From: Devosia naphthalenivorans
Lineage (GTDB): Bacteria; Pseudomonadota; Alphaproteobacteria; Rhizobiales; Devosiaceae
Direction: 5' to 3'
NCBI RefSeq assembly: GCF_003056355.1
Contig: NZ_PYVW01000007.1
Span: 62,001-126,000 of the forward strand
Length of the DNA stretch: 64,000 bases
The notes under the pieces were generated by a model. The model ran no database searches. It had not been told where the DNA came from and was given only the letters and a program-made list of their open reading frames with translations. This document shows, piece by piece, positions 1 through 64,000 of this stretch; the first letter of the stretch is position 1, and each line of letters starts with the position of its first letter. Made by a program: the position numbers and the translations under genes.

Positions 1-584
1 CTATCGGTCGCGACATAGACCAGCACGCCCGTCACCGCCCCGGCCAGCGCGCCAAGGGCGATGCCGGCCAGCAGCATTGTCGCCACCGCCGTATGTCCGC
101 TTCGCGTCGCCACGCGATAAAGAATGAAGGTGGTGACGAGCCCGCCCAGGAACGAGGCGATCTGCAGCGTATAAATGCCGAGGAACGCGGTGAGCGGCGC
201 CAGCGTCGTTGTGCCCAGCACGATGATGCCCACCGCGCCGAGCCCCGCGCCCGCCGACACGCCGACCAGCCCGGGATCGGCCAGCGGATTGCGGAACAGC
301 CCCTGCATCAGCAGGCCCGAAACCGCCAGCCCCGCCCCGATCAGCATGCCGAGCAACATGCGCGGCAGACGGATATTAACGAACACCGCATAGTCCCGAG
401 CGGCCTGCACTTCGCTTGTCGGCGCCAGGCCGAACCAGCCGCGCAGCATGGTCCAGGCGGAAGCGCCCGAGGCGCCCGTGGTCATCGATACCGCCATGGT
501 GACGAGCAGCAGCACGCAAAGAACCACGATGGTCACCTTGCCCAGGCCGCTGCGGTCACCCGCCGGTCGCGCCATGCGCGACAT
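1..584 (-). CDS. hmuU: Haem ABC transporter permease HmuU (partial, C-terminus off the left edge)
   Basis: FecCD/BtuC-type inner-membrane permease that would form the channel of the haem importer with HmuT and the ATPase HmuV, which is presumably just outside the window. About 194 N-terminal residues are visible: a first membrane segment, then the family signature RLPRMLLGMLIGAGLAVSG and GLFRNPLADPGLVGVSAGAG, followed by further hydrophobic helices. I took the ATG at 584, 30 nt after the hmuT stop. In-frame GTG codons at about 593 to 608 could extend it by a few residues. The order hmuP-S-T-U on one strand supports haem rather than siderophore or B12. The family call is firm. The substrate is inferred from neighbours. 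Confidence 0.9.
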   Translation of the reverse strand, partial: MSRMARPAGDRSGLGKVTIVVLCVLLLVTMAVSMTTGASGASAWTMLRGWFGLAPTSEVQAARDYAVFVNIRLPRMLLGMLIGAGLAVSGLLMQGLFRNPLADPGLVGVSAGAGLGAVGIIVLGTTTLAPLTAFLGIYTLQIASFLGGLVTTFILYRVATRSGHTAVATMLLAGIALGALAGAVTGVLVYVATD

Positions 585-613
585 TCCCACTGAAAGCACC
601 TCGGTCACTGCGG

Positions 614-1483
614 CTACTGCCCGTAAAGCGCGTCGACCAGCTCGCCGACGGCGGCGGCGGTGCGCGGTCCAAAGCCCAGCAGATACGCGCCATCAAGCCG
701 GATGATGGCCTTGTTGCGCCCCGCCTCGGTTAGCGCGATTGCCGGATTGGCCAGCAGATCGGCATCGGTCGTGGCGTGGTCGCCACCACGATCCATCATC
801 AGGATCACGTCGGGCGCCGCCTCGATGACGGCCTCTTCGGTCAGCGCCTTGTAGCCGGAATAATCGCCAACCGCGTTAATCGCGCCTGCCAGCTCGATAA
901 TGCCATTGGCGGCCGTATCGGTGCCCGAAGCCTGGATCTTGCCGCCATCGGTGGAAAGCACGAACAGTACGCGCTTGCGCTCGGCAATGTCGGCGGTACG
1001 CGCTTCGACGGATTTGAGTGCCGTGTCGATCTCGCTGATCAGGGATTCGGCCTTGCCCGGAACGCCCAGGGCCTGCCCGACCGCGCGTACCTTGACGAGA
1101 ATTCCTTCATGGCTGAAGCTTTCCGGCACGGCTTGATACTGGACGCCGGTGTGCGAGAGCACGTCGAGCGCTTCGGGCGGGCCGCTTCCCTCGATCACCA
1201 GCAGCGCCGTCGGGTTGACCGAGAGAACCCCTTCGGGGGCCAGTGCGCGCATATAGCCGACATCGGGCAATTGGGTCGCAGCTTCGGGAAACAGCGCCGT
1301 CTGGTCGCGGGCGACGAGTCTTTCCTCTTCGCCCAGCGCGTAGATGATCTCCGTCAGCGAACCGCCGATGGAAACGAGCCGCGAGCTATCGGCAAATTCC
1401 TGCAGATCCTGCGCGGTGGCCGGCAGCGCGAGCGCTGCCGACAGAAGCCCGGCAACAAGGCCGGCCTTGCGGAAAAAGGACAT
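614..1483 (-). CDS. hmuT: Haem-binding periplasmic protein HmuT
   Basis: Periplasmic substrate-binding protein of the haem ABC importer, about 289 residues. It starts with a Sec signal peptide (MSFFRKAGLVAG, then a hydrophobic run ending ALPATAQ). The mature part has the class III binding-protein pattern: SRLVSIGGSLTEIIYALG, then RLVARDQTALFPEAA, and a C-terminal lobe ending in LVDALYGQ. The ATG at 1483 is preferred because GAGG lies six bases upstream. An in-frame GTG at 1495 overlaps the hmuS stop (GTGA) and is an alternative. The gene sits between hmuS and hmuU, as in other hmuSTUV operons. Confidence 0.92.
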   Translation of the reverse strand: MSFFRKAGLVAGLLSAALALPATAQDLQEFADSSRLVSIGGSLTEIIYALGEEERLVARDQTALFPEAATQLPDVGYMRALAPEGVLSVNPTALLVIEGSGPPEALDVLSHTGVQYQAVPESFSHEGILVKVRAVGQALGVPGKAESLISEIDTALKSVEARTADIAERKRVLFVLSTDGGKIQASGTDTAANGIIELAGAINAVGDYSGYKALTEEAVIEAAPDVILMMDRGGDHATTDADLLANPAIALTEAGRNKAIIRLDGAYLLGFGPRTAAAVGELVDALYGQ

Positions 1484-1491
1484 TGCCGGCC

Positions 1492-2547
1492 TCACGCAGC
1501 GTTGGTCTGCGAAAACAGCGGCAGCTGTTCCACCAGCGTGCGCCAGCCCGTGCGCTCGTCCTGGCCTTCCTGGCGCTTGCCGAAGAACTGGATGATGAGC
1601 TCGCGCTGCGCGTCATAGACTTCCACCGAGGTCACGTGCCCGTCCGAAGTGGGCTTGCGCACCGCCCAGACATGGGCCGCCTGGTCGAGCCGGAAGTGCA
1701 GGTGGAAGGTCTCGTCCATGACATTGAGCCATGGGCCCATGGTCTTGACGTTGGTGATGGGGCCGCCATGGATCTGGATGCAGCCATGATTGCCTGCGAA
1801 GGCCATGATCGGCAATTGCTCGGTGGCCGCGTCGTTGAACAGCTTGGCGATGGCACCATGGTCGAGCTGGAAGGCGTAATCCTCGCCCACCATTTCCAGC
1901 GCATCGAGCCGCTTCAAATTGAGCTCATTGAGCATGCCGAAGAACTGGTGAGTGTCGGTCATCAGCGACCAGCGCTCGCGCAACTGGCTGACACCGGCCG
2001 GCTCACCCTTGGCCGCCACCGGCTCCAGCGGCGTTGTGGTGATGGTGTCCACCTGTTCGGCATGGCGCAGATTGTCCACCAGCGCGTTCCAGGCTTCCAT
2101 ATTGGTCGCGGGCCGCGCATGCACCTTGTGCACGGCCATGCCCTGCTGGTCGAAGAACTGCATCGAACGGCGAACCGAACCGTCGTCGTTCTTCTTCTCC
2201 ACCGCAAAGCCAAAGGCCCAGCGGCTGGGGAAAATGCGCAAATCGATCTGCTCGCCCAGAACGGTCGCGGCACGCTGGCCGACGGATACCCGCTCATAGG
2301 GGCCGATCTTTTCGTGCACGGCGCTTTCGTTGCGGGTCAGCGCCATGACTTCTCCACAGGCCGGCAGCCCGTTGAGCAGCGTTGGCACGCTGGGCTCCAG
2401 CCGGATGGCACTGCGGCCGACTTCCGCCGCGACGAGTTCGCCTTCGGAGATGGAGTGGATACGCGCAAAATCGCGCTCGCGCATCTCGGGGTGGCGGGCC
2501 CGCAATTGGCGGATTTCGGTTGGAGTCTTGGCTGCTGCTTGGTTCAT
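1492..2547 (-). CDS. hmuS: Haem-degrading / haem-chaperone protein HmuS (HemS/ChuS family)
   Basis: Cytoplasmic HemS/ChuS/HmuS family protein of 351 residues, the usual length for this two-repeat fold. It takes haem arriving through the ABC importer, and family members degrade it or pass it on. Family-like stretches are RARHPEMRERDFARIHSISEGELVAA near the N-terminus (split here as RARHPEMRERDFARI and HSISEGELVAA) and the second repeat around HQFFGMLNELNLKRLDALE and IMAFAGNHGCIQIHGGPI. It begins nine bases after the hmuP stop, so the two are probably co-transcribed. No signal peptide, consistent with a cytoplasmic role. Confidence 0.93.
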   Translation of the reverse strand: MNQAAAKTPTEIRQLRARHPEMRERDFARIHSISEGELVAAEVGRSAIRLEPSVPTLLNGLPACGEVMALTRNESAVHEKIGPYERVSVGQRAATVLGEQIDLRIFPSRWAFGFAVEKKNDDGSVRRSMQFFDQQGMAVHKVHARPATNMEAWNALVDNLRHAEQVDTITTTPLEPVAAKGEPAGVSQLRERWSLMTDTHQFFGMLNELNLKRLDALEMVGEDYAFQLDHGAIAKLFNDAATEQLPIMAFAGNHGCIQIHGGPITNVKTMGPWLNVMDETFHLHFRLDQAAHVWAVRKPTSDGHVTSVEVYDAQRELIIQFFGKRQEGQDERTGWRTLVEQLPLFSQTNAA

Positions 2548-2556
2548 CGATTGGGC

Positions 2557-2724
2557 CTACTTGGTCAGAATGAGCTTGTTCTGGCGGGTGATGCGCAAGC
2601 GATAGGGCGAGCCGTTATGGAGCAGGATGATCTCCTGCCTGCCGTCAAACAGCTCTTGCGTGGTCAGGGTCAAAACGGCCGGAGCCGCAGACCCAGGTGC
2701 CTGCCCGTCACTTGGTTGCGTCAC
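2557..2724 (-). CDS. hmuP: Small haem-uptake protein HmuP/HemP
   Basis: A 55-residue HemP/HmuP family protein. The diagnostic C-terminus is present: TTQELFDGRQEIILLHNGS followed by PYRLRITRQNKLILTK. The only fitting start is GTG at 2724, 55 codons before the TAG. In rhizobia HmuP proteins act as co-activators needed for expression of the haem receptor. Here the gene is first in the hmuPSTU operon and divergent from the receptor gene, as expected for that role. The N-terminal 20 residues are Pro/Ala/Gly-rich and not diagnostic. Confidence 0.88.
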   Translation of the reverse strand: MTQPSDGQAPGSAAPAVLTLTTQELFDGRQEIILLHNGSPYRLRITRQNKLILTK

Positions 2725-2791
2725 TTAAGTTCTCGTCAAATCAGTGGCTTGGCTGGTTTCAACGAACTTGGCTGGGCCGATCTCTGTTTGT

Positions 2792-2806
2792 TGACTCTAC
2801 TAATCA
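2792..2806. promoter_or_regulatory. Candidate RirA iron box in the hmuP-hmuR divergent promoter
   Basis: TGACTCTACTAATCA fits the iron-responsive operator pattern TGA-N9-TCA known for RirA in Hyphomicrobiales. It lies in the only AT-rich stretch of the 194-bp intergenic region, so one site could control both haem operons. TTGACT at 2791-2796 overlaps it and may be a -35 on the plus strand. RirA itself is not in the window. Confidence 0.6.
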
Positions 2807-2918
2807 TGTTAACTAGAAGACGCAATAGGTGATTTTTCAAGTCAGCTTTATGACGAGGTCACGCCGCAGCCAGCGAACAGCCAGCCAGCGCAGAACACGA
2901 TAATTTCTGGAGTTAAGA

Positions 2919-4982
2919 ATGGGGCTGGTTAAGGCGCATGCTGCCGTACTGATGTGCGGGGCGGCTGTGGGCATTTTGGGTGTGCAGGCAGCGGCCGCGC
3001 AATCGAGCAATGTGAACTCGACGAACGTGACGCTGCTGGAGCGTCTGGTGATCGGCGCCGGTGCACCCAAGGTCGCCATCGACACGCCGCAGGCCGTCAC
3101 GGTTGTCAACCAGGGCGACATCGATGCCGCCCAGGCCACCACGATCGGCGAGATCTTCGATACCGTTCCCGGTGTCACCATGATGGGCTCGGACCGTGCC
3201 CTGGGCGAGTCGTTCAACATCCGCGGCATCGGGTCGGCCGAAACCTCGGGCGATGAATCGCGCATCATCGTTACTGTCGATGGCGCCAAGAAGTTCTACG
3301 AGCAATACCGCATGGGCTCGTTCTTCTCCGATCCCGAGCTTTACAAGCAGGTCGAAGTGCTGCGTGGCCCCGCCTCCTCCACGCTTTACGGGTCGGGCGC
3401 CCTGGGCGGGGTGATCAACTTCACCACCAAGGATGCTTCGGACTTCATCCAGGACGGCTATAGCGGTGCCGCCCGCATCAAGGGGCAGTACAGCTCCAAC
3501 GGCAACGGCACCCTGGTTTCGGGCGTTCTGGCACAGCAGGTCACCGACAGTTTCGACGTTCTGGCGGCCGGCAATTGGCGCCGTTCGGAGAATTTCGACC
3601 TAGCCAATGGCGACGAGCTGTCCGGCTCGGAATTCGATGCGCTGTCCGGCATCATCAAGGGTACGGCGCGCTTTGGCGAGAATGACGAGCAGGTGCTGCG
3701 CCTGTCCTATCAGCGCTGGAGCAGCAACGCCGAGGACCAGAACTATTCCCAGACCGGCACGCTGGCTGCCTTTGGGCTGGTCGACCGTGACGTGCTCGAC
3801 CAGACTGCGGTGCTGTCCTACGAGAATGCCGACCTCGAAAATCCCTGGGTCGATCTCAAGGCCACCCTGTCGTTCTCCGATACGCAGGTGGACCAGTCCG
3901 ACTCGGCGGTCGGCGCGTTCGGCAATGCCGAATATGGCTACCGGACCTGGCAGGCCAATCTCGAAAACACCTCCGAATTTTCCGGCGAGAATTGGGAGAA
4001 CTATTTGACCTACGGCATCCAGTTCAGCCGGCAGGATCGTACCGCAGAGTCTTCTATGGGCGATGGCGTCATCGGCACGCATCCCGAAGGCGAGGACACG
4101 CGCCTCGGCCTCTTCGTGCAAAACGAGTTCATCTATGACGAGCGGCTGACCATCATTCCGGGCGTGCGCGGCGATTTCGTCTGGCAGGCCCCCGAAATCA
4201 GCCGCCCGGAGCATCGCAGCGTCGAGGATTTCGCCCTTTCCCCCAAGATTGCGGCACTCTACGAGCTTAGTGACAATGTCTCGGTATTCGGCTCGATTGC
4301 CCATACCGAGCGCCTGCCGTCGCTTGACGAACTCTTCCAGTATGGCGATGCGCGCACGCCCAGCCTGCAGCTGGAGAAGGAATCCTCCAACAATTTCGAG
4401 GCGGGCTTTGCCATCTCGGCGTTCGAGCTGATCCAGGAGGGCGACCAGGCCGCGGTCAAGGTCACCGGCTTTTACAGCGACATCGAAAACCTGATCGAAG
4501 CCAATCCGCGCGGCGTCCCCGGCCCCTACTATTCCAACGTCTCCAACGCGGCCATTTATGGCGTCGAGGTCGAAGGCTCCTATGAATCGGGCAATCTGTT
4601 CGCCCGGCTGGCCTATACCTCGACCTTCGGCGAGAACACCGACACGGGCGAGCAGCTCACCTCGATCCCGGCGCACAAGCTGGTGGCGACGCTGGGTGCC
4701 CGCAATGACGAGTACGGCCTGGAATACGGCGTCAAGGGCACCTTCGCCGCCTCCACCGACACAGGCGTCGCTCCGTCCGGCGGCGGCTCCACTGAAACCT
4801 CGGGCTACATGACCTTCGATGCCTACACCGCCTGGAAGCCTACCACGGGCGTCCTGAAGGGCACCGAGGTGCGGTTCGGGGTCGATAACATCCTCGACAC
4901 CGACTATCGCGACAACCAATCGCCAGACCGTTCCATCGGGCGAACCTTCAAGCTGTCGCTGTCCAAGCAGTTCGACTGGTAG
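2919..4982 (+). CDS. hmuR: TonB-dependent haem/haemoprotein outer-membrane receptor
   Basis: Outer-membrane TonB-gated receptor of 687 residues. A signal peptide (MGLVKAHAAVLMCGAAVG to about AAAAQ) is followed by a plug domain with DTPQAVTVVNQGDI, IFDTVPGVTMMGSDR, FNIRGIGS and the plug end LRGPASSTLYGSGALGGVI. The barrel carries RLPSLDELF and TPSLQLEKESSNNFEAGF, which stand where haem receptors have their FRAP and NPNL boxes. It ends with an aromatic residue (KQFDW), typical for outer-membrane insertion. The start is supported by GGAG nine bases upstream. It is divergent from hmuPSTU and is followed by a strong terminator at 4990, so it is a single-gene unit. Haem specificity rests mainly on context. 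Confidence 0.9.
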   Translation: MGLVKAHAAVLMCGAAVGILGVQAAAAQSSNVNSTNVTLLERLVIGAGAPKVAIDTPQAVTVVNQGDIDAAQATTIGEIFDTVPGVTMMGSDRALGESFNIRGIGSAETSGDESRIIVTVDGAKKFYEQYRMGSFFSDPELYKQVEVLRGPASSTLYGSGALGGVINFTTKDASDFIQDGYSGAARIKGQYSSNGNGTLVSGVLAQQVTDSFDVLAAGNWRRSENFDLANGDELSGSEFDALSGIIKGTARFGENDEQVLRLSYQRWSSNAEDQNYSQTGTLAAFGLVDRDVLDQTAVLSYENADLENPWVDLKATLSFSDTQVDQSDSAVGAFGNAEYGYRTWQANLENTSEFSGENWENYLTYGIQFSRQDRTAESSMGDGVIGTHPEGEDTRLGLFVQNEFIYDERLTIIPGVRGDFVWQAPEISRPEHRSVEDFALSPKIAALYELSDNVSVFGSIAHTERLPSLDELFQYGDARTPSLQLEKESSNNFEAGFAISAFELIQEGDQAAVKVTGFYSDIENLIEANPRGVPGPYYSNVSNAAIYGVEVEGSYESGNLFARLAYTSTFGENTDTGEQLTSIPAHKLVATLGARNDEYGLEYGVKGTFAASTDTGVAPSGGGSTETSGYMTFDAYTAWKPTTGVLKGTEVRFGVDNILDTDYRDNQSPDRSIGRTFKLSLSKQFDW

Positions 4983-4989
4983 CAATCCC

Positions 4990-5016
4990 AGCCCCGGCCA
5001 AGCGCCGGGGCTTTTT
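4990..5016 (+). terminator. Rho-independent terminator of the haem receptor gene
   Basis: A 9-bp stem, AGCCCCGGC (4990-4998) and GCCGGGGCT (5004-5012), with a 5-nt loop, is followed by TTTTT. It lies eight bases after the receptor stop. Confidence 0.9.
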
Positions 5017-5092
5017 GTTGGGTCCAGCCAATTTGTGAAGAGCCGGCAATGAACGAATTCGCGCCGCTGGCCTTGTTCCAGCGGAGAGTTTC

Positions 5093-5344
5093 ATGTCCGT
5101 CTTCTACTTCGACGTTTTGCAGGATGGCGATCTCGAGATCGACCATGTCGGCATCGAGTGCCGCGATATCGAACACGCCCAGGCCGAGGCCCACCGCGCG
5201 GCCATCGAAATGGCCATGGACGTCCACTCCAGCCAACTCGCCCTCAAGATCGTAGTCGCCGACCAGAACTACCGCCAGGTTCTCTGGCTAACCATCAGCA
5301 TCGACTCAGGCGAGATCCAGCCGAGCGTGGAGATGCGGCATTAG
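5093..5344 (+). CDS. DUF6894-like small protein
   Basis: An 83-residue soluble protein. It has the layout of the DUF6894 family common in rhizobia: MSVFYFDVLQDGDLEID, then GIECRDIEHAQAEAHRAAIE (acidic turn plus an alanine/glutamate helix), and a final strand VLWLTISIDSGE. No function is known for the family. The ATG is supported by GGAGA seven bases upstream. It is a single gene between the receptor terminator and a large palindrome. Confidence 0.65.
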   Translation: MSVFYFDVLQDGDLEIDHVGIECRDIEHAQAEAHRAAIEMAMDVHSSQLALKIVVADQNYRQVLWLTISIDSGEIQPSVEMRH

Positions 5345-5369
5345 GGTTATGTGATGAATGTTCGCCTCC

Positions 5370-5495
5370 TTTTTTGAAGGGAGGGTTCCTGTCCTGCACT
5401 TGCTAGCTTTCCAATTTATCACCGCGTCATTCCCGCGAAAGCGGGAACCCCTGTTTTGAAACGGAGGTTCCCGCTTTCGCGGGAATGACGCGGTG
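5370..5495. repeat. 30-bp perfect inverted repeat between convergent genes
   Basis: Two exact 30-nt arms (5420-5449 and 5466-5495) are inverted copies separated by 16 nt, and each arm contains its own palindrome CCCGCGAAAGCGGG. Part of the 16-nt spacer (around GTTTTGAAAC) can extend the stem. A smaller hairpin, CCTCC-N10-GGAGG, lies just upstream near 5370-5390. The element fills the gap between the DUF6894-like gene and the end of glgX, so it may end transcription from both sides. It resembles dispersed palindromic repeats of alphaproteobacteria; no second copy is in this window. Confidence 0.85.
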
Positions 5496-5519
5496 GATGG
5501 AACTAACAGGAGACGAGGC

Positions 5520-7598
5520 CTACCGCAGCACGATCAACGACCGCGGCCCCATCTTGATCGCCGCCCCACCAGCCACGTTCCGCACGCCACTTTCAAACGT
5601 ATCGATCTCGGTCACCCAATCCCCGCCGCCTTCGCGTTGGGGCACGACGAAATCGACCTCTCCGTCATGGGGGTTGAACAACACCAGCAATTCCCACCAC
5701 ACCCCGTCCTGGCCCTTGAGGTCATCGCGTGACAGGCGCAGGCCCAGTGTGGTGGCGCCGGCGTCTTCCCAATGTTCGCTCGACTGTTCGCCGCCGCCCG
5801 GATTGTACCAGGTGACGCCCATCATATCGCGCCAGTTCTCGCGGTGCACCAGGGGCTGGGCGTTGCGGATGGCGATGACCTTGCGCATGAACTCGGTCAG
5901 CGCCTTGCCGGTGTCCCCGATATCCCAGTTCACCCAGCTGATCTCGCTGTCCTGGGCATAGCCATTATTGTTGCCGCCCTGGGTGCGTCCGAATTCGTCG
6001 CCCGCCAGCAGCATGGGCGTGCCGTGCGAGAGGAACAGGGTGGCGAGGAAATTGCGCTTTTGCCGTTCCCGGATCTCGATGATGCCCTGGTCGTCCGTCT
6101 CGCCTTCCGCGCCATAGTTGAAGCTGCGGTTGTCGTTGTGACCGTCGTTATTGTCCTCCCCGTTCGCCTCGTTGTGCTTCTCGTTGTAGGAGACCACATC
6201 GTGCAGGGTAAAACCGTCATGGGCGGTGATGAAGTTGACGCTGGACCATGGCCGGCGGCCGCGCAGATCGTAGACGTCGGCCGAGCCCGTAAAGCGCGCC
6301 GCGAAGTCACCGGAGGTGTCGTCGGTGTCCTTCCAGTAGTCGCGCACCGTGTCGCGATACTTGTCGTTCCACTCGGCCCAGCCGGGCGGGAAGCCACCCA
6401 CCTGATAGCCACCGGGACCGATATCCCACGGCTCACCCACGAGCTTGACCTTGGCGAGCGTGGGGTCCTGCCCCACGGCATCGAAGAACCCGCCCCGCTG
6501 GTCGAACCCGTGCGGTTCGCGCCCCAGAATGGTGCCCAGGTCGAACCGGAAGCCGTCGATATGCATCTCGTCGGACCAGTAGCGCAGGGAGTCCGTTATC
6601 ATCTGCAACACGCGCGGATGGCTGGTGTTGACCGTATTGCCGGTGCCCGTATCGTTGATGTAGTAGCGCGCCTCCTCGGGCATCGTGCGATAATAGGAAA
6701 AGTTGTCGATGCCCTTCCAGGAGAGCGTCGGCCCCATCTCATTGCCTTCGGCGGTGTGGTTGTAGACCACGTCCATGATCACTTCGAGCCCGGCATCGTG
6801 GAAGGCGCGGATGGTGCTGCGCAGCCCGTTGATGCCGTTTGGACCATAATAGCGGCTCGCCGGCGCGAAAAAGCCCAGCGTGTTGTAGCCCCAGTAATTG
6901 TGCAGACCCTTGTGAAGCAGGAAATCGTCGTCGGGGAAGTAGTGGATCGGCAGCAATTCCACCGAGGTCACGCCGGTGGATTTGATGTAGTCGACGATCT
7001 CGCGCTGCCCGAGTCCCTCGAAGGTGCCACGCAACTCCTCCGGAACAGCTGGGTGAAGCTTGGTGAAACCCTTTACGTGCGTCTCGTAGAAAATGGTCTT
7101 GGCCCAATCGATATTGGGCTTGCTGTCCCCGCTCCAATCATAGGCATTGGGGTCAACCACCCTGGCCTTGGGCATGAAAGGGGCGCTGTCCTCTTCGTTG
7201 AAGGAGAGGTCCTTTTCCTCACTGTCGGCGAGATAGCCGAAATGGGCGGATGACCATTGCACATCACCCACCACTTCCTGGGCATAGGGGTCCAGCAACA
7301 ATTTGTTGGAATTGAACCGGTGCCCGTTCTCGGGATCGAAGGCTCCGTGCACGCGATAGCCATAGAGCGTACCCGGCCCAACGCCGGGCAGATAGGCGTG
7401 CCAGACTTCGTTGGTATATTCGGGCAACACGATCCGTTCGACCTCGGCGCCGCTCGAGGGATCGAAAAGGCAGAGTTCGACGCGGTCGGCATAGGCGGAG
7501 AACAGGGCAAAGTTGGTGCCCTCCCCGTCCCAGTGGGCGCCCAAGCGAGTATGATCACCCGACAGGATCTGGCGAGACGGCGAATACAGGTCTGACAT
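5520..7598 (-). CDS. glgX: Glycogen debranching enzyme GlgX
   Basis: Cytoplasmic GH13 isoamylase-type enzyme that hydrolyses alpha-1,6 branches in glycogen. The protein has 692 residues from the ATG at 7598 (MSDLYSPSRQ). An N-terminal CBM48-like domain (LGAHWDGEGTNFALFSAYAD) precedes the barrel. Catalytic features are visible: DVVYNHT, the nucleophile Asp353 in DGFRFDLGTILGRE, the acid Glu389 in VGEPWD, and Asp461 in TAHDGF. NEANGEDNNDG is typical of GlgX. The frame stays open 41 codons upstream, but that part has no family similarity and MSDLYSPSRQ is the usual kind of start. No other glycogen genes are nearby. Confidence 0.93.
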   Translation of the reverse strand: MSDLYSPSRQILSGDHTRLGAHWDGEGTNFALFSAYADRVELCLFDPSSGAEVERIVLPEYTNEVWHAYLPGVGPGTLYGYRVHGAFDPENGHRFNSNKLLLDPYAQEVVGDVQWSSAHFGYLADSEEKDLSFNEEDSAPFMPKARVVDPNAYDWSGDSKPNIDWAKTIFYETHVKGFTKLHPAVPEELRGTFEGLGQREIVDYIKSTGVTSVELLPIHYFPDDDFLLHKGLHNYWGYNTLGFFAPASRYYGPNGINGLRSTIRAFHDAGLEVIMDVVYNHTAEGNEMGPTLSWKGIDNFSYYRTMPEEARYYINDTGTGNTVNTSHPRVLQMITDSLRYWSDEMHIDGFRFDLGTILGREPHGFDQRGGFFDAVGQDPTLAKVKLVGEPWDIGPGGYQVGGFPPGWAEWNDKYRDTVRDYWKDTDDTSGDFAARFTGSADVYDLRGRRPWSSVNFITAHDGFTLHDVVSYNEKHNEANGEDNNDGHNDNRSFNYGAEGETDDQGIIEIRERQKRNFLATLFLSHGTPMLLAGDEFGRTQGGNNNGYAQDSEISWVNWDIGDTGKALTEFMRKVIAIRNAQPLVHRENWRDMMGVTWYNPGGGEQSSEHWEDAGATTLGLRLSRDDLKGQDGVWWELLVLFNPHDGEVDFVVPQREGGGDWVTEIDTFESGVRNVAGGAAIKMGPRSLIVLR

Positions 7599-7701
7599 GC
7601 AAGGCTTTCCCCAAGTGGTCCGTATAAACGGGGCTGCCATCGGGAAAGTTGCTGGGACCAACGCAATTGAGCCATGCGCGACAGCATTGAACCTGCATCG
7701 C

Positions 7702-7726
7702 GGAACCGAGGACCTACTCACACGTT
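7702..7726 (+). promoter_or_regulatory. Candidate EcfG (general stress sigma factor) promoter
   Basis: GGAAC at 7702-7706, 16 nt, then CGTT at 7723-7726 is an exact match to the EcfG consensus of alphaproteobacteria. It lies 26 nt before the start of the GlsB/YeaQ-like stress gene. Confidence 0.7.
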
Positions 7727-7752
7727 TGTGTCCATCAACTTAGGAGAGCGTC

Positions 7753-8004
7753 ATGGGTATCATCTGGACAATTATTATCGGCTTCATCGCGGGCCTCATC
7801 GCCAAGTTCGTCATGCCTGGAAACAACGAGCCATCGGGTTTCATCCTGACCACCATCCTGGGCATTGTTGGTGCCTTCGTTGCGACCTTCCTGGGCCAGG
7901 CCCTGGGCTGGTACTCGGCCGGTGAAGGCGCAGGCCTGATCGGCGCCGTTGTCGGTGCCATTATCGTATTGTTCGTGTGGGGCATGATCGCTCGCCGTCG
8001 CTAG
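7753..8004 (+). CDS. GlsB/YeaQ/YmgE family stress-response membrane protein
   Basis: An 83-residue inner-membrane protein with three hydrophobic segments: GIIWTIIIGFIAGLIAKFVM, then FILTTILGIVGAFVATFLG, and LIGAVVGAIIVLFVWGMIA. The PGNNEPSGF loop between the first two is characteristic of the YeaQ/transglycosylase-associated family. Members are general stress proteins of unknown biochemical role. The start has GGAGAG upstream. An exact EcfG-type promoter just upstream agrees with stress control. The YidB-like gene follows 24 nt later and is probably co-transcribed. Confidence 0.9.
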   Translation: MGIIWTIIIGFIAGLIAKFVMPGNNEPSGFILTTILGIVGAFVATFLGQALGWYSAGEGAGLIGAVVGAIIVLFVWGMIARRR

Positions 8005-8028
8005 TCCAAACGGAACAAGGAGGCCGAA

Positions 8029-8520
8029 ATGGCCAGAGGAATGCCATCAATGGTCGCGCTGCTGGGTATGCTGGCAGTCGCGGGCTACCAGAACCGTGAC
8101 AAGCTCGGCTCGATGCTGGGTGGGCTTGGCAACAATGACCGCACCGGTGATCCCGGCGTAGCCGGACAGAACCAGGGTGGCCTGGGCGGCGTGCTTGGCG
8201 GCGCACTGGGCGGTGCAGGTGCCGGCGGTCTGGGTTCGATCCTGAGCGGCGGGCTGGGCGACCTCATGGAACAGTTCAACGGCTCGGGACAGGGCTCCAA
8301 GGCCCAAAGCTGGGTCGGCCCCGGGCAAAACGAGCCCATCGACCCCAATGATCTGGAACAGACCCTTGGCGCCGACACGATCGCCGAGCTGGAGCAAAAG
8401 ACCGGGCTCAGCCGGCAGGAGCTGCTTGAGCGCCTGAGCAAGACCTTGCCGGACGCGGTCAACCACTTTACCCCTGATGGCCACATACCGTCAGAAACCG
8501 AAGCCAGCCGCTTCGTCTGA
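8029..8520 (+). CDS. YidB-like (DUF937) protein
   Basis: A 163-residue protein of the YidB/DUF937 type. A short N-terminal hydrophobic stretch (MPSMVALLGMLAVAGYQ) leads into a long glycine-rich low-complexity part (GGLGGVLGGALGGAGAGGLG). The C-terminal helical domain has PNDLEQTLGADTIAELEQKTG and LSRQELLERLSKTLPDAVNH, then TPDGHIPSE. The last part is the conserved core of the family, whose function is unknown. The start has AAGGAGG seven bases upstream. It probably shares the stress promoter of the preceding GlsB-like gene. Confidence 0.85.
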   Translation: MARGMPSMVALLGMLAVAGYQNRDKLGSMLGGLGNNDRTGDPGVAGQNQGGLGGVLGGALGGAGAGGLGSILSGGLGDLMEQFNGSGQGSKAQSWVGPGQNEPIDPNDLEQTLGADTIAELEQKTGLSRQELLERLSKTLPDAVNHFTPDGHIPSETEASRFV

Positions 8521-8589
8521 CAGAAACTTCGGCGCGGTCGCTCCTCCGGGGGCGGCCGCGCTCACATCACTGGCTTGAGGAGCGTCGCC

Positions 8590-10845
8590 TTGCCTGATCA
8601 ACAGTTCGGCGCACCACCCGTGCGGCCCATTTATGTCCGGCCCTCTGAGCGTGGCAATCCGCTGATTACAGCGGGTTTTTTGCTGATTGCCATTGTGGTG
8701 CTCTATCTGGGCTCAGGCATCCTCGTGCCGCTGGTGCTGGCCGTTCTGCTGGCCTTTGCCCTGGCCCCATTGATCCGGCGCCTGCGGCGGCTGCACGTTC
8801 CCCATATTCTCGCCATCCTGATCGCCGTTGGCCTGGCCGCGGCGCTGGTGGGTACCATTGGCTATCTGGTCGCAACGCAACTGGTCAAGCTCGCGTCCGA
8901 CCTGCCCGCCTATCAAAGCACTGTCGCCGCCAAGACCCAATCCCTGCAGGAAACCATGGGCGGTGGGCAGTTCCTCGACAGCCTCATGGGCGCAATCGAC
9001 CAGTTGACCGGTGACTTCCCCAATCCCGCGGAGGAAACCGTCGTTCCACCCACGCCCGTCACCATCACCAATGGCGGGGCCGGGCCGCTCGATCTGTTAC
9101 AGGGCGTGCTTGGCTCCGTGCTCGGGCCGCTGGCCACCGGCGCCATTGTCCTGGTCTTCCTGATCTTCCTGCTGCTCGAGCGCGAAGATCTGCGCGACCG
9201 CTTCCTTAAGCTCGTCAGCCGGGGCGATCTGCGCACCAGCACCAAGGTAATGAACGAAGCCGCGGCCCGCGTCGGGCGCTATCTGCTGGTGCAGTTCGGC
9301 GTCAATTTCAGCTATGGCATCGTCTTCGGCGCCGGCCTCTATCTCATCGGCGTGCCCAATGCGGTGCTTTGGGGTCTGCTGGCGGCCCTGTTCCGCTATA
9401 TCCCGTTCGTCGGAACGCTGATGGCCGCGAGCATCCCCTTCATGCTGGCCTTCGCGGTGGACCCGGGCTGGTTCATGCTGCTGGCTTCCATTGGGCTGTT
9501 CGTGACGCTGGAGATGACCATCACCAATGCCATCGAGCCCCGGCTCTATGGCTCCAGCACCGGCCTGTCACCGCTGGCGGTGCTGGTCGCCGCCATGTTC
9601 TGGGCAACGCTGTGGGGACCGATCGGGCTGATCCTCTCCACCCCGATTACCGTTTGTCTGGTGGTGCTTGGCCGCTACGTGCCGCAGCTGGCGTTCTTTG
9701 AAACCCTGTTGGGGAGCGAGCCGGTCCTGAGCCAGCCCGAACGGCTGTATCAGCGCCTGGTCTCGGGCAATGTCGAGGAAGCGGTGGAGCTGGCCGAGGA
9801 GCATATCGCCGACAACGACGTGTCCAAGTTCTATCTCGATGTGGCCGTCCCGGCGCTGCTGCTGGCCGAGATGGACCTATCCCTCGATGTTTCGGACCTC
9901 TCCCACCGCCGCAACGTGATGGACAGCATGCGCGCCGTCATCGACGACATCGATATTGAAATCGAGGCCGACCTTACGGCGAGCGAGAAGCCGCGCGTGC
10001 TGTGCATCGGGGGACGCACCGAACTGGATGACGCGGCGGCGCAGATCCTGATGCGCCTCATCAAGCCGGAAAATGGCCCGGTCAAGGCCCTCGCGCCGCT
10101 GGCGATCCGGCAGGAAAGCATCGGTCAATTGGCGCTTGAAGGGGTCGAGGTCATCTGCCTCTGCTATCTCGACAAAAGCCCGCGCAGCCATGCGCGCCTG
10201 GTTGCCCGCCGCTTGTCGCGCCGCCATTCGGGCATAAAGATCATAGCGGTAGCTCTTGGCGTGCCTCCCGTGAGCGGTGATCGCAAGCAGGATTGGGGCG
10301 TGGCTCGGATCGTGCCCGGATTGTCGGAAGCCGTCTTGGCGGTGGACGAATTGGTCCATGCCGATACCCCACAGAAGCCCACTGCCGTTCCCGCCATCGA
10401 TGATGCGGCACTCGACCGCTTGCGGCAGCTCGCTCATTCGGACGGTCCTCTCGCCAAGGCTCTTGGCGATATCGCCAGCGCCAGCAATGCCCCCACGGCC
10501 ATCATGGACATTGTGGATAGCAAATTCCGCGCGCTCACCGTGGTCGAAGAACACGACGAGATCAACGGCGCCAGCCAGAGCGTCGTGGCCAGCGAAGCGA
10601 CCCTCATCCTGCCGGATGTGGTCGAAAGCGAGGAATTCGCCAATGACCGGTTCTTCCTTGAGAACGGCGTACGCTTTTACGCCGGTGTGCCGCTCAAGGG
10701 GCCAGACGGCACCGTGATCGGCGTCCTCGCCCTGTTGGACGACAAGCCGCGCGACTTCACCGAAGTGGATCGGGAAAAGCTCGAACTGGAAGCGCTTAAG
10801 TTGATGACGCGGTTGAACCAGTTGACCCGGGCCGAGATCGCCTGA
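8590..10845 (+). CDS. AI-2E family permease with a C-terminal extension and GAF-like domain
   Basis: A 751-residue protein. Residues about 20-355 form an AI-2E/UPF0118-type membrane domain (paired helices near 25-75, a loop region, then GVPNAVLWGLLAALFRYIPF and TGLSPLAVLVAAMFWATLWG). Then comes a cytoplasmic extension unusual for the family. Residues about 360-590 include RVLCIGGRTELDDAAAQIL and VEVICLCYLDKSPRSHARLV, a Rossmann-like pattern. The last 130 residues look like a GAF domain (SEEFANDRFFLENGVRFYAG, VIGVLALLDDKPRDF). I chose the TTG at 8590 because GAGGAG lies seven bases before it; another TTG is at 8575. The extension suggests ligand or redox control of the permease. Confidence 0.8.
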   Translation: MPDQQFGAPPVRPIYVRPSERGNPLITAGFLLIAIVVLYLGSGILVPLVLAVLLAFALAPLIRRLRRLHVPHILAILIAVGLAAALVGTIGYLVATQLVKLASDLPAYQSTVAAKTQSLQETMGGGQFLDSLMGAIDQLTGDFPNPAEETVVPPTPVTITNGGAGPLDLLQGVLGSVLGPLATGAIVLVFLIFLLLEREDLRDRFLKLVSRGDLRTSTKVMNEAAARVGRYLLVQFGVNFSYGIVFGAGLYLIGVPNAVLWGLLAALFRYIPFVGTLMAASIPFMLAFAVDPGWFMLLASIGLFVTLEMTITNAIEPRLYGSSTGLSPLAVLVAAMFWATLWGPIGLILSTPITVCLVVLGRYVPQLAFFETLLGSEPVLSQPERLYQRLVSGNVEEAVELAEEHIADNDVSKFYLDVAVPALLLAEMDLSLDVSDLSHRRNVMDSMRAVIDDIDIEIEADLTASEKPRVLCIGGRTELDDAAAQILMRLIKPENGPVKALAPLAIRQESIGQLALEGVEVICLCYLDKSPRSHARLVARRLSRRHSGIKIIAVALGVPPVSGDRKQDWGVARIVPGLSEAVLAVDELVHADTPQKPTAVPAIDDAALDRLRQLAHSDGPLAKALGDIASASNAPTAIMDIVDSKFRALTVVEEHDEINGASQSVVASEATLILPDVVESEEFANDRFFLENGVRFYAGVPLKGPDGTVIGVLALLDDKPRDFTEVDREKLELEALKLMTRLNQLTRAEIA

Positions 10846-10865
10846 GGGCCACCTGCCATATCCCA

Positions 10866-10903
10866 TAAAAAAGCGACCCCGGCCGTGTGCATGAGCCGGG
10901 GTC
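10866..10903. terminator. Hairpin with leading A-tract after the AI-2E gene
   Basis: A 9-bp stem, GACCCCGGC (10875-10883) and GCCGGGGTC (10895-10903), is preceded by six or more A residues and has no T-run on the plus strand. As a U-tract terminator it would read on the minus strand, where no gene arrives. It may still end the AI-2E transcript by hairpin alone. A hairpin of the same design lies at 24567. Confidence 0.45.
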
Positions 10904-11103
10904 ATCCATGGGAGTTTGGAGGTCGCAGGGGCAAACCTGCAACAGATAAACGTCCTCGACGAATTTGCGTTCCCTTGGCCCTTCGCTGCAAAGCGGTTCA
11001 AAGTTTACGCGTCTGCGGTAGGGTTTGATGCCGCTTGTGGTCGGATCGCGGAGGTTCTCCGCATCAACCCGGAAGCGGATGCGCGAATTTTGAGGGCAGG
11101 ATC

Positions 11104-11230
11104 GAAGCGGATCGCAAGCTAAGGGGAAGCAAGCTCGGGGCAGGACCCGGGCCTGCTCCCCTTGCGGCGGTTGGAGCCCTGCTCACATTTTCGCGAGCGA
11201 AGGCCCCGCCCCCGCGCGGGGCTTTTTTGT
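11104..11230 (+). ncRNA. Candidate small RNA ending in an orphan terminator
   Basis: A textbook terminator, GCCCCGC (11203-11209), 6-nt loop, GCGGGGC (11216-11222), then TTTTTT, ends a region with no credible coding frame. The nearest upstream gene stops at 10845 and has its own hairpin. Upstream of the terminator lie further foldable pieces, such as GGGGCAGG with CCTGCTCC and an outer AAGGGG/CCCCTT pair. The 5' end is a guess. No match to 6S, SRP or tmRNA hallmarks was seen. The rest of 10904-11392 holds nothing else I can name apart from the promoter candidate at 11306. Confidence 0.3.
11203..11230 (+). terminator. Strong intrinsic terminator in a gene-free region
   Basis: A 7-bp all-GC stem, a 6-nt loop and six T residues (11223-11228). 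It separates the AI-2E gene from the arabinose-lipid operon and could end a small RNA or read-through from 10845. Confidence 0.85.
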
Positions 11231-11305
11231 TGAAATTGCTCGCCTTTTCGTCCCCTCGCCTCGGGCGCCAGCTTGGTTAATGCAGATTAGCCATGGCAGC
11301 GATGC

Positions 11306-11330
11306 GGAACAATGGCTCTCCGACGCTGTT
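11306..11330 (+). promoter_or_regulatory. Weak EcfG-like promoter before the HAD-UbiA operon
   Basis: GGAAC at 11306-11310, 16 nt, then TGTT at 11327-11330. It differs from CGTT by one base and lies 62 nt before the first gene of the operon. Chance matches of this quality are possible. Confidence 0.35.
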
Positions 11331-11392
11331 AACCCGCCGCAAACGGGCCATCCAGGCGGCCCACCCAAACAACCACGCGGCAGAGGTGGAAC

Positions 11393-12943
11393 TTGAGCAG
11401 GTCAGAGCAATACGCCATTCACCCACTACCAGCCCACCGGCAACCCGAAACAAGCCTTGAGGGACGTTTCTCCTTCCCCGAGGTAGCGCGTCCCGACAAT
11501 GACAGCGACACCATCCGGCCTGAACTGGGCGCATTGCGCCCGCTGGTCGTCGATCTCGATGGCACGTTGCTCCGCTCGGATTTGCTGATCGAAGCGGCTT
11601 TTTCCGAGCTGGGCCAGCGCCCCCACGCCATATTAGGCATTCTCAAGGCCCTGCGCGAGGGCAAGTCCGCGCTCAAGGACCATCTGTCCCTGCCCGATGA
11701 TTTCGACCCTTCCGTCCTGCCCTATGACGAGGTGGTGCTCCAATATATCAGCGAAGCCCGCGACGCCGGCCGGCCGGTCTACCTGGCCTCGGCCAGCCAC
11801 GAGCGGCTGGTGAGTGCGGTTGCCGAGCATCTGGGCCTGTTCGACGGCTGGTTCGCCACCACCAGGAGTTCCAACTGCTCGGGCCACGTCAAGGCACAGA
11901 TCCTCGTCGATGCCTTCGGCGACCGGCAGTTCGACTATATCGGCAATGACAAGGCGGACCTTGAAGTGTGGCCCCATGCCGCCAAGTGTCTCGCCATCCG
12001 CGCCAATGGCCGGGTGGGCCGAACCTTGGCCCGGCGCTTCGATGACGTGGAACATTTGCACCACGACCAGACGAGCTGGAAGGATTGGGCGCGTCTCATG
12101 CGCGTGCACCAATATGCCAAGAACGCCCTGGTTTTCGTACCGCTGATCACCAGCCAGATCTTCGAGCTTGAGGCCTTGCTGACCGTTTTCGTCGCGGCCA
12201 TTGCCTTTTCGCTCTGCGCCTCGAGCGTCTACATTCTCAACGACCTCGTCGACATCAGGGATGACCGCGGCCACCCCAGCAAGCGCCTGCGTCCGCTGGC
12301 GAGCGGCACCATTCCACTGGCCGATGCAGTGATGGCCGTGCCGATCCTGTTCGGCATTTCAATCGCCATCGCCTCGGCCATTTCCCTGCCGTTCCTCGGG
12401 GTGCTGCTGGGCTATTATGCCCTGACCACCGCCTATTCCTTCGTGCTCAAGCGCATGCTGCTGGCTGACGTGATGGCGCTGGCCGGGCTCTATACGGTGC
12501 GCGTCGTCGGCGGGGCGGTCGCAATCGGCGTTTCCACCTCGTTCTACCTGCTTGCCTTCCTGGTGGCCTGGTTCCTGTCGCTGGCCTTGATCAAGCGCTT
12601 CGTGGAATTGGGCGCGCGCAAAAAGGCGCATCTGGGCGACAGCTCCAGCCGCGACTATCGAAACGACGACATCTTCATGGTGGGCGCACTTGCCGCCGCT
12701 GCGGGGCTGCAGTCGATCACCCTGTTCATCCTCTACGCCACCAACGAGGCTTCGGAGGCTCTTTATAGCCGCCCCGAAATTCTCTGGCTGGTCGCACCCG
12801 TCCTAACGTTTTGGCTGGGCCGTGCCCTGGTGCTGGCGCAGCGTGGTGAAATGCACGACGATCCGATGGTGTTTGCCCTCAAGGACCGCGTCAGCATCGT
12901 GACTCTGGCGCTTGCCGGCGCCATGGTCGTCGGCGCAATGTAG
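11393..12943 (+). CDS. HAD hydrolase-UbiA prenyltransferase fusion (DPPR synthase-like)
   Basis: A 516-residue two-domain protein. Residues about 50-220 are a HAD hydrolase with motif I VVDLDGTLL (nucleophile Asp54, general acid Asp56) and a late acidic motif IGNDKADLEVW. The rest is a UbiA-type membrane prenyltransferase with the metal-binding NDLVDIRDD near residue 283 and a second conserved stretch LADVMALAGLYTVRVVGGA. In mycobacteria a UbiA enzyme (Rv3806c) joins decaprenyl phosphate to phosphoribose and a separate phosphatase removes the 5-phosphate. Neighbouring DprE1/DprE2-like genes suggest the same pathway here, with the HAD part as a possible phosphatase. The TTG start has GAGGTGG upstream. 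Confidence 0.82.
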   Translation: MSRSEQYAIHPLPAHRQPETSLEGRFSFPEVARPDNDSDTIRPELGALRPLVVDLDGTLLRSDLLIEAAFSELGQRPHAILGILKALREGKSALKDHLSLPDDFDPSVLPYDEVVLQYISEARDAGRPVYLASASHERLVSAVAEHLGLFDGWFATTRSSNCSGHVKAQILVDAFGDRQFDYIGNDKADLEVWPHAAKCLAIRANGRVGRTLARRFDDVEHLHHDQTSWKDWARLMRVHQYAKNALVFVPLITSQIFELEALLTVFVAAIAFSLCASSVYILNDLVDIRDDRGHPSKRLRPLASGTIPLADAVMAVPILFGISIAIASAISLPFLGVLLGYYALTTAYSFVLKRMLLADVMALAGLYTVRVVGGAVAIGVSTSFYLLAFLVAWFLSLALIKRFVELGARKKAHLGDSSSRDYRNDDIFMVGALAAAAGLQSITLFILYATNEASEALYSRPEILWLVAPVLTFWLGRALVLAQRGEMHDDPMVFALKDRVSIVTLALAGAMVVGAM

Positions 12944-12966
12944 CTGGCAAGCGGAGGCATCAGAAC

Positions 12967-13410
12967 TTGTTCCAGCTCACCCCTGCGCGCGACACCGGCG
13001 CGGCCAGCGTCAGCATGACCGCTTTTCGCTATGTGCTGTTCGCCGTGATCTCGACCATCGTCAATTTCATGGCCCAGCACATGGTTATCGTGGCGCTGCC
13101 GATGGCGCCCCTCGTGCTCTCGATCCTGTTCGGCACGGCCGCCGGTTTTGCCGTCAAATATGTTCTCGACAAGAAATGGGTGTTCGAAGACGACTACACC
13201 ACGGGCCGGAGCGAGATGCGCAAGGTGAGCCTCTATGCCCTTTTCAGCGTTGGCACGACGGTGATCTTCTGGGCCTTCGAGATCACCGCCTGGGTGATCT
13301 GGCAGACCGATTTCGCCAAATACACCGGCGGCGCGCTGGGTCTGGCCATCGGCTATTGCGCCAAATATGCTCTGGACAAACGCTATACGTTCCGGACGGA
13401 GAGCGCCTGA
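12967..13410 (+). CDS. GtrA family membrane protein
   Basis: A 147-residue inner-membrane protein with four predicted helices and the GtrA-type pattern (FRYVLFAVISTIVNFMAQH, then GFAVKYVLDKKWVFEDD, and the repeated KYALDKRYTFR at the end). GtrA proteins are implicated in moving polyprenyl-phosphate sugars across the membrane. In mycobacteria a GtrA-like gene (Rv3789) lies beside dprE1 and dprE2, as here. TTG at 12967 is supported by GGAGG nine bases upstream; ATG at 13015 is the alternative. It is 23 bp after the UbiA gene, and the next gene starts directly after its stop. Confidence 0.85.
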   Translation: MFQLTPARDTGAASVSMTAFRYVLFAVISTIVNFMAQHMVIVALPMAPLVLSILFGTAAGFAVKYVLDKKWVFEDDYTTGRSEMRKVSLYALFSVGTTVIFWAFEITAWVIWQTDFAKYTGGALGLAIGYCAKYALDKRYTFRTESA

Positions 13411-14739
13411 ATGCTGCTGGAGGGATGGGGTCGCTTCCCGCGGCACGAGAGTGAAATGCTCGTGGCCTCCGCACCGGGCGAGCTGGCCGCCTTGCTGCAT
13501 GACCGCCATGGCATGATCGCCCGCGGCAATGGGCGCGCCTATGGCGATGCCGCCATCGGCAGCCGGATCAGCGTTTCCGCCAAGCGGCTCAACCGCATGA
13601 AGGCCTTCGATCCCGCAACGGGCGTGCTCACCGCCGAGGCCGGCCTGCTGCTGTCGGAAATCCTCGACGCCTTCGTGCCACGCGGCTTTTTCCCGCCCGT
13701 GGTGCCCGGCACCAAGCATGTGACCCTTGGCGGCATGATCGCCTCGGACGTTCACGGCAAGAACCATCACCGCGATGGCGGCTTCGGGGCGCTCCTACAA
13801 AGCCTCAAGCTAGTGCTGCCGAGCGGAGAAACCCACCATTGCTCGCCCGATGAGAACACCGAACTGTTCCACGCCACCATTGGCGGCATGGGGCTCACCG
13901 GCATCATCACCGAGGCGAGTATAAAGCTACGCCCCATAGAAACCGCCTTCATCACCCAGAAAACCACAGTCGCCCCCGACCTTGCCGCCGCGCTGGCGGC
14001 GCTCGATGCAGCCGATAACGTCACCTACTCCGTCGCGTGGATCGATTGCCTGGCCGGTGGCGGCTCGCTTGGGCGCTCGTTGGTTTATGCAGGCGAACAT
14101 GCCAGCCGCAGCGAGATGGAAGCCGCGCGCCACGGCGACATGCTGGCCGTTTCGAGGCCCGCCAGGCTCAGCGTGCCGCTCGACCTGCCCGGCTGGACAT
14201 TGAACCGTGCCTCGGTACTGGCGTTCAACGAGCTTTATTTCCGCAAGGGCGCGCGAAATGGGGATGCCGCCGCGCTGGTGCACTACAATCCTTATTTCTT
14301 CCCGCTCGATGGCGTGGATCGCTGGAACCGCATCTATGGCCGCCGGGGGTTCCTGCAGCATCAATGCGTCGTGCCGCCCGACAATGCCCATGCGGTCTTG
14401 AGCGAAATCCTCGAACGCTTCGCCCGCTCCGGCCGCGCCTCGTTCCTTGCCGTGCTCAAGAAGCTGGGCCAGGGCCAGGGCATGATGTCTTTTCCCATGC
14501 CCGGCTATACGCTGGCGCTGGACGTCCATGTGCGCGATGATATCTTCACCCTGCTCAATGAGATTGACGAAGTGGTTACGCGGGCCGGTGGACGGCTTTA
14601 CCTTGCCAAGGACGCGCGCCAGTCCCGCGCGACGTTCCGGGCCGGCTATCCCGCCCTTGCGCAATTTCAGGATCTGCGGCGTCACATCGGCGTTGAAGGT
14701 CAGATCGCATCCAAACTCTCCGAGAGGCTTGCCATATGA
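13411..14739 (+). CDS. dprE1: DprE1-like FAD-dependent decaprenylphosphoryl-ribose oxidase
   Basis: A 442-residue flavoprotein of the vanillyl-alcohol-oxidase/GlcD fold. In mycobacteria DprE1 oxidises C2 of decaprenylphosphoryl ribose, the first half of the epimerisation to arabinose. FAD-domain features are ARGNGRAYGDAAI (about 37-49) and LPGT-like VVPGTKHVTLGGMIASDVHGKNHH, with HGKNHH at 115-120. The C-terminal stretch FPMPGYTLALDV then RLYLAKDARQSRATF aligns with the mycobacterial active site. Lys400 corresponds to the catalytic Lys418, and Ala369 stands where mycobacterial DprE1 has Cys387, the benzothiazinone target. It is in an operon with a DprE2-like reductase (ATGA overlap). Confidence 0.87.
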   Translation: MLLEGWGRFPRHESEMLVASAPGELAALLHDRHGMIARGNGRAYGDAAIGSRISVSAKRLNRMKAFDPATGVLTAEAGLLLSEILDAFVPRGFFPPVVPGTKHVTLGGMIASDVHGKNHHRDGGFGALLQSLKLVLPSGETHHCSPDENTELFHATIGGMGLTGIITEASIKLRPIETAFITQKTTVAPDLAAALAALDAADNVTYSVAWIDCLAGGGSLGRSLVYAGEHASRSEMEAARHGDMLAVSRPARLSVPLDLPGWTLNRASVLAFNELYFRKGARNGDAAALVHYNPYFFPLDGVDRWNRIYGRRGFLQHQCVVPPDNAHAVLSEILERFARSGRASFLAVLKKLGQGQGMMSFPMPGYTLALDVHVRDDIFTLLNEIDEVVTRAGGRLYLAKDARQSRATFRAGYPALAQFQDLRRHIGVEGQIASKLSERLAI

Positions 14740-15482
14740 GCACTGCGCAACAAACCCTGCTGCTGATCGGAGCCACGTCCGACATCGGGCATGCGACGGC
14801 ACAGGCCTTTGCCGGTGCCGGATGGAACGTGCTCCTCACCGCGCGCAACACCGAAACAGCGCAGCGCAACCGCGACGACATCGCAGCCCGCAGCGGCAGC
14901 GAAGTGAGCCTCCTTCACCTCGACATCCTTGATACCTCTGGCTTTGCAACCTTCCTCGACGGGCTTCCGGTCCTGCCCGATGCCGTGGTCTGCGTCGTTG
15001 GGGAACTGGGCGACCAGCAGCAGGCGCAGGGTGATATCGACCACGCCTCCAAGGTCATCCGCACCAATTTCGAAGGTCCGGCGCTGCTTCTTGGCATGAT
15101 CGCCGAGCGTTTTGCACAGCGCGGCAGTGGCACCATTGTCGGCGTCAGCTCCGTCGCCGGCGATCGTGGCCGTGGCTCCAACTATGTCTATGGCGCCGCC
15201 AAGGCCGGCTTTTCCGCCTTCCTCTCCGGCCTGCGCAACCGGCTCAGTCCCGGCGGCATCAATGTCATCACGGTCAAACCCGGCTTCGTGCGCACCCGCA
15301 TGACCGAGGGCATGAAATTGCCGCCCCTGCTCACGGCCGAACCCGGCGAGGTGGGCGCCGCCATCCTCGGCGCGGTGCAAGGCAGGAAGCGCGACGTGCT
15401 CTACGTACGCAAGCTGTGGCGGCCCGTGATGATGGCCGTGCGCGCCATTCCCGAACCCATCTTCAAGAAGATGCGGCTCTAG
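14736..15482 (+). CDS. dprE2: DprE2-like short-chain reductase
   Basis: A 248-residue short-chain dehydrogenase. In the mycobacterial pathway DprE2 reduces the 2-keto intermediate made by DprE1 to decaprenylphosphoryl arabinose. Cofactor motif LLIGATSDIGHATAQAFA (Gly-rich, residues about 9-26), catalytic Ser in GVSSVAGDRG and YVYGAAKAGF with Tyr and Lys. The C-terminal helix (PEPIFKKMRL) is basic and may touch the membrane. The start overlaps the DprE1-like stop by four bases, so translation is probably coupled. Assignment as DprE2 rests on both the sequence type and the partner gene. Confidence 0.87.
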   Translation: MSTAQQTLLLIGATSDIGHATAQAFAGAGWNVLLTARNTETAQRNRDDIAARSGSEVSLLHLDILDTSGFATFLDGLPVLPDAVVCVVGELGDQQQAQGDIDHASKVIRTNFEGPALLLGMIAERFAQRGSGTIVGVSSVAGDRGRGSNYVYGAAKAGFSAFLSGLRNRLSPGGINVITVKPGFVRTRMTEGMKLPPLLTAEPGEVGAAILGAVQGRKRDVLYVRKLWRPVMMAVRAIPEPIFKKMRL

Positions 15483-15483
15483 C

Positions 15484-17082
15484 ATGGAGCGCGTGCTGGC
15501 GCCCCCCGCCTCATCCGGTGTCCTTGCAACCGGCTGGCACACACTGCAGCGCCATCCCGCCCGCGCCCTGCTGATCGCCTGCGCCGTGCTGGCCTTGTTG
15601 CTGGCGGTTCCCGGCGAGACCGTCACCACGCGGACACTGGAGGAACTGTTCGCCATCCTCGATGGCGTGCACCGCCTTGCCTGGGGCAAGGTGCCCAACC
15701 GCGATTTCCACTCCGCCATCGGCCCGCTGGCCTATTATATTCCGGGGCTGGGCTATTGGCTCACCGGCAGCTTCGGCGCCGCCTTGCCGGTCGGCATGGC
15801 CCTGCTGCTGCTGCCGTTCGGCGCCATCGCGGCCCATATCCTGCCCTCGCGCCTGTCGCCGGCGCTTGCCCTGCCCTTCGGCTGTTTCCTGCTGCTGATC
15901 CTGGCCGTCCCGATGAATCTGGGCGACGCGGTCAACGCCTTGTCCTTTGGCCAGTTTTACAATCGCATCGGTTGGGTTGGCCTGGCCCTGCTCCTCGTGA
16001 TGTTCCTGCCGCCGGAAACCGGGCGGCCCACCCTGCTGCTCGATATTCTCTGCGCGGCCGTCCTCACCCTCCTGCTGATCTATTGCCGCGCGACCTATGG
16101 CATTGTGGCAGTCGGCTTTCTCCTGTTCATGCTGACCGGCCGGCGCCAGTGGCTCTGGGCGGGCACAGCGCTCATCCTCGCTGCCGCCGTAGCGGGATTG
16201 ATCGAGTTGTTCTGGCGTGGCTCGCTCGCCTATTGGCAGGATTCCCTCCTCGCCTTTTCCGCGGGCGGCTGGCTGCGCTTCACGCCACGGCAATGGCTTG
16301 ATCTGTTCCTCGGCAACACGGCCGATTACCTGCTGCTCGGCTTCCTGGTCGGCATCGCGACATGGCGGCGTTTCAGCCTACGCCTGGTGCTGTTTGCCGT
16401 CCTGTGCGGGCTTGCCGGCTTCTGGCTCCTCAATCAGAACGATCAGCGCTGGGGCATGATCGTCATTCACGCCGCCGCCGCGGCCGTGGCCGAAACCATC
16501 CTGCGCGACATGCGCCGCGCCGACGCACGCCCGGTTGGCGCGCTGGTCAATCCCGCCGGCGTCAAGCTCTACCTCTTCGGCTTTCTCTTCCCCACCATCG
16601 TGCACTGCGCCATCGCCCTCTCGCTCCACGCTGGCACGGCCCTGGTCAATGGCGGGCAGGCGCTCACCCTGCCTCGCCTCGAGGCCGTGCGCCTTGCCGA
16701 TCTCTGGACTCCGGGCGATTTCGGCGGCAGCCGGTGGTACACCGATCTGGTTGCCGATGGCCTCGGCGCCATCGAAGGGCTCGATCAACCAGCCGCGCCG
16801 CTTGTGGTTCTCGGCGGGCCCAACCCCTTCTCCCTGATCCTCGATCTCCAGCCAGCCCGCGGCGATACCGCGCATCTGCGGTGGGGGCATCACCAGAACG
16901 AAATCCACCAGATCCCCGCCGCCGAGATGCTGGGCAACACCTCCACCGTGCTGGAGCGCCTCGCCGCCGGTGGTATCGGCACCATGGGCGCGGCCTACCT
17001 GCCCTTTGTTTCCGAGAATTTCGAGCCCGCTGCACAGACCCCGAACTGGCGCATCTTCCAGCGCCCCGACGACCTGCAGTGA
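15484..17082 (+). CDS. GT-C-like polytopic membrane protein, paralogue 1 of 3
   Basis: A 532-residue membrane protein with about ten hydrophobic segments and a soluble C-terminal tail. After the first helix comes a loop with TVTTRTLEELFAILDG (Glu53, Glu54, Asp60) and GKVPNRDFHSAIGPLAYY (71-84). Acidic residues and an RDF-GPL motif in the first outer loop resemble GT-C glycosyltransferases that use polyprenyl-phosphate sugars. The tail carries NPFSLILDLQPARGD and RWG, shared with the next two genes. It begins two bases after the DprE2-like stop. I infer a lipid-linked-pentose transferase; the acceptor is unknown and no named family is recognised. Confidence 0.7.
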   Translation: MERVLAPPASSGVLATGWHTLQRHPARALLIACAVLALLLAVPGETVTTRTLEELFAILDGVHRLAWGKVPNRDFHSAIGPLAYYIPGLGYWLTGSFGAALPVGMALLLLPFGAIAAHILPSRLSPALALPFGCFLLLILAVPMNLGDAVNALSFGQFYNRIGWVGLALLLVMFLPPETGRPTLLLDILCAAVLTLLLIYCRATYGIVAVGFLLFMLTGRRQWLWAGTALILAAAVAGLIELFWRGSLAYWQDSLLAFSAGGWLRFTPRQWLDLFLGNTADYLLLGFLVGIATWRRFSLRLVLFAVLCGLAGFWLLNQNDQRWGMIVIHAAAAAVAETILRDMRRADARPVGALVNPAGVKLYLFGFLFPTIVHCAIALSLHAGTALVNGGQALTLPRLEAVRLADLWTPGDFGGSRWYTDLVADGLGAIEGLDQPAAPLVVLGGPNPFSLILDLQPARGDTAHLRWGHHQNEIHQIPAAEMLGNTSTVLERLAAGGIGTMGAAYLPFVSENFEPAAQTPNWRIFQRPDDLQ

Positions 17083-18599
17083 CACGGCAGATCACCCCGT
17101 CGCGGTCCAACACCGCCATTTGGGCCCTTGCGTTCATTGCCGCATTATTGCTGGCCGTACCCGGTCGCACCATCACCACGGCCTATGTCAACGACGTGTT
17201 GATCTTTCTCGATGGCGCCAACCGCATCGCCTTCGGCCAGGTTCCCAACCGTGATTTCCACACAGCCCTTGGCCCACTGGTGTATTACCTGCCCGCGCTC
17301 GGCCTCTGGCTGACCGGCCGCATGGGTGGTGCCCTGCCCGTCGGCATGGCCGTGCTGATCCTGGTTCTGGCGTCGGTGTTCGTCCACGTCCTGGGCTCGC
17401 GCCTTCGGCCCATGCTGGCCCTGCCCTTCGGTGCCTTTCTCCTGCTGATCCTGGCGCTTCCGGCCAATCTGGGCGATCCGCTCTCCTCGGTCTCCTTTGC
17501 GATGTACTACAACCGCATCGGCTGGGCTGCGCTGGCGCTCCTCGCGGTGCTTTACCTGCGCCCACAGGCGCCCGACGCACCCCATTGGTGGCAGGATGCG
17601 AGCTGCGCCGCCGCTCTGGTGCTGGTGGCGCTTTATACCAAGATAACCTATGCCCCGACCGCCTTTGCGCTGCTGCTATTGTTTGCGCTCGACCCAAGGC
17701 AGCGGCGCTGGGCCGGCGCTGCGCTTGGCCTTGTCGGCTGCGGCATGCTGCTGGTCGAACTCGTCTGGCGCGGCTCATTCGCCCATGTGCAGGATCTGAT
17801 CGACACCGCCAAGGTCAGCGGCCAGCGCGACGTGCAATTGCTGGTCCGGGCCGTGCTCAACAATTTCACCGATCTGATACTCACCCTGGTGCTTGCCGCA
17901 CTCGCGCTTTATCGCAGCCGCAGCCTGCTCGATCTGTGCTTTTACGGGCTCTGCATCGCCTCGGGCATCCTGATCATTTCCCAGAACGCCCATGGCTGGG
18001 GCATTATCACGCTGTTTGCGGCTGGGGTCGTCGCCGCCGAAACGCATCTGCGCTATGCGCCAGCCGCCCGGTCTTGGTCCGGGGCGCCACTGCTGTTCTG
18101 GCTCATGGTCCTGCCCCCGATGGTCAAGCATGCCATTGGGCTCGTGCTTTATGCTTGCATGGCGCTATCGAATTTCGGAACGCCCCTGAACCTGCCCAAC
18201 TTCACCGATGTGCGGTTTGGCCGCCTGTGGTCGCCGGGCGATAATGGCTTCACCGAAAAATACATCGGCACCTTCCCCAAGGGCGCTTCCCTGCTTGCCA
18301 AATTCGACAATCCCGCCCGGGTTCTGGTGCTCGACTTCTCCAACCCGTTCTCCGCCGGCATGGGGCTGCAGCCACCGCGCGGCGATATTTCATGGATGCA
18401 TTGGGGCCGCAATGTCAGCGCCGCCCATCACCCGGCACCTTCGGAGCTTTTCGAGGACGTGGCCATTGTGATGATACCGGAAATCGGCATTAACAGCCGG
18501 CAATTGGAGGAGCTTTACGGGCCCTTCGTTGCCGGGAATTACCAACTCATCAGCGCCACGGAAGGGTGGAAAGTCTACGTTTCGAGGAACGGGCAATGA
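17079..18599 (+). CDS. GT-C-like polytopic membrane protein, paralogue 2 of 3
   Basis: A 506-residue protein with the same plan as its neighbours: one N-terminal helix, a loop with TITTAYVNDVLIFLDG (Asn38, Asp39, Asp45) and GQVPNRDFHTALGPLVYYLP (54-73), a series of helices, then a soluble tail with SNPFSAGMGLQPPRGD and HWGRN. The GTG start at 17079 overlaps the previous stop as GTGA; the reading frame is open far upstream, but only this start gives the shared N-terminus. In paralogues 2 and 3 the acidic pair is Asn-Asp rather than Glu-Glu, which may mean different donors or acceptors. Function inferred as for paralogue 1. Confidence 0.7.
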   Translation: MTRQITPSRSNTAIWALAFIAALLLAVPGRTITTAYVNDVLIFLDGANRIAFGQVPNRDFHTALGPLVYYLPALGLWLTGRMGGALPVGMAVLILVLASVFVHVLGSRLRPMLALPFGAFLLLILALPANLGDPLSSVSFAMYYNRIGWAALALLAVLYLRPQAPDAPHWWQDASCAAALVLVALYTKITYAPTAFALLLLFALDPRQRRWAGAALGLVGCGMLLVELVWRGSFAHVQDLIDTAKVSGQRDVQLLVRAVLNNFTDLILTLVLAALALYRSRSLLDLCFYGLCIASGILIISQNAHGWGIITLFAAGVVAAETHLRYAPAARSWSGAPLLFWLMVLPPMVKHAIGLVLYACMALSNFGTPLNLPNFTDVRFGRLWSPGDNGFTEKYIGTFPKGASLLAKFDNPARVLVLDFSNPFSAGMGLQPPRGDISWMHWGRNVSAAHHPAPSELFEDVAIVMIPEIGINSRQLEELYGPFVAGNYQLISATEGWKVYVSRNGQ

Positions 18600-20206
18600 C
18601 GACACCTCCCATTGCCAAGGACCAGCAAAGAGCCCGGGAGACTGTGCGCGTTCCCGCGCTGTCGCTGGGCTGGATCGTCCTCCTGATCGGGCTCGTCCTC
18701 GCGCTGGTTCTCGCCCTGCCGGGGCAGACTGTGACGACCAAATACGTCAATGACCTCTTCATCTTCCTCGATGGCGCCTATCGCATTGTGCAGGGTCAGG
18801 TGCCCAATCGGGATTTCCATTCCTCGCTTGGTCCGCTCGCATTTTACCTGCCCGCCTTTGGCTATGCGCTGATGGGGAGTCTCGGCGCCGCCATGCCGCT
18901 GGGAATGGCGCTGGCAACCGTGTTCCTCGCCCTGATCGCCGCCCAGGTGATCGGCAGCCGCATGCGCCCGATCACCGGCATTCCGCTGGCGGTGTTCCTG
19001 CTGCTGATTGCCGCCGTGCCGCTCAACCCCGGCGAGGGAATTGGCGATCTGTCCTTCGCCATGTTCTACAATCGCCTGGGCTGGACGGCCCTCGGCCTGC
19101 TCCTGGTCATGTATCTGCCGCCAAGGGATGGTTCCCGCCAGCCGGTGCTGGATGCCGGCTGTGCTGCGGCGCTCACGCTGTTCTTGGTCTATCTCAAGAT
19201 CAGCTATGGCGTCGTCGCCATTGCCTTTATCCTTTTCATGCTGATCGACTGGACTGCCCGTCGCTGGGCGGCGATGGCCCTGCTCGGCAGCGTCGTCGCA
19301 ATGCTCCTGATCGAGGCGATCTGGGGAGGAACAGCGACCTACCTTGCCGATGTGAAGCTGGCGAGCAATGTCAGCGGTGACCTGCCGGATCTCCAGCGCC
19401 TCACCACCATCGTGCTGCAGAACCTGGCCGATATCGCCGTGGCCCTGGTGTTTGCCGCCATCCTGCTGCTTGTGCGCCGCAGCTGGCGCGATCTGCTGTT
19501 CCTGGGCTTCTGCGGCGCCACGGGCATACTCATCATCGAACAGAACTTCCAGATCGTCGGCATCCTCAGCCTTGCCGCCGGCGCCGCCGTTGCCGCCGAG
19601 CTTCTGGCCGCTCACTGGCCCCGCAAAGGATTGCATCTAGGCCTGCCCCTGTTGCTGGCCATCCTCATGTTGCCCGTCACCGCCCAGAACGGGCTTGGAC
19701 TTATCCTCCACACCGGCCTCGCGCTGAGCCAGCAGGGCGACGACTTCACGCTTCCGGGCTTGGCTGGCGTCCGGCTGGTGCAGGTCACCAATGAGGGACT
19801 TTACCGCAATTTCTCCCGCTACAACCGCTCGCTGGCCGATGGCGCCGTAGCCTTGTCAACCCTCGATACCGAAATCGAACGGGTCGTGGTGTTTGATTTC
19901 GTCAGCCCTTTCACCGCGGGCCTGGGCCTTGCTCCCCCCAGCGGCGACAGCCCCTGGTACCATTGGGGCCGCACGCTGGACGACGACATGTATCCTCCCG
20001 CCGAGGGCATATTGGCTGATGCCAAGATCATCATGGAGCCCAAATGGCCGGTTGAAGTGTGGACCGCGCGCGGCATGAGCCGGGTCTATGCCGGTTATTT
20101 GGCTGCCCACTTTACACTAGCCAATGAAATCGCTGACTGGCGCGTCTATGTCCGGCGCGCCGAGACCACCAACGTCACTAGGCAAAGCACCAGCGCCCAG
20201 CCATAG
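18596..20206 (+). CDS. GT-C-like polytopic membrane protein, paralogue 3 of 3
   Basis: A 536-residue protein, third of the tandem family. The first outer loop has TVTTKYVNDLFIFLDG (Asn52, Asp53, Asp59) and GQVPNRDFHSSLGPLAFYLP (68-87). The C-terminal tail has SPFTAGLGLAPPSGD and HWGRT. The ATG at 18596 overlaps the previous stop (ATGA), so all three are translationally coupled to the DprE genes. Its last 61 bp overlap the end of the convergent GT87-like gene. The tandem series suggests successive transfers building a short oligosaccharide or arms of a polysaccharide. Confidence 0.7.
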   Translation: MTTPPIAKDQQRARETVRVPALSLGWIVLLIGLVLALVLALPGQTVTTKYVNDLFIFLDGAYRIVQGQVPNRDFHSSLGPLAFYLPAFGYALMGSLGAAMPLGMALATVFLALIAAQVIGSRMRPITGIPLAVFLLLIAAVPLNPGEGIGDLSFAMFYNRLGWTALGLLLVMYLPPRDGSRQPVLDAGCAAALTLFLVYLKISYGVVAIAFILFMLIDWTARRWAAMALLGSVVAMLLIEAIWGGTATYLADVKLASNVSGDLPDLQRLTTIVLQNLADIAVALVFAAILLLVRRSWRDLLFLGFCGATGILIIEQNFQIVGILSLAAGAAVAAELLAAHWPRKGLHLGLPLLLAILMLPVTAQNGLGLILHTGLALSQQGDDFTLPGLAGVRLVQVTNEGLYRNFSRYNRSLADGAVALSTLDTEIERVVVFDFVSPFTAGLGLAPPSGDSPWYHWGRTLDDDMYPPAEGILADAKIIMEPKWPVEVWTARGMSRVYAGYLAAHFTLANEIADWRVYVRRAETTNVTRQSTSAQP

Positions 20207-21291
20207 GCCGATCCGGTGGTCAGTTGCACGCTCGTCGGTGCCCCAAACTGGTTGATGATCATCGGCACGGGAATGCACAGCATTGCCGCCACCAGCCACA
20301 TCGGCCAGAACCGCCAATGCGACACGATCACCGGCAACAGGAACAGCGTATAGTGGATCCACCCCAGCGGGGACGCAAGCACTGCGGCCACCAAAGCGAA
20401 GCTGCTCGCCTGCACAACCGGAGGCTGCTTCCACAGTGCCCACCCCGCCAGCGCCAGCAGCATGGTGCCGCTCAGCACCAGCCCCAGATAGGGAATGCCC
20501 GCCCGCGCAGTGAAGCCCGACAGCGACGCATTGGTCAAAAACATCGCCCGCTCGCCATCCGACACCACGAGTTCCGCCCATTGCCGGTAGATTTCCACCC
20601 CGAAGAACAACACCGGAATGATGCTGATTACCGCAGCCGTTCCCACCGAAACCAGGCTCGATTTGCGATGCCCGGCGAGAAACAACAGCACCGGCCACAC
20701 CAGGAAATTGGGCTTGATCGCAATCACGAGCCCGATCAGCACACCGGCCCAGACATGCTCGCCGCGCTCCAGCAGCAGCCAGGCCCCCACCGCCGCCAGC
20801 ACCAGCGGAATATAGATCTGTCCCAGATAAAGCGTGTCCCAGAACCCCGCCAGCGCCCCGGCCCAGGCGATCAGCACCACCGCCTCCGGTCCCCGCGCAT
20901 AACGATGCAGAAGGAGCGCTATGGTCGCCGCATAAAGCCCGATGGAAATCCAAGACCAGGCGCGAAAACTCACCTCCGGCGGCGCCAGGTCGAACAGCTG
21001 AAACAGCAGCGCAGAGACCGGTGGATTGAGATTGGGGTTCCACGCCTCGAAGCCTGGAAAAACCACATGCGGCGTCAGGGGCGGATAGATGCCATAGGGG
21101 TTTAGCCCTTCCGCGGCCGCGCGCCCCGACGCCAGAAAGGCTCCGAAATCCCACAGCCCGTGGGGAGGGGCGATACGGGGCCATTCGACCCAGATCACCC
21201 ATAGCGAGAACAGCGTCAGCAACGCCGCGGCTATCCAGAACAAGATCCGGTCAAGCTTGCCGGCGGCATAGCTCGCATCGAGCTGGCTCAT
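20146..21291 (-). CDS. GT87/DUF2029-type membrane glycosyltransferase
   Basis: A 381-residue membrane protein with about nine helices. The first outer loop has LWDFGAFLASGRAAAEGLNPYG and then NLNPPVSALLFQLF (split into shorter matches WDFGAF, GLNPYGIYPP and NLNPP), the layout of GT87 enzymes such as mycobacterial polyprenol-phosphate-mannose transferases. Further IKPNFLVWP and SPLGWIHYTLFLLP agree. It would act at the periplasmic face with a polyprenyl-phosphate sugar. It is convergent with paralogue 3 and overlaps it by 61 bp at the 3' ends. Likely a partner of the arabinose-lipid operon, though on the other strand. Confidence 0.78.
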   Translation of the reverse strand: MSQLDASYAAGKLDRILFWIAAALLTLFSLWVIWVEWPRIAPPHGLWDFGAFLASGRAAAEGLNPYGIYPPLTPHVVFPGFEAWNPNLNPPVSALLFQLFDLAPPEVSFRAWSWISIGLYAATIALLLHRYARGPEAVVLIAWAGALAGFWDTLYLGQIYIPLVLAAVGAWLLLERGEHVWAGVLIGLVIAIKPNFLVWPVLLFLAGHRKSSLVSVGTAAVISIIPVLFFGVEIYRQWAELVVSDGERAMFLTNASLSGFTARAGIPYLGLVLSGTMLLALAGWALWKQPPVVQASSFALVAAVLASPLGWIHYTLFLLPVIVSHWRFWPMWLVAAMLCIPVPMIINQFGAPTSVQLTTGSAYGWALVLCLVTLVVSARRT

Positions 21292-21326
21292 AGGATTTCC
21301 TCGCTCAGGGGGTACAAACCGGCATG

Positions 21327-21360
21327 GAAAAGCACCTGCCAGCGTGGCGCGGGCAGGTGC
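21327..21360 (-). terminator. Terminator of the YghA-like SDR gene
   Basis: On the minus strand a 9-bp stem GCACCTGCC/GGCAGGTGC (21332-21340 with 21352-21360) is followed by TTTT. It lies ten bases past the SDR stop. A T-run at 21365-21372 also follows it on the plus strand, so it could work both ways. Confidence 0.75.
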
Positions 21361-21370
21361 GTCTGTTTTT

Positions 21371-22228
21371 TTAGATGATCGGCTTGCCGCCCGTCACGGC
21401 GATGGTCGCGCCCGAGATATAGCTCGCTTCGGCCGAGGCCAGCATCACGTAGGGCGCCGCCAATTCCTTGGGCTGGGCCGGACGACCCATCGGCACCTGC
21501 TTGCCAAAATTCTTGACCTTCTCGGGCGGCATGGTCGAAGGAATGAGCGGGGTCCAGACCGGCCCCGGCGCGACGGTGTTGGCGCGGATACCTTTGGTCG
21601 CCAGCATTTGCGCAAGGCCCGCCGTGAAGTTCTGAATGGCGCCCTTGGTCGTGGCATAGGCCAGCAATTGCGGGCTCGGACTATCCGCATTGACCGAGGC
21701 CGTATTGATGATCGAGGAGCCCTCGGGCATGTGCGGCACGGCGGCCTTGGTGATATAGAACATGGCCGAGATATTGGTCGCCATGGTCAGCTCCCATTCC
21801 TCGTCCGGAATTTCGGTGATGTCCTCGAACGTGTCCTGGTGCGCCGCATTGTTGACCAGGATATCGATGCGGCCCAGCTCCTTGACGGCCTGTTGCACCA
21901 GTTCGCGGCAATGCTGCGGCTTGGAGATATCCCCCGGCACCAACCAGCATTTGCGCCCGGCCTCTTCCACCAGGCGCTTGGTTTCCTCGGCGTCCTCGTG
22001 CTCGCTCAGATATGACACCACGATATCGGCTCCCTCGCGGGCATAGGCGATCGCAACCGCCCGGCCGATGCCAGAGTCGGCACCGGTAATCAGCGATTTC
22101 TTGCCTTCGAGCTTGCCGCTGCCCTTGTAGCTGTCCTCGCCATGATCGGGCACAGGATTCATCGCGGCGGTCTTGCCGGGGATCGGCTGCTTCTGGTCGG
22201 GAAACGGGGGCTTGGGTTCGTTGGCCAT
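21371..22228 (-). CDS. YghA-like SDR family oxidoreductase
   Basis: A 285-residue NAD(P)-dependent short-chain dehydrogenase with the extra N-terminal arm of the YghA group (KPPFPDQKQPIPGKTAAMNP). Cofactor motif ITGADSGIGRAVAIAYA; NNAA follows; catalytic Ser in INTASVNADSPS and YATTKGAI with Tyr and Lys. The closing ISGATIAVTGGKP is typical. ATG at 22228 is supported by AGGAG nine bases upstream; ten further codons are open before it. Such genes are frequent in general-stress regulons, and a degenerate EcfG-like promoter lies upstream. The substrate is unknown. Confidence 0.88.
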   Translation of the reverse strand: MANEPKPPFPDQKQPIPGKTAAMNPVPDHGEDSYKGSGKLEGKKSLITGADSGIGRAVAIAYAREGADIVVSYLSEHEDAEETKRLVEEAGRKCWLVPGDISKPQHCRELVQQAVKELGRIDILVNNAAHQDTFEDITEIPDEEWELTMATNISAMFYITKAAVPHMPEGSSIINTASVNADSPSPQLLAYATTKGAIQNFTAGLAQMLATKGIRANTVAPGPVWTPLIPSTMPPEKVKNFGKQVPMGRPAQPKELAAPYVMLASAEASYISGATIAVTGGKPII

Positions 22229-22256
22229 GAGCAATTCTCCTGTTTGCTGCATGCCC

Positions 22257-22282
22257 AACGCAGGGCGAGCCAGCCGGGTTCG
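22257..22282 (-). promoter_or_regulatory. Degenerate EcfG-like promoter before the YghA-like gene
   Basis: On the minus strand CGAAC (22282-22278), 17 nt, CGTT (22260-22257). One mismatch in the -35 (GGAAC expected), exact -10. It lies 28 nt before the start codon. Confidence 0.4.
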
Positions 22283-22308
22283 CCGGTTAACCTGACAATT
22301 TTGCCGCG

Positions 22309-22680
22309 CTACCGGTTCCCGCGAATGGCGTCATCTTCGCCCGAAGTGTCGTAGCGAGGCGCCACCTCTTCATTGCCGTCGTAGCGCTCCTCTTCCGGGG
22401 GAGCATCAAGGCCCACGCCGGGAACGCTTGCGCCCGGAGCGGGCTTGTCCCGACCCGTTTCGAAATTGGGCAGCACACCCTCGAGCCGGTCCAGCGTTTC
22501 GCCGACCCGTCGCGCCACCTCCGCATCGAAGCGATGGTCAGGCGAGGTGCGCTCGTATTCGCGCAATTGCTCTGTCGTGACGCCCGCCTCCGCAGCAAAG
22601 GCCTCCGGCTCGATGCCGAGCGCGAGGCGGCGATTGTGGTCGCCCTTGGGCTGGCGTTCGGTTGGGATCTCATTGCTCAT
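22309..22680 (-). CDS. Small acidic protein with an HTH-like segment
   Basis: A 123-residue hydrophilic protein, not recognised. Residues about 15-65 (LGIEPEAFAAEAGVTTEQLR then EYERTSPDHRFDAEVARRVG) have the spacing of an XRE-type helix-turn-helix. The C-terminal half is rich in Pro, Gly, Glu and Asp (APPEEERYDGNEEVAPRYD) and probably disordered. The start at 22680 has GGAAGGA nine bases upstream. It is the last of three small minus-strand genes upstream of the YghA-like SDR. A DNA-binding role is possible but unproven. Confidence 0.65.
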   Translation of the reverse strand: MSNEIPTERQPKGDHNRRLALGIEPEAFAAEAGVTTEQLREYERTSPDHRFDAEVARRVGETLDRLEGVLPNFETGRDKPAPGASVPGVGLDAPPEEERYDGNEEVAPRYDTSGEDDAIRGNR

Positions 22681-22769
22681 ATTTGCTATCCTTCCAAGGC
22701 GAGGCCCTGCCGTTGACCGGCAAGGCACTCACTCAACGCATCTGCCCGTTACTCGCTCCGCGCGATCGA

Positions 22770-22979
22770 TCACGTCTCTCCCTTGTCGCGCGGGTCGTGG
22801 GTATGGTGGCTATCGCGCACCCCGCCGCCGCCCGATACATCGGACTGCCGCCCATTGGTGGGCTGACCCGGCTGGGGGCCGCGCCCTTCGGTCGGATCGG
22901 GAAGATCGGGCCGCTGATGACTGCTGCCGGGACCGCCATGGTGGCGGTTGGCGGTGTCGGTCTTGTCAGAGGTAGACAT
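22770..22979 (-). CDS. Small hydrophilic, probably disordered protein
   Basis: A 69-residue protein made almost only of Gly, Pro, Asp, Ser, Thr, His, Arg and Gln, with no hydrophobic core (MSTSDKTDTANRHHGGPG at the start, HHTHDPRDKGET at the end). The start has AGGTGA seven bases upstream and begins four bases after the stop of the preceding small gene, so the pair looks co-translated. The composition recalls hydrophilins of stressed or drying cells. No family is recognised. The short length lowers confidence that it is translated. Confidence 0.5.
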   Translation of the reverse strand: MSTSDKTDTANRHHGGPGSSHQRPDLPDPTEGRGPQPGQPTNGRQSDVSGGGGVRDSHHTHDPRDKGET

Positions 22980-22982
22980 GGT

Positions 22983-23171
22983 TCACCTGTCCTGTTGATA
23001 ACCCTGATTGGTGGTATTCTGCTTCGAATTGCCCTGGCGCCCCTGCTGGTCGTAGTTGCGCGCGCCCTGCGGCGCCGAGTCATTGGTCTGGGTTTCATCG
23101 AGATGATCGTTCCCGCCAGTGCCCTTGGGGCTGCGATTCTGCGGTGGAATTGGGGGTAGGTGTTTTGACAT
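22983..23171 (-). CDS. Small Asn/Gln/Gly-rich hydrophilic protein
   Basis: A 62-residue disordered-looking protein (MSKHLPPIPPQNRSPKGTGG, then a C-terminal half rich in Gln, Asn and Gly ending GYQQDR). The ATG at 23171 has AAGGAG nine bases upstream. An EcfG-like promoter (GGAAC-16 nt-GGTT) ends 24 bp before the start. It heads a three-gene run of small hydrophilic proteins. Function unknown; a stress-protectant role is an inference from composition and promoter. Confidence 0.55.
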   Translation of the reverse strand: MSKHLPPIPPQNRSPKGTGGNDHLDETQTNDSAPQGARNYDQQGRQGNSKQNTTNQGYQQDR

Positions 23172-23194
23172 GGTCGAACTCCTTCTTCGGGTTA

Positions 23195-23219
23195 AACCAA
23201 GCCGGCGCCCCGCCGTTCC
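23195..23219 (-). promoter_or_regulatory. Candidate EcfG promoter of the small hydrophilic protein operon
   Basis: On the minus strand GGAAC (23219-23215), 16 nt, GGTT (23198-23195). One base differs from the CGTT consensus. The site is in the divergent region shared with the NDH-2-like gene. Confidence 0.5.
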
Positions 23220-23327
23220 CAACTTGTGATAGACTGTCCAAATTATCCGCTGAATCGCGTTTGCGGAACTTGGGGCCGCCCGTTTGCCTTTGATCCAGCA
23301 CCACCTTAACGTGAGCAACATCATCCA

Positions 23328-24554
23328 ATGAAGATCATCATCGTCGGCAGCGGCTTCGGTGGGCTGGCCTGCGCCAAGGCGCTGGGCGGCTCCTCCCACC
23401 AGGTTCTGGTGATCGACAAGAACAACCACAATTTGTTCCAGCCACTCCTCTACCAGGTCGCCACCGGCGCATTGTCACCTGCCGACATCGCCGAACCTAT
23501 CCGCCGCGTACTCAAGCGCTACGCCAATGTTTCGGTGGTCATGGCCGAAGTGGATCGGATCGACACAACGGCACAGCAGGTTTTCAGCACCGATGGCGGG
23601 CAATATCCATACGATGTGCTCGTCCTGGCGACGGGGTCGCGCTACAGCTATTTCGGCCATGATGACTGGGCGCAATATGCCACGGGCCTGAAAACCATCG
23701 AGAATGCCCGGCTCATCCGCTCGCGGCTCCTGTCGGCTTTCGAGCGCGCAGAAAAGAGCCGGGCCCCGGACGAGCAGCGCCGTCTGATGACCACGGTGGT
23801 GATCGGGGGCGGACCGACTGGCGTCGAGATGGCGGGCGCCATTGCGGAACTTGGCCGCTGGACGCTGGAGGGCGAATTTCGCAACATCGACCCTAAATCC
23901 GCGCGCGTGCTGCTGGTTGAAGGGGGCGAGCGCATCCTGCCGCAATTTCCCCAGGAACTCGCCGATTATGCGCAGCGCGAACTGCAGCGACTTGGCGTCG
24001 AGTTGCTGGTCCGGCACGGCGTCACCCAGATCGATGCGCAGGGTGTCACCATCGGCAGCGAGCACATTGGTGCGGGCACCATCGTGTGGGGCGCCGGCGT
24101 ATCGGCAACGCCTGTGGCCCAGTGGCTTGGTATGGAGGCCGATCGCACCGGACGGATTGCGGTCGGCCCAGACATGTCGGTCCCGGGCTTGCCCGGGGTC
24201 TATGCCTTGGGCGACATCGCCGCCTTCATGCAGGACGGCAAACCTCTGCCGGGGCTGGCGCAGGTGGCCAAGCAGCAGGGCCGCCATCTCGGCCGCGCGC
24301 TGCGCTCGGCAGCAGGTCCCGGCGATACACTGCCCCCGTTCCGGTTCCACGATCGGGGCAACACCGCAGTGATCGGCCGCCACGCCGCCGTCTTCGATTT
24401 CGGGCGCTATCACATGAAGGGCGGCCTTGCCTGGCTGCTTTGGGCAGTGGTGCATGTTTATCTGCTGGTCAATGCCGAAAAGCGGGCCCTGGTGAGCCTG
24501 CAATGGCTGTGGCGCTATATCAGCAAGGCGCGGGGTGTCCGGCTCATTCCCTAA
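23328..24554 (+). CDS. NDH-2-type NAD(P)/FAD-dependent oxidoreductase
   Basis: A 408-residue pyridine-nucleotide disulfide family protein of the type II NADH dehydrogenase group. It would pass electrons from NADH to quinone without pumping protons. FAD-binding motif KIIIVGSGFGGLACAKALGG at the N-terminus, second dinucleotide motif TTVVIGGGPTGVEMAGAIAE near residue 160, and the FAD-contact LPGVYALGDIAAF near residue 290. The C-terminal part (GGLAWLLWAVVHVYLLVNAE) is hydrophobic, as in NDH-2 proteins that sit on the membrane. A weak ribosome-binding site precedes the ATG. Confidence 0.88.
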   Translation: MKIIIVGSGFGGLACAKALGGSSHQVLVIDKNNHNLFQPLLYQVATGALSPADIAEPIRRVLKRYANVSVVMAEVDRIDTTAQQVFSTDGGQYPYDVLVLATGSRYSYFGHDDWAQYATGLKTIENARLIRSRLLSAFERAEKSRAPDEQRRLMTTVVIGGGPTGVEMAGAIAELGRWTLEGEFRNIDPKSARVLLVEGGERILPQFPQELADYAQRELQRLGVELLVRHGVTQIDAQGVTIGSEHIGAGTIVWGAGVSATPVAQWLGMEADRTGRIAVGPDMSVPGLPGVYALGDIAAFMQDGKPLPGLAQVAKQQGRHLGRALRSAAGPGDTLPPFRFHDRGNTAVIGRHAAVFDFGRYHMKGGLAWLLWAVVHVYLLVNAEKRALVSLQWLWRYISKARGVRLIP

Positions 24555-24566
24555 GGCGCCGCACCC

Positions 24567-24596
24567 AAAAAAAAGACCCCGCTCTTCAACGGGGTC
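24567..24596. terminator. Hairpin with leading A-tract after the NDH-2 gene
   Basis: GACCCCG (24575-24581) and CGGGGTC (24590-24596) with an 8-nt loop, preceded by eight A residues. As at 10866 the A-run is before the stem on the coding strand, so a classic U-tract terminator would read on the minus strand. It lies 12 bp after the NDH-2 stop. Confidence 0.45.
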
Positions 24597-24827
24597 CAAC
24601 GCATGGCGTTTGTCGCTCGCCTTGGCGAGGTCGGGAGCATTGAAATACCTTCCCCGCCGCGGCGTCAATAAACGCAGGTTAAACATGTCCCCGGTGGACC
24701 TTGTCGTGAGCTTACACAGACCACCAGATCGTGGCACCGCGCCAGCATCGCTGAACCACCGTTAGCCTTGCCAACCGGCAGGACGTCCCTATGTACGACT
24801 CCAAGCATGCGTGGAGCGAATACCCTG

Positions 24828-25730
24828 ATGCCTCTTAGCCCAAGACATTCCGTCGTGTCCCTGCGTAGCCTCGTGCCGGACACGGCCTTTACTGCCTCGA
24901 CGCTGGGCACCTTGCGTGAGGGCAGCGGCGTGGTGATCGACGATAATGGCCTGATCGTCACCATTGGCTATTTCATCACCGAGGCCGAAGAAGTCTGGCT
25001 GACCACCCATGACGAGCGGGTGCTGCCCGCCCATGTGGTGGGCTACGACCAGGAAACCGGCTTTGGCCTGGTCCAGGCGATGGGCGATCTCGATCTGCCG
25101 CAGCTCGAGATCGGCAGCTCGGCCGAGGCGAAGCGGGGCGATATCGGCACCATCATCGATGGGCGTGGCCATGAGGTCCTCACCGAAATCGTCGCCAAGC
25201 AGGAGTTCGCCGGCTACTGGGAATATCTGCTCGAGGAGGCGATGTTCACGGCGCCCTTCCATCCGTCCTGGGGCGGCGCGGCGCTGGTCGACGCCGACAA
25301 CAGGCTCGTGGGGATCGGCTCGCTGCGGCTGCAAATGCTGCACAAGGGAGACACCACCGACATCAACATGATCGTGCCGATCGATCTGCTGCAGCCGATC
25401 CTGGGCGATCTGATCACCGCCGGCCGTCCCCAGCGCGAATCCCGCCCCTGGCTCGGCGTCTATTCCGCCGAAAGCAGCAATGGCGTCGTAGTGATGAGCG
25501 TTGCCGATGGCGGACCCGCCGAGCAGGCCGGCCTCAAGAGCGGCGATGTCATCAGCGAACTCGATGGCGACGAGGTAACGGGGCTCGCCGATTTCTATCG
25601 CAAGCTGTGGACCAAATCCCCCGCCGGTAAAGAATTCGCCATGCGCATCGTCCGCAGCGGCCGGGAAAGCTGGGTCCGCGTCAAGACAGCCGACCGCGAA
25701 GCCTTTTTGCAGAAGCCGCAACTGCAATAG
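24828..25730 (+). CDS. HtrA/DegP-like protein with degenerate catalytic triad and PDZ domain
   Basis: A 300-residue protein with a trypsin-like domain (about 30-195) followed by a PDZ domain (SRPWLGVYSAESSNGVVVMS, then GGPAEQAGLKSGDVISELDG). The fold markers GSGVVIDDNGLIVT and VVGYDQETG are present, but the triad is not: Tyr48 replaces the His of NAHV, Gly78 replaces the Asp of TDLA, and Trp148 stands at the Ser of GNSGG (PSWGGAALVD). There is no signal peptide. It is probably a non-proteolytic scaffold or sensor. I chose ATG 24828, with GGAG eleven bases upstream; ATG 24807 and TTG 24768 are in frame. Confidence 0.75.
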   Translation: MPLSPRHSVVSLRSLVPDTAFTASTLGTLREGSGVVIDDNGLIVTIGYFITEAEEVWLTTHDERVLPAHVVGYDQETGFGLVQAMGDLDLPQLEIGSSAEAKRGDIGTIIDGRGHEVLTEIVAKQEFAGYWEYLLEEAMFTAPFHPSWGGAALVDADNRLVGIGSLRLQMLHKGDTTDINMIVPIDLLQPILGDLITAGRPQRESRPWLGVYSAESSNGVVVMSVADGGPAEQAGLKSGDVISELDGDEVTGLADFYRKLWTKSPAGKEFAMRIVRSGRESWVRVKTADREAFLQKPQLQ

Positions 25731-25745
25731 CGCCGCCGGCGTCGG

Positions 25746-26516
25746 TCACGGGATAACTCCCGTCAGCTTGAGGAGCGCCGGCACGGCCAGCGAGAGTCCC
25801 GACAGCAGCAACAGGCAGAAGGCCACACGGCGCATTGCAAGGACGGACAAGGGTGGCGGCCAGCGCCGGGCTGCATAGGTCAGCGCCGAAACGACGGGGA
25901 CCGCGAGCAGGCCCCACCAGACGGTGCCATGCGGGATATTGCCCGAAACGCCTACCAAAAACAGGCGCAGGGACGCGTTGACGGCGAACACCATCACGAG
26001 GGTTTCCCTGATGCTGACCGCTGCCAACGGCTGTCGATAGAAGTGGTAGATCAGGGGCGGACCGGCCGTCGAGAACATGCCGCCCAGAAAGCCACCGAGC
26101 GCGCCGGCCAGCACGAAGGTGCCGGGGGTTGAGCGCTGTGCCAGCGGATGAGGCTGCAGCATCAACTGGATGCTGGCGCCGACGATCACCACGCCAAGCA
26201 TCAATCGCAGCCCGTCCAGATTGATATCGGCCAGCCGCTCCAGCAGAAAATACCCGCCTACCAGCAAGATAAGACTGGGGCCGATCACCAGGCGGAATTC
26301 AGCCCAGGCCACGTCGCGCCAGCCGCGTGACAGCACCTGGGTCGCATTGACCAGGGTCAGAATGCCCACGATGACTGCGGCGTCGGGGAGCGGGACGAGG
26401 CCCATCATGCCGATGCCGCCCATCATCAACAGGCCGAAAGCGAAGCCGGTCAGGCTTTGCACATAGGCAGCGACACCGGCGAGCAGCAGGAGGCCGGCCA
26501 GACTAACGATGTCCAA
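25746..26516 (-). CDS. TauE/SafE family (sulfite exporter-type) membrane protein
   Basis: A 256-residue inner-membrane protein with about eight hydrophobic segments in two repeats. The N-terminal AAYVQSLTGFAFGLLMMGGI and the central VLAGALGGFLGGMFSTAGPP are the paired family signatures. Members export small organosulfonates or sulfite, but the substrate cannot be read from sequence. The start is TTG at 26516 with GGAG ten bases upstream. It lies between the pseudo-protease and the tct operon and has no obvious partner. Confidence 0.85.
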   Translation of the reverse strand: MDIVSLAGLLLLAGVAAYVQSLTGFAFGLLMMGGIGMMGLVPLPDAAVIVGILTLVNATQVLSRGWRDVAWAEFRLVIGPSLILLVGGYFLLERLADINLDGLRLMLGVVIVGASIQLMLQPHPLAQRSTPGTFVLAGALGGFLGGMFSTAGPPLIYHFYRQPLAAVSIRETLVMVFAVNASLRLFLVGVSGNIPHGTVWWGLLAVPVVSALTYAARRWPPPLSVLAMRRVAFCLLLLSGLSLAVPALLKLTGVIP

Positions 26517-26611
26517 AGCTTGTGGTCTCCGCCGTTACGGACTGGGACATACAGGCGATTGCCCGCATGGGGCAATGGGCGAGCAAGAGGCCTTTTCGTT
26601 CCGCTTTTGCT

Positions 26612-28141
26612 TCAAGCCTGCTTCGGAATTTCTTCCTTTTTGCCTCTGCCTAGCACGGCTTTGACGCGCTTTGACACCGCCGGGATCGACATCAGGATGG
26701 TGAAGACGATGATGAGGCAGATCACGGCGCTGATCGGACGGGTGAAGAACGGGGTCGGATCGCCATTGGTCAGCATCAAGCCGCGCCGCAGGTTGAGATC
26801 GAGCAGATCGCCGAGAATGATGCCCAGCACCAGCGGCGCCATCGGGAATTTCATTTCCCGCAGGATGAAGCCGGCAATGCCGAAGAACACCATGACATAG
26901 ATGTCGAACATGCGCTGGGTGATGGCGAAGGAGCCGACGACGCACAGCACATAGACCACCGCCATGAGCCGCTCACGCGGGACCGCCAGAACCGTGAGCA
27001 GGGGCTTGGTCAGGGTAAGGCCAAAGATCAGGATGGCCAGCGTCGAGAACAGGAGTACGGCGACGATCTGGTAGAGCACTTCCGGGCTCTCGGTCATCAG
27101 CAGCGGGCCGGGGCGGATGCCATGGATGAACATGGCCGCGATCAGCACGGCGGCCGCTGCCGAGCCGGGCAGCGCCAGGGTCAGGGTCGGGATCATGGCG
27201 CCCGGCACCACGGCCGAATTGCCGGTTTCCGCGGCGATCAGGCCTTCCTGGCTGCCCTTTCCGAACAGGTTGGCTTCCTTGCTGGACCGCTTGGCGGCGG
27301 CATAGGAGGCCCAGGCGCCCACATCCTCGCCCACGCCCGGCACGATGCCGACAAAGGTACCGATGATGCCGGAGCGCAGGGTGGTCCGCCAGTATTTGAG
27401 AATTTCGTTGAACTTGGGCACCACCCGATCGCCGGATGAAACGATGCGGGCATGTACCGTGCGCTTCATCACGCCAAGGATTTCGGCGAGGCCGAAGGCC
27501 CCGACCATAGCGGGAATGAGGTCCACCCCGCCGCCCAGGGCCGAAATGCCGAAGGTGAAGCGCTGGTGGGCATGCAGGGTTTCCATGCCCACCATCGCGA
27601 CCATCAGCCCCAGAATGCCGGCGATATAGCCCTTGAGCGGATCATCCATGGCGGTGAGCTGGCCGGAAATGACCACGCCGAACAGCGCCAGCCAGAAGAA
27701 TTCATAGGTGCCGAACTTGAGTGCCGCCTCGGCCAGCAGCGGCGCGATCAGCGCCAGCGCGATGATACCGATGATGGTGCCCAAGGCCGAGGATGTGGTG
27801 GCCAGGCCCATGGCCAGACCCGCTTTGCCCTGCAGTGCCAGAGGATGCCCGTCGAGCGTCGTCGCGGCGCTGGCCGGCGTGCCGGGAATAGCCAAGAGGA
27901 TGGCCGTGCGGCTGCCGCCATAGATGGCGCCGGAATAGATGCACATCAGGCAGAGGATCGCCTGGTCGGGCGCCATCTTGTAGGTCAGCGTCACCAGCAG
28001 GGCCACGCCCATGGTGGCGGTCAGCCCCGGCAGCGCGCCGATGACGATGCCCAGCAGCGTTGCCCAGGCGATATTGAACAGTGATAGCGGAGTCAGGAAA
28101 TGGGTTATGCCGCCCAGCAGCAGGCCGAGTCCGTCAAGCAT
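26612..28141 (-). CDS. tctA: Tripartite tricarboxylate transporter large permease TctA
   Basis: A 509-residue membrane protein of the TctA family, the large permease of a secondary, binding-protein-dependent carboxylate transporter. Typical features are WATLLGIVIGALPGLTATMG near the N-terminus (GALPGLT signature), GVISGQLTAMDDPLKGYIAG, and the second-half repeat GIVPGVGEDVGAWASYAAAKR. The gene order C-B-A in transcription direction is complete. The 15-bp gap to tctB supports one operon. The substrate could be citrate or another carboxylate. Confidence 0.92.
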   Translation of the reverse strand: MLDGLGLLLGGITHFLTPLSLFNIAWATLLGIVIGALPGLTATMGVALLVTLTYKMAPDQAILCLMCIYSGAIYGGSRTAILLAIPGTPASAATTLDGHPLALQGKAGLAMGLATTSSALGTIIGIIALALIAPLLAEAALKFGTYEFFWLALFGVVISGQLTAMDDPLKGYIAGILGLMVAMVGMETLHAHQRFTFGISALGGGVDLIPAMVGAFGLAEILGVMKRTVHARIVSSGDRVVPKFNEILKYWRTTLRSGIIGTFVGIVPGVGEDVGAWASYAAAKRSSKEANLFGKGSQEGLIAAETGNSAVVPGAMIPTLTLALPGSAAAAVLIAAMFIHGIRPGPLLMTESPEVLYQIVAVLLFSTLAILIFGLTLTKPLLTVLAVPRERLMAVVYVLCVVGSFAITQRMFDIYVMVFFGIAGFILREMKFPMAPLVLGIILGDLLDLNLRRGLMLTNGDPTPFFTRPISAVICLIIVFTILMSIPAVSKRVKAVLGRGKKEEIPKQA

Positions 28142-28156
28142 GGCTCAAAGCTCCGC

Positions 28157-28702
28157 TCATGGCAGGCGCACCAGGAAGGCGCGTTCGAAGACAAAGGTGA
28201 CGATGGCGGCCGTTGCCACGGCAATGCCGATTGCCCAGGGCGCGGACTGCAGCAGGCTGCGCCGTGGCTCGGCCAGCCAGGTTTCGAAGACCAGAATGAA
28301 GGCGAAGACGAAGAGCCCCGTGGCCAGCCAGAAGGGCAGCAGGCCCACAAGGCCCAGCGTATAGGTGAGCGCCAGCAGCAGTACCACGCCGACGCGCCGG
28401 GCAGGTCCGGAGGTAATCGCCGCGCCCAGGCTGGTCCAGCCACCCGGTGCCGGCAGGCGCATCGAGCGTATGGCCAGTATGAGCCCGCAGACCAAGAGCG
28501 CCGCACTCAGCAGGCCGGGCACCAGGCCCGGAGCGGTCAGCGGCTGGATTCGCCGCAATTCGAGCCGGTCCATGGTCCACGAGCCATAGAGCATCGCCAC
28601 CGCAAGAATGATGAGGGCCAAAGCGGCGAGCAGGTCGGCCCGGATCATGGCCGGGCTGTGCTCGTCTCCGGCTGTTTGGTCGGCGTCGTCTGGTGTCGTC
28701 AT
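28157..28702 (-). CDS. tctB: Tripartite tricarboxylate transporter small subunit TctB
   Basis: A 181-residue protein with four hydrophobic segments (RADLLAALALIILAVAMLYG, LVPGLLSAALLVCGLILAIR, then two more). This size and topology are typical of TctB, the least conserved subunit. I placed the start at 28702 (MTTPDDADQ). The frame is open to 28744, and a shorter start at 28648 would remove the acidic tail. It sits between tctC and tctA. Confidence 0.82.
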   Translation of the reverse strand: MTTPDDADQTAGDEHSPAMIRADLLAALALIILAVAMLYGSWTMDRLELRRIQPLTAPGLVPGLLSAALLVCGLILAIRSMRLPAPGGWTSLGAAITSGPARRVGVVLLLALTYTLGLVGLLPFWLATGLFVFAFILVFETWLAEPRRSLLQSAPWAIGIAVATAAIVTFVFERAFLVRLP

Positions 28703-28769
28703 GAAGAGGTCCGTCTCGGCAGGAATTTGCCCGGCGGTTTGCATCGCCGGGCCGTGTTGTCAGGCAGCC

Positions 28770-29810
28770 TTACTGCGCACCGACCTCGGTGCGGGTCTCG
28801 CAGTCGATGCCGATGGTCGAGGGATCGTTGACCGCCTCGCCGCGCGCCACTGACGAGCAGGCTTCCAGGATAGCCACCGGCATGGCCAGCGCCCGTGCCT
28901 CGGCTCCATAGGACGGCGCAAAGACCGCGCCGAAGGTTTCGGCATATTCCTTGAGCTCGGGTGAGCTCATCACCTTGTCGGCCCAAACCTTGTCGACCGT
29001 GGCCAGAACTTCGGGCGGCGCGTCGGCCGGGATGAAGATGCCGAAATAGTCGGGCGCCATTTCCATGTCCGGCAGCCATTCGGTGATCGGCGGGATCGGA
29101 TCGACGCCATCGAGTACCAGCGGCTGGTCGGACAGCACGGCCAAGGCCTTGAGGCGACCGCCGCGGATCAGTTCGGTCTGTTCCACTGCGAGCTGGGTGG
29201 TGACCATGGCCTCGCCCGATGCCGTGGCGATAGCTGCAGGGCCGCCGCCATCATAGGTGATCATGTTATATTCAAAGCCCTCGGCCGCATCCGAGAGCGC
29301 GGCGATGGCCGTGCCGCCCGAGGAGGTAATGCCGGCGGTGGCAACGGTGATTTCCTGCCCGCGGGTCTTGAGTGCCTCGAGTAGCTGGCCGAAATCGGTG
29401 AATTCGCTGTCGGCCGGGACGCTCACCACCGGCACGTTGGCAACGGAAAGATAGATGTGCCAGTCGTCGATATCGGTGCCCTCGAGCAGGCCGGTCACCG
29501 AATAGGTGGCATTGTTGGCAATGGCATTGGCCGTCCAGGTATAGCCGTCATGCGGGGCATTGAGCACTTCCTGGGTGCCGATGGCGCCCGATGCGCCCGG
29601 CTGGTTGACCACGACCACTTCCACGCCCAGCGCTTCGGCCAGGATCGGCGCGGTGACGCGGGTTACCTGGTCGGTCGAGCCGCCAGCGCCCCATGGCACG
29701 ATCAGATTGATCGGCCGGTCGGGCTTCCACTCCTGCGCAAAGCTCGAGGTGACGCCGGGCAACAGCGCAGCAGCAGTCCCAGCCAGGATAAACAGCAATC
29801 GTTTGTGCAC
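28770..29810 (-). CDS. tctC: Tripartite tricarboxylate transporter binding protein TctC
   Basis: A 346-residue periplasmic binding protein of the Bug/TctC family. A signal peptide (KRLLFILAGTAAALLPGV to about FAQ) precedes EWKPDRPINLIVPWGAGGST, the family signature that binds the carboxylate, and later NQPGASGAIGTQEVLNAPHD. I chose GTG at 29810: GGAGG lies seven bases before it, whereas ATG at 29816 is only one base from that site and ATG at 29825 lies before it. It is the first gene of the tctCBA operon. Confidence 0.88.
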   Translation of the reverse strand: MHKRLLFILAGTAAALLPGVTSSFAQEWKPDRPINLIVPWGAGGSTDQVTRVTAPILAEALGVEVVVVNQPGASGAIGTQEVLNAPHDGYTWTANAIANNATYSVTGLLEGTDIDDWHIYLSVANVPVVSVPADSEFTDFGQLLEALKTRGQEITVATAGITSSGGTAIAALSDAAEGFEYNMITYDGGGPAAIATASGEAMVTTQLAVEQTELIRGGRLKALAVLSDQPLVLDGVDPIPPITEWLPDMEMAPDYFGIFIPADAPPEVLATVDKVWADKVMSSPELKEYAETFGAVFAPSYGAEARALAMPVAILEACSSVARGEAVNDPSTIGIDCETRTEVGAQ

Positions 29811-30412
29811 GAGCATTCCTCCCATGGTGCATTCGATCCGAATATTTCCGTAATCGACAGGCGCCAGATTGGGGCTCCTCCCGAGGCGAGTCAACCCATA
29901 AGTAACTGACTGGTTATGAGGAGATCGCGCACTTATCCCTGCGATAGCAGTCCGATAGGCTCCGGCATTGCCCAAAGTGAACCAAAAGGTGGCTTAAACC
30001 GCCGCCAGTTCCCGCCTCACCCCGCCATCCACCTGTCGAAGCTCGATCTCGTCAGCCCGGATGCAGGCATAGCGATGCTCCGGCTCTCTGGTCCAAGAAG
30101 CGCACCCACATCCCGGCAGGGGCCATCGAAGTGCCGCGCTATACCATCCGTTCCCCCGGCGAACTCCCCTCGCTGTTGGCCGACATCGAGCGACAGATGA
30201 GCCGTGCCAAGGCAAATCCACAGCTGGTCTAACCGGCGAAGCCGGAGCGCTGCCGATGCGGCATGCCGCAGATGCAAACTGCTGTCGGCAAAGGCTTCCA
30301 TGCTTTGTCAGCAAATTGTCAGAAGGCAATATTAACCCATAACGGCTAGAAATCTGGATCAATAGCGGCGTGCAGAAGCACGGCCGGACACACATGATCC
30401 AGAAGGTTTTCC
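29811..30412. other. 600-bp region without a clear gene
   Basis: Upstream part: leader and promoter region of tctC. From about 30000 to 30235 both strands have open frames with a protein-like flavour: plus strand KKRTHIPAGAIEVPRYTIRS ending KANPQLV, minus strand ending RADEIELRQVDGGVRREL. Neither has a supported start or family. They may be remnants of a lost gene. The end of the region is the leader of the chemoreceptor gene. Confidence 0.4.
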
Positions 30413-32413
30413 ATGTTCTCCCGAATGTCCATTGGAGCGCGCATTCTCGGCGCGTTCGGCGCGCTTATCGTCATACTCACGGGTATCGGTGCGAGTGGAT
30501 ATCTGGGCGTGTCCAGTGTCGCTGGCTCGTTCGATGAGTACCGCGCCGCCGCCCGGGAGACACTCGAGCTCAGCGACTACACCAATGACCTCATCGACAT
30601 GCGCCTAGCCGTGGACGACTACTTCCGCGAGCCCGGCTCGTTTGCTCCAGCCGAAATCGTCGCCAAGATCGAAGATGTCGGGACCATCGATGCCGACGGC
30701 TACGCCAAGTTCGAAGGCAACGATCTGGCCACGACCGAACTCGCGGCCCTGATCGAAACGGCAAAGGCCTACCAATCGGTTTTCGAAAATGTCGTGCCCG
30801 GGCAGGCGGGCGCAATTTCGCCTGCCGTCGCCCAGCTTGACGATCTTGCCGACCAGATGTCGGGAAACCTCAAAACCATGTTCGAGCACGCCAAGGACCG
30901 GCAGAATACGCTGGGGCCACAGGCGACCGCTCGCATCGACATGACGGAGCTTACCGTCATCATCAGTTCGGCCGTGGGCGTGCTGATCGGGCTGGTACTG
31001 GCTGTCATCACCGGCCGCTGGCTGTCGCATGCGATCAGGGACATGACCCGCACCATGGGCGAGCTGGCGCAGGGCAATTACGAACTCGACATTGCCGGAA
31101 CCGAACAGAGCCATGAACTTGGCCGCATGGCGCAGGCCCTGGAAGTGTTCCAGAGCAATGGCCGGGCCATGCAGCTCTCGGACGCCGAGCGTGCCAAACG
31201 CGCTGAAGAAGCGGCCGCCCGCGCCCGCACCATGGAGCGTTTCCAGTCGGTGTTTGCCGAAATGCTCGAAGCGGCGGTGGAAGGGGATTTCAGCAAGCGC
31301 ATCAACGAGCGGTTCGATGACGAAGCGCTAGACCGCGTGGCAGGCAATCTCAACGGCATGCTGGAGACCACCAATTCGGCCCTGACCGAAGCCGGCCGGG
31401 TCATGGCGGCGCTCGCCCGCACCGACCTCACCCAGCGCATGGAAGGGAACTATCGCGGCGCCTTTGCCCAGCTGCGTGACGATACCACCGCGGTGATGGA
31501 ACAGCTTGCCGGGTTGATCACCACATTGCGTGACACCTCCCGCTCGCTCAAGGTCGCCACGTCCGAGATCCTCAGCGGCGCCAATGACCTCGCCGAGCGC
31601 ACGACCCGCCAGGCAGCCGCTATCGAGCAAACCTCGGCGGCAATGGAGCAATTGTCCAGCACGGTGATCGAGAACGCCCACAAGATCGAACAGGCTGCCA
31701 CCCGCACCAAGTCAGCGGCGCAACTGGCAGATGAAGGCGGCAAGGTGATGGGCCAGGCCAATAGCGCCATGGAGCGGATCACCACGTCCTCGGCCAAGAT
31801 CTCCAACATCATCGGCATGATCGACGACATTGCGTTCCAGACCAATCTGCTGGCGCTCAATGCTTCGGTTGAAGCGGCGCGCGCCGGTGAAGCGGGCAAG
31901 GGCTTTGCTGTCGTCGCCATCGAAGTGCGGCGCCTGGCGCAATCGGCGGCGCAGGCATCGTCGGACGTCAAGCAGTTGATCGAGCAAAGCGCCCAGGAAG
32001 TCAGCGGCGGCTCCAAGCTGGTGTCGCTTGCCGCGGAGAAGCTGGGTGGCATCCTGCAGGCGGTGCAGGAAAACAACGAGTTGATGAATGCGGTTTCCGG
32101 CGCGAGCAAGGAGCAAAGCTCCGCCATTACCGAAATCACCACCGCCGTCCGGCACATGGACGAGATGACCCAGCAAAACGCAGCGCTGGTCGAAGAGACC
32201 AACGCCGCCATCGAGCAGACGGAAGCCCGTGCCAGCGAACTCGACGAAGCGGTTGCCGTGTTCCGGGTGGGCAATATGGGCGCGCAGGCTGCGGCCGTGG
32301 ATGTGCCGCGGAAGACGGTGATGCGGGCCATTGACCAGAAGGTCAGGGGAGCCGCCCGCGCTTACCTGTCGCGGGGCAATGCAGCGCTGAAGGAAGAGTG
32401 GAACGAGTTCTGA
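30413..32413 (+). CDS. Methyl-accepting chemotaxis protein
   Basis: A 666-residue transmembrane chemoreceptor. The first helix is at about 10-35 ([20 protein letters not shown]), the periplasmic sensor domain at about 36-180, and the second helix around 183-205 ([20 protein letters not shown]). HAMP domains follow near 205-260 and again near 290-350. The signalling domain has the tip sequence [20 protein letters not shown] and [16 protein letters not shown]. It ends in EEWNEF, like the CheR/CheB-tethering tails of alphaproteobacterial receptors. No other chemotaxis genes are near. The ligand is unknown. Confidence 0.94.
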
Positions 32414-32417
32414 AGCC

Positions 32418-32999
32418 TCACCGCTCGAGCGCCGCCTTGATCCGGGCACGCAGGTGGGGGAGGGTTTCGGTTTCAAACCAGCTATTGGCTTTCATCCAGG
32501 ACACCACGCGCCAGCTTGGGTGCGGGAGCGAGACGAACTTTGCGCTTTCGGGCTGATGCTGCACGTTGTGGGTCAGGGGGTTCTTGCCGGGCAGGTAGAG
32601 CCGCTGCGCATAGAGCCCGACCAGCAGGGTCAGCCGCACTTCGCTCAGCTGGGGTATGATGCGGGGGTGCCAGAGCGGCGCACAGGCCGGCAGGGGTGGA
32701 TTGTCGCCGCCGCCCGGTTTCGCTCCGGGATAGCAGAGGCCAGCCGGCACGATCGCGACATCGCGCGCGTCATAGAACCGGCTCTCGACCAGGCCCAGCC
32801 ATTCGCGCAGCCGCTTGCCGCTCTGATCGTTCCAGGGCACGCCGCTGAGGTGCACTTTGGTGCCGGGCGCCTGGCCGATGATCAGCACCCTGGAGGTGGC
32901 GCTCGCCTGCAGAACGGGCCTGGGGCCTAGCGGAAGCTGGCTCTGGCACAGCGTGCAGGCGCGTGCATCCGCAAGGGTCTGTTCGAGATCGGTAGACAT
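32418..32999 (-). CDS. Uracil-DNA glycosylase family protein
   Basis: A 193-residue protein of the uracil-DNA glycosylase superfamily. Motif 1 is RVLIIGQAPGTKVHLSGVPW, continuing NDQSGKRLREWLG, and motif 3 is SLPHPSWRVVSWMK. One CTLC pair lies near the N-terminus, whereas [4Fe-4S] family 4 enzymes have four Cys ligands, so a complete cluster is doubtful. I chose the ATG at 32999; a GTG at 33014 adds five residues. Its stop is four bases from the end of the convergent chemoreceptor gene. Substrate and activity unproven. Confidence 0.82.
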   Translation of the reverse strand: MSTDLEQTLADARACTLCQSQLPLGPRPVLQASATSRVLIIGQAPGTKVHLSGVPWNDQSGKRLREWLGLVESRFYDARDVAIVPAGLCYPGAKPGGGDNPPLPACAPLWHPRIIPQLSEVRLTLLVGLYAQRLYLPGKNPLTHNVQHQPESAKFVSLPHPSWRVVSWMKANSWFETETLPHLRARIKAALER

Positions 33000-33044
33000 C
33001 TGGTGGGCGGTCACCTCATCGTGGGGATGAGGTGACCGTCTACA

Positions 33045-34316
33045 CTAAACGGCGGCGAGCGCCTGCTCGATATCGGCGATGATGTCGTCGATGTGTTCGA
33101 TGCCGATGGACAGGCGCACGAGGTCTTCCGAGACGCCCGCCTTTGCCAGTTCCTCGGGGTTGAGCTGGCGGTGCGTGGTGGACGCGGGGTGTGCCGCCAG
33201 CGATTTGGCGTCGCCGATATTGACGAGCCGCAGGATCATCTTGAGGTTGTCGATGAAGACGCCGCCAGCCTCGCGGCCGCCCTTGATACCGAAGCTCAGG
33301 ATGCCCGAGGCCTTGCCCTTGGTGATCTTCTGGGCCACCGCATGGAAGCGGCTATCGGGGAGGGCGGCGTAGTTCACCCAGCTCACCTTGGGGTGGGTGC
33401 TCAGATACTCGGCGGCCTTGAGCGCGTTGTCGCAGTGCCGCTCCATGCGCAGGCCGAGCGTTTCCAGGCCCTGCAGGATCAGGAAGGCGTTGAACGGGGA
33501 GAGCGCCGCGCCGGTATTGCGCAGGGGCACCACGCGGGCGCGGCCGATAAAGGCGGCAGCACCGAGCGCCTCGGTATAGACGACGCCATGATAGGAGGGA
33601 TCGGCTTCGTTGAGGATCGGGAAGCGATCCTTGTTGGCCACCCAGTCGAATTTGCCGGAATCTACGATGATGCCGCCGATGGAGGTGCCATGCCCGCCGA
33701 TATATTTGGTGAGCGCGTGGACGACGATGTCGGCGCCGAAATCGAATGGCCGGCACAGATAGGGCGTGGCCACCGTGTTGTCGACGATGACCGGAACGCC
33801 GTGGCGATGGGCGATTTCGGCGATGCGCTGGATATCCACCACGTTGCCCAGCGGATTGCCGATCGATTCAAGGAAGACCGCCTTGGTCTTGCCATCGATC
33901 AGCTTCTCGAAACCTTCGAAATCATCGAACCCGACCATGCGAACTTCGATGCCCTGGCGGGGGAAGGTGTGCATGAAGAGATTATAGGTGCCGCCATAAA
34001 GCTGGGAGATGGAGACGATGTTGTCGCCCACTTCGGCAATGGTCTGGATCGCGTAGGTGATCGCGGACATGCCCGAAGCGACGGCCAATGCGCCGACCCC
34101 GCCCTCCATCTCGGCGATGCGCGCTTCGAGCACGGCCGTGGTGGGGTTCATGATGCGGGTGTAGATGTTGCCCGCCACCTTGAGATCGAACAGGTCCGCA
34201 CCGTGCTGGGTGTCGTCGAACGTGTACGACGTGGTCTGGTAGATCGGCACCGCAGCCGCCTTGGTGGTGGCTTCCGATGTGTAGCCATGGTGCAGGGCTA
34301 AAGATTCAAGCTTCAA
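33045..34316 (-). CDS. metY: O-acetylhomoserine sulfhydrylase (aminocarboxypropyltransferase)
   Basis: A 423-residue PLP enzyme of the Cys/Met metabolism family, the length typical for O-acetylhomoserine sulfhydrylase. It would make homocysteine from O-acetylhomoserine and sulfide. Visible features: [38 protein letters not shown], the substrate loop [12 protein letters not shown] and the PLP-lysine region [20 protein letters not shown]. The start is TTG at 34316 ([11 protein letters not shown] follows) with GGAGG five bases upstream; the frame is open 53 codons further but without similarity. No SAM riboswitch was found upstream. Confidence 0.9.
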
Positions 34317-34506
34317 GGCGTCCTCCGCTTGGCGGCTTATGGGATTGGTGTGCCGCCATGGTGTTAGCTCAATCGACCACAGCTTCAGCCCGGGTGCAAC
34401 ATTGCAGGGGGAACAGGCTTGCTCGTGGCGCTGCCGGGGAGAAACAGTCGTCCCCGGAGCGGTGAAAATGGGCAAGGTTGCAGCGGACCACGGCTGAAGA
34501 GCCCCG

Positions 34507-34552
34507 GTGCCACGACCTCGTCCTTCGACGGGCTCAGGATGAGATCTACTGG
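34507..34552. repeat. Dispersed 46-bp repeat, copy 1
   Basis: This 46-bp stretch matches 45933-45978 at 43 of 46 positions. It contains an imperfect hairpin, CCTC-g-TCCT against AGGA-t-GAG. It lies in the gap between metY and the first rnk-like gene. Confidence 0.85.
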
Positions 34553-34575
34553 GTAAATCCCATCCCGCCGCCGTT

Positions 34576-34968
34576 CTAGGTTCGGTTGCTGACTGACAGG
34601 ACCTTCACTTCATGGGTCGCCCCGTCGCGGTCGGTCCAGTGCATGGACTGTCCGGAACGCAGGCCAAGCAATGCCGTGCCGATCGGGGAGAAGATGGAGA
34701 TGCCGTCTTTTCCGTCATCCTGGGGATAGGCAAGGCGCAGCACTTGCGGCTTTCCGCTGCCGATGCTGGCGACAATGGTCGACTCCATCCTGATCACGTC
34801 GGAGGGCAGCAGCCGGTCGTCGACGACCCTGGCGCGACCGAGCTCATAGAGCAGGTCGTCGGCGGCGTCGGCGGTATGGCCTGTGCCGCCCATGGCGAGC
34901 ACCAGCAAATCATGGCGATCGGCTTCCCCAACGATGATCGAGGGAAGAATGGACCCGAAGAGCCCCAC
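34576..34968 (-). CDS. Rnk-like nucleoside diphosphate kinase regulator, copy 1
   Basis: A 130-residue protein of the Rnk type: a short N-terminal helical part ([20 protein letters not shown]) and a GreA/GreB C-terminal-like domain ([20 protein letters not shown], then [20 protein letters not shown]). Rnk binds RNA polymerase in E. coli. The start is GTG at 34968 with GGAG six bases upstream. The C-terminal [11 protein letters not shown] is the family hallmark, shared with the two genes upstream. It is the third in transcription order. Confidence 0.85.
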
Positions 34969-35016
34969 TTTGTTCTCCTGTCAAAAGCATCACTACAACA
35001 ATCGGCGCGCAGCCGA

Positions 35017-35538
35017 TCAGGCGGCGCTTGGGCCCGGATCGTCGTCGAAACCCCGCTGGAACGGGCGTGCACTGGTGTGCGAAGCAGGCGTTGCTGGCGG
35101 CTCCATCTGCTGGCTCGACACGATTTTCAGGGCTGGCTTGAAGCGGTGCTGGGCCGGCTGGAAGGTTACGGCTTCAATATGCAATTGCTCGGTGCTGCCG
35201 TCCTTGCGCTGCACCTCGATGGCCTGGCCGACGGCTGCGCCAATCAGCGCCAGGCCACGAGGCGAGCCCAGCGAAAGCGTGAGGCCGTGGTCCTCTTCGC
35301 TGGGTTCGCCGATCAGAGTGCGCTCCTCGGGCTGAGCATCGCCGGCCCTGAACCGCACACGGCTATTGAGGGTTACGACATTGGCCGGAACATCGTTGGG
35401 GAACACCAGCGTAGCGGCCCCCAGCTTGCGCCGAATGATTTCCGTTGCGCCGGCGAAAGGTTCGCCATGACCTTGCGAGATGGCCTCGAGCAGCGCGAAA
35501 TCTTTGGATGTTAGAACGACTGGAAGCTGGTCTGACAT
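35017..35538 (-). CDS. Rnk-like nucleoside diphosphate kinase regulator, copy 2 (divergent)
   Basis: A 173-residue member of the same family, more diverged. LTSKDFALLEAISQG begins the N-terminal part, VVTLNSRVRFRAGD starts the GreA/GreB-like domain, and GSPRGLALIGAAVGQAIEV replaces the usual [11 protein letters not shown] unique tail of about 45 residues (EPPATPASHTSARPFQRGFD) is Pro/Ala-rich. The ATG has GGAG six bases upstream. It is separated from copy 3 by a strong hairpin and from copy 1 by 48 bp. Confidence 0.8.
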   Translation of the reverse strand: MSDQLPVVLTSKDFALLEAISQGHGEPFAGATEIIRRKLGAATLVFPNDVPANVVTLNSRVRFRAGDAQPEERTLIGEPSEEDHGLTLSLGSPRGLALIGAAVGQAIEVQRKDGSTEQLHIEAVTFQPAQHRFKPALKIVSSQQMEPPATPASHTSARPFQRGFDDDPGPSAA

Positions 35539-35577
35539 AGGATACTCCGGGACGAAAAGGGTGTCTGGCTGGCAGGA

Positions 35578-35618
35578 CCCCTGACCCGGAGGCAGTTGAT
35601 GCCTTATCGGGTCAGGGG
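35578..35618. repeat. Strong hairpin between rnk-like genes
   Basis: CCCCTGACCCG (35578-35588) pairs with CGGGTCAGGGG (35608-35618), and AGGCA/TGCCT pair inside. No T-run follows on either strand, so it may stabilise or separate the transcripts rather than act as a classic terminator. Confidence 0.7.
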
Positions 35619-35666
35619 CGACGCGCTGCCTTGGGTTTGCCAGCTGACTGGAGGGAGGCCGCGCAT

Positions 35667-36080
35667 TCAGGCCTCCGCAGCTTCGTCGGCGTTCTGGATC
35701 ACCGACAGAACCGTCAACACGTTCTTGCGGCCATCGCGGGTTTCCCAGGTCATGGATTGGCCAGTCCGCAACCCGATCAGCGCGGCGCCGATGGGGGTGA
35801 GCACCGAGATCTTGCCCTGCGAGATATCTGCCTCCACCGGATAAACCAGCGTCACGTCCACTGACTCGTCCCGATCCGTGCGGTACTGCACGCGGGAGTG
35901 CATGCGCACGATATCGGCGGGCAGCTTCTTGTCGGGCACCACCTTGGCACGCTCCACCTCCGTCAGGAGGCTTTCGGCCGCCTGGCTGAGCGAGCCACCA
36001 CCACCGGCAGCCAGTGCCAGGAGTTGGGGATGCTCCGATTGGGCAATCGAGATTTGTGGCCTGAGATTATGAGTACGCAT
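35667..36080 (-). CDS. Rnk-like nucleoside diphosphate kinase regulator, copy 3
   Basis: A 137-residue protein, closest to the classic Rnk layout: ISIAQSEHPQLLALAAGGGG, ESLLTEVERAKVV, VRMHSRVQYRTDRDESVDVT, and ISVLTPIGAALIGLRTGQSM. ATG at 36080 has GGAG eight bases upstream; the open frame continues 24 codons upstream without similarity. It is the first gene of the rnk-like run in transcription direction. Confidence 0.85.
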   Translation of the reverse strand: MRTHNLRPQISIAQSEHPQLLALAAGGGGSLSQAAESLLTEVERAKVVPDKKLPADIVRMHSRVQYRTDRDESVDVTLVYPVEADISQGKISVLTPIGAALIGLRTGQSMTWETRDGRKNVLTVLSVIQNADEAAEA

Positions 36081-36544
36081 GATGTTTTCTCCGCGTGAAC
36101 AGCCGCAACCAAGCAGGCGAACGCTAGGGTTCAACTGATCGTGCGTGCTCAAATGATGTGTGTAAGTTCCCGTGCCCCTAAACCTGGCGCGCAGCGCACC
36201 CAGATTTAGGGCAACTATCCTTCGACCGGAGTGGCCCGGCGTGCAACCGCTTGGAGGATGATTGAAATCGGGTTCATGCTCTCAAGGTAGGGGCCACGAA
36301 AATAAAGTCAAGTCGGACCGGCGCCGGGCCCGATCGGAGCCGATACCCGGCGATGGCGGGCAATTGCGGGGCGGCGCGTTGTGCGCTATGGCAGGCGCAT
36401 GTGTAAGCACGCAGAGACCCTCTAGGACCTCGCTCCACGTCGGGCGAGGTGATCATCGAACCAGGCTGCCGGCAGGCGCGATGCTGCCCGCGGCCCAGTG
36501 TTTGTTCGTGTCCATGTGGACACTGATCGTGGGTTTCCATCCAA
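36081..36544. other. 464-bp intergenic region with an interrupted palindrome
   Basis: The main feature is a hairpin at 36176-36211: CCCTAAA pairs with TTTAGGG and, after one mismatch, CTGG pairs with CCAG. It could be an operator or RNA structure upstream of the rnk-like genes. No open frame here has a credible start or family. The right end is the leader of the YjhX-like gene. Confidence 0.5.
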
Positions 36545-36802
36545 TTGAATATCTCCAAACCGGAACAGCGAGTGCTGCATGCGCTCGCCCAGGGTGGCTG
36601 CATAAAGCCGCTCAAGGACCAGAAGGGCCGCATCGAAAACGTGGAATGCTTCAACCGCGAGGGCTGGCTGATGCCGCAATGCACCCTGCCTGTCTTCAAG
36701 AAACTGCGCAGCAAGGGCGCCATCATCTCGCGTGACGGCGCACCGTACCGCATCTCACGACGAGGGCTCGATCTGGTCCGCAGTCAGCTCGACAACAGAT
36801 GA
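36545..36802 (+). CDS. yjhX: YjhX family protein
   Basis: An 85-residue protein that matches E. coli YjhX over its whole length: [51 protein letters not shown]. YjhX has been described as the toxin of a YjhX-YjhQ pair. No acetyltransferase-like YjhQ partner is next to it here, so it is either solitary or has another role. The only start giving the family N-terminus (MNISKPEQR) is TTG at 36545. Confidence 0.88.
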
Positions 36803-36984
36803 ACCTCTCGCGGCCGGAGCCTGGCTGCTGAGACTGAGGCGTTGGTAGAATAGAAAGCTATTCCCGTCGGGGCGCGTCGTGGAGTTGGGTTTTGCCTTAT
36901 CCGGCAGAGCTTTGGACCACCAGACGTCGCTTCGGCAGAGATAGAAGGGTAACATGCCGGCACTTACCTGCAGGAGTGTTTTGC

Positions 36985-37887
36985 ATGCGCCTCTCGTCTT
37001 TGCTGGCCGCCGCCGTGATGGTTGCGGTCCCTGTGTTTGCCCACGCGGCCGAAGTCACGCCGCTGGTTACCGCAGAGTGGCTGAAATCCCATGCAGGTGA
37101 CGAGAACCTCGTTATTCTCGATATCCGCGACGACATCGAAAAGACCGATCTGGGCGAGCTTCCCTTTATCGCTAATGCCGTCGTGGCGCCCTATGGGTCT
37201 GCCGGCTGGCGCACCGAAGTCGATGGCGTTCCCGGCCAGATTCCCGCCGAAGAGCAGATCGCCGGCCTGATCGGCGGCCTGGGCATTGACGGCGACGATC
37301 ACGTCGTGATCGTGCCCTGGGGCACGGATTCCTCGGAGTTCGGCGGCGCAACCCGCGTCTACTGGACCTTCAAATATCTCGGCCATGACGATGTTTCGAT
37401 CCTCGATGGCGGCTGGCGCCAGTATGACGCCCAAGGCGGCGAGCGCGTGGCAGAGGCAGTGACTCCCGAGGCTGTCGAATTCCCATACGAAGTGCAGCCG
37501 CAGCTGCGCACGACGACGGACCAGGTCGTCGCAGCGCTCGAAAGCGGCACCAAGCTGATCGATGGCCGCCCCAACGAGCAGTTTATCGGCCAGTCCAAGA
37601 GCCCCGTCGTTCGCGTTCCCGGCACCATTCCTGGTGCAGTGAACCTGCCGCACTCCTCGCTCTACAGCGGCGAATATGCCAGCTTTGCCCAGCCGGAAAC
37701 CGTCGCAACCTTGGTGAAAGATCTTGGCCTGGCTGAAGGCGAAGACAACATCGTCTTCTGCAACACCGGCCATTGGGCTTCGATCATCTGGTTCGGGCTC
37801 AGCGAAGTGGCCGGCAACAAGAATACTGCGATGTATGACGGCTCGATGGCCGAATGGGCTGCCGATCCGGCGCGTCCCATTCAGTAA
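36985..37887 (+). CDS. Periplasmic two-domain rhodanese (sulfurtransferase)
   Basis: A 300-residue exported sulfurtransferase. A signal peptide (MRLSSLLAAAVMVAVPVFAHA) is followed by two rhodanese domains. The first (VILDIRDDIEKTDLGELPFI) lacks an active cysteine. The second has the loop NIVFCNTGHWASIIW with Cys259. It could move sulfane sulfur from thiosulfate in the periplasm. The ATG at 36985 has AGGAG eight bases upstream. It is 96 bp before the YeeE/YedE gene, and together they look like a thiosulfate or persulfide handling unit. Confidence 0.88.
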   Translation: MRLSSLLAAAVMVAVPVFAHAAEVTPLVTAEWLKSHAGDENLVILDIRDDIEKTDLGELPFIANAVVAPYGSAGWRTEVDGVPGQIPAEEQIAGLIGGLGIDGDDHVVIVPWGTDSSEFGGATRVYWTFKYLGHDDVSILDGGWRQYDAQGGERVAEAVTPEAVEFPYEVQPQLRTTTDQVVAALESGTKLIDGRPNEQFIGQSKSPVVRVPGTIPGAVNLPHSSLYSGEYASFAQPETVATLVKDLGLAEGEDNIVFCNTGHWASIIWFGLSEVAGNKNTAMYDGSMAEWAADPARPIQ

Positions 37888-37983
37888 CACGGGCCAGCCA
37901 GGCACCACTAATCTGGTTTTGGGTGTTGCGCTTGATCGGCGCAGCATCCAAACCTTTTATGAACACAGCGATTTTCGAGAGCC

Positions 37984-39198
37984 ATGAGCGACCTTACTGC
38001 CGCCGCGCCAAAATTCCTGCCAGCGCCCAATGCCGACCGCGCCCCGCTTTTCGTTGCCGCGGCCATGCTTGTTGCTGGCTTCGCACTCATTACCTTGCTG
38101 GTCGATCTGCGGCAGGGCGCCCTGTTCCTGATCGGCGCGGCGCTCGGCGTAGCGCTTTACCATGGCTCCTTCGGCTTCACCGGCGGCTGGCGCCGCATGG
38201 TGGTGGAAAAGCGCGGACGTGGCCTGCGAGCGCAGATGCTGACCATCGGGGTCGCAGCCATAGCCATGATCCCGCTCGTGGCAGCCGGCAATATCGGCGG
38301 CCAGGCCATGGTCGGAGCGCTGGCCCCGGTCGGGCTGTCGGTGCTGATCGGCGCGGCCATGTTCGGCCTGGGCATGCAATTGGGCGGCGGATGCGGCTCG
38401 GGCACGTTGTTCACGGTGGGCGGGGGATCGTCCCGCATGCTGGTCACGCTCGTCTTCTTCATCGTCGGCGCGCTGGTCGGAACGGCGCATCTGCCGTTCT
38501 GGCTGCTCCAGCCATCGCTACCGCCCGTCAGCATCGGCGCTGAACTGGGCGTCGGTTTTGCCATCGCGGTGACCATCGCGGGCCTAGCGCTGGTGGCGCT
38601 GGTCTCGGCGCTGATCGAACGGCGTGTGCACGGCAATATCGAATCCGAACCTGCTCCGGTTCGTCCGGGCTGGACTTGGGTGTTGCGCGGCCCTTGGCCG
38701 TTGGTCGGGGCTGGTCTGATGCTGGCGCTATTGAATATCGCCACCCTGCTGCTCGCCGGGCATCCCTGGTCTATCACCTATGGTTTCGGCCTCTGGGGCG
38801 CCAAGATCGCGCAGACTGCCGGCGTCGACGTTGCCAGCTGGGAGTTCTGGACCTGGCCCGCACAGGCACAGGCCCTCAACTCCAGCGTATTGGCCGACAC
38901 GGTTTCGGTGATGGATTTCGGGCTGGTTCTGGGCGCTGCCCTGGCCGCCGCCATTGCCGGCAAATTCGCGCCCAAGGCCAAGATCCCGCTCGGCTCGCTG
39001 CTGGCGGCGGTGGTCGGCGGGCTGCTGATGGGCTATGGCGCACGCCTGTCCTTTGGCTGCAATATCGGCGCGCTGTTTTCGGGGATTGCGACGGGGAGCC
39101 TGCACGGCTGGCTGTGGTTTGCCGCCGCCTTTGTCGGCTCCATCGGGGGCGTCGCCCTGCGCCCCATGTTCGGCCTTGATGGGTTTGCCAAGAAATGA
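37984..39198 (+). CDS. YeeE/YedE family sulfur transport protein
   Basis: A 404-residue membrane protein with two YeeE/YedE repeats. Each repeat carries the conserved cysteine motif: GMQLGGGCGSGTLFTVGGGS (Cys137) and RLSFGCNIGALFSGIATGS (Cys359). The thiosulfate importer TsuA (YeeE) of this family passes the ion along such cysteines. The neighbouring exported rhodanese supports thiosulfate or sulfane sulfur as substrate. The next gene overlaps its stop by four bases (ATGA), so they form one operon. Confidence 0.88.
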   Translation: MSDLTAAAPKFLPAPNADRAPLFVAAAMLVAGFALITLLVDLRQGALFLIGAALGVALYHGSFGFTGGWRRMVVEKRGRGLRAQMLTIGVAAIAMIPLVAAGNIGGQAMVGALAPVGLSVLIGAAMFGLGMQLGGGCGSGTLFTVGGGSSRMLVTLVFFIVGALVGTAHLPFWLLQPSLPPVSIGAELGVGFAIAVTIAGLALVALVSALIERRVHGNIESEPAPVRPGWTWVLRGPWPLVGAGLMLALLNIATLLLAGHPWSITYGFGLWGAKIAQTAGVDVASWEFWTWPAQAQALNSSVLADTVSVMDFGLVLGAALAAAIAGKFAPKAKIPLGSLLAAVVGGLLMGYGARLSFGCNIGALFSGIATGSLHGWLWFAAAFVGSIGGVALRPMFGLDGFAKK

Positions 39199-39605
39199 GC
39201 GCACGCAACACTCTGCTTTTTGGCGCTGCATTGGCTGTTTCGACCGCCGCTATCGCCTATGACCATGTCACCAATCCGGTGCCGCCTCGCCCTACTTACG
39301 GCGGAACGACGGCCGCGTCCGGCACAGCGCCGTGCGCTGCGGCTCCCTGCGCTGCCGGGGCCGCACCATGTGCTGCTGGCGCAGTAGCGCTTGCACCGCC
39401 GCCGCCACCGCCCGCTGCGGCGCCTTGCGCTGCTGGAGCACCGCAACTGGCTGCGCCTCCGCCGCCACCGGCCACCCCAGCGGCCCAGGCAAAGCTCGCG
39501 CCTCCGCCGCCACCTGCCGCAAGCGCGCTGGCGGCACCGCCTCCACCACCCAAGGCCAAGCCTGCGGGTGAGGAAGCGCCCGATCTCGTGGTGAACGGGG
39601 GCTAG
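39195..39605 (+). CDS. Ala/Pro/Cys repeat protein of the sulfur operon
   Basis: A 136-residue protein, not recognised. An N-terminal hydrophobic segment (LLFGAALAVSTAAIAYD) may be a signal or anchor. The rest is low complexity: four APC units (APCAA and APCAAGA) and four runs of five or six prolines separated by Ala-rich spacers, ending EEAPDLVVNGG. The four evenly spaced cysteines next to a rhodanese and a sulfur transporter suggest a sulfur or metal carrier, but this is inference. The start overlaps the transporter stop, and the next gene starts directly after its stop. The reverse strand is also open here because of the composition. Confidence 0.6.
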   Translation: MSARNTLLFGAALAVSTAAIAYDHVTNPVPPRPTYGGTTAASGTAPCAAAPCAAGAAPCAAGAVALAPPPPPPAAAPCAAGAPQLAAPPPPPATPAAQAKLAPPPPPAASALAAPPPPPKAKPAGEEAPDLVVNGG

Positions 39606-40193
39606 ATGAGCGAGCAGGCACTGGCCGAAATCGCCTTCTGTGAAGCAGTCCTCGCCAAGGGCGGGCTCAATGTGCTGAGCGAGACGTTCCAGGGCGTCTC
39701 CTCCATCGAGGCGTGGGATCACTATCCTCCCGGCGACGTGTTCGACCCGGCCAGCAATTCGCAGTGGTTCTATCATTGCCACCCTGCTGCCGAGGGCTCT
39801 GCCGAACACGGGCATTTCCATTGCTTCCTGCGGCCGCAGGGCGCCAATGGTCCCATTCATCATCTGGTTGCGATCGGCGTGGACGCCAATGGGCGGCTGT
39901 TGCGCCTGTTCACGGTCAACCAATGGGTGGTGGGAGATGATTGGGCCGATGCGGAGACGTTGATTGGTCTAGCGTCACGCTTCGATATGCAGATGCCGCG
40001 GCCGTCCTATCTGGTGAACCGCTGGCTCACGGCCGTTTTTGCTGCCTATGAGCCGCAGATCGTCGATTTGTTGCGCGAGCGGGACCGCGTGTTGGCGGCG
40101 GCTGGGGGCGGCGTATCCGAGGACCGTAGCCTCGAAGTGCTGTCGGAATTCATCGTCCCCGCACAGCCCGCTACGCCGAACCCCGCTGGATAA
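39606..40193 (+). CDS. DUF6969-like protein
   Basis: A 195-residue soluble protein. It contains AWDHYPPGDVFDPASNSQWF and YHCHPAAEGSAEHGHFHCF, a His/Cys-rich stretch like that of the DUF6969 family, which I recall only by pattern. The many histidines (HCHP, EHGHFHC) could bind metal. No reaction is known. It is the last gene of the sulfur operon and overlaps the end of the convergent LacI gene by 23 bp. Confidence 0.6.
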   Translation: MSEQALAEIAFCEAVLAKGGLNVLSETFQGVSSIEAWDHYPPGDVFDPASNSQWFYHCHPAAEGSAEHGHFHCFLRPQGANGPIHHLVAIGVDANGRLLRLFTVNQWVVGDDWADAETLIGLASRFDMQMPRPSYLVNRWLTAVFAAYEPQIVDLLRERDRVLAAAGGGVSEDRSLEVLSEFIVPAQPATPNPAG

Positions 40194-41190
40194 ACTCGAA
40201 CCCGACATCGTGGACCGCGTTGGACGGGCCGATTTTGGCAAAGCCCGCCAATAGTGCTTGTGCCGCCTGCTTGCCCAGTACCTGCCGGTCGATGCGCACG
40301 GTGGTTAGTGGTGGATGGGTTTGGGCCGCAAAATCCTGATCGCCGAAGCCGATCACCGCGAGATCGCCAGGAACCGAGAGGCCCTGCGCACCAGCCTCGA
40401 CCAGGGCGCCATGCGCGAACTGGTCCGAACTGCAAAACAGCACCGTTCTTGCAGGCAGGTCCTGCTGCAGCAGTTGGACCACCGCTTCGCGACCCAGGCC
40501 GAGCGTGGCCGAGCGGTCGAAATCGATCTGTTGCACGGCAATGCCACTGCGCTTGCCGAAATGCCGTGCAAAGGCATCGCGCCGGCGCTGCGCACGCTCG
40601 TCCCCGGCCGTGATGGTAGCTGCATGCAGATAACCCGCGCTTAGTGCGAAGTCGGCCGCCGCAATAGCGGCATCCACATGCGAAAAGCCGACGCAGCGAT
40701 CGATCGGCGTTTCGGAAATGTCCCAGATTTCGACGACGGGAATACCGGCGTTCAGCAGCATGCGACGCGCACCCGGACTATGCCTCACGCCCGTCAGCAG
40801 GATTGCATCCGGCCGTCGCGACAGATGGGTGGCGATGGCTTTTTCCTCGCGTTCCGGGTCGTAACCGGTTTCCGAAAGCATGATCTGGTAGCCATGCCCC
40901 CACATGATCTCCGAAAAGGCGTGCAGCATGCTGGCATAGACGATGTTGGTCACCGACGGTACGAGCGCCGCAACAAGGTTGCTCTTGCTCGATGCCAGCG
41001 CGCCCGCCAGCGCATTAGGCACAAAGCCGGTGCGCGCGATGGCGTCATGGATCCGCTGCAGGGTTTCCGCAGAAACCTTGGAGGGCGACGAGAGCGCCCG
41101 CGACACCGTCACCTGCGACACGCCCGCCAGGCGTCCGACATCCGCCATGGTCACCCCACGTTTCGGTGGATCCTCATTGCGGTCGGTCAT
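40171..41190 (-). CDS. LacI family transcriptional regulator
   Basis: A 339-residue repressor. The N-terminal helix-turn-helix and hinge are VTMADVGRLAGVSQVTVSRA and ARTGFVPNALAGALASSKS. The rest is a periplasmic-binding-protein fold that would bind a sugar or sugar acid (NIVYASMLHAFSEIMWGHGY and VIGFGDQDFAAQTHPPLTTV). The sequence suits the GntR/IdnR group of sugar-acid regulators. It is divergent from the dehydratase operon, and the intergenic region has two operator-like palindromes. The start is ATG at 41190; the ribosome-binding site is weak. Confidence 0.9.
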   Translation of the reverse strand: MTDRNEDPPKRGVTMADVGRLAGVSQVTVSRALSSPSKVSAETLQRIHDAIARTGFVPNALAGALASSKSNLVAALVPSVTNIVYASMLHAFSEIMWGHGYQIMLSETGYDPEREEKAIATHLSRRPDAILLTGVRHSPGARRMLLNAGIPVVEIWDISETPIDRCVGFSHVDAAIAAADFALSAGYLHAATITAGDERAQRRRDAFARHFGKRSGIAVQQIDFDRSATLGLGREAVVQLLQQDLPARTVLFCSSDQFAHGALVEAGAQGLSVPGDLAVIGFGDQDFAAQTHPPLTTVRIDRQVLGKQAAQALLAGFAKIGPSNAVHDVGFEFIQRGSA

Positions 41191-41207
41191 TGCGGATGGC
41201 GCCTCAT

Positions 41208-41223
41208 ATACATGCGCTAACAT
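41208..41223. promoter_or_regulatory. Candidate second LacI operator
   Basis: ATACATGCGCTAACAT matches the perfect palindrome at 41276 at 12 of 16 positions. It lies 18 bp upstream of the lacI-type start, 68 bp centre to centre from the first operator, a spacing that would allow looping or autoregulation. Confidence 0.5.
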
Positions 41224-41262
41224 GGTGGCAGCTTTAGATGCAATGGCAGCGGGGGAGAGTGG

Positions 41263-41292
41263 TTGACCTGCGTTAATGTATGCGCATACATA
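41263..41292 (+). promoter_or_regulatory. Promoter of the sugar-acid operon with overlapping operator
   Basis: -35 TTGACC (41263-41268), 18-bp spacer, -10 TACATA (41287-41292). The 16-bp perfect palindrome ATGTATGCGCATACAT (41276-41291), with the central CG typical of LacI operators, overlaps the -10, as expected for direct repression. The dehydratase start is 21 bp further. Confidence 0.7.
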
Positions 41293-41313
41293 AGCGCCGG
41301 AGGAGAAGCCGAT

Positions 41314-43056
41314 ATGAGCCGGGAAACGCCCAAGACTGCAGCAGATTTGCGTTCGGCACGATGGTTCGCGCCTGACGATTTGCGCACTTTCGGACACCGC
41401 TCGCGACTGATGCAGCTTGGCTATTCCGAGGCCGATTTCCTGGGCAAGCCGATCATCGGCATTCTCAACACATGGTCCGAACTCAATGCCTGCCACGGCC
41501 ACTTCCCGCAGCGGGTGCAGGATGTGAAACGCGGCGTAGCGCAGGCCGGTGGCTTTGCGGTGGAGCTGCCGACGCTGTCGGTGGACGAAAGTTTTACCAA
41601 GCCAACCTCCATGCTGTACCGCAACCTGCTGGCCATGGAGACGGAAGAAACCATCCGCTCGCATCCGCTGGATGGCGTGGTGCTGATGGGCGGTTGTGAC
41701 AAGACCACGCCGGGCCTCGTCATGGGCGCGATTGCAGCCGGCATTCCGATGATCTATCTGCCCGCCGGACCCATGCTGCGCGGCAATCATGCCGGTGGCG
41801 TGCTGGGCTCGGGATCGGACGCCTGGAAGTATTGGGACGAGCGGCGCGCCGGCAATGTTTCGGACGCGCAATGGCGTGGCCTGCAGGGCGGCATCGCCCG
41901 CTCGGCCGGCATCTGCATGACCATGGGCACCGCCTCGACCATGACTGCGATCACCGATGCAATGGGACTCACCCTGCCCGGTGCCTCATCCATTCCGGCG
42001 GTGGATTCGGGCCATTCCCGCATGTCCGCCGATTGCGGACGGCGCATCGTGGATATGGTCTGGGAAGATCTGGGGCCCGACAGGATCGTGACCGCCGCCG
42101 CGATGCGCAATGCCGCTATTGTCGCGATGGCCACGGGTTGCTCCACCAATGCCGTCGTGCACCTGGTTGCCATGGCCCGCCGGGCGGGCATCGCCATGAC
42201 GCTGGATGATCTGGATGCGCTTGGCCGCACCACGCCGCTGCTGGCCAATGTGCGCCCGTCAGGCAAGGACTACCTGATGGAGGATTTTTTCTACGCTGGC
42301 GGTCTCCTGGCCCTGATGAGCCAGATCAGCGATAGGCTGGACACCTCCTGCCTTACCGTAAATGGCAGGACGCTGGGCGAGAATCTCCAGGGCGCCGTGG
42401 TCTACAATGATGACGTGATCCGTCCCTTGAGTAACCCCGTTTACCATGAAGGCTCCCTCGCCGTGCTGCGCGGCAATCTTTGTCCCGATGGCGCCGTCAT
42501 CAAGCCCGCGGCATGCGATCCGAAATACCATGTGCATCAGGGCCCGGCCCTGGTGTTCGACAGCTATCCCGAGATGAAGCAGGCCATTGACGACGAAAAC
42601 CTTGAGGTGACGCCGGACCATGTGCTGGTGCTGCGCAATGCGGGGCCGCAGGGCGGTCCGGGCATGCCCGAATGGGGCATGTTGCCCATCCCCAAGGCGC
42701 TGATCAAGCAGGGCCACCGTGACATGCTGCGCATTTCGGACGCCCGCATGTCGGGCACATCCTATGGGGCCTGTGTGTTGCATGTCGCTCCTGAATCCTA
42801 TGTCGGCGGTCCCCTCGCCTTGCTGCGCAATGGCGACATCGTGCGGCTGGACCTACCCGACCGTCGGCTCGACATGCTGGTGGCCGAGGACGAATTGGCG
42901 CGCCGTCGCGCCGAGTGGTCGCCACCGCCAGCGCGCTTCGAACGCGGCTGGGGCTGGATCTATTCCAAACACGTGACGCAGGCCGACAAGGGCTGCGACT
43001 TCGACTTCCTTGAACGCGACTTCGGGCCGGCTGCCGGCGAACCCGACATCTTCTAG
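41314..43056 (+). CDS. IlvD/Edd family sugar-acid dehydratase (arabonate-type)
   Basis: A 580-residue Fe-S dehydratase of the IlvD/Edd family, in size and sequence like L-arabonate dehydratases. Cys60 (LNACHGHF), Cys128 (MGGCDKTTPG) and Cys201 (SAGICMTMGTA) fall where the [2Fe-2S] ligands of the arabonate enzyme lie. The reaction would turn L-arabonate into 2-keto-3-deoxy-arabonate. Branched-chain IlvD is unlikely in this sugar locus. The ATG at 41314 has GGAGGAG upstream. First gene of the operon, controlled by the LacI-type operator. Xylonate or another pentonate remains possible. Confidence 0.85.
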   Translation: MSRETPKTAADLRSARWFAPDDLRTFGHRSRLMQLGYSEADFLGKPIIGILNTWSELNACHGHFPQRVQDVKRGVAQAGGFAVELPTLSVDESFTKPTSMLYRNLLAMETEETIRSHPLDGVVLMGGCDKTTPGLVMGAIAAGIPMIYLPAGPMLRGNHAGGVLGSGSDAWKYWDERRAGNVSDAQWRGLQGGIARSAGICMTMGTASTMTAITDAMGLTLPGASSIPAVDSGHSRMSADCGRRIVDMVWEDLGPDRIVTAAAMRNAAIVAMATGCSTNAVVHLVAMARRAGIAMTLDDLDALGRTTPLLANVRPSGKDYLMEDFFYAGGLLALMSQISDRLDTSCLTVNGRTLGENLQGAVVYNDDVIRPLSNPVYHEGSLAVLRGNLCPDGAVIKPAACDPKYHVHQGPALVFDSYPEMKQAIDDENLEVTPDHVLVLRNAGPQGGPGMPEWGMLPIPKALIKQGHRDMLRISDARMSGTSYGACVLHVAPESYVGGPLALLRNGDIVRLDLPDRRLDMLVAEDELARRRAEWSPPPARFERGWGWIYSKHVTQADKGCDFDFLERDFGPAAGEPDIF

Positions 43057-43071
43057 GCTGGAGCGAACGCA

Positions 43072-43971
43072 ATGACACTGACCCTCGATCAGGCCCTGAC
43101 TGGAATTTCCGGCATCCTGGTGACCCCGTACGATAGCAATGGCGATGTCGCTCCTGCCCGGCTCGCGCCAATTCTCGACCGCGCCCTGAGCGCAGGCCTC
43201 CACATGCCGGTGGTCAACGGCAATACGGGTGAGTTCTACGCGCTCACAACCGATGAAGCTTCCACCATGGTGCGCTCGGTTGCCGAACTGGTGGCGGGTC
43301 GCGCGCCCCTATTAGCCGGCATTGGGCGCGGAGTGCGTGACGCCTGTGCGCTTGCGAAAATCTCGGCGGAAGCCGGCGCCACGGCGCTGATGGTACACCA
43401 GCCGCCCGATCCGTTCGTTGCGCCGCGCGGCATCGTGGATTACCTCAAGGCCATCGCCAATGCCGCCGATGGGCTGCCGATGATGCTCTATCTGCGCAAC
43501 GACGCCATCGGCACCAAGGCTATTGCTGATCTCTGCGCCCTGCCCAACGTCAAGGGCGTCAAATGGGCGACGCCCAATCCGCTCAGGTTGGCCGAAGCAA
43601 AGGCTGCGTGCGACCCATCAATCGTCTGGGTCGGGGGACTTGCCGAAGTCTGGGCGCCGGCGTTCTACGCCGTGGGCGCGCGCGGTTTTACGTCCGGGCT
43701 CATCAATGTATGGCCCGAGCGCTCCGTCGCCATTCACGCGGCGCTGGAGGCCGGCGACTTCAAAAAGGCGAACGAGCTCATCGCCGGCATGAAGGCCTTT
43801 GAGGACATTCGCGCCGAGGAAATGAACGGCGCCAATGTCACCGGCGTCAAGGCCGCGCTTCTTGCACTTGGGCGCGATTGCGGCCCCACGCGTCCGCCTT
43901 CGGCCTGGCCGCTGACCCCGGCACAGCAAGCCAAGCTCGACGCCTTCATCGCCAGCAATCAGCTCACCTGA
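43072..43971 (+). CDS. DapA-family dehydratase/aldolase for a keto-deoxy sugar acid
   Basis: A 299-residue member of the dihydrodipicolinate synthase family. Visible features are NGNTGEFYAL (phosphate-loop analogue), Tyr140 in MMLYLRND, and the Schiff-base lysine Lys164 in VKGVKWATPNP. Directly after an arabonate-type dehydratase the likely reaction is dehydration of 2-keto-3-deoxy-arabonate to alpha-ketoglutarate semialdehyde, as in non-phosphorylative arabinose breakdown. An aldolase splitting to pyruvate is the alternative. Start supported by GGAG eight bases upstream; 15 bp after the dehydratase. Confidence 0.83.
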   Translation: MTLTLDQALTGISGILVTPYDSNGDVAPARLAPILDRALSAGLHMPVVNGNTGEFYALTTDEASTMVRSVAELVAGRAPLLAGIGRGVRDACALAKISAEAGATALMVHQPPDPFVAPRGIVDYLKAIANAADGLPMMLYLRNDAIGTKAIADLCALPNVKGVKWATPNPLRLAEAKAACDPSIVWVGGLAEVWAPAFYAVGARGFTSGLINVWPERSVAIHAALEAGDFKKANELIAGMKAFEDIRAEEMNGANVTGVKAALLALGRDCGPTRPPSAWPLTPAQQAKLDAFIASNQLT

Positions 43972-43990
43972 CCCTCCCGGAACCCCGCAT

Positions 43991-44701
43991 ATGAACCAGA
44001 CCATGCACGACAAGCTGATGAATGTTTCGGTCGCGACGCTCGCCACAGCGCTGTTCAAGCGCGGGCTGCGCAACCAGGTGATCCAGGGCGTTCATCCAGT
44101 GCAGCCCAAGGGCCGCAACATGGTCGGGCCCGCCTTCACCCTGCGCTATATTCCGGCGCGTGAAGATCGCAACCAGCTGAGTGAATTTCGCAATCCCCAG
44201 CACCCGCAGCGCGTGGCGGTGGAGACCTGTCCGGCCGGGAATGTCATGGTGATCGACAGCCGCAAGGACCCGCGCGCAGCGTCGGCCGGCGATATCCTGG
44301 TCACCCGGTTGATGGTGCGCGGCGTTGCCGGCGTGGTAACAGATGGCGGTTTTCGCGACGCCGCCACCATCGGCACGCTGGATATTGCGGCCTATCACAC
44401 CCGCCCCTCCAGCCCTACCAATCTGACGCTTCATGAGGCGCTCGATCTCAACGTGCCCATCGGCTGCGGCGACGTCGCGGTGTTCCCCGACGACATCATC
44501 GTTGGCGATGATGATTGCGTCATCGTCATTCCCGCGCACATTGCCGGCGAAGTGGCCGATGAGGCTGTCGAGATGACGGCCTACGAAGATTTCGTGCTCG
44601 AAAAGGTCAAGGCCGGAACGCCGGTGATCGGGCTTTACCCCAAGACGCAGCCGCAATTCGATGAAGAATTCCGGCAATGGCGGCTTCGCGGGGGCCGCTG
44701 A
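43991..44701 (+). CDS. RraA family protein (aldolase-like)
   Basis: A 236-residue RraA/HMG aldolase fold protein. RGVAGVVTDGGFRDAATIGT contains the Asp/Arg motif (DG-x-RD) used for metal and substrate binding by the aldolase members. Further VMVIDSRKDPRAASAGDILV and VGDDDCVIVIPAHIAGEVAD are typical. In this operon a decarboxylase or aldolase role on a keto acid is more likely than the RNase E inhibitor role of true RraA. It lies 19 bp after the DapA-like gene. Confidence 0.82.
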   Translation: MNQTMHDKLMNVSVATLATALFKRGLRNQVIQGVHPVQPKGRNMVGPAFTLRYIPAREDRNQLSEFRNPQHPQRVAVETCPAGNVMVIDSRKDPRAASAGDILVTRLMVRGVAGVVTDGGFRDAATIGTLDIAAYHTRPSSPTNLTLHEALDLNVPIGCGDVAVFPDDIIVGDDDCVIVIPAHIAGEVADEAVEMTAYEDFVLEKVKAGTPVIGLYPKTQPQFDEEFRQWRLRGGR

Positions 44702-44774
44702 CTTCAGCCAAATCGCAGCATTGAACCGGACTTCCACGAGGTCAGTCTGGTCACGCCCGGCACTACTCTCTTTG

Positions 44775-44803
44775 GTACTTTACATATAATAGTACTTTAT
44801 GTA
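44775..44803 (+). promoter_or_regulatory. Promoter with flanking repeats before ytfQ
   Basis: An exact -10 TATAAT (44785-44790) without a clear -35 is flanked by two direct repeats, GTACTTTACATA (44775-44786) and GTACTTTATGTA (44792-44803), 17 bp apart. TACATA and TATGTA also form an inverted repeat. A regulator site, for the GntR/FCD or LacI protein of the locus, is likely. Confidence 0.6.
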
Positions 44804-44860
44804 GCGTCCTCCTCATTGCCGCAGGTGAACACGCCGTGGCGATCTCATTGGGAGGACATC

Positions 44861-45835
44861 GTGAACATCATCACCAAGCTTGCCGTCGCGGCAAGCCTCG
44901 CTACCGCTTTGACGTCTGTCAGCCTTGCCCAGGAAAACCTGAATGGCCTGGTCGTCGGCTTCAGCCAGATCGGCTCTGAATCGGGCTGGCGCGCTGCCGA
45001 AACCTCGGTCACCAAGCAGCAGGCCGAAGAACTGGGCATCGATCTCAAGTTTGCCGATGCGCAGCAGAAGCAGGAAAACCAGATCAAGGCCATCCGCGGC
45101 TTCATCGCCCAGGGCGTTGACGCGATCCTGCTGGCTCCGGTCGTCGCCACCGGCTGGGAAAACGTTTTGACCGAAGCCAAGGAAGCCGAAATCCCGGTCA
45201 TCCTGCTCGATCGCGGCGTGGATGCGCCCGAAGACCTTTACCTGAGCACCGTTGCCTCCGACCAGGTGCTGGAGGGCCGCGTTGCCGGCGAATGGCTGGT
45301 TGCCGAAGTGGGCGAGGAAGAGTGCAAAGTCGTCGAACTCCAGGGCACCGTCGGCTCCACCCCCGCCATCAATCGCAAGCAGGGCTTTGAAGAAGCCATT
45401 GCCGGCCACGACAACATCACCATCGCCCGCAGCCAGACCGGCGACTTCACCCGCGCCAAGGGCAAGGAAGTAATGGAAGGCTTCATCAAGGCGGAAAACG
45501 GCGGCGCCGAAATCTGCGCAGTCTATGCCCACAATGACGACATGGCCGTTGGCGCCATCCAGGCGATCAAGGACGCAGGGCTTAAGCCCGGCACCGATAT
45601 CAAGGTTGTCTCCATCGACGCCGTTCCCGATATCTTTGCCGCCATGGCAGCCGGTGAAGCCAATGCCACCGTGGAACTGACCCCCGACATGGCGGGCCCA
45701 GCCTTCCAGGCGCTCTCGGCATATCTCGCCGATGGCACCGAGCCCGAAAAGTTCATCATCACCGAGTCCAAGCTTTATACTCCGGCAGATGATCCGCAGG
45801 GCGAGTACGACCGCCGCAAGGGGTTGGGGTACTAG
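44861..45835 (+). CDS. ytfQ: Furanose sugar ABC transporter binding protein YtfQ
   Basis: A 324-residue periplasmic binding protein that closely follows E. coli YtfQ, which binds galactofuranose and arabinofuranose: VVGFSQIGSESGWRAAETSV, FADAQQKQENQIKAIRGFIA, LLAPVVATGWENVL, YAHNDDMAVGAIQAIKDAGL and VELTPDMAGPAF. Signal peptide KLAVAASLATALTSVSLAQ. The start is GTG at 44861 with GGAGG five bases upstream. A terminator follows, so the binding protein is probably made in excess over the ATPase and permeases, as usual. Arabinofuranose fits the neighbouring arabonate-type enzymes. Confidence 0.92.
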   Translation: MNIITKLAVAASLATALTSVSLAQENLNGLVVGFSQIGSESGWRAAETSVTKQQAEELGIDLKFADAQQKQENQIKAIRGFIAQGVDAILLAPVVATGWENVLTEAKEAEIPVILLDRGVDAPEDLYLSTVASDQVLEGRVAGEWLVAEVGEEECKVVELQGTVGSTPAINRKQGFEEAIAGHDNITIARSQTGDFTRAKGKEVMEGFIKAENGGAEICAVYAHNDDMAVGAIQAIKDAGLKPGTDIKVVSIDAVPDIFAAMAAGEANATVELTPDMAGPAFQALSAYLADGTEPEKFIITESKLYTPADDPQGEYDRRKGLGY

Positions 45836-45844
45836 CTAAAGCCA

Positions 45845-45873
45845 GGACCACCCGTTGCACGGGTGGTCCGTTT
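45845..45873 (+). terminator. Terminator/attenuator after ytfQ
   Basis: A perfect 10-bp stem, GGACCACCCG (45845-45854) and CGGGTGGTCC (45860-45869), loop TTGCA, followed by GTTTG. It lies nine bases after the ytfQ stop and may let only part of the transcripts reach ytfR. Confidence 0.8.
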
Positions 45874-45887
45874 GCCGTGTCAGAAAA

Positions 45888-45978
45888 GCCCTCATGGTGA
45901 GCTTGTCGAACCACGAGGGCGGGCGCGCTATCGTGCCACGACCTCGTCCTTCGACAAGCTCAGGATGAGGTCTACTGG
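45888..45978. repeat. Two palindromic repeat units between ytfQ and ytfR
   Basis: Unit 1 (45888-45920) is a hairpin with GCCCTC/GAGGGC ends and GGT/ACC inside. Unit 2 (45933-45978) is copy 2 of the 46-bp repeat at 34507 (43 of 46 identical), with an internal CCTC/GAGG stem. Both contain the core GAGCTTGTCGA or its complement TCGACAAGCTC. They resemble the REP-like elements spread through alphaproteobacterial genomes. Confidence 0.85.
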
Positions 45979-46006
45979 CGGAACTAACCATTGAGCGGGG
46001 ACACAC

Positions 46007-47524
46007 ATGGCGAATAGTCCATTCGTGCTCGAAGCGCGCGGCGTCATCAAGATTTTTGGCAATCATACCGCGCTCGATGCCGTCGATTTCGGCCTCAAGG
46101 CGGGCGAGGTCCATGCCCTTTTGGGCGAGAACGGCGCCGGCAAATCCACGCTCATCAAGATTTTGACCGGAGCCTACCAGCCGGACGGCGGCGGGGTGTT
46201 TGTCCAGGGCGAGCAGGTGCACCTCGATAATCCACTGCATGCCCAGACACATGGCATCGGCACGGTCTATCAGGAAGTCAATCTGCTGCCCAATCGCTCG
46301 GTGGCGGAGAACCTTTATCTCGGTCACCAGCCTACCCGTTTCGGGCTTGTCGACCATCGCAAGATGGAAGCCAACGCCAAAGTCCTGCTGCAGCGCTATG
46401 GGCTCAACCTTGATCCCGGGAGCGAACTTGGCACCCATTCGGTTGCCGTGCAGCAGATCGTCGCCATTGCGCGTGCGGTGGAGCTATCCGGCAAGGTGCT
46501 GATCCTGGACGAACCTACCGCCAGCCTTGATCGCAACGAGGTGGAGCGCCTGTTCGAGGTGGTGCGTGATCTCAAGAGTCGCGGCCTCGCCATCATCTTC
46601 ATCACTCATTTTCTCGATCAGGTTTTCGCCATTGCCGACCGCGTCACGGTGCTGCGCAACGGCAGGCTGGTCGAAACGCGCCCGCTCGATAGCGTCAGCC
46701 GCACCGATGTGGTTCGCCTGATGCTGGGCAAGGACATCGCCTTTTCCGGCGCGACGGACCTCGAGCCCGAAAACGCTCACTCCGAAGTGCTGCTCGACTT
46801 TCGCGATTATGGCCGCAAGAAAAGCGTGCAACCGTTCAACCTCACCGTCCACAAGGGCGAGGTCATCGGCATTGCGGGACTTTTGGGCTCCGGGCGCACG
46901 GAAATGGCCCGCATCATGTTCGGAGCCGATCCGGCGGACCAAGGCACGCTGCATATCAGCGGCAAGCCTGTGTCCATCCGCAACACCAGCGATGCCATCG
47001 CCCAGGCTTTCGGCTTCTGCCCCGAGGACCGCAAGGCGGAGGGCATTTTCGGCGATCTTTCGGTGCGCGAAAACATCGTCATCGCCCTGCAGGGGAAACT
47101 GGGCTGGTTCCGCGCGCTTAATCGCGACGAACAGCTCGAAATAGCCGGCAAGTTCGGTGAGGCCATGGACATCCGTGCCGCCTCGCTCGACATGCCGGTG
47201 AAGCTGCTTTCCGGCGGCAACCAGCAAAAGGTCATCCTGTCGCGCTGGCTTGCCACCGATCCGGCTTTCCTGATCCTTGACGAGCCGACGCGCGGCATCG
47301 ATGTGGGCGCCCATGCCGAAATCGTGCGCACCATCAATCGCCTGCGTGACGATGGCATGGCCATGATCGTGATCTCGTCCGAACTCGACGAAGTGGTCGC
47401 CTATAGCTCGCGCATCGTCGTCATGCGGGACCGCGAAATGGTCGCCGAATTGCGTGGCAAGAACATCAACCCCGGGGTTATCGTGCAGGCAATCGCCAAT
47501 CATCCAGACGAGGCCGTGGCATGA
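46007..47524 (+). CDS. ytfR: Furanose sugar ABC transporter ATPase YtfR
   Basis: A 505-residue double ATPase of the ribose/xylose importer type. The first half has Walker A GENGAGKSTLIK, a Q-loop in TVYQEVNLLPN and Walker B VLILDEPTASLD. The second half is degenerate in Walker A (GLLGSGRTEMARIMFG), as usual for the family, but has the signature LLSGGNQQKVILSRWLATD and FLILDEPTRGIDVG. It powers uptake through the two permeases that follow with four-base overlaps. The ATG has GGGGA upstream. Confidence 0.92.
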   Translation: MANSPFVLEARGVIKIFGNHTALDAVDFGLKAGEVHALLGENGAGKSTLIKILTGAYQPDGGGVFVQGEQVHLDNPLHAQTHGIGTVYQEVNLLPNRSVAENLYLGHQPTRFGLVDHRKMEANAKVLLQRYGLNLDPGSELGTHSVAVQQIVAIARAVELSGKVLILDEPTASLDRNEVERLFEVVRDLKSRGLAIIFITHFLDQVFAIADRVTVLRNGRLVETRPLDSVSRTDVVRLMLGKDIAFSGATDLEPENAHSEVLLDFRDYGRKKSVQPFNLTVHKGEVIGIAGLLGSGRTEMARIMFGADPADQGTLHISGKPVSIRNTSDAIAQAFGFCPEDRKAEGIFGDLSVRENIVIALQGKLGWFRALNRDEQLEIAGKFGEAMDIRAASLDMPVKLLSGGNQQKVILSRWLATDPAFLILDEPTRGIDVGAHAEIVRTINRLRDDGMAMIVISSELDEVVAYSSRIVVMRDREMVAELRGKNINPGVIVQAIANHPDEAVA

Positions 47525-48522
47525 AGCGGCTGCATCTCGAGCGCCTCGCCAATCCGCAATTGCTCGCCCTGGCTGGCGTCCTGCTGATCAACTGGCTGCT
47601 GTTCCCCAATTTCTTCCGCATCACTTGGCAGGATGGCCGCCTGTTCGGCAGCCTGATTGACGTGATCAACCGCGGTGCGCCTGTGGCGATCCTCGCCATC
47701 GGCATGACCGGCGTTATCGCGACCAAGGGGGTCGACCTTTCGGTCGGCGCCATCATGGCGGTTTGCGGCGCTGTTGCCGCGACGATGGTGGTGGCGGGCT
47801 ATCCGACACCCGTAGCCGTCATTGCCGCGCTTGCGGTGGGTCTGGCCTGCGGGTTGTGGAACGGCTTTCTTGTCGCCGTGCTCGATATCCAGCCGATCAT
47901 TGCCACGCTGGTGCTGATGGTCGCCGGGCGCGGCATCGCCCAGCTGATCACGGAAGGCTCCATCGTTACCTTCAACGATCCGGCGCTGATCTTTATCGGA
48001 ACCGGCAGTTTCCTTGGCCTGCCCATGGCGGCGGTGATCGCCCTGGTGTTGATGGTCCTGGTGACGTTTCTCGTGCGCCGCACCGCCATCGGCCTTTTTA
48101 TCCAGGCTATCGGCGTCAATCGCGCTGCCGCCTCGCTGAGCGGTATTCGCAGCCGGATGCTGCTGATGCTGGTTTATGCGCTGAGCGGGTTCTGCGCCGC
48201 TATCGCCGGTATCGTCGTTGCCGCCGACATCCGCGGTGCTGACGCAAACAATTCCGGCCTCTGGCTCGAACTCGACGCCATCCTTGCCGTGGTCATCGGC
48301 GGCACGTCGCTCTTGGGCGGGCGCTTCTCCATTCCCATGGCGGTAGTCGGCGCACTGATCATCCAGGCAATGAATACCGGTATCCTGGTGTCCGGTTTCC
48401 GGCCCGAGTTCAACCTGATTGTCAAGGCGGGCATGATCATCCTGATCCTCCTGATCCAGTCGCCCCTTGCCGGACGTCTGTTTACTGGCCGGCTGGTTCC
48501 GGCAAAGGCAGCACGCAAATGA
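47521..48522 (+). CDS. ytfT: Furanose sugar ABC transporter permease YtfT
   Basis: A 333-residue permease of the BPD_transp_2 (RbsC) family with about eight to ten helices. Signature KGVDLSVGAIMAVCGAVAAT and the later ADANNSGLWLELDAILAVVI with GGTSLLGGRFSIPMAVVGAL. First of the permease pair, overlapping ytfR (ATGA) and the next permease (ATGA). The pair order matches the E. coli ytfT-yjfF arrangement. Confidence 0.9.
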   Translation: MKRLHLERLANPQLLALAGVLLINWLLFPNFFRITWQDGRLFGSLIDVINRGAPVAILAIGMTGVIATKGVDLSVGAIMAVCGAVAATMVVAGYPTPVAVIAALAVGLACGLWNGFLVAVLDIQPIIATLVLMVAGRGIAQLITEGSIVTFNDPALIFIGTGSFLGLPMAAVIALVLMVLVTFLVRRTAIGLFIQAIGVNRAAASLSGIRSRMLLMLVYALSGFCAAIAGIVVAADIRGADANNSGLWLELDAILAVVIGGTSLLGGRFSIPMAVVGALIIQAMNTGILVSGFRPEFNLIVKAGMIILILLIQSPLAGRLFTGRLVPAKAARK

Positions 48523-49496
48523 AACGCAGCCTGCGCCCCCTCGCCGCCACCGCGGTTATCTTCATCATCGCCTACGCACTGAGCGTCCTGCAGTTCCCGA
48601 GCATGCTCTCGACCCGCGTGCTGGGCAATTTTCTCACCGACAATGCCTTCCTCGGCATTGCCGCCGTCGGCATGACGTTCGTCATCATTTCCGGCGGCAT
48701 CGATCTGTCCGTGGGCGCGGTCATCGGGTTCACCGGCGTGCTGGTCGCCGTCCTGATCAGCTGGATGGGCATTCACCCGCTCCTGGCCTTCGCCATTGCC
48801 CTGGGCGTCGCCGGGCTGTTCGGCGCCGCCATGGGGCTCACCATCCACTTCCTCAACGTGCCCTCGTTTATCGTTACCCTCGCGGGCATGTTCCTGGCGC
48901 GCGGGGGCGCCTCGGTCATCACCCAGGATTCGGTGCCCATCAACCACGATTTCTACGGTACCGTCACCGGCCTCATCATCCGCCTGCCCGGCGGTGGCAG
49001 GCTCAGCTTCATCGGCCTGCTGATGATCGCCATCTTCATCCTGGGCGCCCTGCTCGCGCACCGGACGCGCTTTGGCTCCTATGTCTATGCGCTGGGCGGC
49101 AATGAGGTTTCGGCCTCCTTGATGGGCGTGCCGGTGGCGCGCACCACCGTTCAGATCTACATGCTGTCGAGCATGCTGGCGGCCTTGGCAGGCATCGTGT
49201 TCTCGTTCTACACCTCCGCCGGCTATCCGCTGGCGGCGGTCGGCGTGGAGCTCGATGCGATCAGCGCCGTGGTGATCGGGGGAACGCTCTTGACCGGCGG
49301 CTATGGCTTTGTTCTAGGCACTTTTGTCGGCGTCATGCTGCTGGGGCTGGTGCAAACCTACATCATCTTCGACGGCACGCTGTCGAGCTGGTGGACCAAG
49401 ATCGTGATCGGCGTGCTGCTGTTCCTGTTCATCGTCCTGCAGCGGGTCATATTCGCAGCCTCCACCCCAGGAGAGAAGTCGCCCGAGAAGGCATAG
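48519..49496 (+). CDS. yjfF: Furanose sugar ABC transporter permease YjfF
   Basis: A 325-residue permease of the same family. Signature SGGIDLSVGAVIGFTGVLVA and ELDAISAVVIGGTLLTGGYG; long hydrophobic helices throughout. It would form the heterodimeric channel with YtfT. A two-base gap separates it from the GntR-type regulator gene, so the regulator is likely made from the same transcript. Confidence 0.9.
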   Translation: MKRSLRPLAATAVIFIIAYALSVLQFPSMLSTRVLGNFLTDNAFLGIAAVGMTFVIISGGIDLSVGAVIGFTGVLVAVLISWMGIHPLLAFAIALGVAGLFGAAMGLTIHFLNVPSFIVTLAGMFLARGGASVITQDSVPINHDFYGTVTGLIIRLPGGGRLSFIGLLMIAIFILGALLAHRTRFGSYVYALGGNEVSASLMGVPVARTTVQIYMLSSMLAALAGIVFSFYTSAGYPLAAVGVELDAISAVVIGGTLLTGGYGFVLGTFVGVMLLGLVQTYIIFDGTLSSWWTKIVIGVLLFLFIVLQRVIFAASTPGEKSPEKA

Positions 49497-49497
49497 C

Positions 49498-50238
49498 ATG
49501 ATCGAAGCAGGCAGCCTTATTCGCTCGCTTTCCGGGCGACCCGCTGCACGGAACTTCCACACTTTCGTTATAAACGAGATCGGCCTGGGCATCGTCACCG
49601 GCAAGTTTCCTGTTGGCTCGATCCTGGCCAGCGACGCCGTGATGATGGAAACCTATGGTGTTTCGCGAACCGTGCTGCGCGAGGCGCTCAAGACACTGGA
49701 AGCCAAGGGATTGATCGAAGCACGACCGAAGGTGGGCACGCGCGTTTCGCCCACCAGCCGCTGGAACTATTTCGATCCCCAGGTGCTCTCCTGGCACTTC
49801 TATGCCAAGCCCGACCGGCGCTTCTACGAAAGCCTTTTCGACATCCGCCGTTCACTGCAGGTCCGCGCCGTACACCTCGCCAGCGAGCGTCGCTCGGCCG
49901 AGCATGTGCGCCTGATGAAGTATTGGCTGCACCAGATGGATATGTCGGAGGGCAACCTCGAAGCCCATGGCCTGGCGGGGCTCGAAATCCACCGCGCCAT
50001 TGCCGAAAGCTCCGGCAACAGCCTGCTCCGCTCTGTCACCGGCATCGTGGAGCTGACCCTGGCGCTGGCCCTCAAATCCCTCGCCGACACGGATTCAGCC
50101 AGCTATCGCAGCGCTTCCATCAGCGCCCACGACGCGCTGCTCCACGCCATCGAAACCGGCAGCAAGGAGGATGCGCAGCGGGCGCTGAACATCATCCTCG
50201 ACCTGGACGAAGCGCAGGCAAGCAAGCTCGTGCCTTAG
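49498..50238 (+). CDS. GntR/FCD family transcriptional regulator
   Basis: A 246-residue regulator. A winged helix-turn-helix of the GntR type (MMETYGVSRTVLREALKTLE, then LIEARPKVGTRVSP) is followed by an all-helical FCD ligand-binding domain (FYESLFDIRRSLQVRAVHLA, HRAIAESSGNSLLRSV, HDALLHAIETGSKEDAQRAL). Such proteins respond to sugar acids. As last gene of the transporter operon it may sense an arabonate-pathway intermediate and act on the repeats before ytfQ. Confidence 0.9.
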   Translation: MIEAGSLIRSLSGRPAARNFHTFVINEIGLGIVTGKFPVGSILASDAVMMETYGVSRTVLREALKTLEAKGLIEARPKVGTRVSPTSRWNYFDPQVLSWHFYAKPDRRFYESLFDIRRSLQVRAVHLASERRSAEHVRLMKYWLHQMDMSEGNLEAHGLAGLEIHRAIAESSGNSLLRSVTGIVELTLALALKSLADTDSASYRSASISAHDALLHAIETGSKEDAQRALNIILDLDEAQASKLVP

Positions 50239-50369
50239 CACAGAGGGGCAAACGGCCAGTCAAAAGAAAACCGCGACTACATCCACACAGGCGTTGTGCA
50301 GATGCAACGCCGCAAGACTCTCTCGTCCGGCGCCTCGCATCCTGCATCAGGATATACTAGAACCGGTTC

Positions 50370-50708
50370 ATGAACAGGTTCCTGCTGCTCATCGCTATGC
50401 TGTTTGGATTGGTGGCCGTTCCCGGGCCGGCCATGGCCAGCGCCGTGGCAAGTGGCCATTTCTGGACGATCGCCAGCCAGGAGCTATGCGTTGAGGCGGA
50501 TGCTTCCCAACGCAGCGCGCCAGCCTTCAAGCCCTGTTCCAAGAAGATCCACGGGCAAATGATATCGTGCCAGCAGGCAATTGGCGTCTTGCCGTTCGTG
50601 GATGCGTGCAGTGTCAATGCGCAGGCCGCGGTGTTCGCATCGTCGCGGGATAACACCGTCACTGCCCCAGGCGACGACGGACGCTTCCGACCTCCGCGAG
50701 CCGTCTAG
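50370..50708 (+). CDS. Small secreted hypothetical protein
   Basis: A 112-residue protein, not recognised. A clear signal peptide (MNRFLLLIAMLFGLVAVPGP to about AMASA) is followed by a short mature part with four cysteines (LCVEA, PCSKK, SCQQA, ACSVN), which could form two disulfides in the periplasm. The C-terminal end is Pro/Arg-rich. It stands alone between the GntR gene and an L,D-transpeptidase. The 130 bp before it hold a GGCGTTG/CAACGCC hairpin at 50290-50311 that may end the transporter operon. Confidence 0.6.
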   Translation: MNRFLLLIAMLFGLVAVPGPAMASAVASGHFWTIASQELCVEADASQRSAPAFKPCSKKIHGQMISCQQAIGVLPFVDACSVNAQAAVFASSRDNTVTAPGDDGRFRPPRAV

Positions 50709-50785
50709 GAACGCTGGCGACAAAGCCTCGCCAAAATCCCTGATCCTGATCCCTTGAGAGGCGGCCGCGACGGCTGCTGGATGAC

Positions 50786-51457
50786 ATGCATATCACCATG
50801 ATTTCGCGCCGGCACATGATGCTGGGTGCCACAAGCCTTGCCGCACTTGCTCTGGCCGGCTGCACGACCACCAAACCGACAATACCCGTTGCGCCTCCCG
50901 CACCGGCGATACCGCCCGAATACCTGGCCATGTATGCGGCCATACCGGATGAGCGCTTTCCGATTCCGGCGGCCCGCATCGACCTGGTCGATCCGATATA
51001 CTGGCGGCAGGAAGTGGCCAACATCACCGGCGAGAAGCCGGGCGTGGTGGTGGTCGATACGCCGAACCGCTTCCTTTACTGGACGATGGAGAACGGCCGG
51101 GCCATGCGCTACGGCGTCGGCATCGGCCGGGAGGGCTTTGCCTGGAAAGGCCGCGGCCATATCGCCTATGGTCGCGAATGGCCGACCTGGACGCCACCAT
51201 CCGACATGATCAAGCGGCAGCCCGAACTTGAACCGTACCGGCATGGGATGGAGCCCGGCCCGGAAAACCCGCTAGGCCCGCGCGCGCTCTACATTCACCA
51301 GGGTAATCGGGACACTCTCTATCGCCTGCACGGAAACATGGACGCCGATTCAATCGGCAAGGCCGTGTCCAGCGGTTGCGTACGGCTGCTCTTCCAGGAT
51401 GTCATCGACTTGTATGACCGGGTCCGGTGGGGCGCGCCAATCGTGGTCGTGCAATAG
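50786..51457 (+). CDS. L,D-transpeptidase (YkuD) lipoprotein
   Basis: A 223-residue envelope enzyme. An N-terminal SRRHMMLGATSLAALALAGC lipobox-like signal suggests membrane anchoring by lipid. The YkuD catalytic domain ends in LYRLHGNMDADSIG and SSGCVRLLFQDVIDLY with catalytic Cys198. Such enzymes cross-link peptidoglycan 3-3 or attach proteins to it; in Hyphomicrobiales there are many copies. It may start at the first ATG or at the ATG four codons later. A bidirectional terminator follows. Confidence 0.9.
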   Translation: MHITMISRRHMMLGATSLAALALAGCTTTKPTIPVAPPAPAIPPEYLAMYAAIPDERFPIPAARIDLVDPIYWRQEVANITGEKPGVVVVDTPNRFLYWTMENGRAMRYGVGIGREGFAWKGRGHIAYGREWPTWTPPSDMIKRQPELEPYRHGMEPGPENPLGPRALYIHQGNRDTLYRLHGNMDADSIGKAVSSGCVRLLFQDVIDLYDRVRWGAPIVVVQ

Positions 51458-51466
51458 CCAAGGCAT

Positions 51467-51495
51467 TGGAAGGCCGGCGCCTCACCGGCCTTCCA
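51467..51495. terminator. Bidirectional terminator hairpin
   Basis: A perfect 11-bp stem, TGGAAGGCCGG (51467-51477) and CCGGCCTTCCA (51485-51495), loop of 7. It is centred between two convergent stops. No long T-run. Confidence 0.7.
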
Positions 51496-51508
51496 CCTTG
51501 CTCAGGCA

Positions 51509-52066
51509 CTAGGATTCCTCGAACAAGCCTGTGGGGAAACCATCGAGGCTGACCTGGTTCTTCTCCCGCCAATATGCTTCGATGCCATCGACGCCCTTGG
51601 CGCGCGCCCAGTCGTCCATCTGTGGGCGCTCGTCCTTGTAGTCGAACAGCGGCACGCCATATCCGCATGAGGTCTGCACCAGATCAAAATCGAGGCGCAC
51701 CATCTGGCGCGCGCCCAGCGGAGCGTTGCCATCAAACAGCGTTGCCAACAGATGCCGGTACTCATCGCTCGCACGGTGAATGACCCGCCCCTGGCCATAT
51801 AGCCGCATGATGAGCGGCGGCCCTTCAACCGCACAGAACATGATGGTCAGCCTGCTGTCCGCCTTCAGGTGTGCGGCAGTCTCGTTGCCGCTACCGGTGC
51901 GATCGAGATACAGGACGGCATTGTCTCCCAGGACCCGGAACATGTCGGTGCTGCGTGGCGACACGTTCACATGCCCGGTCGGCGCTGCCGAAGCCGTGAA
52001 GAACATGTGTTGCGCGGCGATGAAACGATGGTGGTGGGATTCTAGTGCGGGGAATTGCTTGGCCAT
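51509..52066 (-). CDS. Pyridoxamine 5'-phosphate oxidase-fold protein
   Basis: A 185-residue flavin-reductase-type split-barrel protein. ESHHHRFIAAQHMFFTASAA, HVNVSPRSTDMFRVLGDNAV and VLYLDRTGSGNETAAHLKAD are the usual core of this family, followed by GPPLIMRLYGQGRVIH. The cofactor (FMN, F420 or haem) cannot be decided from sequence. ATG at 52066 gives the family N-terminus; the frame is open for 118 more codons without similarity. It is divergent from the siderophore operon. Confidence 0.85.
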   Translation of the reverse strand: MAKQFPALESHHHRFIAAQHMFFTASAAPTGHVNVSPRSTDMFRVLGDNAVLYLDRTGSGNETAAHLKADSRLTIMFCAVEGPPLIMRLYGQGRVIHRASDEYRHLLATLFDGNAPLGARQMVRLDFDLVQTSCGYGVPLFDYKDERPQMDDWARAKGVDGIEAYWREKNQVSLDGFPTGLFEES

Positions 52067-52155
52067 GCTGGCAGAATGACATGCAAGTCCACCGGTTGAA
52101 ACCATTATGCGGCCCGCCATCGCCACAGCGCCAAGCTTGTGTGATTGTGAAAAAA

Positions 52156-52170
52156 TGATAGGAACTGTCA
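52156..52170. promoter_or_regulatory. Candidate RirA iron box before the siderophore operon
   Basis: TGATAGGAACTGTCA fits TGA-N9-TCA and is nearly palindromic (ATGATAG/CTGTCAT). It lies 35 bp before the start of the siderophore-interacting protein gene, in an AT-rich stretch. Confidence 0.6.
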
Positions 52171-52205
52171 TGTTTACCTGACGGTGGCCAGAAAGCGCCG
52201 CTGCC

Positions 52206-53144
52206 GTGCCAGCCAAGTGGCACAATCCAGACCTGATAGATAACGGGACGAAGCGCTTGACCAAGATCTTCCATGAGGCCGAGGTGCTTGCCAAGCGAGT
52301 GCTCACTCCGGGAATGCTCCGTCTGACGTTCGGCGGCGAGGGCTTGGCCGATTTCCAAAGCACAGGGGTGGGCGATGAATATGTGCGCCTGTTTTTCCCC
52401 AACGCCGAGACCGGCCGCATCCACCTGCCGCATATCGATGAAAACGGCCGCTGGAGTTATCCTGACGGCCAGAAAGCCGTGCGCTATTCCACCTACACGG
52501 TGCGGGACTATCGATCAGACCTAAGGGAGATCGACGTCGATTTCGTGGTGCACGATGGTGGCATGGCGAGCGACTGGGCACAGCGCTGCTGCGCCGGCGA
52601 TACCGTGACAATCAACAAGCCGCGCGCGCTTTATGCGCCGCCCGACGACATCGTCTGGCAATTGCTAGTGGCGGATGCAACGGGCCTGCCGGCCCTGGCG
52701 CGCCTGCTGGAGCAGACGCCCGAGCATGTGCAGACGCGGGCCTTCATCGAGGTTGCTGAACCCAGTCATGAGCTGGATCTGCCCTATCATCCCCATGCCA
52801 GCGTGACCTGGCTGCATGGCAGCGGCAATGGCGTGGCGGCAAGCCGGGTGGGCGAAGTGGTGCGTGCGCTGCCCCTGCCGCCAACGCCCGGATATATCTG
52901 GGTCGCCGGTGAGCAGCGGGTGGTGCGCAGCCTGCGCCGTTATATTCGCCACGATCTGCGCATGCCCGCCGAGCGGTACGAGTTGGTCGGATACTGGACC
53001 GAAGACGCACGGGCCTGGGAAGAGCGCTACGACGCCTTGCCCGAAGCCGTTCGTGCGGCGATTGCGGCAGGCTGGGATTCCGGGCGCGACCGCGAGGTTG
53101 TGCGCGACGAGTATTATGCCACCCTTGAGCGATTCGGGCTCTAG
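52206..53144 (+). CDS. Siderophore-interacting protein (ferric-siderophore reductase)
   Basis: A 312-residue cytoplasmic flavoprotein of the SIP family. It frees iron from imported ferric siderophores by reduction. FAD motif RYSTYTVRDYR, then VDFVVHDGGMASDWAQRCCA, the NAD(P)H-domain markers LLVADATGLPALARLLEQ and YIWVAGEQRVVRSLRRYIRH, and the closing YWTEDARAWEERYDA. The start is GTG at 52206; TTG 17 codons later is an alternative. First gene of the siderophore operon, just after an iron box. Confidence 0.88.
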   Translation: MPAKWHNPDLIDNGTKRLTKIFHEAEVLAKRVLTPGMLRLTFGGEGLADFQSTGVGDEYVRLFFPNAETGRIHLPHIDENGRWSYPDGQKAVRYSTYTVRDYRSDLREIDVDFVVHDGGMASDWAQRCCAGDTVTINKPRALYAPPDDIVWQLLVADATGLPALARLLEQTPEHVQTRAFIEVAEPSHELDLPYHPHASVTWLHGSGNGVAASRVGEVVRALPLPPTPGYIWVAGEQRVVRSLRRYIRHDLRMPAERYELVGYWTEDARAWEERYDALPEAVRAAIAAGWDSGRDREVVRDEYYATLERFGL

Positions 53145-53147
53145 GTG

Positions 53148-54212
53148 ATGAGCGCCACTATCGCGACAAGCCAGCAATTGGCCCGGGCGGCGGCCAAGCG
53201 GCCGGGCTTGGTGGAAACCAATGCAAGGCGCTGGTTCTGGCTCGCGGTGGTTGTCCTGGTTTTGCTGGCGACGATTCTGGCCAGCCTGATGGTGGGGTCG
53301 CGCGATCTCGGCATTGGCAGGGTACTCGATGCGCTCTTTGCTTATGACGACAGTGACGAGCACGTTATCGTCATCGCGCTGCGGCTGCCGCGGACCATTC
53401 TGGGGCTGGGTGTCGGGCTGGCGCTGGGCACGGCCGGTGCCTTGATCCAGGCGCTGACGCGCAATCCGCTGGCCGATCCGGGCCTGCTGGGGGTCAATGC
53501 CGGCGCCTATTTCGCCGTGGTGGTTGGGGTGGGCGCGTTCGGGCTGAGCGGCATTGGCGGCTACATCTGGTTTGCGTTTGCCGGGGCAATCGTGACGACA
53601 GTGCTGGTCTATTTGGTCGGGTCGGCCGGACGAGGCGGCGGCACGCCGGTGCGGCTGACATTGGCGGGCGTGGCGATCGGCGCTGTGCTGTCGGGCATTT
53701 CGGCGGGGATCACGCTGCTCGATCCAGGCACGTTCGACCGCCTGCGGCACTGGGCAGCCGGCTCGCTGGTCGGGCAAAGCCATGAGACCATCCTCGTCAC
53801 ATTTCCCTTTATCGCCGCCGGCCTGCTGCTCGCTTTTGTGGTAGCCCGCCCGCTCAATGCGGTGGCGCTTGGTGATGATCTGGCGCTGTCCGTTGGGGTA
53901 AGCGTCAGGCGCACGCGCGTGGTGGTGATCCTCGCCACCACCCTGCTGGCGGGCGCTGCGACGGCTGCGGCCGGGCCGATCGGGTTTGTGGGGCTCATGG
54001 TGCCGCATCTGGCGCGCTGGATTGCGGGCACCGACCAGCGCTGGATTTTTGCCTATACGGCCGTGTTGGCGCCTATCCTGCTGCTGGCGGCAGACATCGT
54101 GGGACGGCTGGTGCTGCGGCCGGGCGAATTGCAGGTGGGCATCGTCACCGCCTTCATCGGAGCGCCGGTGCTGATTGCGCTGGCGCGGCGGCGCAGGGTC
54201 AGCGGGTTGTGA
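53148..54212 (+). CDS. Iron-siderophore ABC transporter permease (FecC/FepD type)
   Basis: A 354-residue FecCD-type permease. RLPRTILGLGVGLALGTAGA, ALTRNPLADPGLLGVNAGAY and GPIGFVGLMVPHLARWIAGT are the family signatures. It pairs with the next permease, which overlaps by four bases. ATG at 53148, three bases after the previous stop; a GTG directly before is also possible. An N-terminal tail of about 25 residues lies on the cytoplasmic side. Confidence 0.9.
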   Translation: MSATIATSQQLARAAAKRPGLVETNARRWFWLAVVVLVLLATILASLMVGSRDLGIGRVLDALFAYDDSDEHVIVIALRLPRTILGLGVGLALGTAGALIQALTRNPLADPGLLGVNAGAYFAVVVGVGAFGLSGIGGYIWFAFAGAIVTTVLVYLVGSAGRGGGTPVRLTLAGVAIGAVLSGISAGITLLDPGTFDRLRHWAAGSLVGQSHETILVTFPFIAAGLLLAFVVARPLNAVALGDDLALSVGVSVRRTRVVVILATTLLAGAATAAAGPIGFVGLMVPHLARWIAGTDQRWIFAYTAVLAPILLLAADIVGRLVLRPGELQVGIVTAFIGAPVLIALARRRRVSGL

Positions 54213-55273
54213 GCATGCTTCCCGCAACCATCAATTTCGGTCATCGCGCGCAGGCGCTCCGTCCGTTCGGCGGCCGGTTGTCACGGCTGATCGGCATACG
54301 CAGAATGGTGGTTTGTGCTGGCCTAGTTGTGCTGGCGCTTGGCTTCGGTTTGCTCACGCTGGCCAGCGGCGACTTTCCTGTGCCGCTTGGAGAGGTGTTC
54401 CGCGCCCTGGTGGGGCAGGCCGAACCAAGCGTGCAGATGGTTGTCGTCGAGTGGCGCCTGCCACGCGCTGCGCTGGCGCTGCTGCTTGGTGCTGCACTCG
54501 GGCTGTCCGGCGCCATCTTCCAGTCGATCACGCGCAATCCCCTGGGCAGCCCCGACATTATCGGGTTCGAAGCGGGCGCATACACGGGCGCTCTGCTGGT
54601 GATGGTTGCTTTGGGCGGTGGCTATCTGATGGTGGCTGGCGGCGCGCTGGTGGGTGGCCTGGTCACGGCCGCGCTGGTTTATGGCCTCGCCTGGCGGCAC
54701 GGCGTGCAGGGGTTCCGGCTCATCATTGTCGGCATCGGCGTTTCGGCCATGCTGACCGCGTTCAACAAGTTCATGCTGTTGCGGGCGCAGCTTGAGGTCG
54801 CCATGAGTGCCGCAATGTGGGACGCCGGATCGCTCAACGGATTGGGGCTGGATCGGCTGCTGATTGCCGCCTTGTTGCTGCTGGTGCTGATACCAGCCAG
54901 CCTGCTGCTAGCCCGGCCCATGGCGCAATTGGAAATGGGCGATGATGCGGCGAGCGCCCTCGGCATTTCGGCGGAACGGACGCGGGTCCTGCTGATGGTG
55001 CTGGGCGTTGCCCTGATCGCAACCGTCACCGCAACGGCGGGACCGATCGGCTTCGTCGCGCTGGTTGCCCCCCAATTGGCGCGGCGCCTGACGCGGGCGG
55101 CGGGCGTTGCGCTATTGCCCTCAGCCGCCATGGGCGCACTGCTGCTCGTTGCCGCCGACTATCTGGCGCAGCGCGCCTTTGCCCCCACCCAATTGCCTGT
55201 CGGCGTGGTGACGATCAGCCTGGGCGGGATGTATTTCGCCTGGCTGCTGGTCGCCGAAGCGAGGCGTCAATAA
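54209..55273 (+). CDS. Iron-siderophore ABC transporter permease (FecD/FepG type)
   Basis: A 354-residue FecCD-type permease, second of the pair. RLPRAALALLLGAALGLSGA, SITRNPLGSPDIIGFEAGAY and GPIGFVALVAPQLARRLTRA. The GTG start overlaps the previous stop as GTGA; ATG at 54215 would remove two residues. The pattern of a heterodimer FepD/FepG-like channel is typical of catecholate or hydroxamate siderophore importers. Confidence 0.9.
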   Translation: MSMLPATINFGHRAQALRPFGGRLSRLIGIRRMVVCAGLVVLALGFGLLTLASGDFPVPLGEVFRALVGQAEPSVQMVVVEWRLPRAALALLLGAALGLSGAIFQSITRNPLGSPDIIGFEAGAYTGALLVMVALGGGYLMVAGGALVGGLVTAALVYGLAWRHGVQGFRLIIVGIGVSAMLTAFNKFMLLRAQLEVAMSAAMWDAGSLNGLGLDRLLIAALLLLVLIPASLLLARPMAQLEMGDDAASALGISAERTRVLLMVLGVALIATVTATAGPIGFVALVAPQLARRLTRAAGVALLPSAAMGALLLVAADYLAQRAFAPTQLPVGVVTISLGGMYFAWLLVAEARRQ

Positions 55274-56091
55274 TGGACAACAGCGTGCCCCATAGCAGGC
55301 TTCATGCAGACGACGTGACCATCGGCTATGACCGCCAGGTGATTTCCAGCAATCTGTCGGTCGCTATTCCCGATGGTAGCTTCACCGTCATCGTCGGCGC
55401 CAATGCCTGCGGAAAATCGACATTGCTGCGGGCGCTGGCACGGCTGATCAAGCCCAGTGCCGGGCAGATCGTGCTGGATGGCAAGGCCATCTCCGATTAT
55501 CCGGCGCGGGAAGTGGCGCGACGGCTGGGGCTATTGCCGCAAAGCTCGATTGCCCCCGATGGCATCACCGTGGCCGACCTCGTGGCGCGCGGCCGCTATC
55601 CGCACCAGAGTTTCCTCCAGCAATGGTCGGACGCAGACGAAGCGGCCGTGATCGCGGCGATGAAAGCGACCCACATTACCGCCCTATCCCATCGGCGCGT
55701 GGATGAGCTGTCGGGCGGACAGCGGCAGCGCGTCTGGATCGCCATGGTGTTGGCGCAGGAAACACCATTGCTGCTGCTCGACGAGCCGACCACCTATCTC
55801 GACATCACCCACCAGATCGAGCTGATGGAACTGCTGCGCGCCCTCAACCAGCGCGGCGGCAAGACGGTGACAGCCGTGCTGCACGACCTCAACCAGGCCT
55901 GCCGCTATGGCACTCATCTGATCGCCATGCGCGATGGCGCTGTGGTCGCCGAAGGTGCGCCGCGCAACATCATGACGGCCGAACTGGTGGAGGCGGTGTT
56001 CGGGCTGGCCTGCGTCATCATCGAAGACCCCATCGCCCATACGCCGCTGGTCATTCCGCGCGGGGCGCCCACGCCTGTTGCAGGAGTATAG
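55273..56091 (+). CDS. Iron-siderophore ABC transporter ATPase (FecE/FepC type)
   Basis: A 272-residue ATPase. Walker A is VGANACGKSTLLRALARL (GANACGKST with Cys in place of the usual Gly, common in FepC-like proteins), Q-loop LLPQSSIAPDGITV, signature LSGGQRQRVWIAMVLAQ, Walker B LLLLDEPTTYLDI. The start overlaps the permease stop by one base (TAATG). It would drive the two permeases. Confidence 0.92.
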   Translation: MDNSVPHSRLHADDVTIGYDRQVISSNLSVAIPDGSFTVIVGANACGKSTLLRALARLIKPSAGQIVLDGKAISDYPAREVARRLGLLPQSSIAPDGITVADLVARGRYPHQSFLQQWSDADEAAVIAAMKATHITALSHRRVDELSGGQRQRVWIAMVLAQETPLLLLDEPTTYLDITHQIELMELLRALNQRGGKTVTAVLHDLNQACRYGTHLIAMRDGAVVAEGAPRNIMTAELVEAVFGLACVIIEDPIAHTPLVIPRGAPTPVAGV

Positions 56092-56095
56092 TGCT

Positions 56096-57055
56096 GTGAA
56101 ACTGTCCATCGTCGTTGGCCTTGTGGCGCTGCTTGGCCTCTCATCGCCCGTCCTGTCGCAGGAGGCCTTTCCCGTGACCATCACTCACGGCTTGGGCGAG
56201 ACAATCATTCCCGACGAGCCGCAGCGGATCGTGACCATTGGCTGGATCACCCAGGATGTGGTGCTGGCCCTGGGAGAAGTGCCGGTCGGCATTCCCCTGC
56301 AGGAATGGGGTGGCGACGAAAACGGCGTTCTACCTTGGGTTGCCGACGCGATTGCCGAACTGGGTGGTGAGTTGCCTACGCGGCTCAATCCGCAGCAAAT
56401 CTCCTACGAGCAGATTCTGTCCTTGCGGCCAGACCTGATCCTGGCACCCTATAGCGATCTGGATGCCGAGAAATATAGGCGGCTCTCGGCCATTGCGCCG
56501 ACCGTGGCGTGGGCGACTGGTCCCTGGTCAGGCACCTGGCAGGACGTGACGACGACCGTAGGCCAGGCGTTGGGAAAGACGCCGGAAGCAGAGACTTTGG
56601 TCGCCGGCGTCGAGGAAAAGCTCGCTGCCGTCGCGCAAGCCCATCCCGAGTTCAGCGGTCGCAGTTTCACCTTCGGCTATGCCGATCCGGGCAGCAACGG
56701 CTTGGGGATTTACGTTGCAAGCGATCCGCGCGTGCAAATGCTGCAGGAGCTTGGCTTGGTGCTGTCGCCGGGGGCTGCAGCCTTGCCGAGTGACGGCGCC
56801 TTCTACGTGCCGGTGAGTTTCGAGAATCTGGGTTCCGTCGATGCAGACGTGCTGATCACCTGGCATGGCGATCAGTCCGAGCTGGAGGCACTCAATGCCA
56901 ATCCCTTGTTTGCGCGTTTTGCCCCCGTCGCCTCCGGCCGCCATCTGGCGGTGGTCGATCGCTCGTTTGCCATTGCCCTGTCGGCGCCATCGGTCTTGTC
57001 GATTCCTTGGTCGGTCGATCGACTGGTGCCGCTGCTGAGCGCCTTGCTGGGCTGA
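56096..57055 (+). CDS. Iron-siderophore binding protein (FepB/FhuD-like)
   Basis: A 319-residue periplasmic binding protein of the FecB/FepB type. Signal peptide KLSIVVGLVALLGLSSPVLS, then PQRIVTIGWITQDVVLALGE, a flexible arm with GVPLQEWGG-like VGIPLQEWGGDENG, SLRPDLILAPYSDLDAEKYR and the C-lobe TFGYADPGSNGLGIYVASDP. GTG at 56096 is preferred because AGGAG lies nine bases upstream; a TTG six codons earlier is open but lacks such a site. Last gene of the import operon before the AraC regulator. Confidence 0.9.
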   Translation: MKLSIVVGLVALLGLSSPVLSQEAFPVTITHGLGETIIPDEPQRIVTIGWITQDVVLALGEVPVGIPLQEWGGDENGVLPWVADAIAELGGELPTRLNPQQISYEQILSLRPDLILAPYSDLDAEKYRRLSAIAPTVAWATGPWSGTWQDVTTTVGQALGKTPEAETLVAGVEEKLAAVAQAHPEFSGRSFTFGYADPGSNGLGIYVASDPRVQMLQELGLVLSPGAAALPSDGAFYVPVSFENLGSVDADVLITWHGDQSELEALNANPLFARFAPVASGRHLAVVDRSFAIALSAPSVLSIPWSVDRLVPLLSALLG

Positions 57056-57088
57056 AAACGACGGCTGGCTCGCGCGTTATTTTCTGAT

Positions 57089-57111
57089 AAGATGACACAA
57101 AGCGTCATCTT
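57089..57111. promoter_or_regulatory. Iron box within a 23-bp palindrome before the AraC gene
   Basis: TGACACAAAGCGTCA (57093-57107) fits TGA-N9-TCA. It is the core of a longer inverted repeat, AAGATGAC (57089-57096) with GTCATCTT (57104-57111). It could be read by RirA, by the AraC protein, or both. It begins 33 bp after the binding-protein stop and could also act as a hairpin. Confidence 0.6.
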
Positions 57112-57123
57112 TAGAGTACACCC

Positions 57124-58011
57124 GTGTTTCACCCCAACATGCAGGCCAGCGTCGAAGGTTTTGCGCCCAGCACCATGCCTGCTTGGCGCGTCTGGCCGGG
57201 CGTGATGGCGGACGTGTGGGATGTGGATGGGTTTGCCGGGGCGCGCGGCGAATATGTCTCCTCCCATCCCCGGCTGTTCGTGGTGCTGGAGCAAACCAGT
57301 CCCGGCACTATCGAAATCGCCACCGAGCGCCGGCAGCACTCCCCCGGAACACAGGGCCGGCTGAGCTATATCCCTGCGGGAATGCGCACCTTTTCCTTCG
57401 TCGGCGAGCAGACCCATCTGCGGCACCTGGATCTGCATTTCGACATTGACCTGCCCTTGAGCCGGCTTGCCGATGCGATCGACAATGACAGGCTCGAAAT
57501 GCCCCGCCTGATGTTCGACCATCCGCGCCTGCTGACCCTGGCTACGCTCATGGCCCAGGAATGCACCGGGCCCGGACTGCATGATCTTTATGGCGAGAGC
57601 CTTGTCACCGCCATGCTGGTGGAACTGTTCGAGGTCGGCCGCACCCGTCGAGATGACCGCGGCGGCCTGTCGCCACGGCGGCTACGGATGGCGCAGGAAT
57701 ATCTGGAAGACAATTGCCTGCGGACGATCCGGCTCGGTGAAATCGCCGGCAAGCTCGGCCTGTCCCAATCCTATTTCTGCACGGCCTTCCGTGCTTCGAG
57801 TGGGTTCACGCCACATCAGTGGCTGATGCGCGCCAGGATCGATCGGGTCAAATCACTGCTGAAGGATAGCGGCAGCCGGTTGAGCGACGTTGCAAGCGTC
57901 GCCGGCTTTTCCGATCAGGCGCACATGACCCGTGTATTCAAGCAGTATGTGGGCGTGACGCCTGCTGCATGGCTGCAACACCACGGTGGAAAGCCTGCAA
58001 CGGATCGATAA
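57124..58011 (+). CDS. AraC family regulator of the siderophore locus
   Basis: A 295-residue regulator. The N-terminal part is a cupin-like sensor (GTIEIATERRQHSPGTQGRL, FSFVGEQTHLRHLDLHFDI). The C-terminal double helix-turn-helix is typical: RTIRLGEIAGKLGLSQSYFC then SGFTPHQWLMRARIDRVKSL and DVASVAGFSDQAHMTRVFKQ. Like PchR or YbtA it may sense the ferric siderophore and switch on the receptor next door. The start is GTG at 57124; ATG at 57139 is possible. Iron boxes flank it on both sides. Confidence 0.9.
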   Translation: MFHPNMQASVEGFAPSTMPAWRVWPGVMADVWDVDGFAGARGEYVSSHPRLFVVLEQTSPGTIEIATERRQHSPGTQGRLSYIPAGMRTFSFVGEQTHLRHLDLHFDIDLPLSRLADAIDNDRLEMPRLMFDHPRLLTLATLMAQECTGPGLHDLYGESLVTAMLVELFEVGRTRRDDRGGLSPRRLRMAQEYLEDNCLRTIRLGEIAGKLGLSQSYFCTAFRASSGFTPHQWLMRARIDRVKSLLKDSGSRLSDVASVAGFSDQAHMTRVFKQYVGVTPAAWLQHHGGKPATDR

Positions 58012-58056
58012 ATCCTTCAAGCGACAGCAAGGATATACAATCGCCGGCGCTTAAGT

Positions 58057-58071
58057 TGAGATATCTCGTCA
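58057..58071. promoter_or_regulatory. Candidate RirA iron box before the siderophore receptor
   Basis: TGAGATATCTCGTCA fits TGA-N9-TCA and holds an inner palindrome GAGATATCTC. It lies 59 bp before the receptor start. Confidence 0.6.
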
Positions 58072-58130
58072 CCATATTTTCTTCATGCCTGCGGCCAGAT
58101 TGTGTCGGAGGCAATCAAAGGGGCTCCTGC

Positions 58131-60272
58131 ATGACGTCGTCCTCTCGCCGCGCCATAACCCGGCTGCTGCTCATCACCACGGCCCTGGCTCCCATGGGTG
58201 CAGCCCATGCCCAGAGCCAACTCATTGCTCTGGGCGAAATCGTGGTCGAGGCTGACGGCGAAACCGGCGAAGGCTACGCCGCTGTTTCCACCACGGCAGG
58301 GTCCAAGCTGGCTTTGGCCGTCAGTGAAGTGCCGCAATCGGTCTCGGTGGTGACGCGGGAGCAGCTTGATCAATATCCCGGCGCCAAGGCAGACGAGACT
58401 CTGCGCTATTCTGCCGGCGTGAACCCATCGACCTATGGCACCGATGCTGATACCGACTGGCTCTATGTCCGCGGCTTCCAGGCCGACCAGAGCGGCATGT
58501 TCCTCGACAATCTGCCGCTCTACCAGACCGGCTTCGGCACCTTCCTGGTTGATCCCTTCCTGCTGGAGCGGATCGAAGTGCTGAAGGGCCCTGCATCGGT
58601 GCTTTACGGCGGCGCCAATGTCGGCGGCATCGTCAATTATGTCAGCAAGCGTCCCAATGGCGAGCGGTTCCTGCGCACGGAAGCCGGCGTCAACAATTTC
58701 GGCAATGCCTATGTCGGCCTCGACGGGGGCGACGTGCTGGCCGATGGCGATCTGTCCTATCGCGTCACCGGCAAGCTTTCGGGTGGCAGCTGGGAGACCG
58801 ACGACGCCCAGGATCTGCGCGGCAATGTGCTGGGTAGCGTCAAGTGGACGCCCAGCGAAGCCACGGCGATCACCGTTTACGGCTCTTACCAGAACGTCGG
58901 CCTTGACCATACCTCGACCGGCTTCCTGCCCTATTTTGGCACGCAGGTGGATACGACTGATGGCGTTCGTATCCCGCGCGACCTCAACTATGGCGAGCCG
59001 GATGCCGACCATTACGACCGCCAGCAGATCATGATCGGCTACGAACTCGAGCACGAGATCAATGGCGACTGGACCGTCCGGCAGAACGCGCGCTATGCCA
59101 CCGTCGATCTGACGGAAGAATTCGTCTACGGCAACGGCAATCTCATCGGCACCGAACTGCCGCGCATCCGCTTCGGCCACGATACCGAAGTGGGCACGAT
59201 CAGCATCGACAATCAGCTTGAAGGCAAATTCGACACCGGTCTGCTGGAGCATCGCCTGCTGGTCGGCCTCGACTACAAGAACTACCACATCGACCAGAGC
59301 CAGGCTGTCAATAACTGGCTGACGCCGGTGCCGCCGATTGACGTGTTCAATCCGGTTTATGGCGCCGCCCTGCCGCCACTGGCTGCACCCTATCTCGACA
59401 ACGAAATCTCGCTCAACCAGCTTGGCGTCTACGTTCAGGACCAGATCCGGCTGGATGACCTCATCCTGACGCTCAATGGGCGCTACGATCACGTCCGGAC
59501 CGATCTGGACAACTTTGTCAACGGCACCTCGACCGGCCGTGAGGAAGGCAACTTCACCGGACGCGTGGGCCTGGGCTATGAATTCGACAATGGCCTGACG
59601 CCCTATGTGAGCTATGCCACCTCGTTCAATCCGACGGTTTCGACCGATGTGGACGGCAATCTGCTGCGCAGCGAAACGGGCGAGCAGTGGGAAGCTGGCG
59701 TCAAATACGCGCCCGACTTCTTCGATGGGCTGATCACCGCGTCGGTTTTCAACATCGAGCGCGCCAATGTATCGGGTCCCGATCCATTGTTCCCCGGCAC
59801 GCAGGCCGCCATCGGCACCGTCAACCTATGGGGCGCGGAACTTGAAGCGGCCGCCAATGTGGGCGACTTCACCGTCAAAGGTGCATTGACCCTCCTCGAA
59901 GCCGAAGTGCTGGAATCTGCCGGCTCGGCGTTCGATCCGGTCCCTGCCGGCAATTCGCCGGTGCAGATCCCCGAGCTCACGGCATCGCTCTCGGTCGAAT
60001 ACACCATCCCCGAAGGTGCGCTGGAAGGCGTTGCGGTCGGGGCTGGCATGCGCTATCTCGGCGAAAGCTGGGCTGACAATGCCAACACCACCCGGGTCCA
60101 TGACGTCGCGTTGTTCGACGCGAGCCTGCGTTACAAAAAGGACGATTGGGGCGTGGCTCTTACCGTCTCCAACATCTTCGACACCTCCTATGTGTCCAGC
60201 TGCCAGTCGCTCACCTCGTGTGGTTATGGCGCTGGCCGCACGGCGACGCTGAGCGTGCACAAGAGCTGGTAA
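58131..60272 (+). CDS. TonB-dependent siderophore receptor
   Basis: A 713-residue outer-membrane receptor. Signal peptide RRAITRLLLITTALAPMGAA to about AQS. The plug has VSEVPQSVSVVTREQLDQYP, the LYVRGFQADQSGMFLDNLPL segment and LERIEVLKGPASVLYGGANV, the pattern of the ferrichrome/ferrioxamine-type receptors. The barrel ends TATLSVHKSW with a C-terminal Trp. ATG at 58131 gives the signal peptide; the frame is open 54 codons upstream. Probably imports a hydroxamate-type xenosiderophore, as no siderophore synthesis genes are present. Confidence 0.92.
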   Translation: MTSSSRRAITRLLLITTALAPMGAAHAQSQLIALGEIVVEADGETGEGYAAVSTTAGSKLALAVSEVPQSVSVVTREQLDQYPGAKADETLRYSAGVNPSTYGTDADTDWLYVRGFQADQSGMFLDNLPLYQTGFGTFLVDPFLLERIEVLKGPASVLYGGANVGGIVNYVSKRPNGERFLRTEAGVNNFGNAYVGLDGGDVLADGDLSYRVTGKLSGGSWETDDAQDLRGNVLGSVKWTPSEATAITVYGSYQNVGLDHTSTGFLPYFGTQVDTTDGVRIPRDLNYGEPDADHYDRQQIMIGYELEHEINGDWTVRQNARYATVDLTEEFVYGNGNLIGTELPRIRFGHDTEVGTISIDNQLEGKFDTGLLEHRLLVGLDYKNYHIDQSQAVNNWLTPVPPIDVFNPVYGAALPPLAAPYLDNEISLNQLGVYVQDQIRLDDLILTLNGRYDHVRTDLDNFVNGTSTGREEGNFTGRVGLGYEFDNGLTPYVSYATSFNPTVSTDVDGNLLRSETGEQWEAGVKYAPDFFDGLITASVFNIERANVSGPDPLFPGTQAAIGTVNLWGAELEAAANVGDFTVKGALTLLEAEVLESAGSAFDPVPAGNSPVQIPELTASLSVEYTIPEGALEGVAVGAGMRYLGESWADNANTTRVHDVALFDASLRYKKDDWGVALTVSNIFDTSYVSSCQSLTSCGYGAGRTATLSVHKSW

Positions 60273-60296
60273 CAGCTCACTGGCACTGACAATCAC

Positions 60297-60330
60297 GGAT
60301 GTTCCGGTCGCTGCGGCGGCCGGAACATCC
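60297..60330 (+). terminator. Strong hairpin between the receptor and exbB
   Basis: An 11-bp stem GGATGTTCCGG (60297-60307) with CCGGAACATCC (60320-60330), 12-nt loop, no T-run. It may weaken read-through into exbB-exbD-tonB, which lies 20 bp further. Confidence 0.6.
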
Positions 60331-60350
60331 ATTTCCAAGGTAGCCGGTCC

Positions 60351-61169
60351 ATGCCGTTCAATATTGTCCTTCGTTCAAGCTGGCTAATTGCAGCACTCGG
60401 CCTGCCGCTGCTCACGACTTCACCTGCCTGGGCGCAGGACGCGCTTGAAGGCGCCAGCGTCGTATCGGCGAACCTGCCGCATGATCTGTCGCCCTGGGCC
60501 ATGTTCATGGCGGCCGACTATGTGGTCAAAGCGGTGATGATCGGCTTGGCCTTCGCCTCGGTGCTGACTTGGATCATCCTCGTCGCCAAGGTGCTCGAGA
60601 TCGCCGGCGCCACGCGGCGGATGCGCCGGACGCTCAGGCTGGTCAGCGATGCCCGATCACTGGACGAAGCCCTCCAGGCGGCGCAAAAACAGCGCGGCAC
60701 CGGCACGTTGCTGCTGCGCGCAGCCGAGGGCGAAGTGTTGCTGTCGCAGGATGCGTTGGACAATGCGGGCGGGGATGGCCTCAAGGATCGGGTCGCATCT
60801 CGTCTCGCGCGGCTGCAGGCGGCAGCCGGCCGCAGGCTGTCGCGCGGCACAGGCGTATTGGCAACCATCGGCTCGACCGCCCCGTTTGTCGGCCTGTTTG
60901 GAACCGTGTGGGGCATCATGAACGCCTTTATCGGCATCTCCCAGGCCCAGACCACCAATCTGGCAGTGGTTGCACCCGGCATCGCCGAGGCATTGCTGGC
61001 CACCGCCATCGGCCTTGTGGCCGCCATTCCGGCAGTGGTCATCTACAACGTCTTCTCCCGCTCGATCACCGGCTATCGGCAATTGGTGGCGGACGTGACC
61101 GCGGGCATCGAGCGACTGGTGTCGCGCGACCTGGATTATCGCGTGGCTCCCGCCGGGGATCAGCGCTGA
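60351..61169 (+). CDS. exbB: ExbB, TonB-system motor protein
   Basis: A 272-residue inner-membrane protein of the MotA/TolQ/ExbB family. An N-terminal signal sequence (SSWLIAALGLPLLTTSPAWA) is typical of alphaproteobacterial ExbB. Three helices follow; the conserved core is GTGVLATIGSTAPFVGLFGT and VWGIMNAFIGISQAQ, then IAEALLATAIGLVAAIPAVV. It uses the proton gradient with ExbD to drive TonB. ExbD follows with a one-base overlap. Confidence 0.92.
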   Translation: MPFNIVLRSSWLIAALGLPLLTTSPAWAQDALEGASVVSANLPHDLSPWAMFMAADYVVKAVMIGLAFASVLTWIILVAKVLEIAGATRRMRRTLRLVSDARSLDEALQAAQKQRGTGTLLLRAAEGEVLLSQDALDNAGGDGLKDRVASRLARLQAAAGRRLSRGTGVLATIGSTAPFVGLFGTVWGIMNAFIGISQAQTTNLAVVAPGIAEALLATAIGLVAAIPAVVIYNVFSRSITGYRQLVADVTAGIERLVSRDLDYRVAPAGDQR

Positions 61170-61624
61170 TGGCCGGCCGCATCCGCGAGAGCGGAGGAGA
61201 CGAGGACGACCTCGCCGAACAGCACGAGATCAACGTCACTCCGTTCATTGACGTCATTCTCGTGCTGCTGATCATCTTCATGGTCGCCGCTCCGTTGGCG
61301 ACCGTCGACATCAATGTCGACCTGCCACCCTCGAGCGCCACCTCGCAGGCGCGCCCCGATGAGCCAATTTACGTGACCCTGCTCGATGATCTGTCGCTGA
61401 CCATCGGCAATGAAGCGGTCAGCCGGGACAATCTTGGTCCGGCGCTTGATGCCCTCACCGGCAGCGATCGCGAGCAGCGCATGTTTCTGCGCGCCGACAA
61501 GGCGGTGCCTTATGGCGAGTTGATGGCCCTGCTCAACCAGTTGCGAGCGGCGGGATACCTCAAGGTAGCGTTGGTGGGGCTCGAGACGGCTCCCGCGGTT
61601 GCGGAGGGGCAAGCGGGTCCATGA
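61169..61624 (+). CDS. exbD: ExbD, TonB-system motor protein
   Basis: A 151-residue protein with one N-terminal membrane helix (INVTPFIDVILVLLIIFMVA) that contains the essential Asp28. The periplasmic part DLPPSSATSQARPDEPIYVT to the end has the usual ExbD fold. Start ATG at 61169 shares one base with the exbB stop; the tonB start overlaps its stop (ATGA). Confidence 0.92.
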   Translation: MAGRIRESGGDEDDLAEQHEINVTPFIDVILVLLIIFMVAAPLATVDINVDLPPSSATSQARPDEPIYVTLLDDLSLTIGNEAVSRDNLGPALDALTGSDREQRMFLRADKAVPYGELMALLNQLRAAGYLKVALVGLETAPAVAEGQAGP

Positions 61625-62535
61625 CACGTCCCGGTCAGGTCGATACGGCGGCTTTCGGACGTGTCACCGCGGGTGATATCGCGCGGTGGGCGTTTGCATT
61701 TGTCCTTGTGGCGGGTGCGGCTGGCGCCGGCAGTGTGCTGGTGCAGCGTTGGAGCCCTCCGGCGCTGGCCATGCCGGGGGAAGAGCCGGCGATCCTGATT
61801 GACTTGGCGCCTGTCCCCGAACCCGTGGCGGAGACGCCACCGGAGCCCGAGATCGTCGAGCCGGAAGAGCCGCCGGCGGAGGAGCAGCCAGCCGAACCGG
61901 AGCCACCGCCTCCACCACCAACAGTTGAGCCCGAGCCTGAACCACCGGCGGTAGAACCACCGCCGCCGGAGCCCTTGGTCGAGCCGCCGCCTCCGCCCAT
62001 CGCTGAGCCGGAGCCAGCGCCTTTGCCGGAACCTGAGCCCGAACCAGAGCCGGAACCAGAGCCGGAAGGGATTGTTGCTGATGTACCGGCGCCCGTCACC
62101 ATGTCGGCGGAGTTGCGGAGGCGGCGCGAGGAGACCCCAATCACGCCTCGAACCCAGCCTCGGCGTGAGCCCGAGCCACCCGCCGCCGAGCCAGCCCAAC
62201 GGCCTCGGGCTGCCGCGACCCAGCCTGCCGCCGCCCCTGCTGCGAGCCGAATTTCTCCCGAGGAATGGCAATCGCAGGTGCTGCGGCAACTGGATCAGCG
62301 CAAGGTTTATCCGCGCGATGCCCGCCAGCGTGGCGAGGCCGGCTCCGTGCTGATTTCCTTTTCGGTGGACGGCAGCGGGCGGATCAGCGGCATCGGCGTG
62401 GCACGCTCGTCGGGCTTTCCATCCCTGGACCAGGCGGCCGTCGACACCGCGCGGGAAGCCTCGCCCTTGCCCGCGCCGCCAGCAAATCTGGTCGGCAGAG
62501 CACTGTCGGCCACTATAAGATTTGCGCTGCGATAG
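61621..62535 (+). CDS. tonB: TonB family protein
   Basis: A 304-residue energy transducer. One N-terminal helix (RWAFAFVLVAGAAGAGSVLV), a long Pro/Glu-rich periplasmic spacer (about 55-150, PEPEPEPEPEPE-type runs), a second Pro/Ala part, and the C-terminal TonB domain VLRQLDQRKVYPRDARQRGE, AGSVLISFSVDGSGRISGIG, ARSSGFPSLDQAAVDTARE. It could serve both the siderophore and the haem receptor, the latter having no TonB gene beside it in the window. Confidence 0.9.
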   Translation: MTRPGQVDTAAFGRVTAGDIARWAFAFVLVAGAAGAGSVLVQRWSPPALAMPGEEPAILIDLAPVPEPVAETPPEPEIVEPEEPPAEEQPAEPEPPPPPPTVEPEPEPPAVEPPPPEPLVEPPPPPIAEPEPAPLPEPEPEPEPEPEPEGIVADVPAPVTMSAELRRRREETPITPRTQPRREPEPPAAEPAQRPRAAATQPAAAPAASRISPEEWQSQVLRQLDQRKVYPRDARQRGEAGSVLISFSVDGSGRISGIGVARSSGFPSLDQAAVDTAREASPLPAPPANLVGRALSATIRFALR

Positions 62536-62560
62536 AGCCTGTGCGCTACAGCCGAGTGAT

Positions 62561-63466
62561 CTACGCGACATTGTCTCGCGCGTATTGGGTGGGAGGCACT
62601 CCGACAAAGCGCGTAAACGCAACACTGAACGCGCTGGCCGATCCATAGCCGACACGTTCCGCGATCTGCTTCATCCCGCCCTCCCGCCGGCGCAGCAGGT
62701 TCTTTGCCAGAGCCATCCGCCACGACAGCAGGTACTCCATCGGCGATACCCCAACTTCCTTGCGGAACCTGTCGAAAAACACCGAGCGTGAAAGGGCGGC
62801 CTCATTCGCGAACTGCTCCACCGTCCATTGCCGTGCGGGCTCTTCATGCATGCGGCGGATGGCGGTGGCGAGGCGAGCGTCTGCCAGCCCTCGCACCAGG
62901 CCGGGTGACGCCATGTTGTCCGATGCGGAGCGGAGGGCTTCGATGAGCAACACCTGCAACAGCCGTTCAAGCACCATTTCACGGGCAGGACGATTATCCT
63001 GCGCCTCACTTCGGATCAGTTGCACGATCATGGGCAGGCGCTGCTGCCCACGCACATGGATAAGCCGGGGCAGCAACGCGACGAGGAGCGCGGCATCGGG
63101 CGATCCGAACGCCAGTCGCCCCACCAGGATGCGCATATTGGGCAAGCCATCCGGGTCGCCATGGCGCGTCTCGTCGCCCAGTTTGGTGACGGCGAGCGGG
63201 TCACCTATGCTGCCCTCGCTGCCTTGCTCGGTGCTCACCATGGTGAACCGTTGGGCTGCGGGAACCAGGATGAAATCGTTCTGCGCCAGATCGAGGTCGC
63301 CCAGTCCCTCGATCGAGATCCGGGTTGATCCTTCAAGGATCAGGCAAAACAGCGGCTCCCCATTGCCGGAGCTTTCCACTCGCCACGCACCGGAGCCGCT
63401 GGCGGCTTTCGAAAACGGCAAGCTCGGCTGCAGCAAGGCGACGACTTCGGCAAAGGGATCGGTCAT
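62561..63466 (-). CDS. AraC family transcriptional regulator
   Basis: A 301-residue AraC-type regulator of the kind with a cupin-6 N-terminal domain (LFCLILEGSTRISIEGLGDL, then FILVPAAQRFTMVS). The C-terminal helix-turn-helix pair is RQWTVEQFANEAALSRSVFF and RREGGMKQIAERVGYGSASA. It is divergent from a short-chain dehydrogenase gene, its likely target. The two are 98 bp apart. Confidence 0.88.
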   Translation of the reverse strand: MTDPFAEVVALLQPSLPFSKAASGSGAWRVESSGNGEPLFCLILEGSTRISIEGLGDLDLAQNDFILVPAAQRFTMVSTEQGSEGSIGDPLAVTKLGDETRHGDPDGLPNMRILVGRLAFGSPDAALLVALLPRLIHVRGQQRLPMIVQLIRSEAQDNRPAREMVLERLLQVLLIEALRSASDNMASPGLVRGLADARLATAIRRMHEEPARQWTVEQFANEAALSRSVFFDRFRKEVGVSPMEYLLSWRMALAKNLLRRREGGMKQIAERVGYGSASAFSVAFTRFVGVPPTQYARDNVA

Positions 63467-63564
63467 TCCGGACTATCTCAAATGGAAGCTGGACGATCCA
63501 ATATAGAAAGTCTTGCCCCCGAGGTCCACATCGGTGTCGTGCAATGCCACCAAAGGAACTCGCC

Positions 63565-64000
63565 ATGAAGACCGTACAGATTACCGGCTGCTCGTCTGGC
63601 TTCGGCCTCGATATCGCTAAATATTTCCTCGCACGCGATTGGAAGGTTATCGCGACGATGCGCACGCCGCGCGGAGATATCCTCCCGCCATCGGACAATC
63701 TGCTCATCCTGCCGCTCGATGTCACCAGCGACGAGAGCGTGCGCAATGCCGTCGATGCGGCCGGACCGATCGATGTCCTGGTCAACAACGCCGGCATCGG
63801 TTGGCTCAATGCGCTTGAAGGAACGCCGATAGATGTCGCGCGCGAAATTTTCGAAACCAATACGCTGGGGACCATGCGAATGACCCAGGCTGTGCTGCCC
63901 CAGTTCCGGGAACGAAAGTCCGGCATGGTCATCAACGTCACCTCGAGCGTGACCCTGAAACCCTTGCCATTGCTGTCGGTTTATACGGCCAGCAAGGCGG
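63565..64000 (+). CDS. Short-chain dehydrogenase (partial, cut by the right edge)
   Basis: The first 145 codons of an SDR oxidoreductase. Cofactor motif ITGCSSGFGLDIAKYFLA, NNAGIG (LVNNAGIGWLNALEG), catalytic Ser in VINVTSSVTL and YTASKA at the edge. Start ATG with AAGGA upstream. Divergent from the AraC-type gene and probably controlled by it. The substrate is unknown. Confidence 0.88.
   Translation, partial: MKTVQITGCSSGFGLDIAKYFLARDWKVIATMRTPRGDILPPSDNLLILPLDVTSDESVRNAVDAAGPIDVLVNNAGIGWLNALEGTPIDVAREIFETNTLGTMRMTQAVLPQFRERKSGMVINVTSSVTLKPLPLLSVYTASKA

Follow-up and report, generated by a model that had tools for sequence, protein, structure and literature searches.

In this study, we report a compact operon of Devosia naphthalenivorans which, with good but incomplete confidence, makes polyprenyl-phosphate-beta-D-arabinofuranose for use outside the inner membrane, most likely in an oligo- or poly-D-arabinofuranoside and probably under the EcfG general stress response. 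D-arabinan is regarded as a hallmark polymer of the mycobacterial cell wall. The logic of the donor has already been published for mycobacteria, Nod factors and pentofuranose systems; what is new here is an unnamed transferase family, as a variant on that known donor logic. Beyond an earlier sequence-only reading of the locus, the present analysis adds an endo-D-arabinanase neighbour in relatives, a stress-type promoter box and the age of the gene triplication.

Organisation of the operon

The window, by which is meant the whole 64,000-nucleotide stretch of DNA analysed, carries at positions 11393-20206 a tight operon encoding a HAD-UbiA protein, a GtrA protein, DprE1-like and DprE2-like enzymes, and then the paralogous membrane proteins P1-P3. 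The features are as follows.

11306..11330, + strand: EcfG-type promoter-like box GGAAC-N17-GTT, a sequence match 62 bases 5' of the first start codon
11393..12943, + strand: HAD phosphatase-UbiA fusion; TTG start behind GAGGTGG; UbiA 3.8e-18, HAD 1e-7; NF006088 606 bits
12967..13410, + strand: GtrA family membrane protein; PF04138 7.2e-10; NF037976 157.7 bits; Rv3789-like position
13411..14739, + strand: DprE1-like FAD oxidase; DprE1 4aut 2.5e-84; NF053785 406.8 bits
14736..15482, + strand: DprE2-like SDR reductase; DprE2 21gq_C 3.9e-30; NF053786 184.5 bits, NF005489 351.3 bits
15484..17082, + strand: P1, GT-C-like membrane protein, clade 1 of the unnamed family; no Pfam/NCBIfam family
17079..18599, + strand: P2, GT-C-like membrane protein, clade 2 of the unnamed family; GTG start; no Pfam/NCBIfam family
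18596..20206, + strand: P3, GT-C membrane protein, clade 3; structure model, pLDDT 94.0, pTM 0.92
20146..21291, - strand: GT87 family glycosyltransferase, convergent with P3; PF09594 6.8e-30

All seven genes were present at the place and in the order given by the sequence-only reading. From GtrA to P3, neighbouring genes abut or share 4 bases, the only gap being a single base before P1; with that exception, the adjacent or overlapping starts described from dprE1 to the third paralogue were confirmed. The end which that reading assigned to the locus, 21291, is correct as a coordinate, and is that of the convergent GT87 gene, which its text did not mention and which overlaps the 3' end of P3 by 61 bases.

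Donor enzymes

Among solved structures, DPPRS, DprE1 and DprE2 come nearest by sequence to the donor enzymes, which supports the earlier proposal of a lipid-linked D-arabinofuranose donor. The best solved structure for HAD-UbiA was DPPRS 8j8j (5.1e-21), and its asparagine-aspartate motif, ILNDLVDIRDD, aligned with LVNDVRDVEAD of that protein; the fusion is predicted to be a polyprenyl-phosphate phosphoribosyltransferase with 5'-phosphatase. The GtrA protein is a candidate flippase of the lipid-linked sugar. The DprE1-like protein matched DprE1 4aut across residues 3-441 and retains the GKNHH and AKD motifs, which serve in FAD binding and catalysis. It is predicted to perform the 2'-oxidation of polyprenyl-P-ribose, and the DprE2-like protein to complete the 2'-epimerisation to D-Araf. 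The two proteins are named DprE1-like and DprE2-like because they missed the NCBIfam equivalog cut-offs (406.8 of 500 bits for NF053785, 184.5 of 250 bits for NF053786).

P1-P3 belong to an unnamed GT-C family

Pairwise identity among P1, P2 and P3 was 37-41%, and none of them matched a Pfam or NCBIfam family, in agreement with the earlier suggestion of a transferase family without a name. The Pfam families of the mycobacterial Aft/Emb enzymes (GT85, GT89 and GT53) had no match in the three window proteins or 10 relatives. A GT-C profile of 112 rows (alignment A2, in which 134 sequences were reduced to 109 at 88% identity and joined to the window's three) drew no hit to a PDB chain, even at an E cut-off of 10. 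Membership of P1-P3 in the mycobacterial Aft/Emb families was rejected on these sequence comparisons.

The structure model of P3 has a GT-C fold, with many TM helices and an acidic residue in the loop that follows TM1, and is nearest to AftB, ArnT and AftA. AftB ranked first in Foldseek (1.6e-4), although the Foldseek TM-scores for GT-C rows were low (0.27-0.46) and count against the assignment. Z scores were 11.1 for ArnT, 10.8 for AftA and 8.3 for AftD and AftB, with the caution that helical bundles alone yield middling Z scores. D59, R63 and D73 of that post-TM1 loop are conserved in 97-100% of the members of each clade, and likewise of the roseobacter proteins. P1 and P2 are considered GT-C-like through their identity to the modelled P3. 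Structure prediction, which the sequence-only reading had named as a check, thus did not refute a GT-C fold. A phage origin of P3 was rejected, as a search of 50,697 phage records gave no match at E 0.01.

Distribution and paralogue history

A scan of 84,980 species using GT-C as query revealed 70 loci, nearly all titled Alphaproteobacteria. DprE1 was located within 58 of the 70 and all four donor genes within 56. Among the 12 loci lacking DprE1, four are short contigs, five belong to genomes with DprE1 elsewhere, and three are distant loci whose two genomes have no DprE1. The pairing of P1-P3 with donor genes is not a matter of chance, and the co-occurrence with dprE1/dprE2 on which the sequence-only reading had staked itself was found. 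The GT87 gene, for which sequence comparison found no solved chain, was present in 32/49 loci, a count that leaves out roseobacters and the distant L083-L085 type and includes some short contigs; it is a likely partner of the operon.

P1, P2 and P3 fall into orthologous clades of old origin, each of which holds Devosia, Paracoccus, Pseudorhizobium and Microvirga. Most Rhizobium loci carry two copies, and roseobacters carry a single pre-duplication copy. The distribution of the cassette is patchy, and in many Rhizobium it is located on plasmids.

Only intermediate or distant relatives were found in 55 genomes. In the 15 of these that were inspected (one intermediate relative and 14 distant ones within a single family; E 2e-24 to 4e-85), no UbiA or DprE match was seen within the 18-kb surroundings. 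Use of a D-Araf donor is thus not a given across the wider superfamily, which was rejected as a marker of D-Araf at large. Within the genus of the window, one distant relative (L014) does have UbiA and DprE1 nearby.

EcfG-type promoter-like box

The consensus was taken from the promoter descriptions in PMC3892343 and PMC6599016, and four pattern variants were tried ahead of the pattern counted. A GGAAC-N17/18-GTT box was present 5' of the operon at 26 of 54 loci, compared with 229 of 10134 random segments (2%); other upstream regions had the same GGAAC-GTT box in 24/392 cases. With GGAAC-N16..20-GTT as the criterion, the 26 comprise the window and 25 further loci. The 54 are UbiA genes remaining after exclusion of a duplicate (L013), two minus-strand genes (L014 and L066), a split gene (L043), genes lying too near a contig end, and three for which no HAD motif could be located (L080, L076 and L074). 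None of the Microvirga operons counted had an EcfG-type box. NepR is encoded in the window's own genome. The operon is probably under EcfG general stress control, judging by these matches.

An endo-D-arabinanase homologue in roseobacters

A DUF4185 gene was identified in 17 of the 18 roseobacter loci versus 0/52 other loci. Its nearest solved structure is the endo-alpha-D-arabinanase 8hhv (2.7e-60), and the TDLG and FGD aspartates are retained. DUF4185 was found in 9/9 roseobacter carrier genomes tested and is rare in the same roseobacter family overall (3/198 genomes, a sample not wholly blind since its centre genome was chosen as a carrier). The operon's product in roseobacters is therefore probably D-arabinan. 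DUF4185 was absent from the window's own genome and from all 14 non-roseobacter carrier genomes tested; the case for a polymer is thus strongest for roseobacters and elsewhere is carried by homology.

Comparison with known systems

In mycobacteria the genes run in the order GtrA-DprE1-DprE2-GT-C, and embCAB are tandem paralogous transferases. The operon resembles the mycobacterial decaprenyl-phosphoryl-arabinose pathway (Rv3806c, Rv3789, DprE1, DprE2, AftA, EmbCAB) in its predicted donor chemistry, in this gene order, in having several tandem paralogous transferases and in GT-C folds. The mycobacterial comparison made earlier is apt for gene order, but does not extend to family membership of P1-P3, which have no Pfam or solved-structure match by sequence. 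The operon further differs in its Gram-negative hosts, its EcfG-type box and its HAD phosphatase, which is fused to UbiA here and is the separate Rv3807c in mycobacteria; nor is the operon known to be essential. DUF4185 proteins are endo-D-arabinanases in mycobacteria, and it is their homologues that adjoin the roseobacter operons. The Pseudomonas TfpW is a transferase tied to a pilin gene.

As described in PMC11127046, TfpW, which serves pilin arabinosylation, is likewise a membrane transferase with a proposed polyprenyl-P-D-Araf donor. The same work (Kelly et al. 2024; GT136) reports HAD-UbiA plus GT-C pentofuranose systems, notes homologues of DprE1/E2 in cases of D-Araf addition, and mentions systems with several candidate GT-Cs; novelty as such, whether of the donor pathway or of multiple GT-Cs beyond the actinobacteria, is accordingly not supported. 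The operon shares with these three-component systems the HAD(PRP)-UbiA fusion, a flippase and a GT-C. It differs in that their flippase is of the MATE family and the one here is GtrA, in having three orthologous GT-C clades, and in that no O-antigen locus was found in four annotated carriers. Residues 503-652 of the GT136 ORF12, as described there, are a CBM, whereas P3, at 536 residues, is too short for such a C-terminal domain, though it has a small non-membrane C-terminal part.

The noeCNHOP genes (Azorhizobium and IRBG74; PMC5080398) include UbiA, GtrA, FAD oxidoreductase and SDR genes, which on the IRBG74 plasmid follow the order of the present operon. They differ in lying beside nod genes, in their acceptor and in their last gene (401 aa), which is unrelated to P1-P3: the IRBG74 gene in the place of NoeP gave an hhalign probability of 0.4 (per cent). 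Nod-factor arabinosylation was rejected for lack of this profile similarity; the Nod-factor precedent cited earlier holds for the published donor and fails for the last gene.

Proposed function and alternatives

From these observations we infer every chemical step, a division of labour, a polymeric product and its regulation. HAD-UbiA and the DprE1-like and DprE2-like enzymes would produce polyprenyl-phosphate-beta-D-arabinofuranose, the candidate GtrA would flip it, and the D-Araf would be spent outside the inner membrane. P1-P3, which appear to hand D-arabinose to a cell-surface sugar chain, would build an oligo- or poly-D-arabinofuranoside stepwise, possible roles of the paralogues being, for example, priming, extension, branching and capping. 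Synthesis would probably fall within the EcfG general stress response. No published D-Araf glycan structure of a carrier was found. A bolder form of this reading, held tentatively and a little short of an even chance, is that patchily distributed alphaproteobacteria make a true D-arabinan through the new GT-C family as a three-paralogue, non-redundant assembly line, with remodelling by a GH183 endo-D-arabinanase in roseobacters, the whole being switched on through the EcfG general stress response.

It is possible, though on balance doubtful, that each of P1-P3 attaches a single D-Araf side chain at its own site on an O-antigen, capsule or exopolysaccharide glycan assembled elsewhere. The HAD-UbiA donor enzyme and GT-C logic are those of the three-component systems described in PMC11127046, and polymer export genes are absent from the cassette. 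At L014, HAD-UbiA and DprE1 lie 3-4 kb from the distant GT-C in a cluster that is exopolysaccharide-like judging by protein starts, and 12 Microvirga loci have common epimerase/dehydratase-like (sugar-nucleotide) and glycosyltransferase genes a few kb downstream. However, no O-antigen/capsule locus was found within ~9-15 kb in four annotated plasmid carriers, the flippase is GtrA rather than MATE, and tested members of the endo-D-arabinanase family found in 17/18 roseobacter loci cleave D-Araf chains.

An osmoregulated periplasmic beta-glucan as acceptor, at least in roseobacters, is unlikely. MdoG/OpgG-family genes do adjoin GT-C in 13/18 roseobacter loci, arranged in two ways: 10 loci have a convergent copy, and three have a same-strand copy, 33-36% identical, with MdoH behind it at L059, the only locus inspected for this; but they are missing from 5/18, MdoG was matched in 0/52 other loci, and the adjacency may be mere synteny. 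Slightly less probable again is arabinosylation of a pilin-like protein, as by TfpW, or of a lipo-chitooligosaccharide, as by noeCNHOP. Both are proposed, in PMC11127046 and PMC5080398, to use the same donor type in Gram-negative bacteria, and 17/18 roseobacter loci have a TMEM260-like GT-C, of a family that resembles protein O-mannosyltransferases; against this stand the lack of profile similarity of the IRBG74 last gene and the annotation of neither pilin nor nod genes in the four plasmid carriers. Least probable of all is that DprE1/E2 are not functional epimerases here, leaving D-ribofuranose or a different pentose as the sugar; although the NCBIfam cut-offs were missed and five carriers with long loci lack DprE1 there (four keeping UbiA, L057 without it), the GKNHH and AKD motifs are intact, the same five genomes hold DprE1 elsewhere (42-49% identity), and an endo-D-arabinanase homologue adjoins the roseobacter operons.

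Under the preferred reading of an arabinofuranoside built by P1-P3, D-arabinan-like material is indicated in ordinary Gram-negative bacteria that live in soil, with plants or in the sea, and an unnamed GT-C family gains a putative donor as well as specific model organisms. GH183 offers a ready enzyme probe for the operon product, and transferases using lipid-linked arabinose could be studied in non-pathogenic hosts. If the reading is true, the natural targets of gut and soil D-arabinan-degrading enzymes would extend beyond mycobacteria, and envelope arabinosylation would become a candidate among the outputs of the stress response in alphaproteobacteria.

Organisation of the operon

Gene calls, together with Pfam and NCBIfam matches, confirmed that all seven genes described in the sequence-only reading are present in the window, which belongs to a genome of 4.49 Mb with Devosia as its closest named kin in the species scan: those for HAD-UbiA, GtrA, a DprE1-like and a DprE2-like protein and the paralogous membrane proteins P1, P2 and P3.

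Features of the operon and its flanks (window positions)
11306, GGAAC-N17/18-GTT box, upstream of the operon
11393, plus strand, TTG start of HAD-UbiA, with GAGGTGG ahead of the start
17079, plus strand, GTG start of P2
20146-21291, minus strand, GT87 gene, overlapping the end of P3

The ATG of the DprE1-like gene directly follows the GtrA stop (gap 0), DprE2 and P1 are separated by 1 base, and the DprE1/DprE2, P1/P2 and P2/P3 junctions are 4-base overlaps.

Donor pathway

The assignment of the first four genes to a lipid-linked sugar pathway is well supported. Protein 1, a UbiA fused to a HAD phosphatase, matched NF006088 with 606 bits and had DPPRS (8j8j, 5.1e-21) as its closest solved structure, and GtrA showed clear family membership in both Pfam and NCBIfam. 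The closest solved structures for proteins 3 and 4 were DprE1 (4aut, 2.5e-84, residues 3-441) and DprE2 (21gq_C, 3.9e-30), respectively; because both proteins fell below the NCBIfam cut-offs, they are named only DprE1-like and DprE2-like. These three solved homologues are mycobacterial. The GKNHH and AKD motifs of protein 3 align with those of 4aut, which carry the FAD-site histidine and the catalytic lysine. Within window 13411-14739, LALDV stands where 4aut has VCVDF, with the cysteine struck by benzothiazinones in mycobacterial DprE1, so the DprE1-like enzyme is probably insensitive to this drug class.

Candidate transferases

No Pfam or NCBIfam family was matched by P1-P3, a single DUF2631 row (E 0.66) being noise, and relatives across the family (10 searched against Pfam, 8 against NCBIfam) gave no family match except two sub-threshold rows. 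A 112-row profile of the GT-C family found no PDB chain by sequence. The AlphaFold2 model of P3 (pLDDT 94.0, pTM 0.92) bore out the proposed GT-C fold: Foldseek placed the arabinosyltransferase AftB at the top (1.6e-4, 3.5e-4), followed by oligosaccharyltransferases and ArnT, and a second comparison gave Z values of 11.1 for ArnT, 10.8 for AftA, 9.9 for Pmt4, 8.3 for both AftD and AftB, and 7.3 for EmbB. Since TM-scores were modest (0.27-0.46 among GT-C rows), the model is taken to indicate a GT-C fold and no particular family.

Relation to known systems

Pentofuranose transfer by HAD-UbiA plus a GT-C was established by Kelly et al. 2024 (PMC11127046), who founded family GT136, describe DprE1/E2 homologues in D-Araf cases and note some systems with several candidate GT-Cs. 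The three-transferase arrangement, which looked new in the sequence-only reading, is therefore novel in its transferase family, unnamed in Pfam and NCBIfam, but not in combining several GT-Cs; the locus may already be drawn in the supplement of that paper. Nod-factor D-arabinosylation had been offered as a precedent for the donor; the Nod-factor operon (PMC5080398) does have donor genes of the same kinds, but its last gene is unrelated to P1-P3. A literature search, largely restricted to papers outside subscription, found nothing on D-arabinan or the P1-P3 GT-C family in alphaproteobacteria.

Distribution

The cassette is real, conserved and patchily spread. A scan of 84,980 species, using peptide patterns drawn from five members of the GT-C family, yielded 70 loci (L016-L085), and the expected association with dprE1/dprE2 was found, with DprE1 in 58 and all four donor genes in 56 of them. 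The loci lacking DprE1 comprise four on short contigs (L033, L045, L065, L081), five with DprE1 elsewhere in the same genome at 42-49% identity (L057, L067, L074, L075, L080), and the distant L083, L084 and L085, from two genomes (L083 and L084 on one contig), with weak FAD-oxidase matches only. The family is rare: 385 genomes sampled from the class gave 2 matches (~1e-30) beyond the window's own, and close copies occurred in 2/24 relatives in the genus sample, with a distant copy in a third. P3 also matched 32 plasmid records (30 Rhizobium, 1 Paracoccus, 1 Tateyamaria); among the best 30 of these, the gene is "hypothetical" wherever annotated, and 28 are also among the 60 DprE1 records listed of 65.

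The D. submarina locus (L013) shares part of the window's downstream neighbours; no common upstream neighbour was found within the 6 kb compared. Upstream of its operon are two ORFs (L013 4288-5853) whose first residues suggest, respectively, an isopentenyl-diphosphate isomerase of type 2 and a protein with DUF4142; the former might bear on polyprenol supply. Judged from protein starts, an apparent exopolysaccharide cluster in another genome of the genus (L014 5320-17975) holds another HAD-UbiA/DprE1 pair (37-40% identity) as well as a distantly related GT-C (8760-10532); use of pentofuranose donors may accordingly extend to the wider GT-C superfamily.

Putative stress control

The GGAAC-N17/18-GTT box was found upstream of the operon in 26/54 loci, which are related and hence not 54 independent trials, compared with 229/10,134 segments taken at random from these loci and 24/392 regions upstream of other conserved ORFs. 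Spacers vary between genera, the box-operon distance is similar inside each group, and none of the Microvirga operons scored has a box. The EcfG consensus has been published as GGAAC-N16-CGTT for R. etli (PMC3892343) and as GGAAC-N17-20-GTT for Sphingomonas (PMC6599016). The window's genome encodes NepR, and neighbours of the operon including DUF4142, CsbD, Hsp20 and manganese catalase genes fit stress control, anecdotally. From these sequences we infer that the operon is probably under EcfG-type control. An additional GGAAC-N16-CGTT box lies upstream of the operon at window 7702-7726, ~300 bases before a small ORF (8029), which is followed by a gene for an AI-2E transporter plus GAF.

Possible product and acceptors

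In 17/18 roseobacter loci and 0/52 others, the GT-C is accompanied by a DUF4185 gene together with genes encoding a TMEM260-like GT-C and a protein resembling AsmA. The one exception, L073, has the operon and MdoG (1685-5600), and no such block was found in its available locus DNA. The DUF4185 protein of roseobacter locus L050 is closest to endo-alpha-D-arabinanase 8hhv (2.7e-60) among solved structures and retains the TDLG and FGD aspartates, whose spacing suggests the catalytic pair. DUF4185 founded the endo-D-arabinanase family GH183 (PMC10115798, PMC10509167). Among 23 carrier genomes it occurred in 9/9 roseobacters and 0/14 others; of 198 genomes of the roseobacter family 3 had it, two being the only strong GT-C-family carriers and the third having a weak partial match. 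The window's genome gave no DUF4185 match; the positive control was silent there, but the same search worked in carrier genomes. We infer a polymeric (arabinan) product. At L050 1937-5394 are the TMEM260-like GT-C (PF11028, protein O-mannosyltransferase-like) and the AsmA-like protein, possibly a priming transferase and an envelope exporter, respectively.

An MdoG-family gene adjoins the GT-C in 13/18 roseobacter loci (convergent in 10) and 0/52 others; L059, L064 and L067 have a same-strand copy (33-36% identical), followed in L059 by MdoH. Periplasmic glucan as acceptor is a lead, no more. In 12 Microvirga loci (L018 17577-19832 and 11 further), the operon is followed, after a few kb, by sugar-nucleotide epimerase/dehydratase-like and glycosyltransferase genes, as would be expected if another glycan were decorated.

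History of the paralogues

A quick maximum likelihood tree of the GT-C family (112 rows; support 87-99 for the main splits, some inner branches weak) revealed three clades, one each around P1, P2 and P3 of the window, and every clade includes Devosia, Paracoccus, Pseudorhizobium, Microvirga and a Beijerinckiaceae MAG. Hyphomicrobiales MAGs fall in the P1 and P2 clades, with third copies (L049, L076) just outside all three, and roseobacters have a single copy branching before the duplications. In Rhizobium, most loci have retained P2 and P3 and a MAG (L065) has P3 alone; Microvirga includes loci with P2 only (L042, L043, L047) or P3 only (L039, L040). Six residues, namely D59, R63 and D73 of the loop that follows TM1 plus R122, R160 and D186, are conserved at 97-100% in every clade and in roseobacters, so that none of the three paralogues looks dead. 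Their long retention in a fixed order argues for different jobs for P1, P2 and P3.
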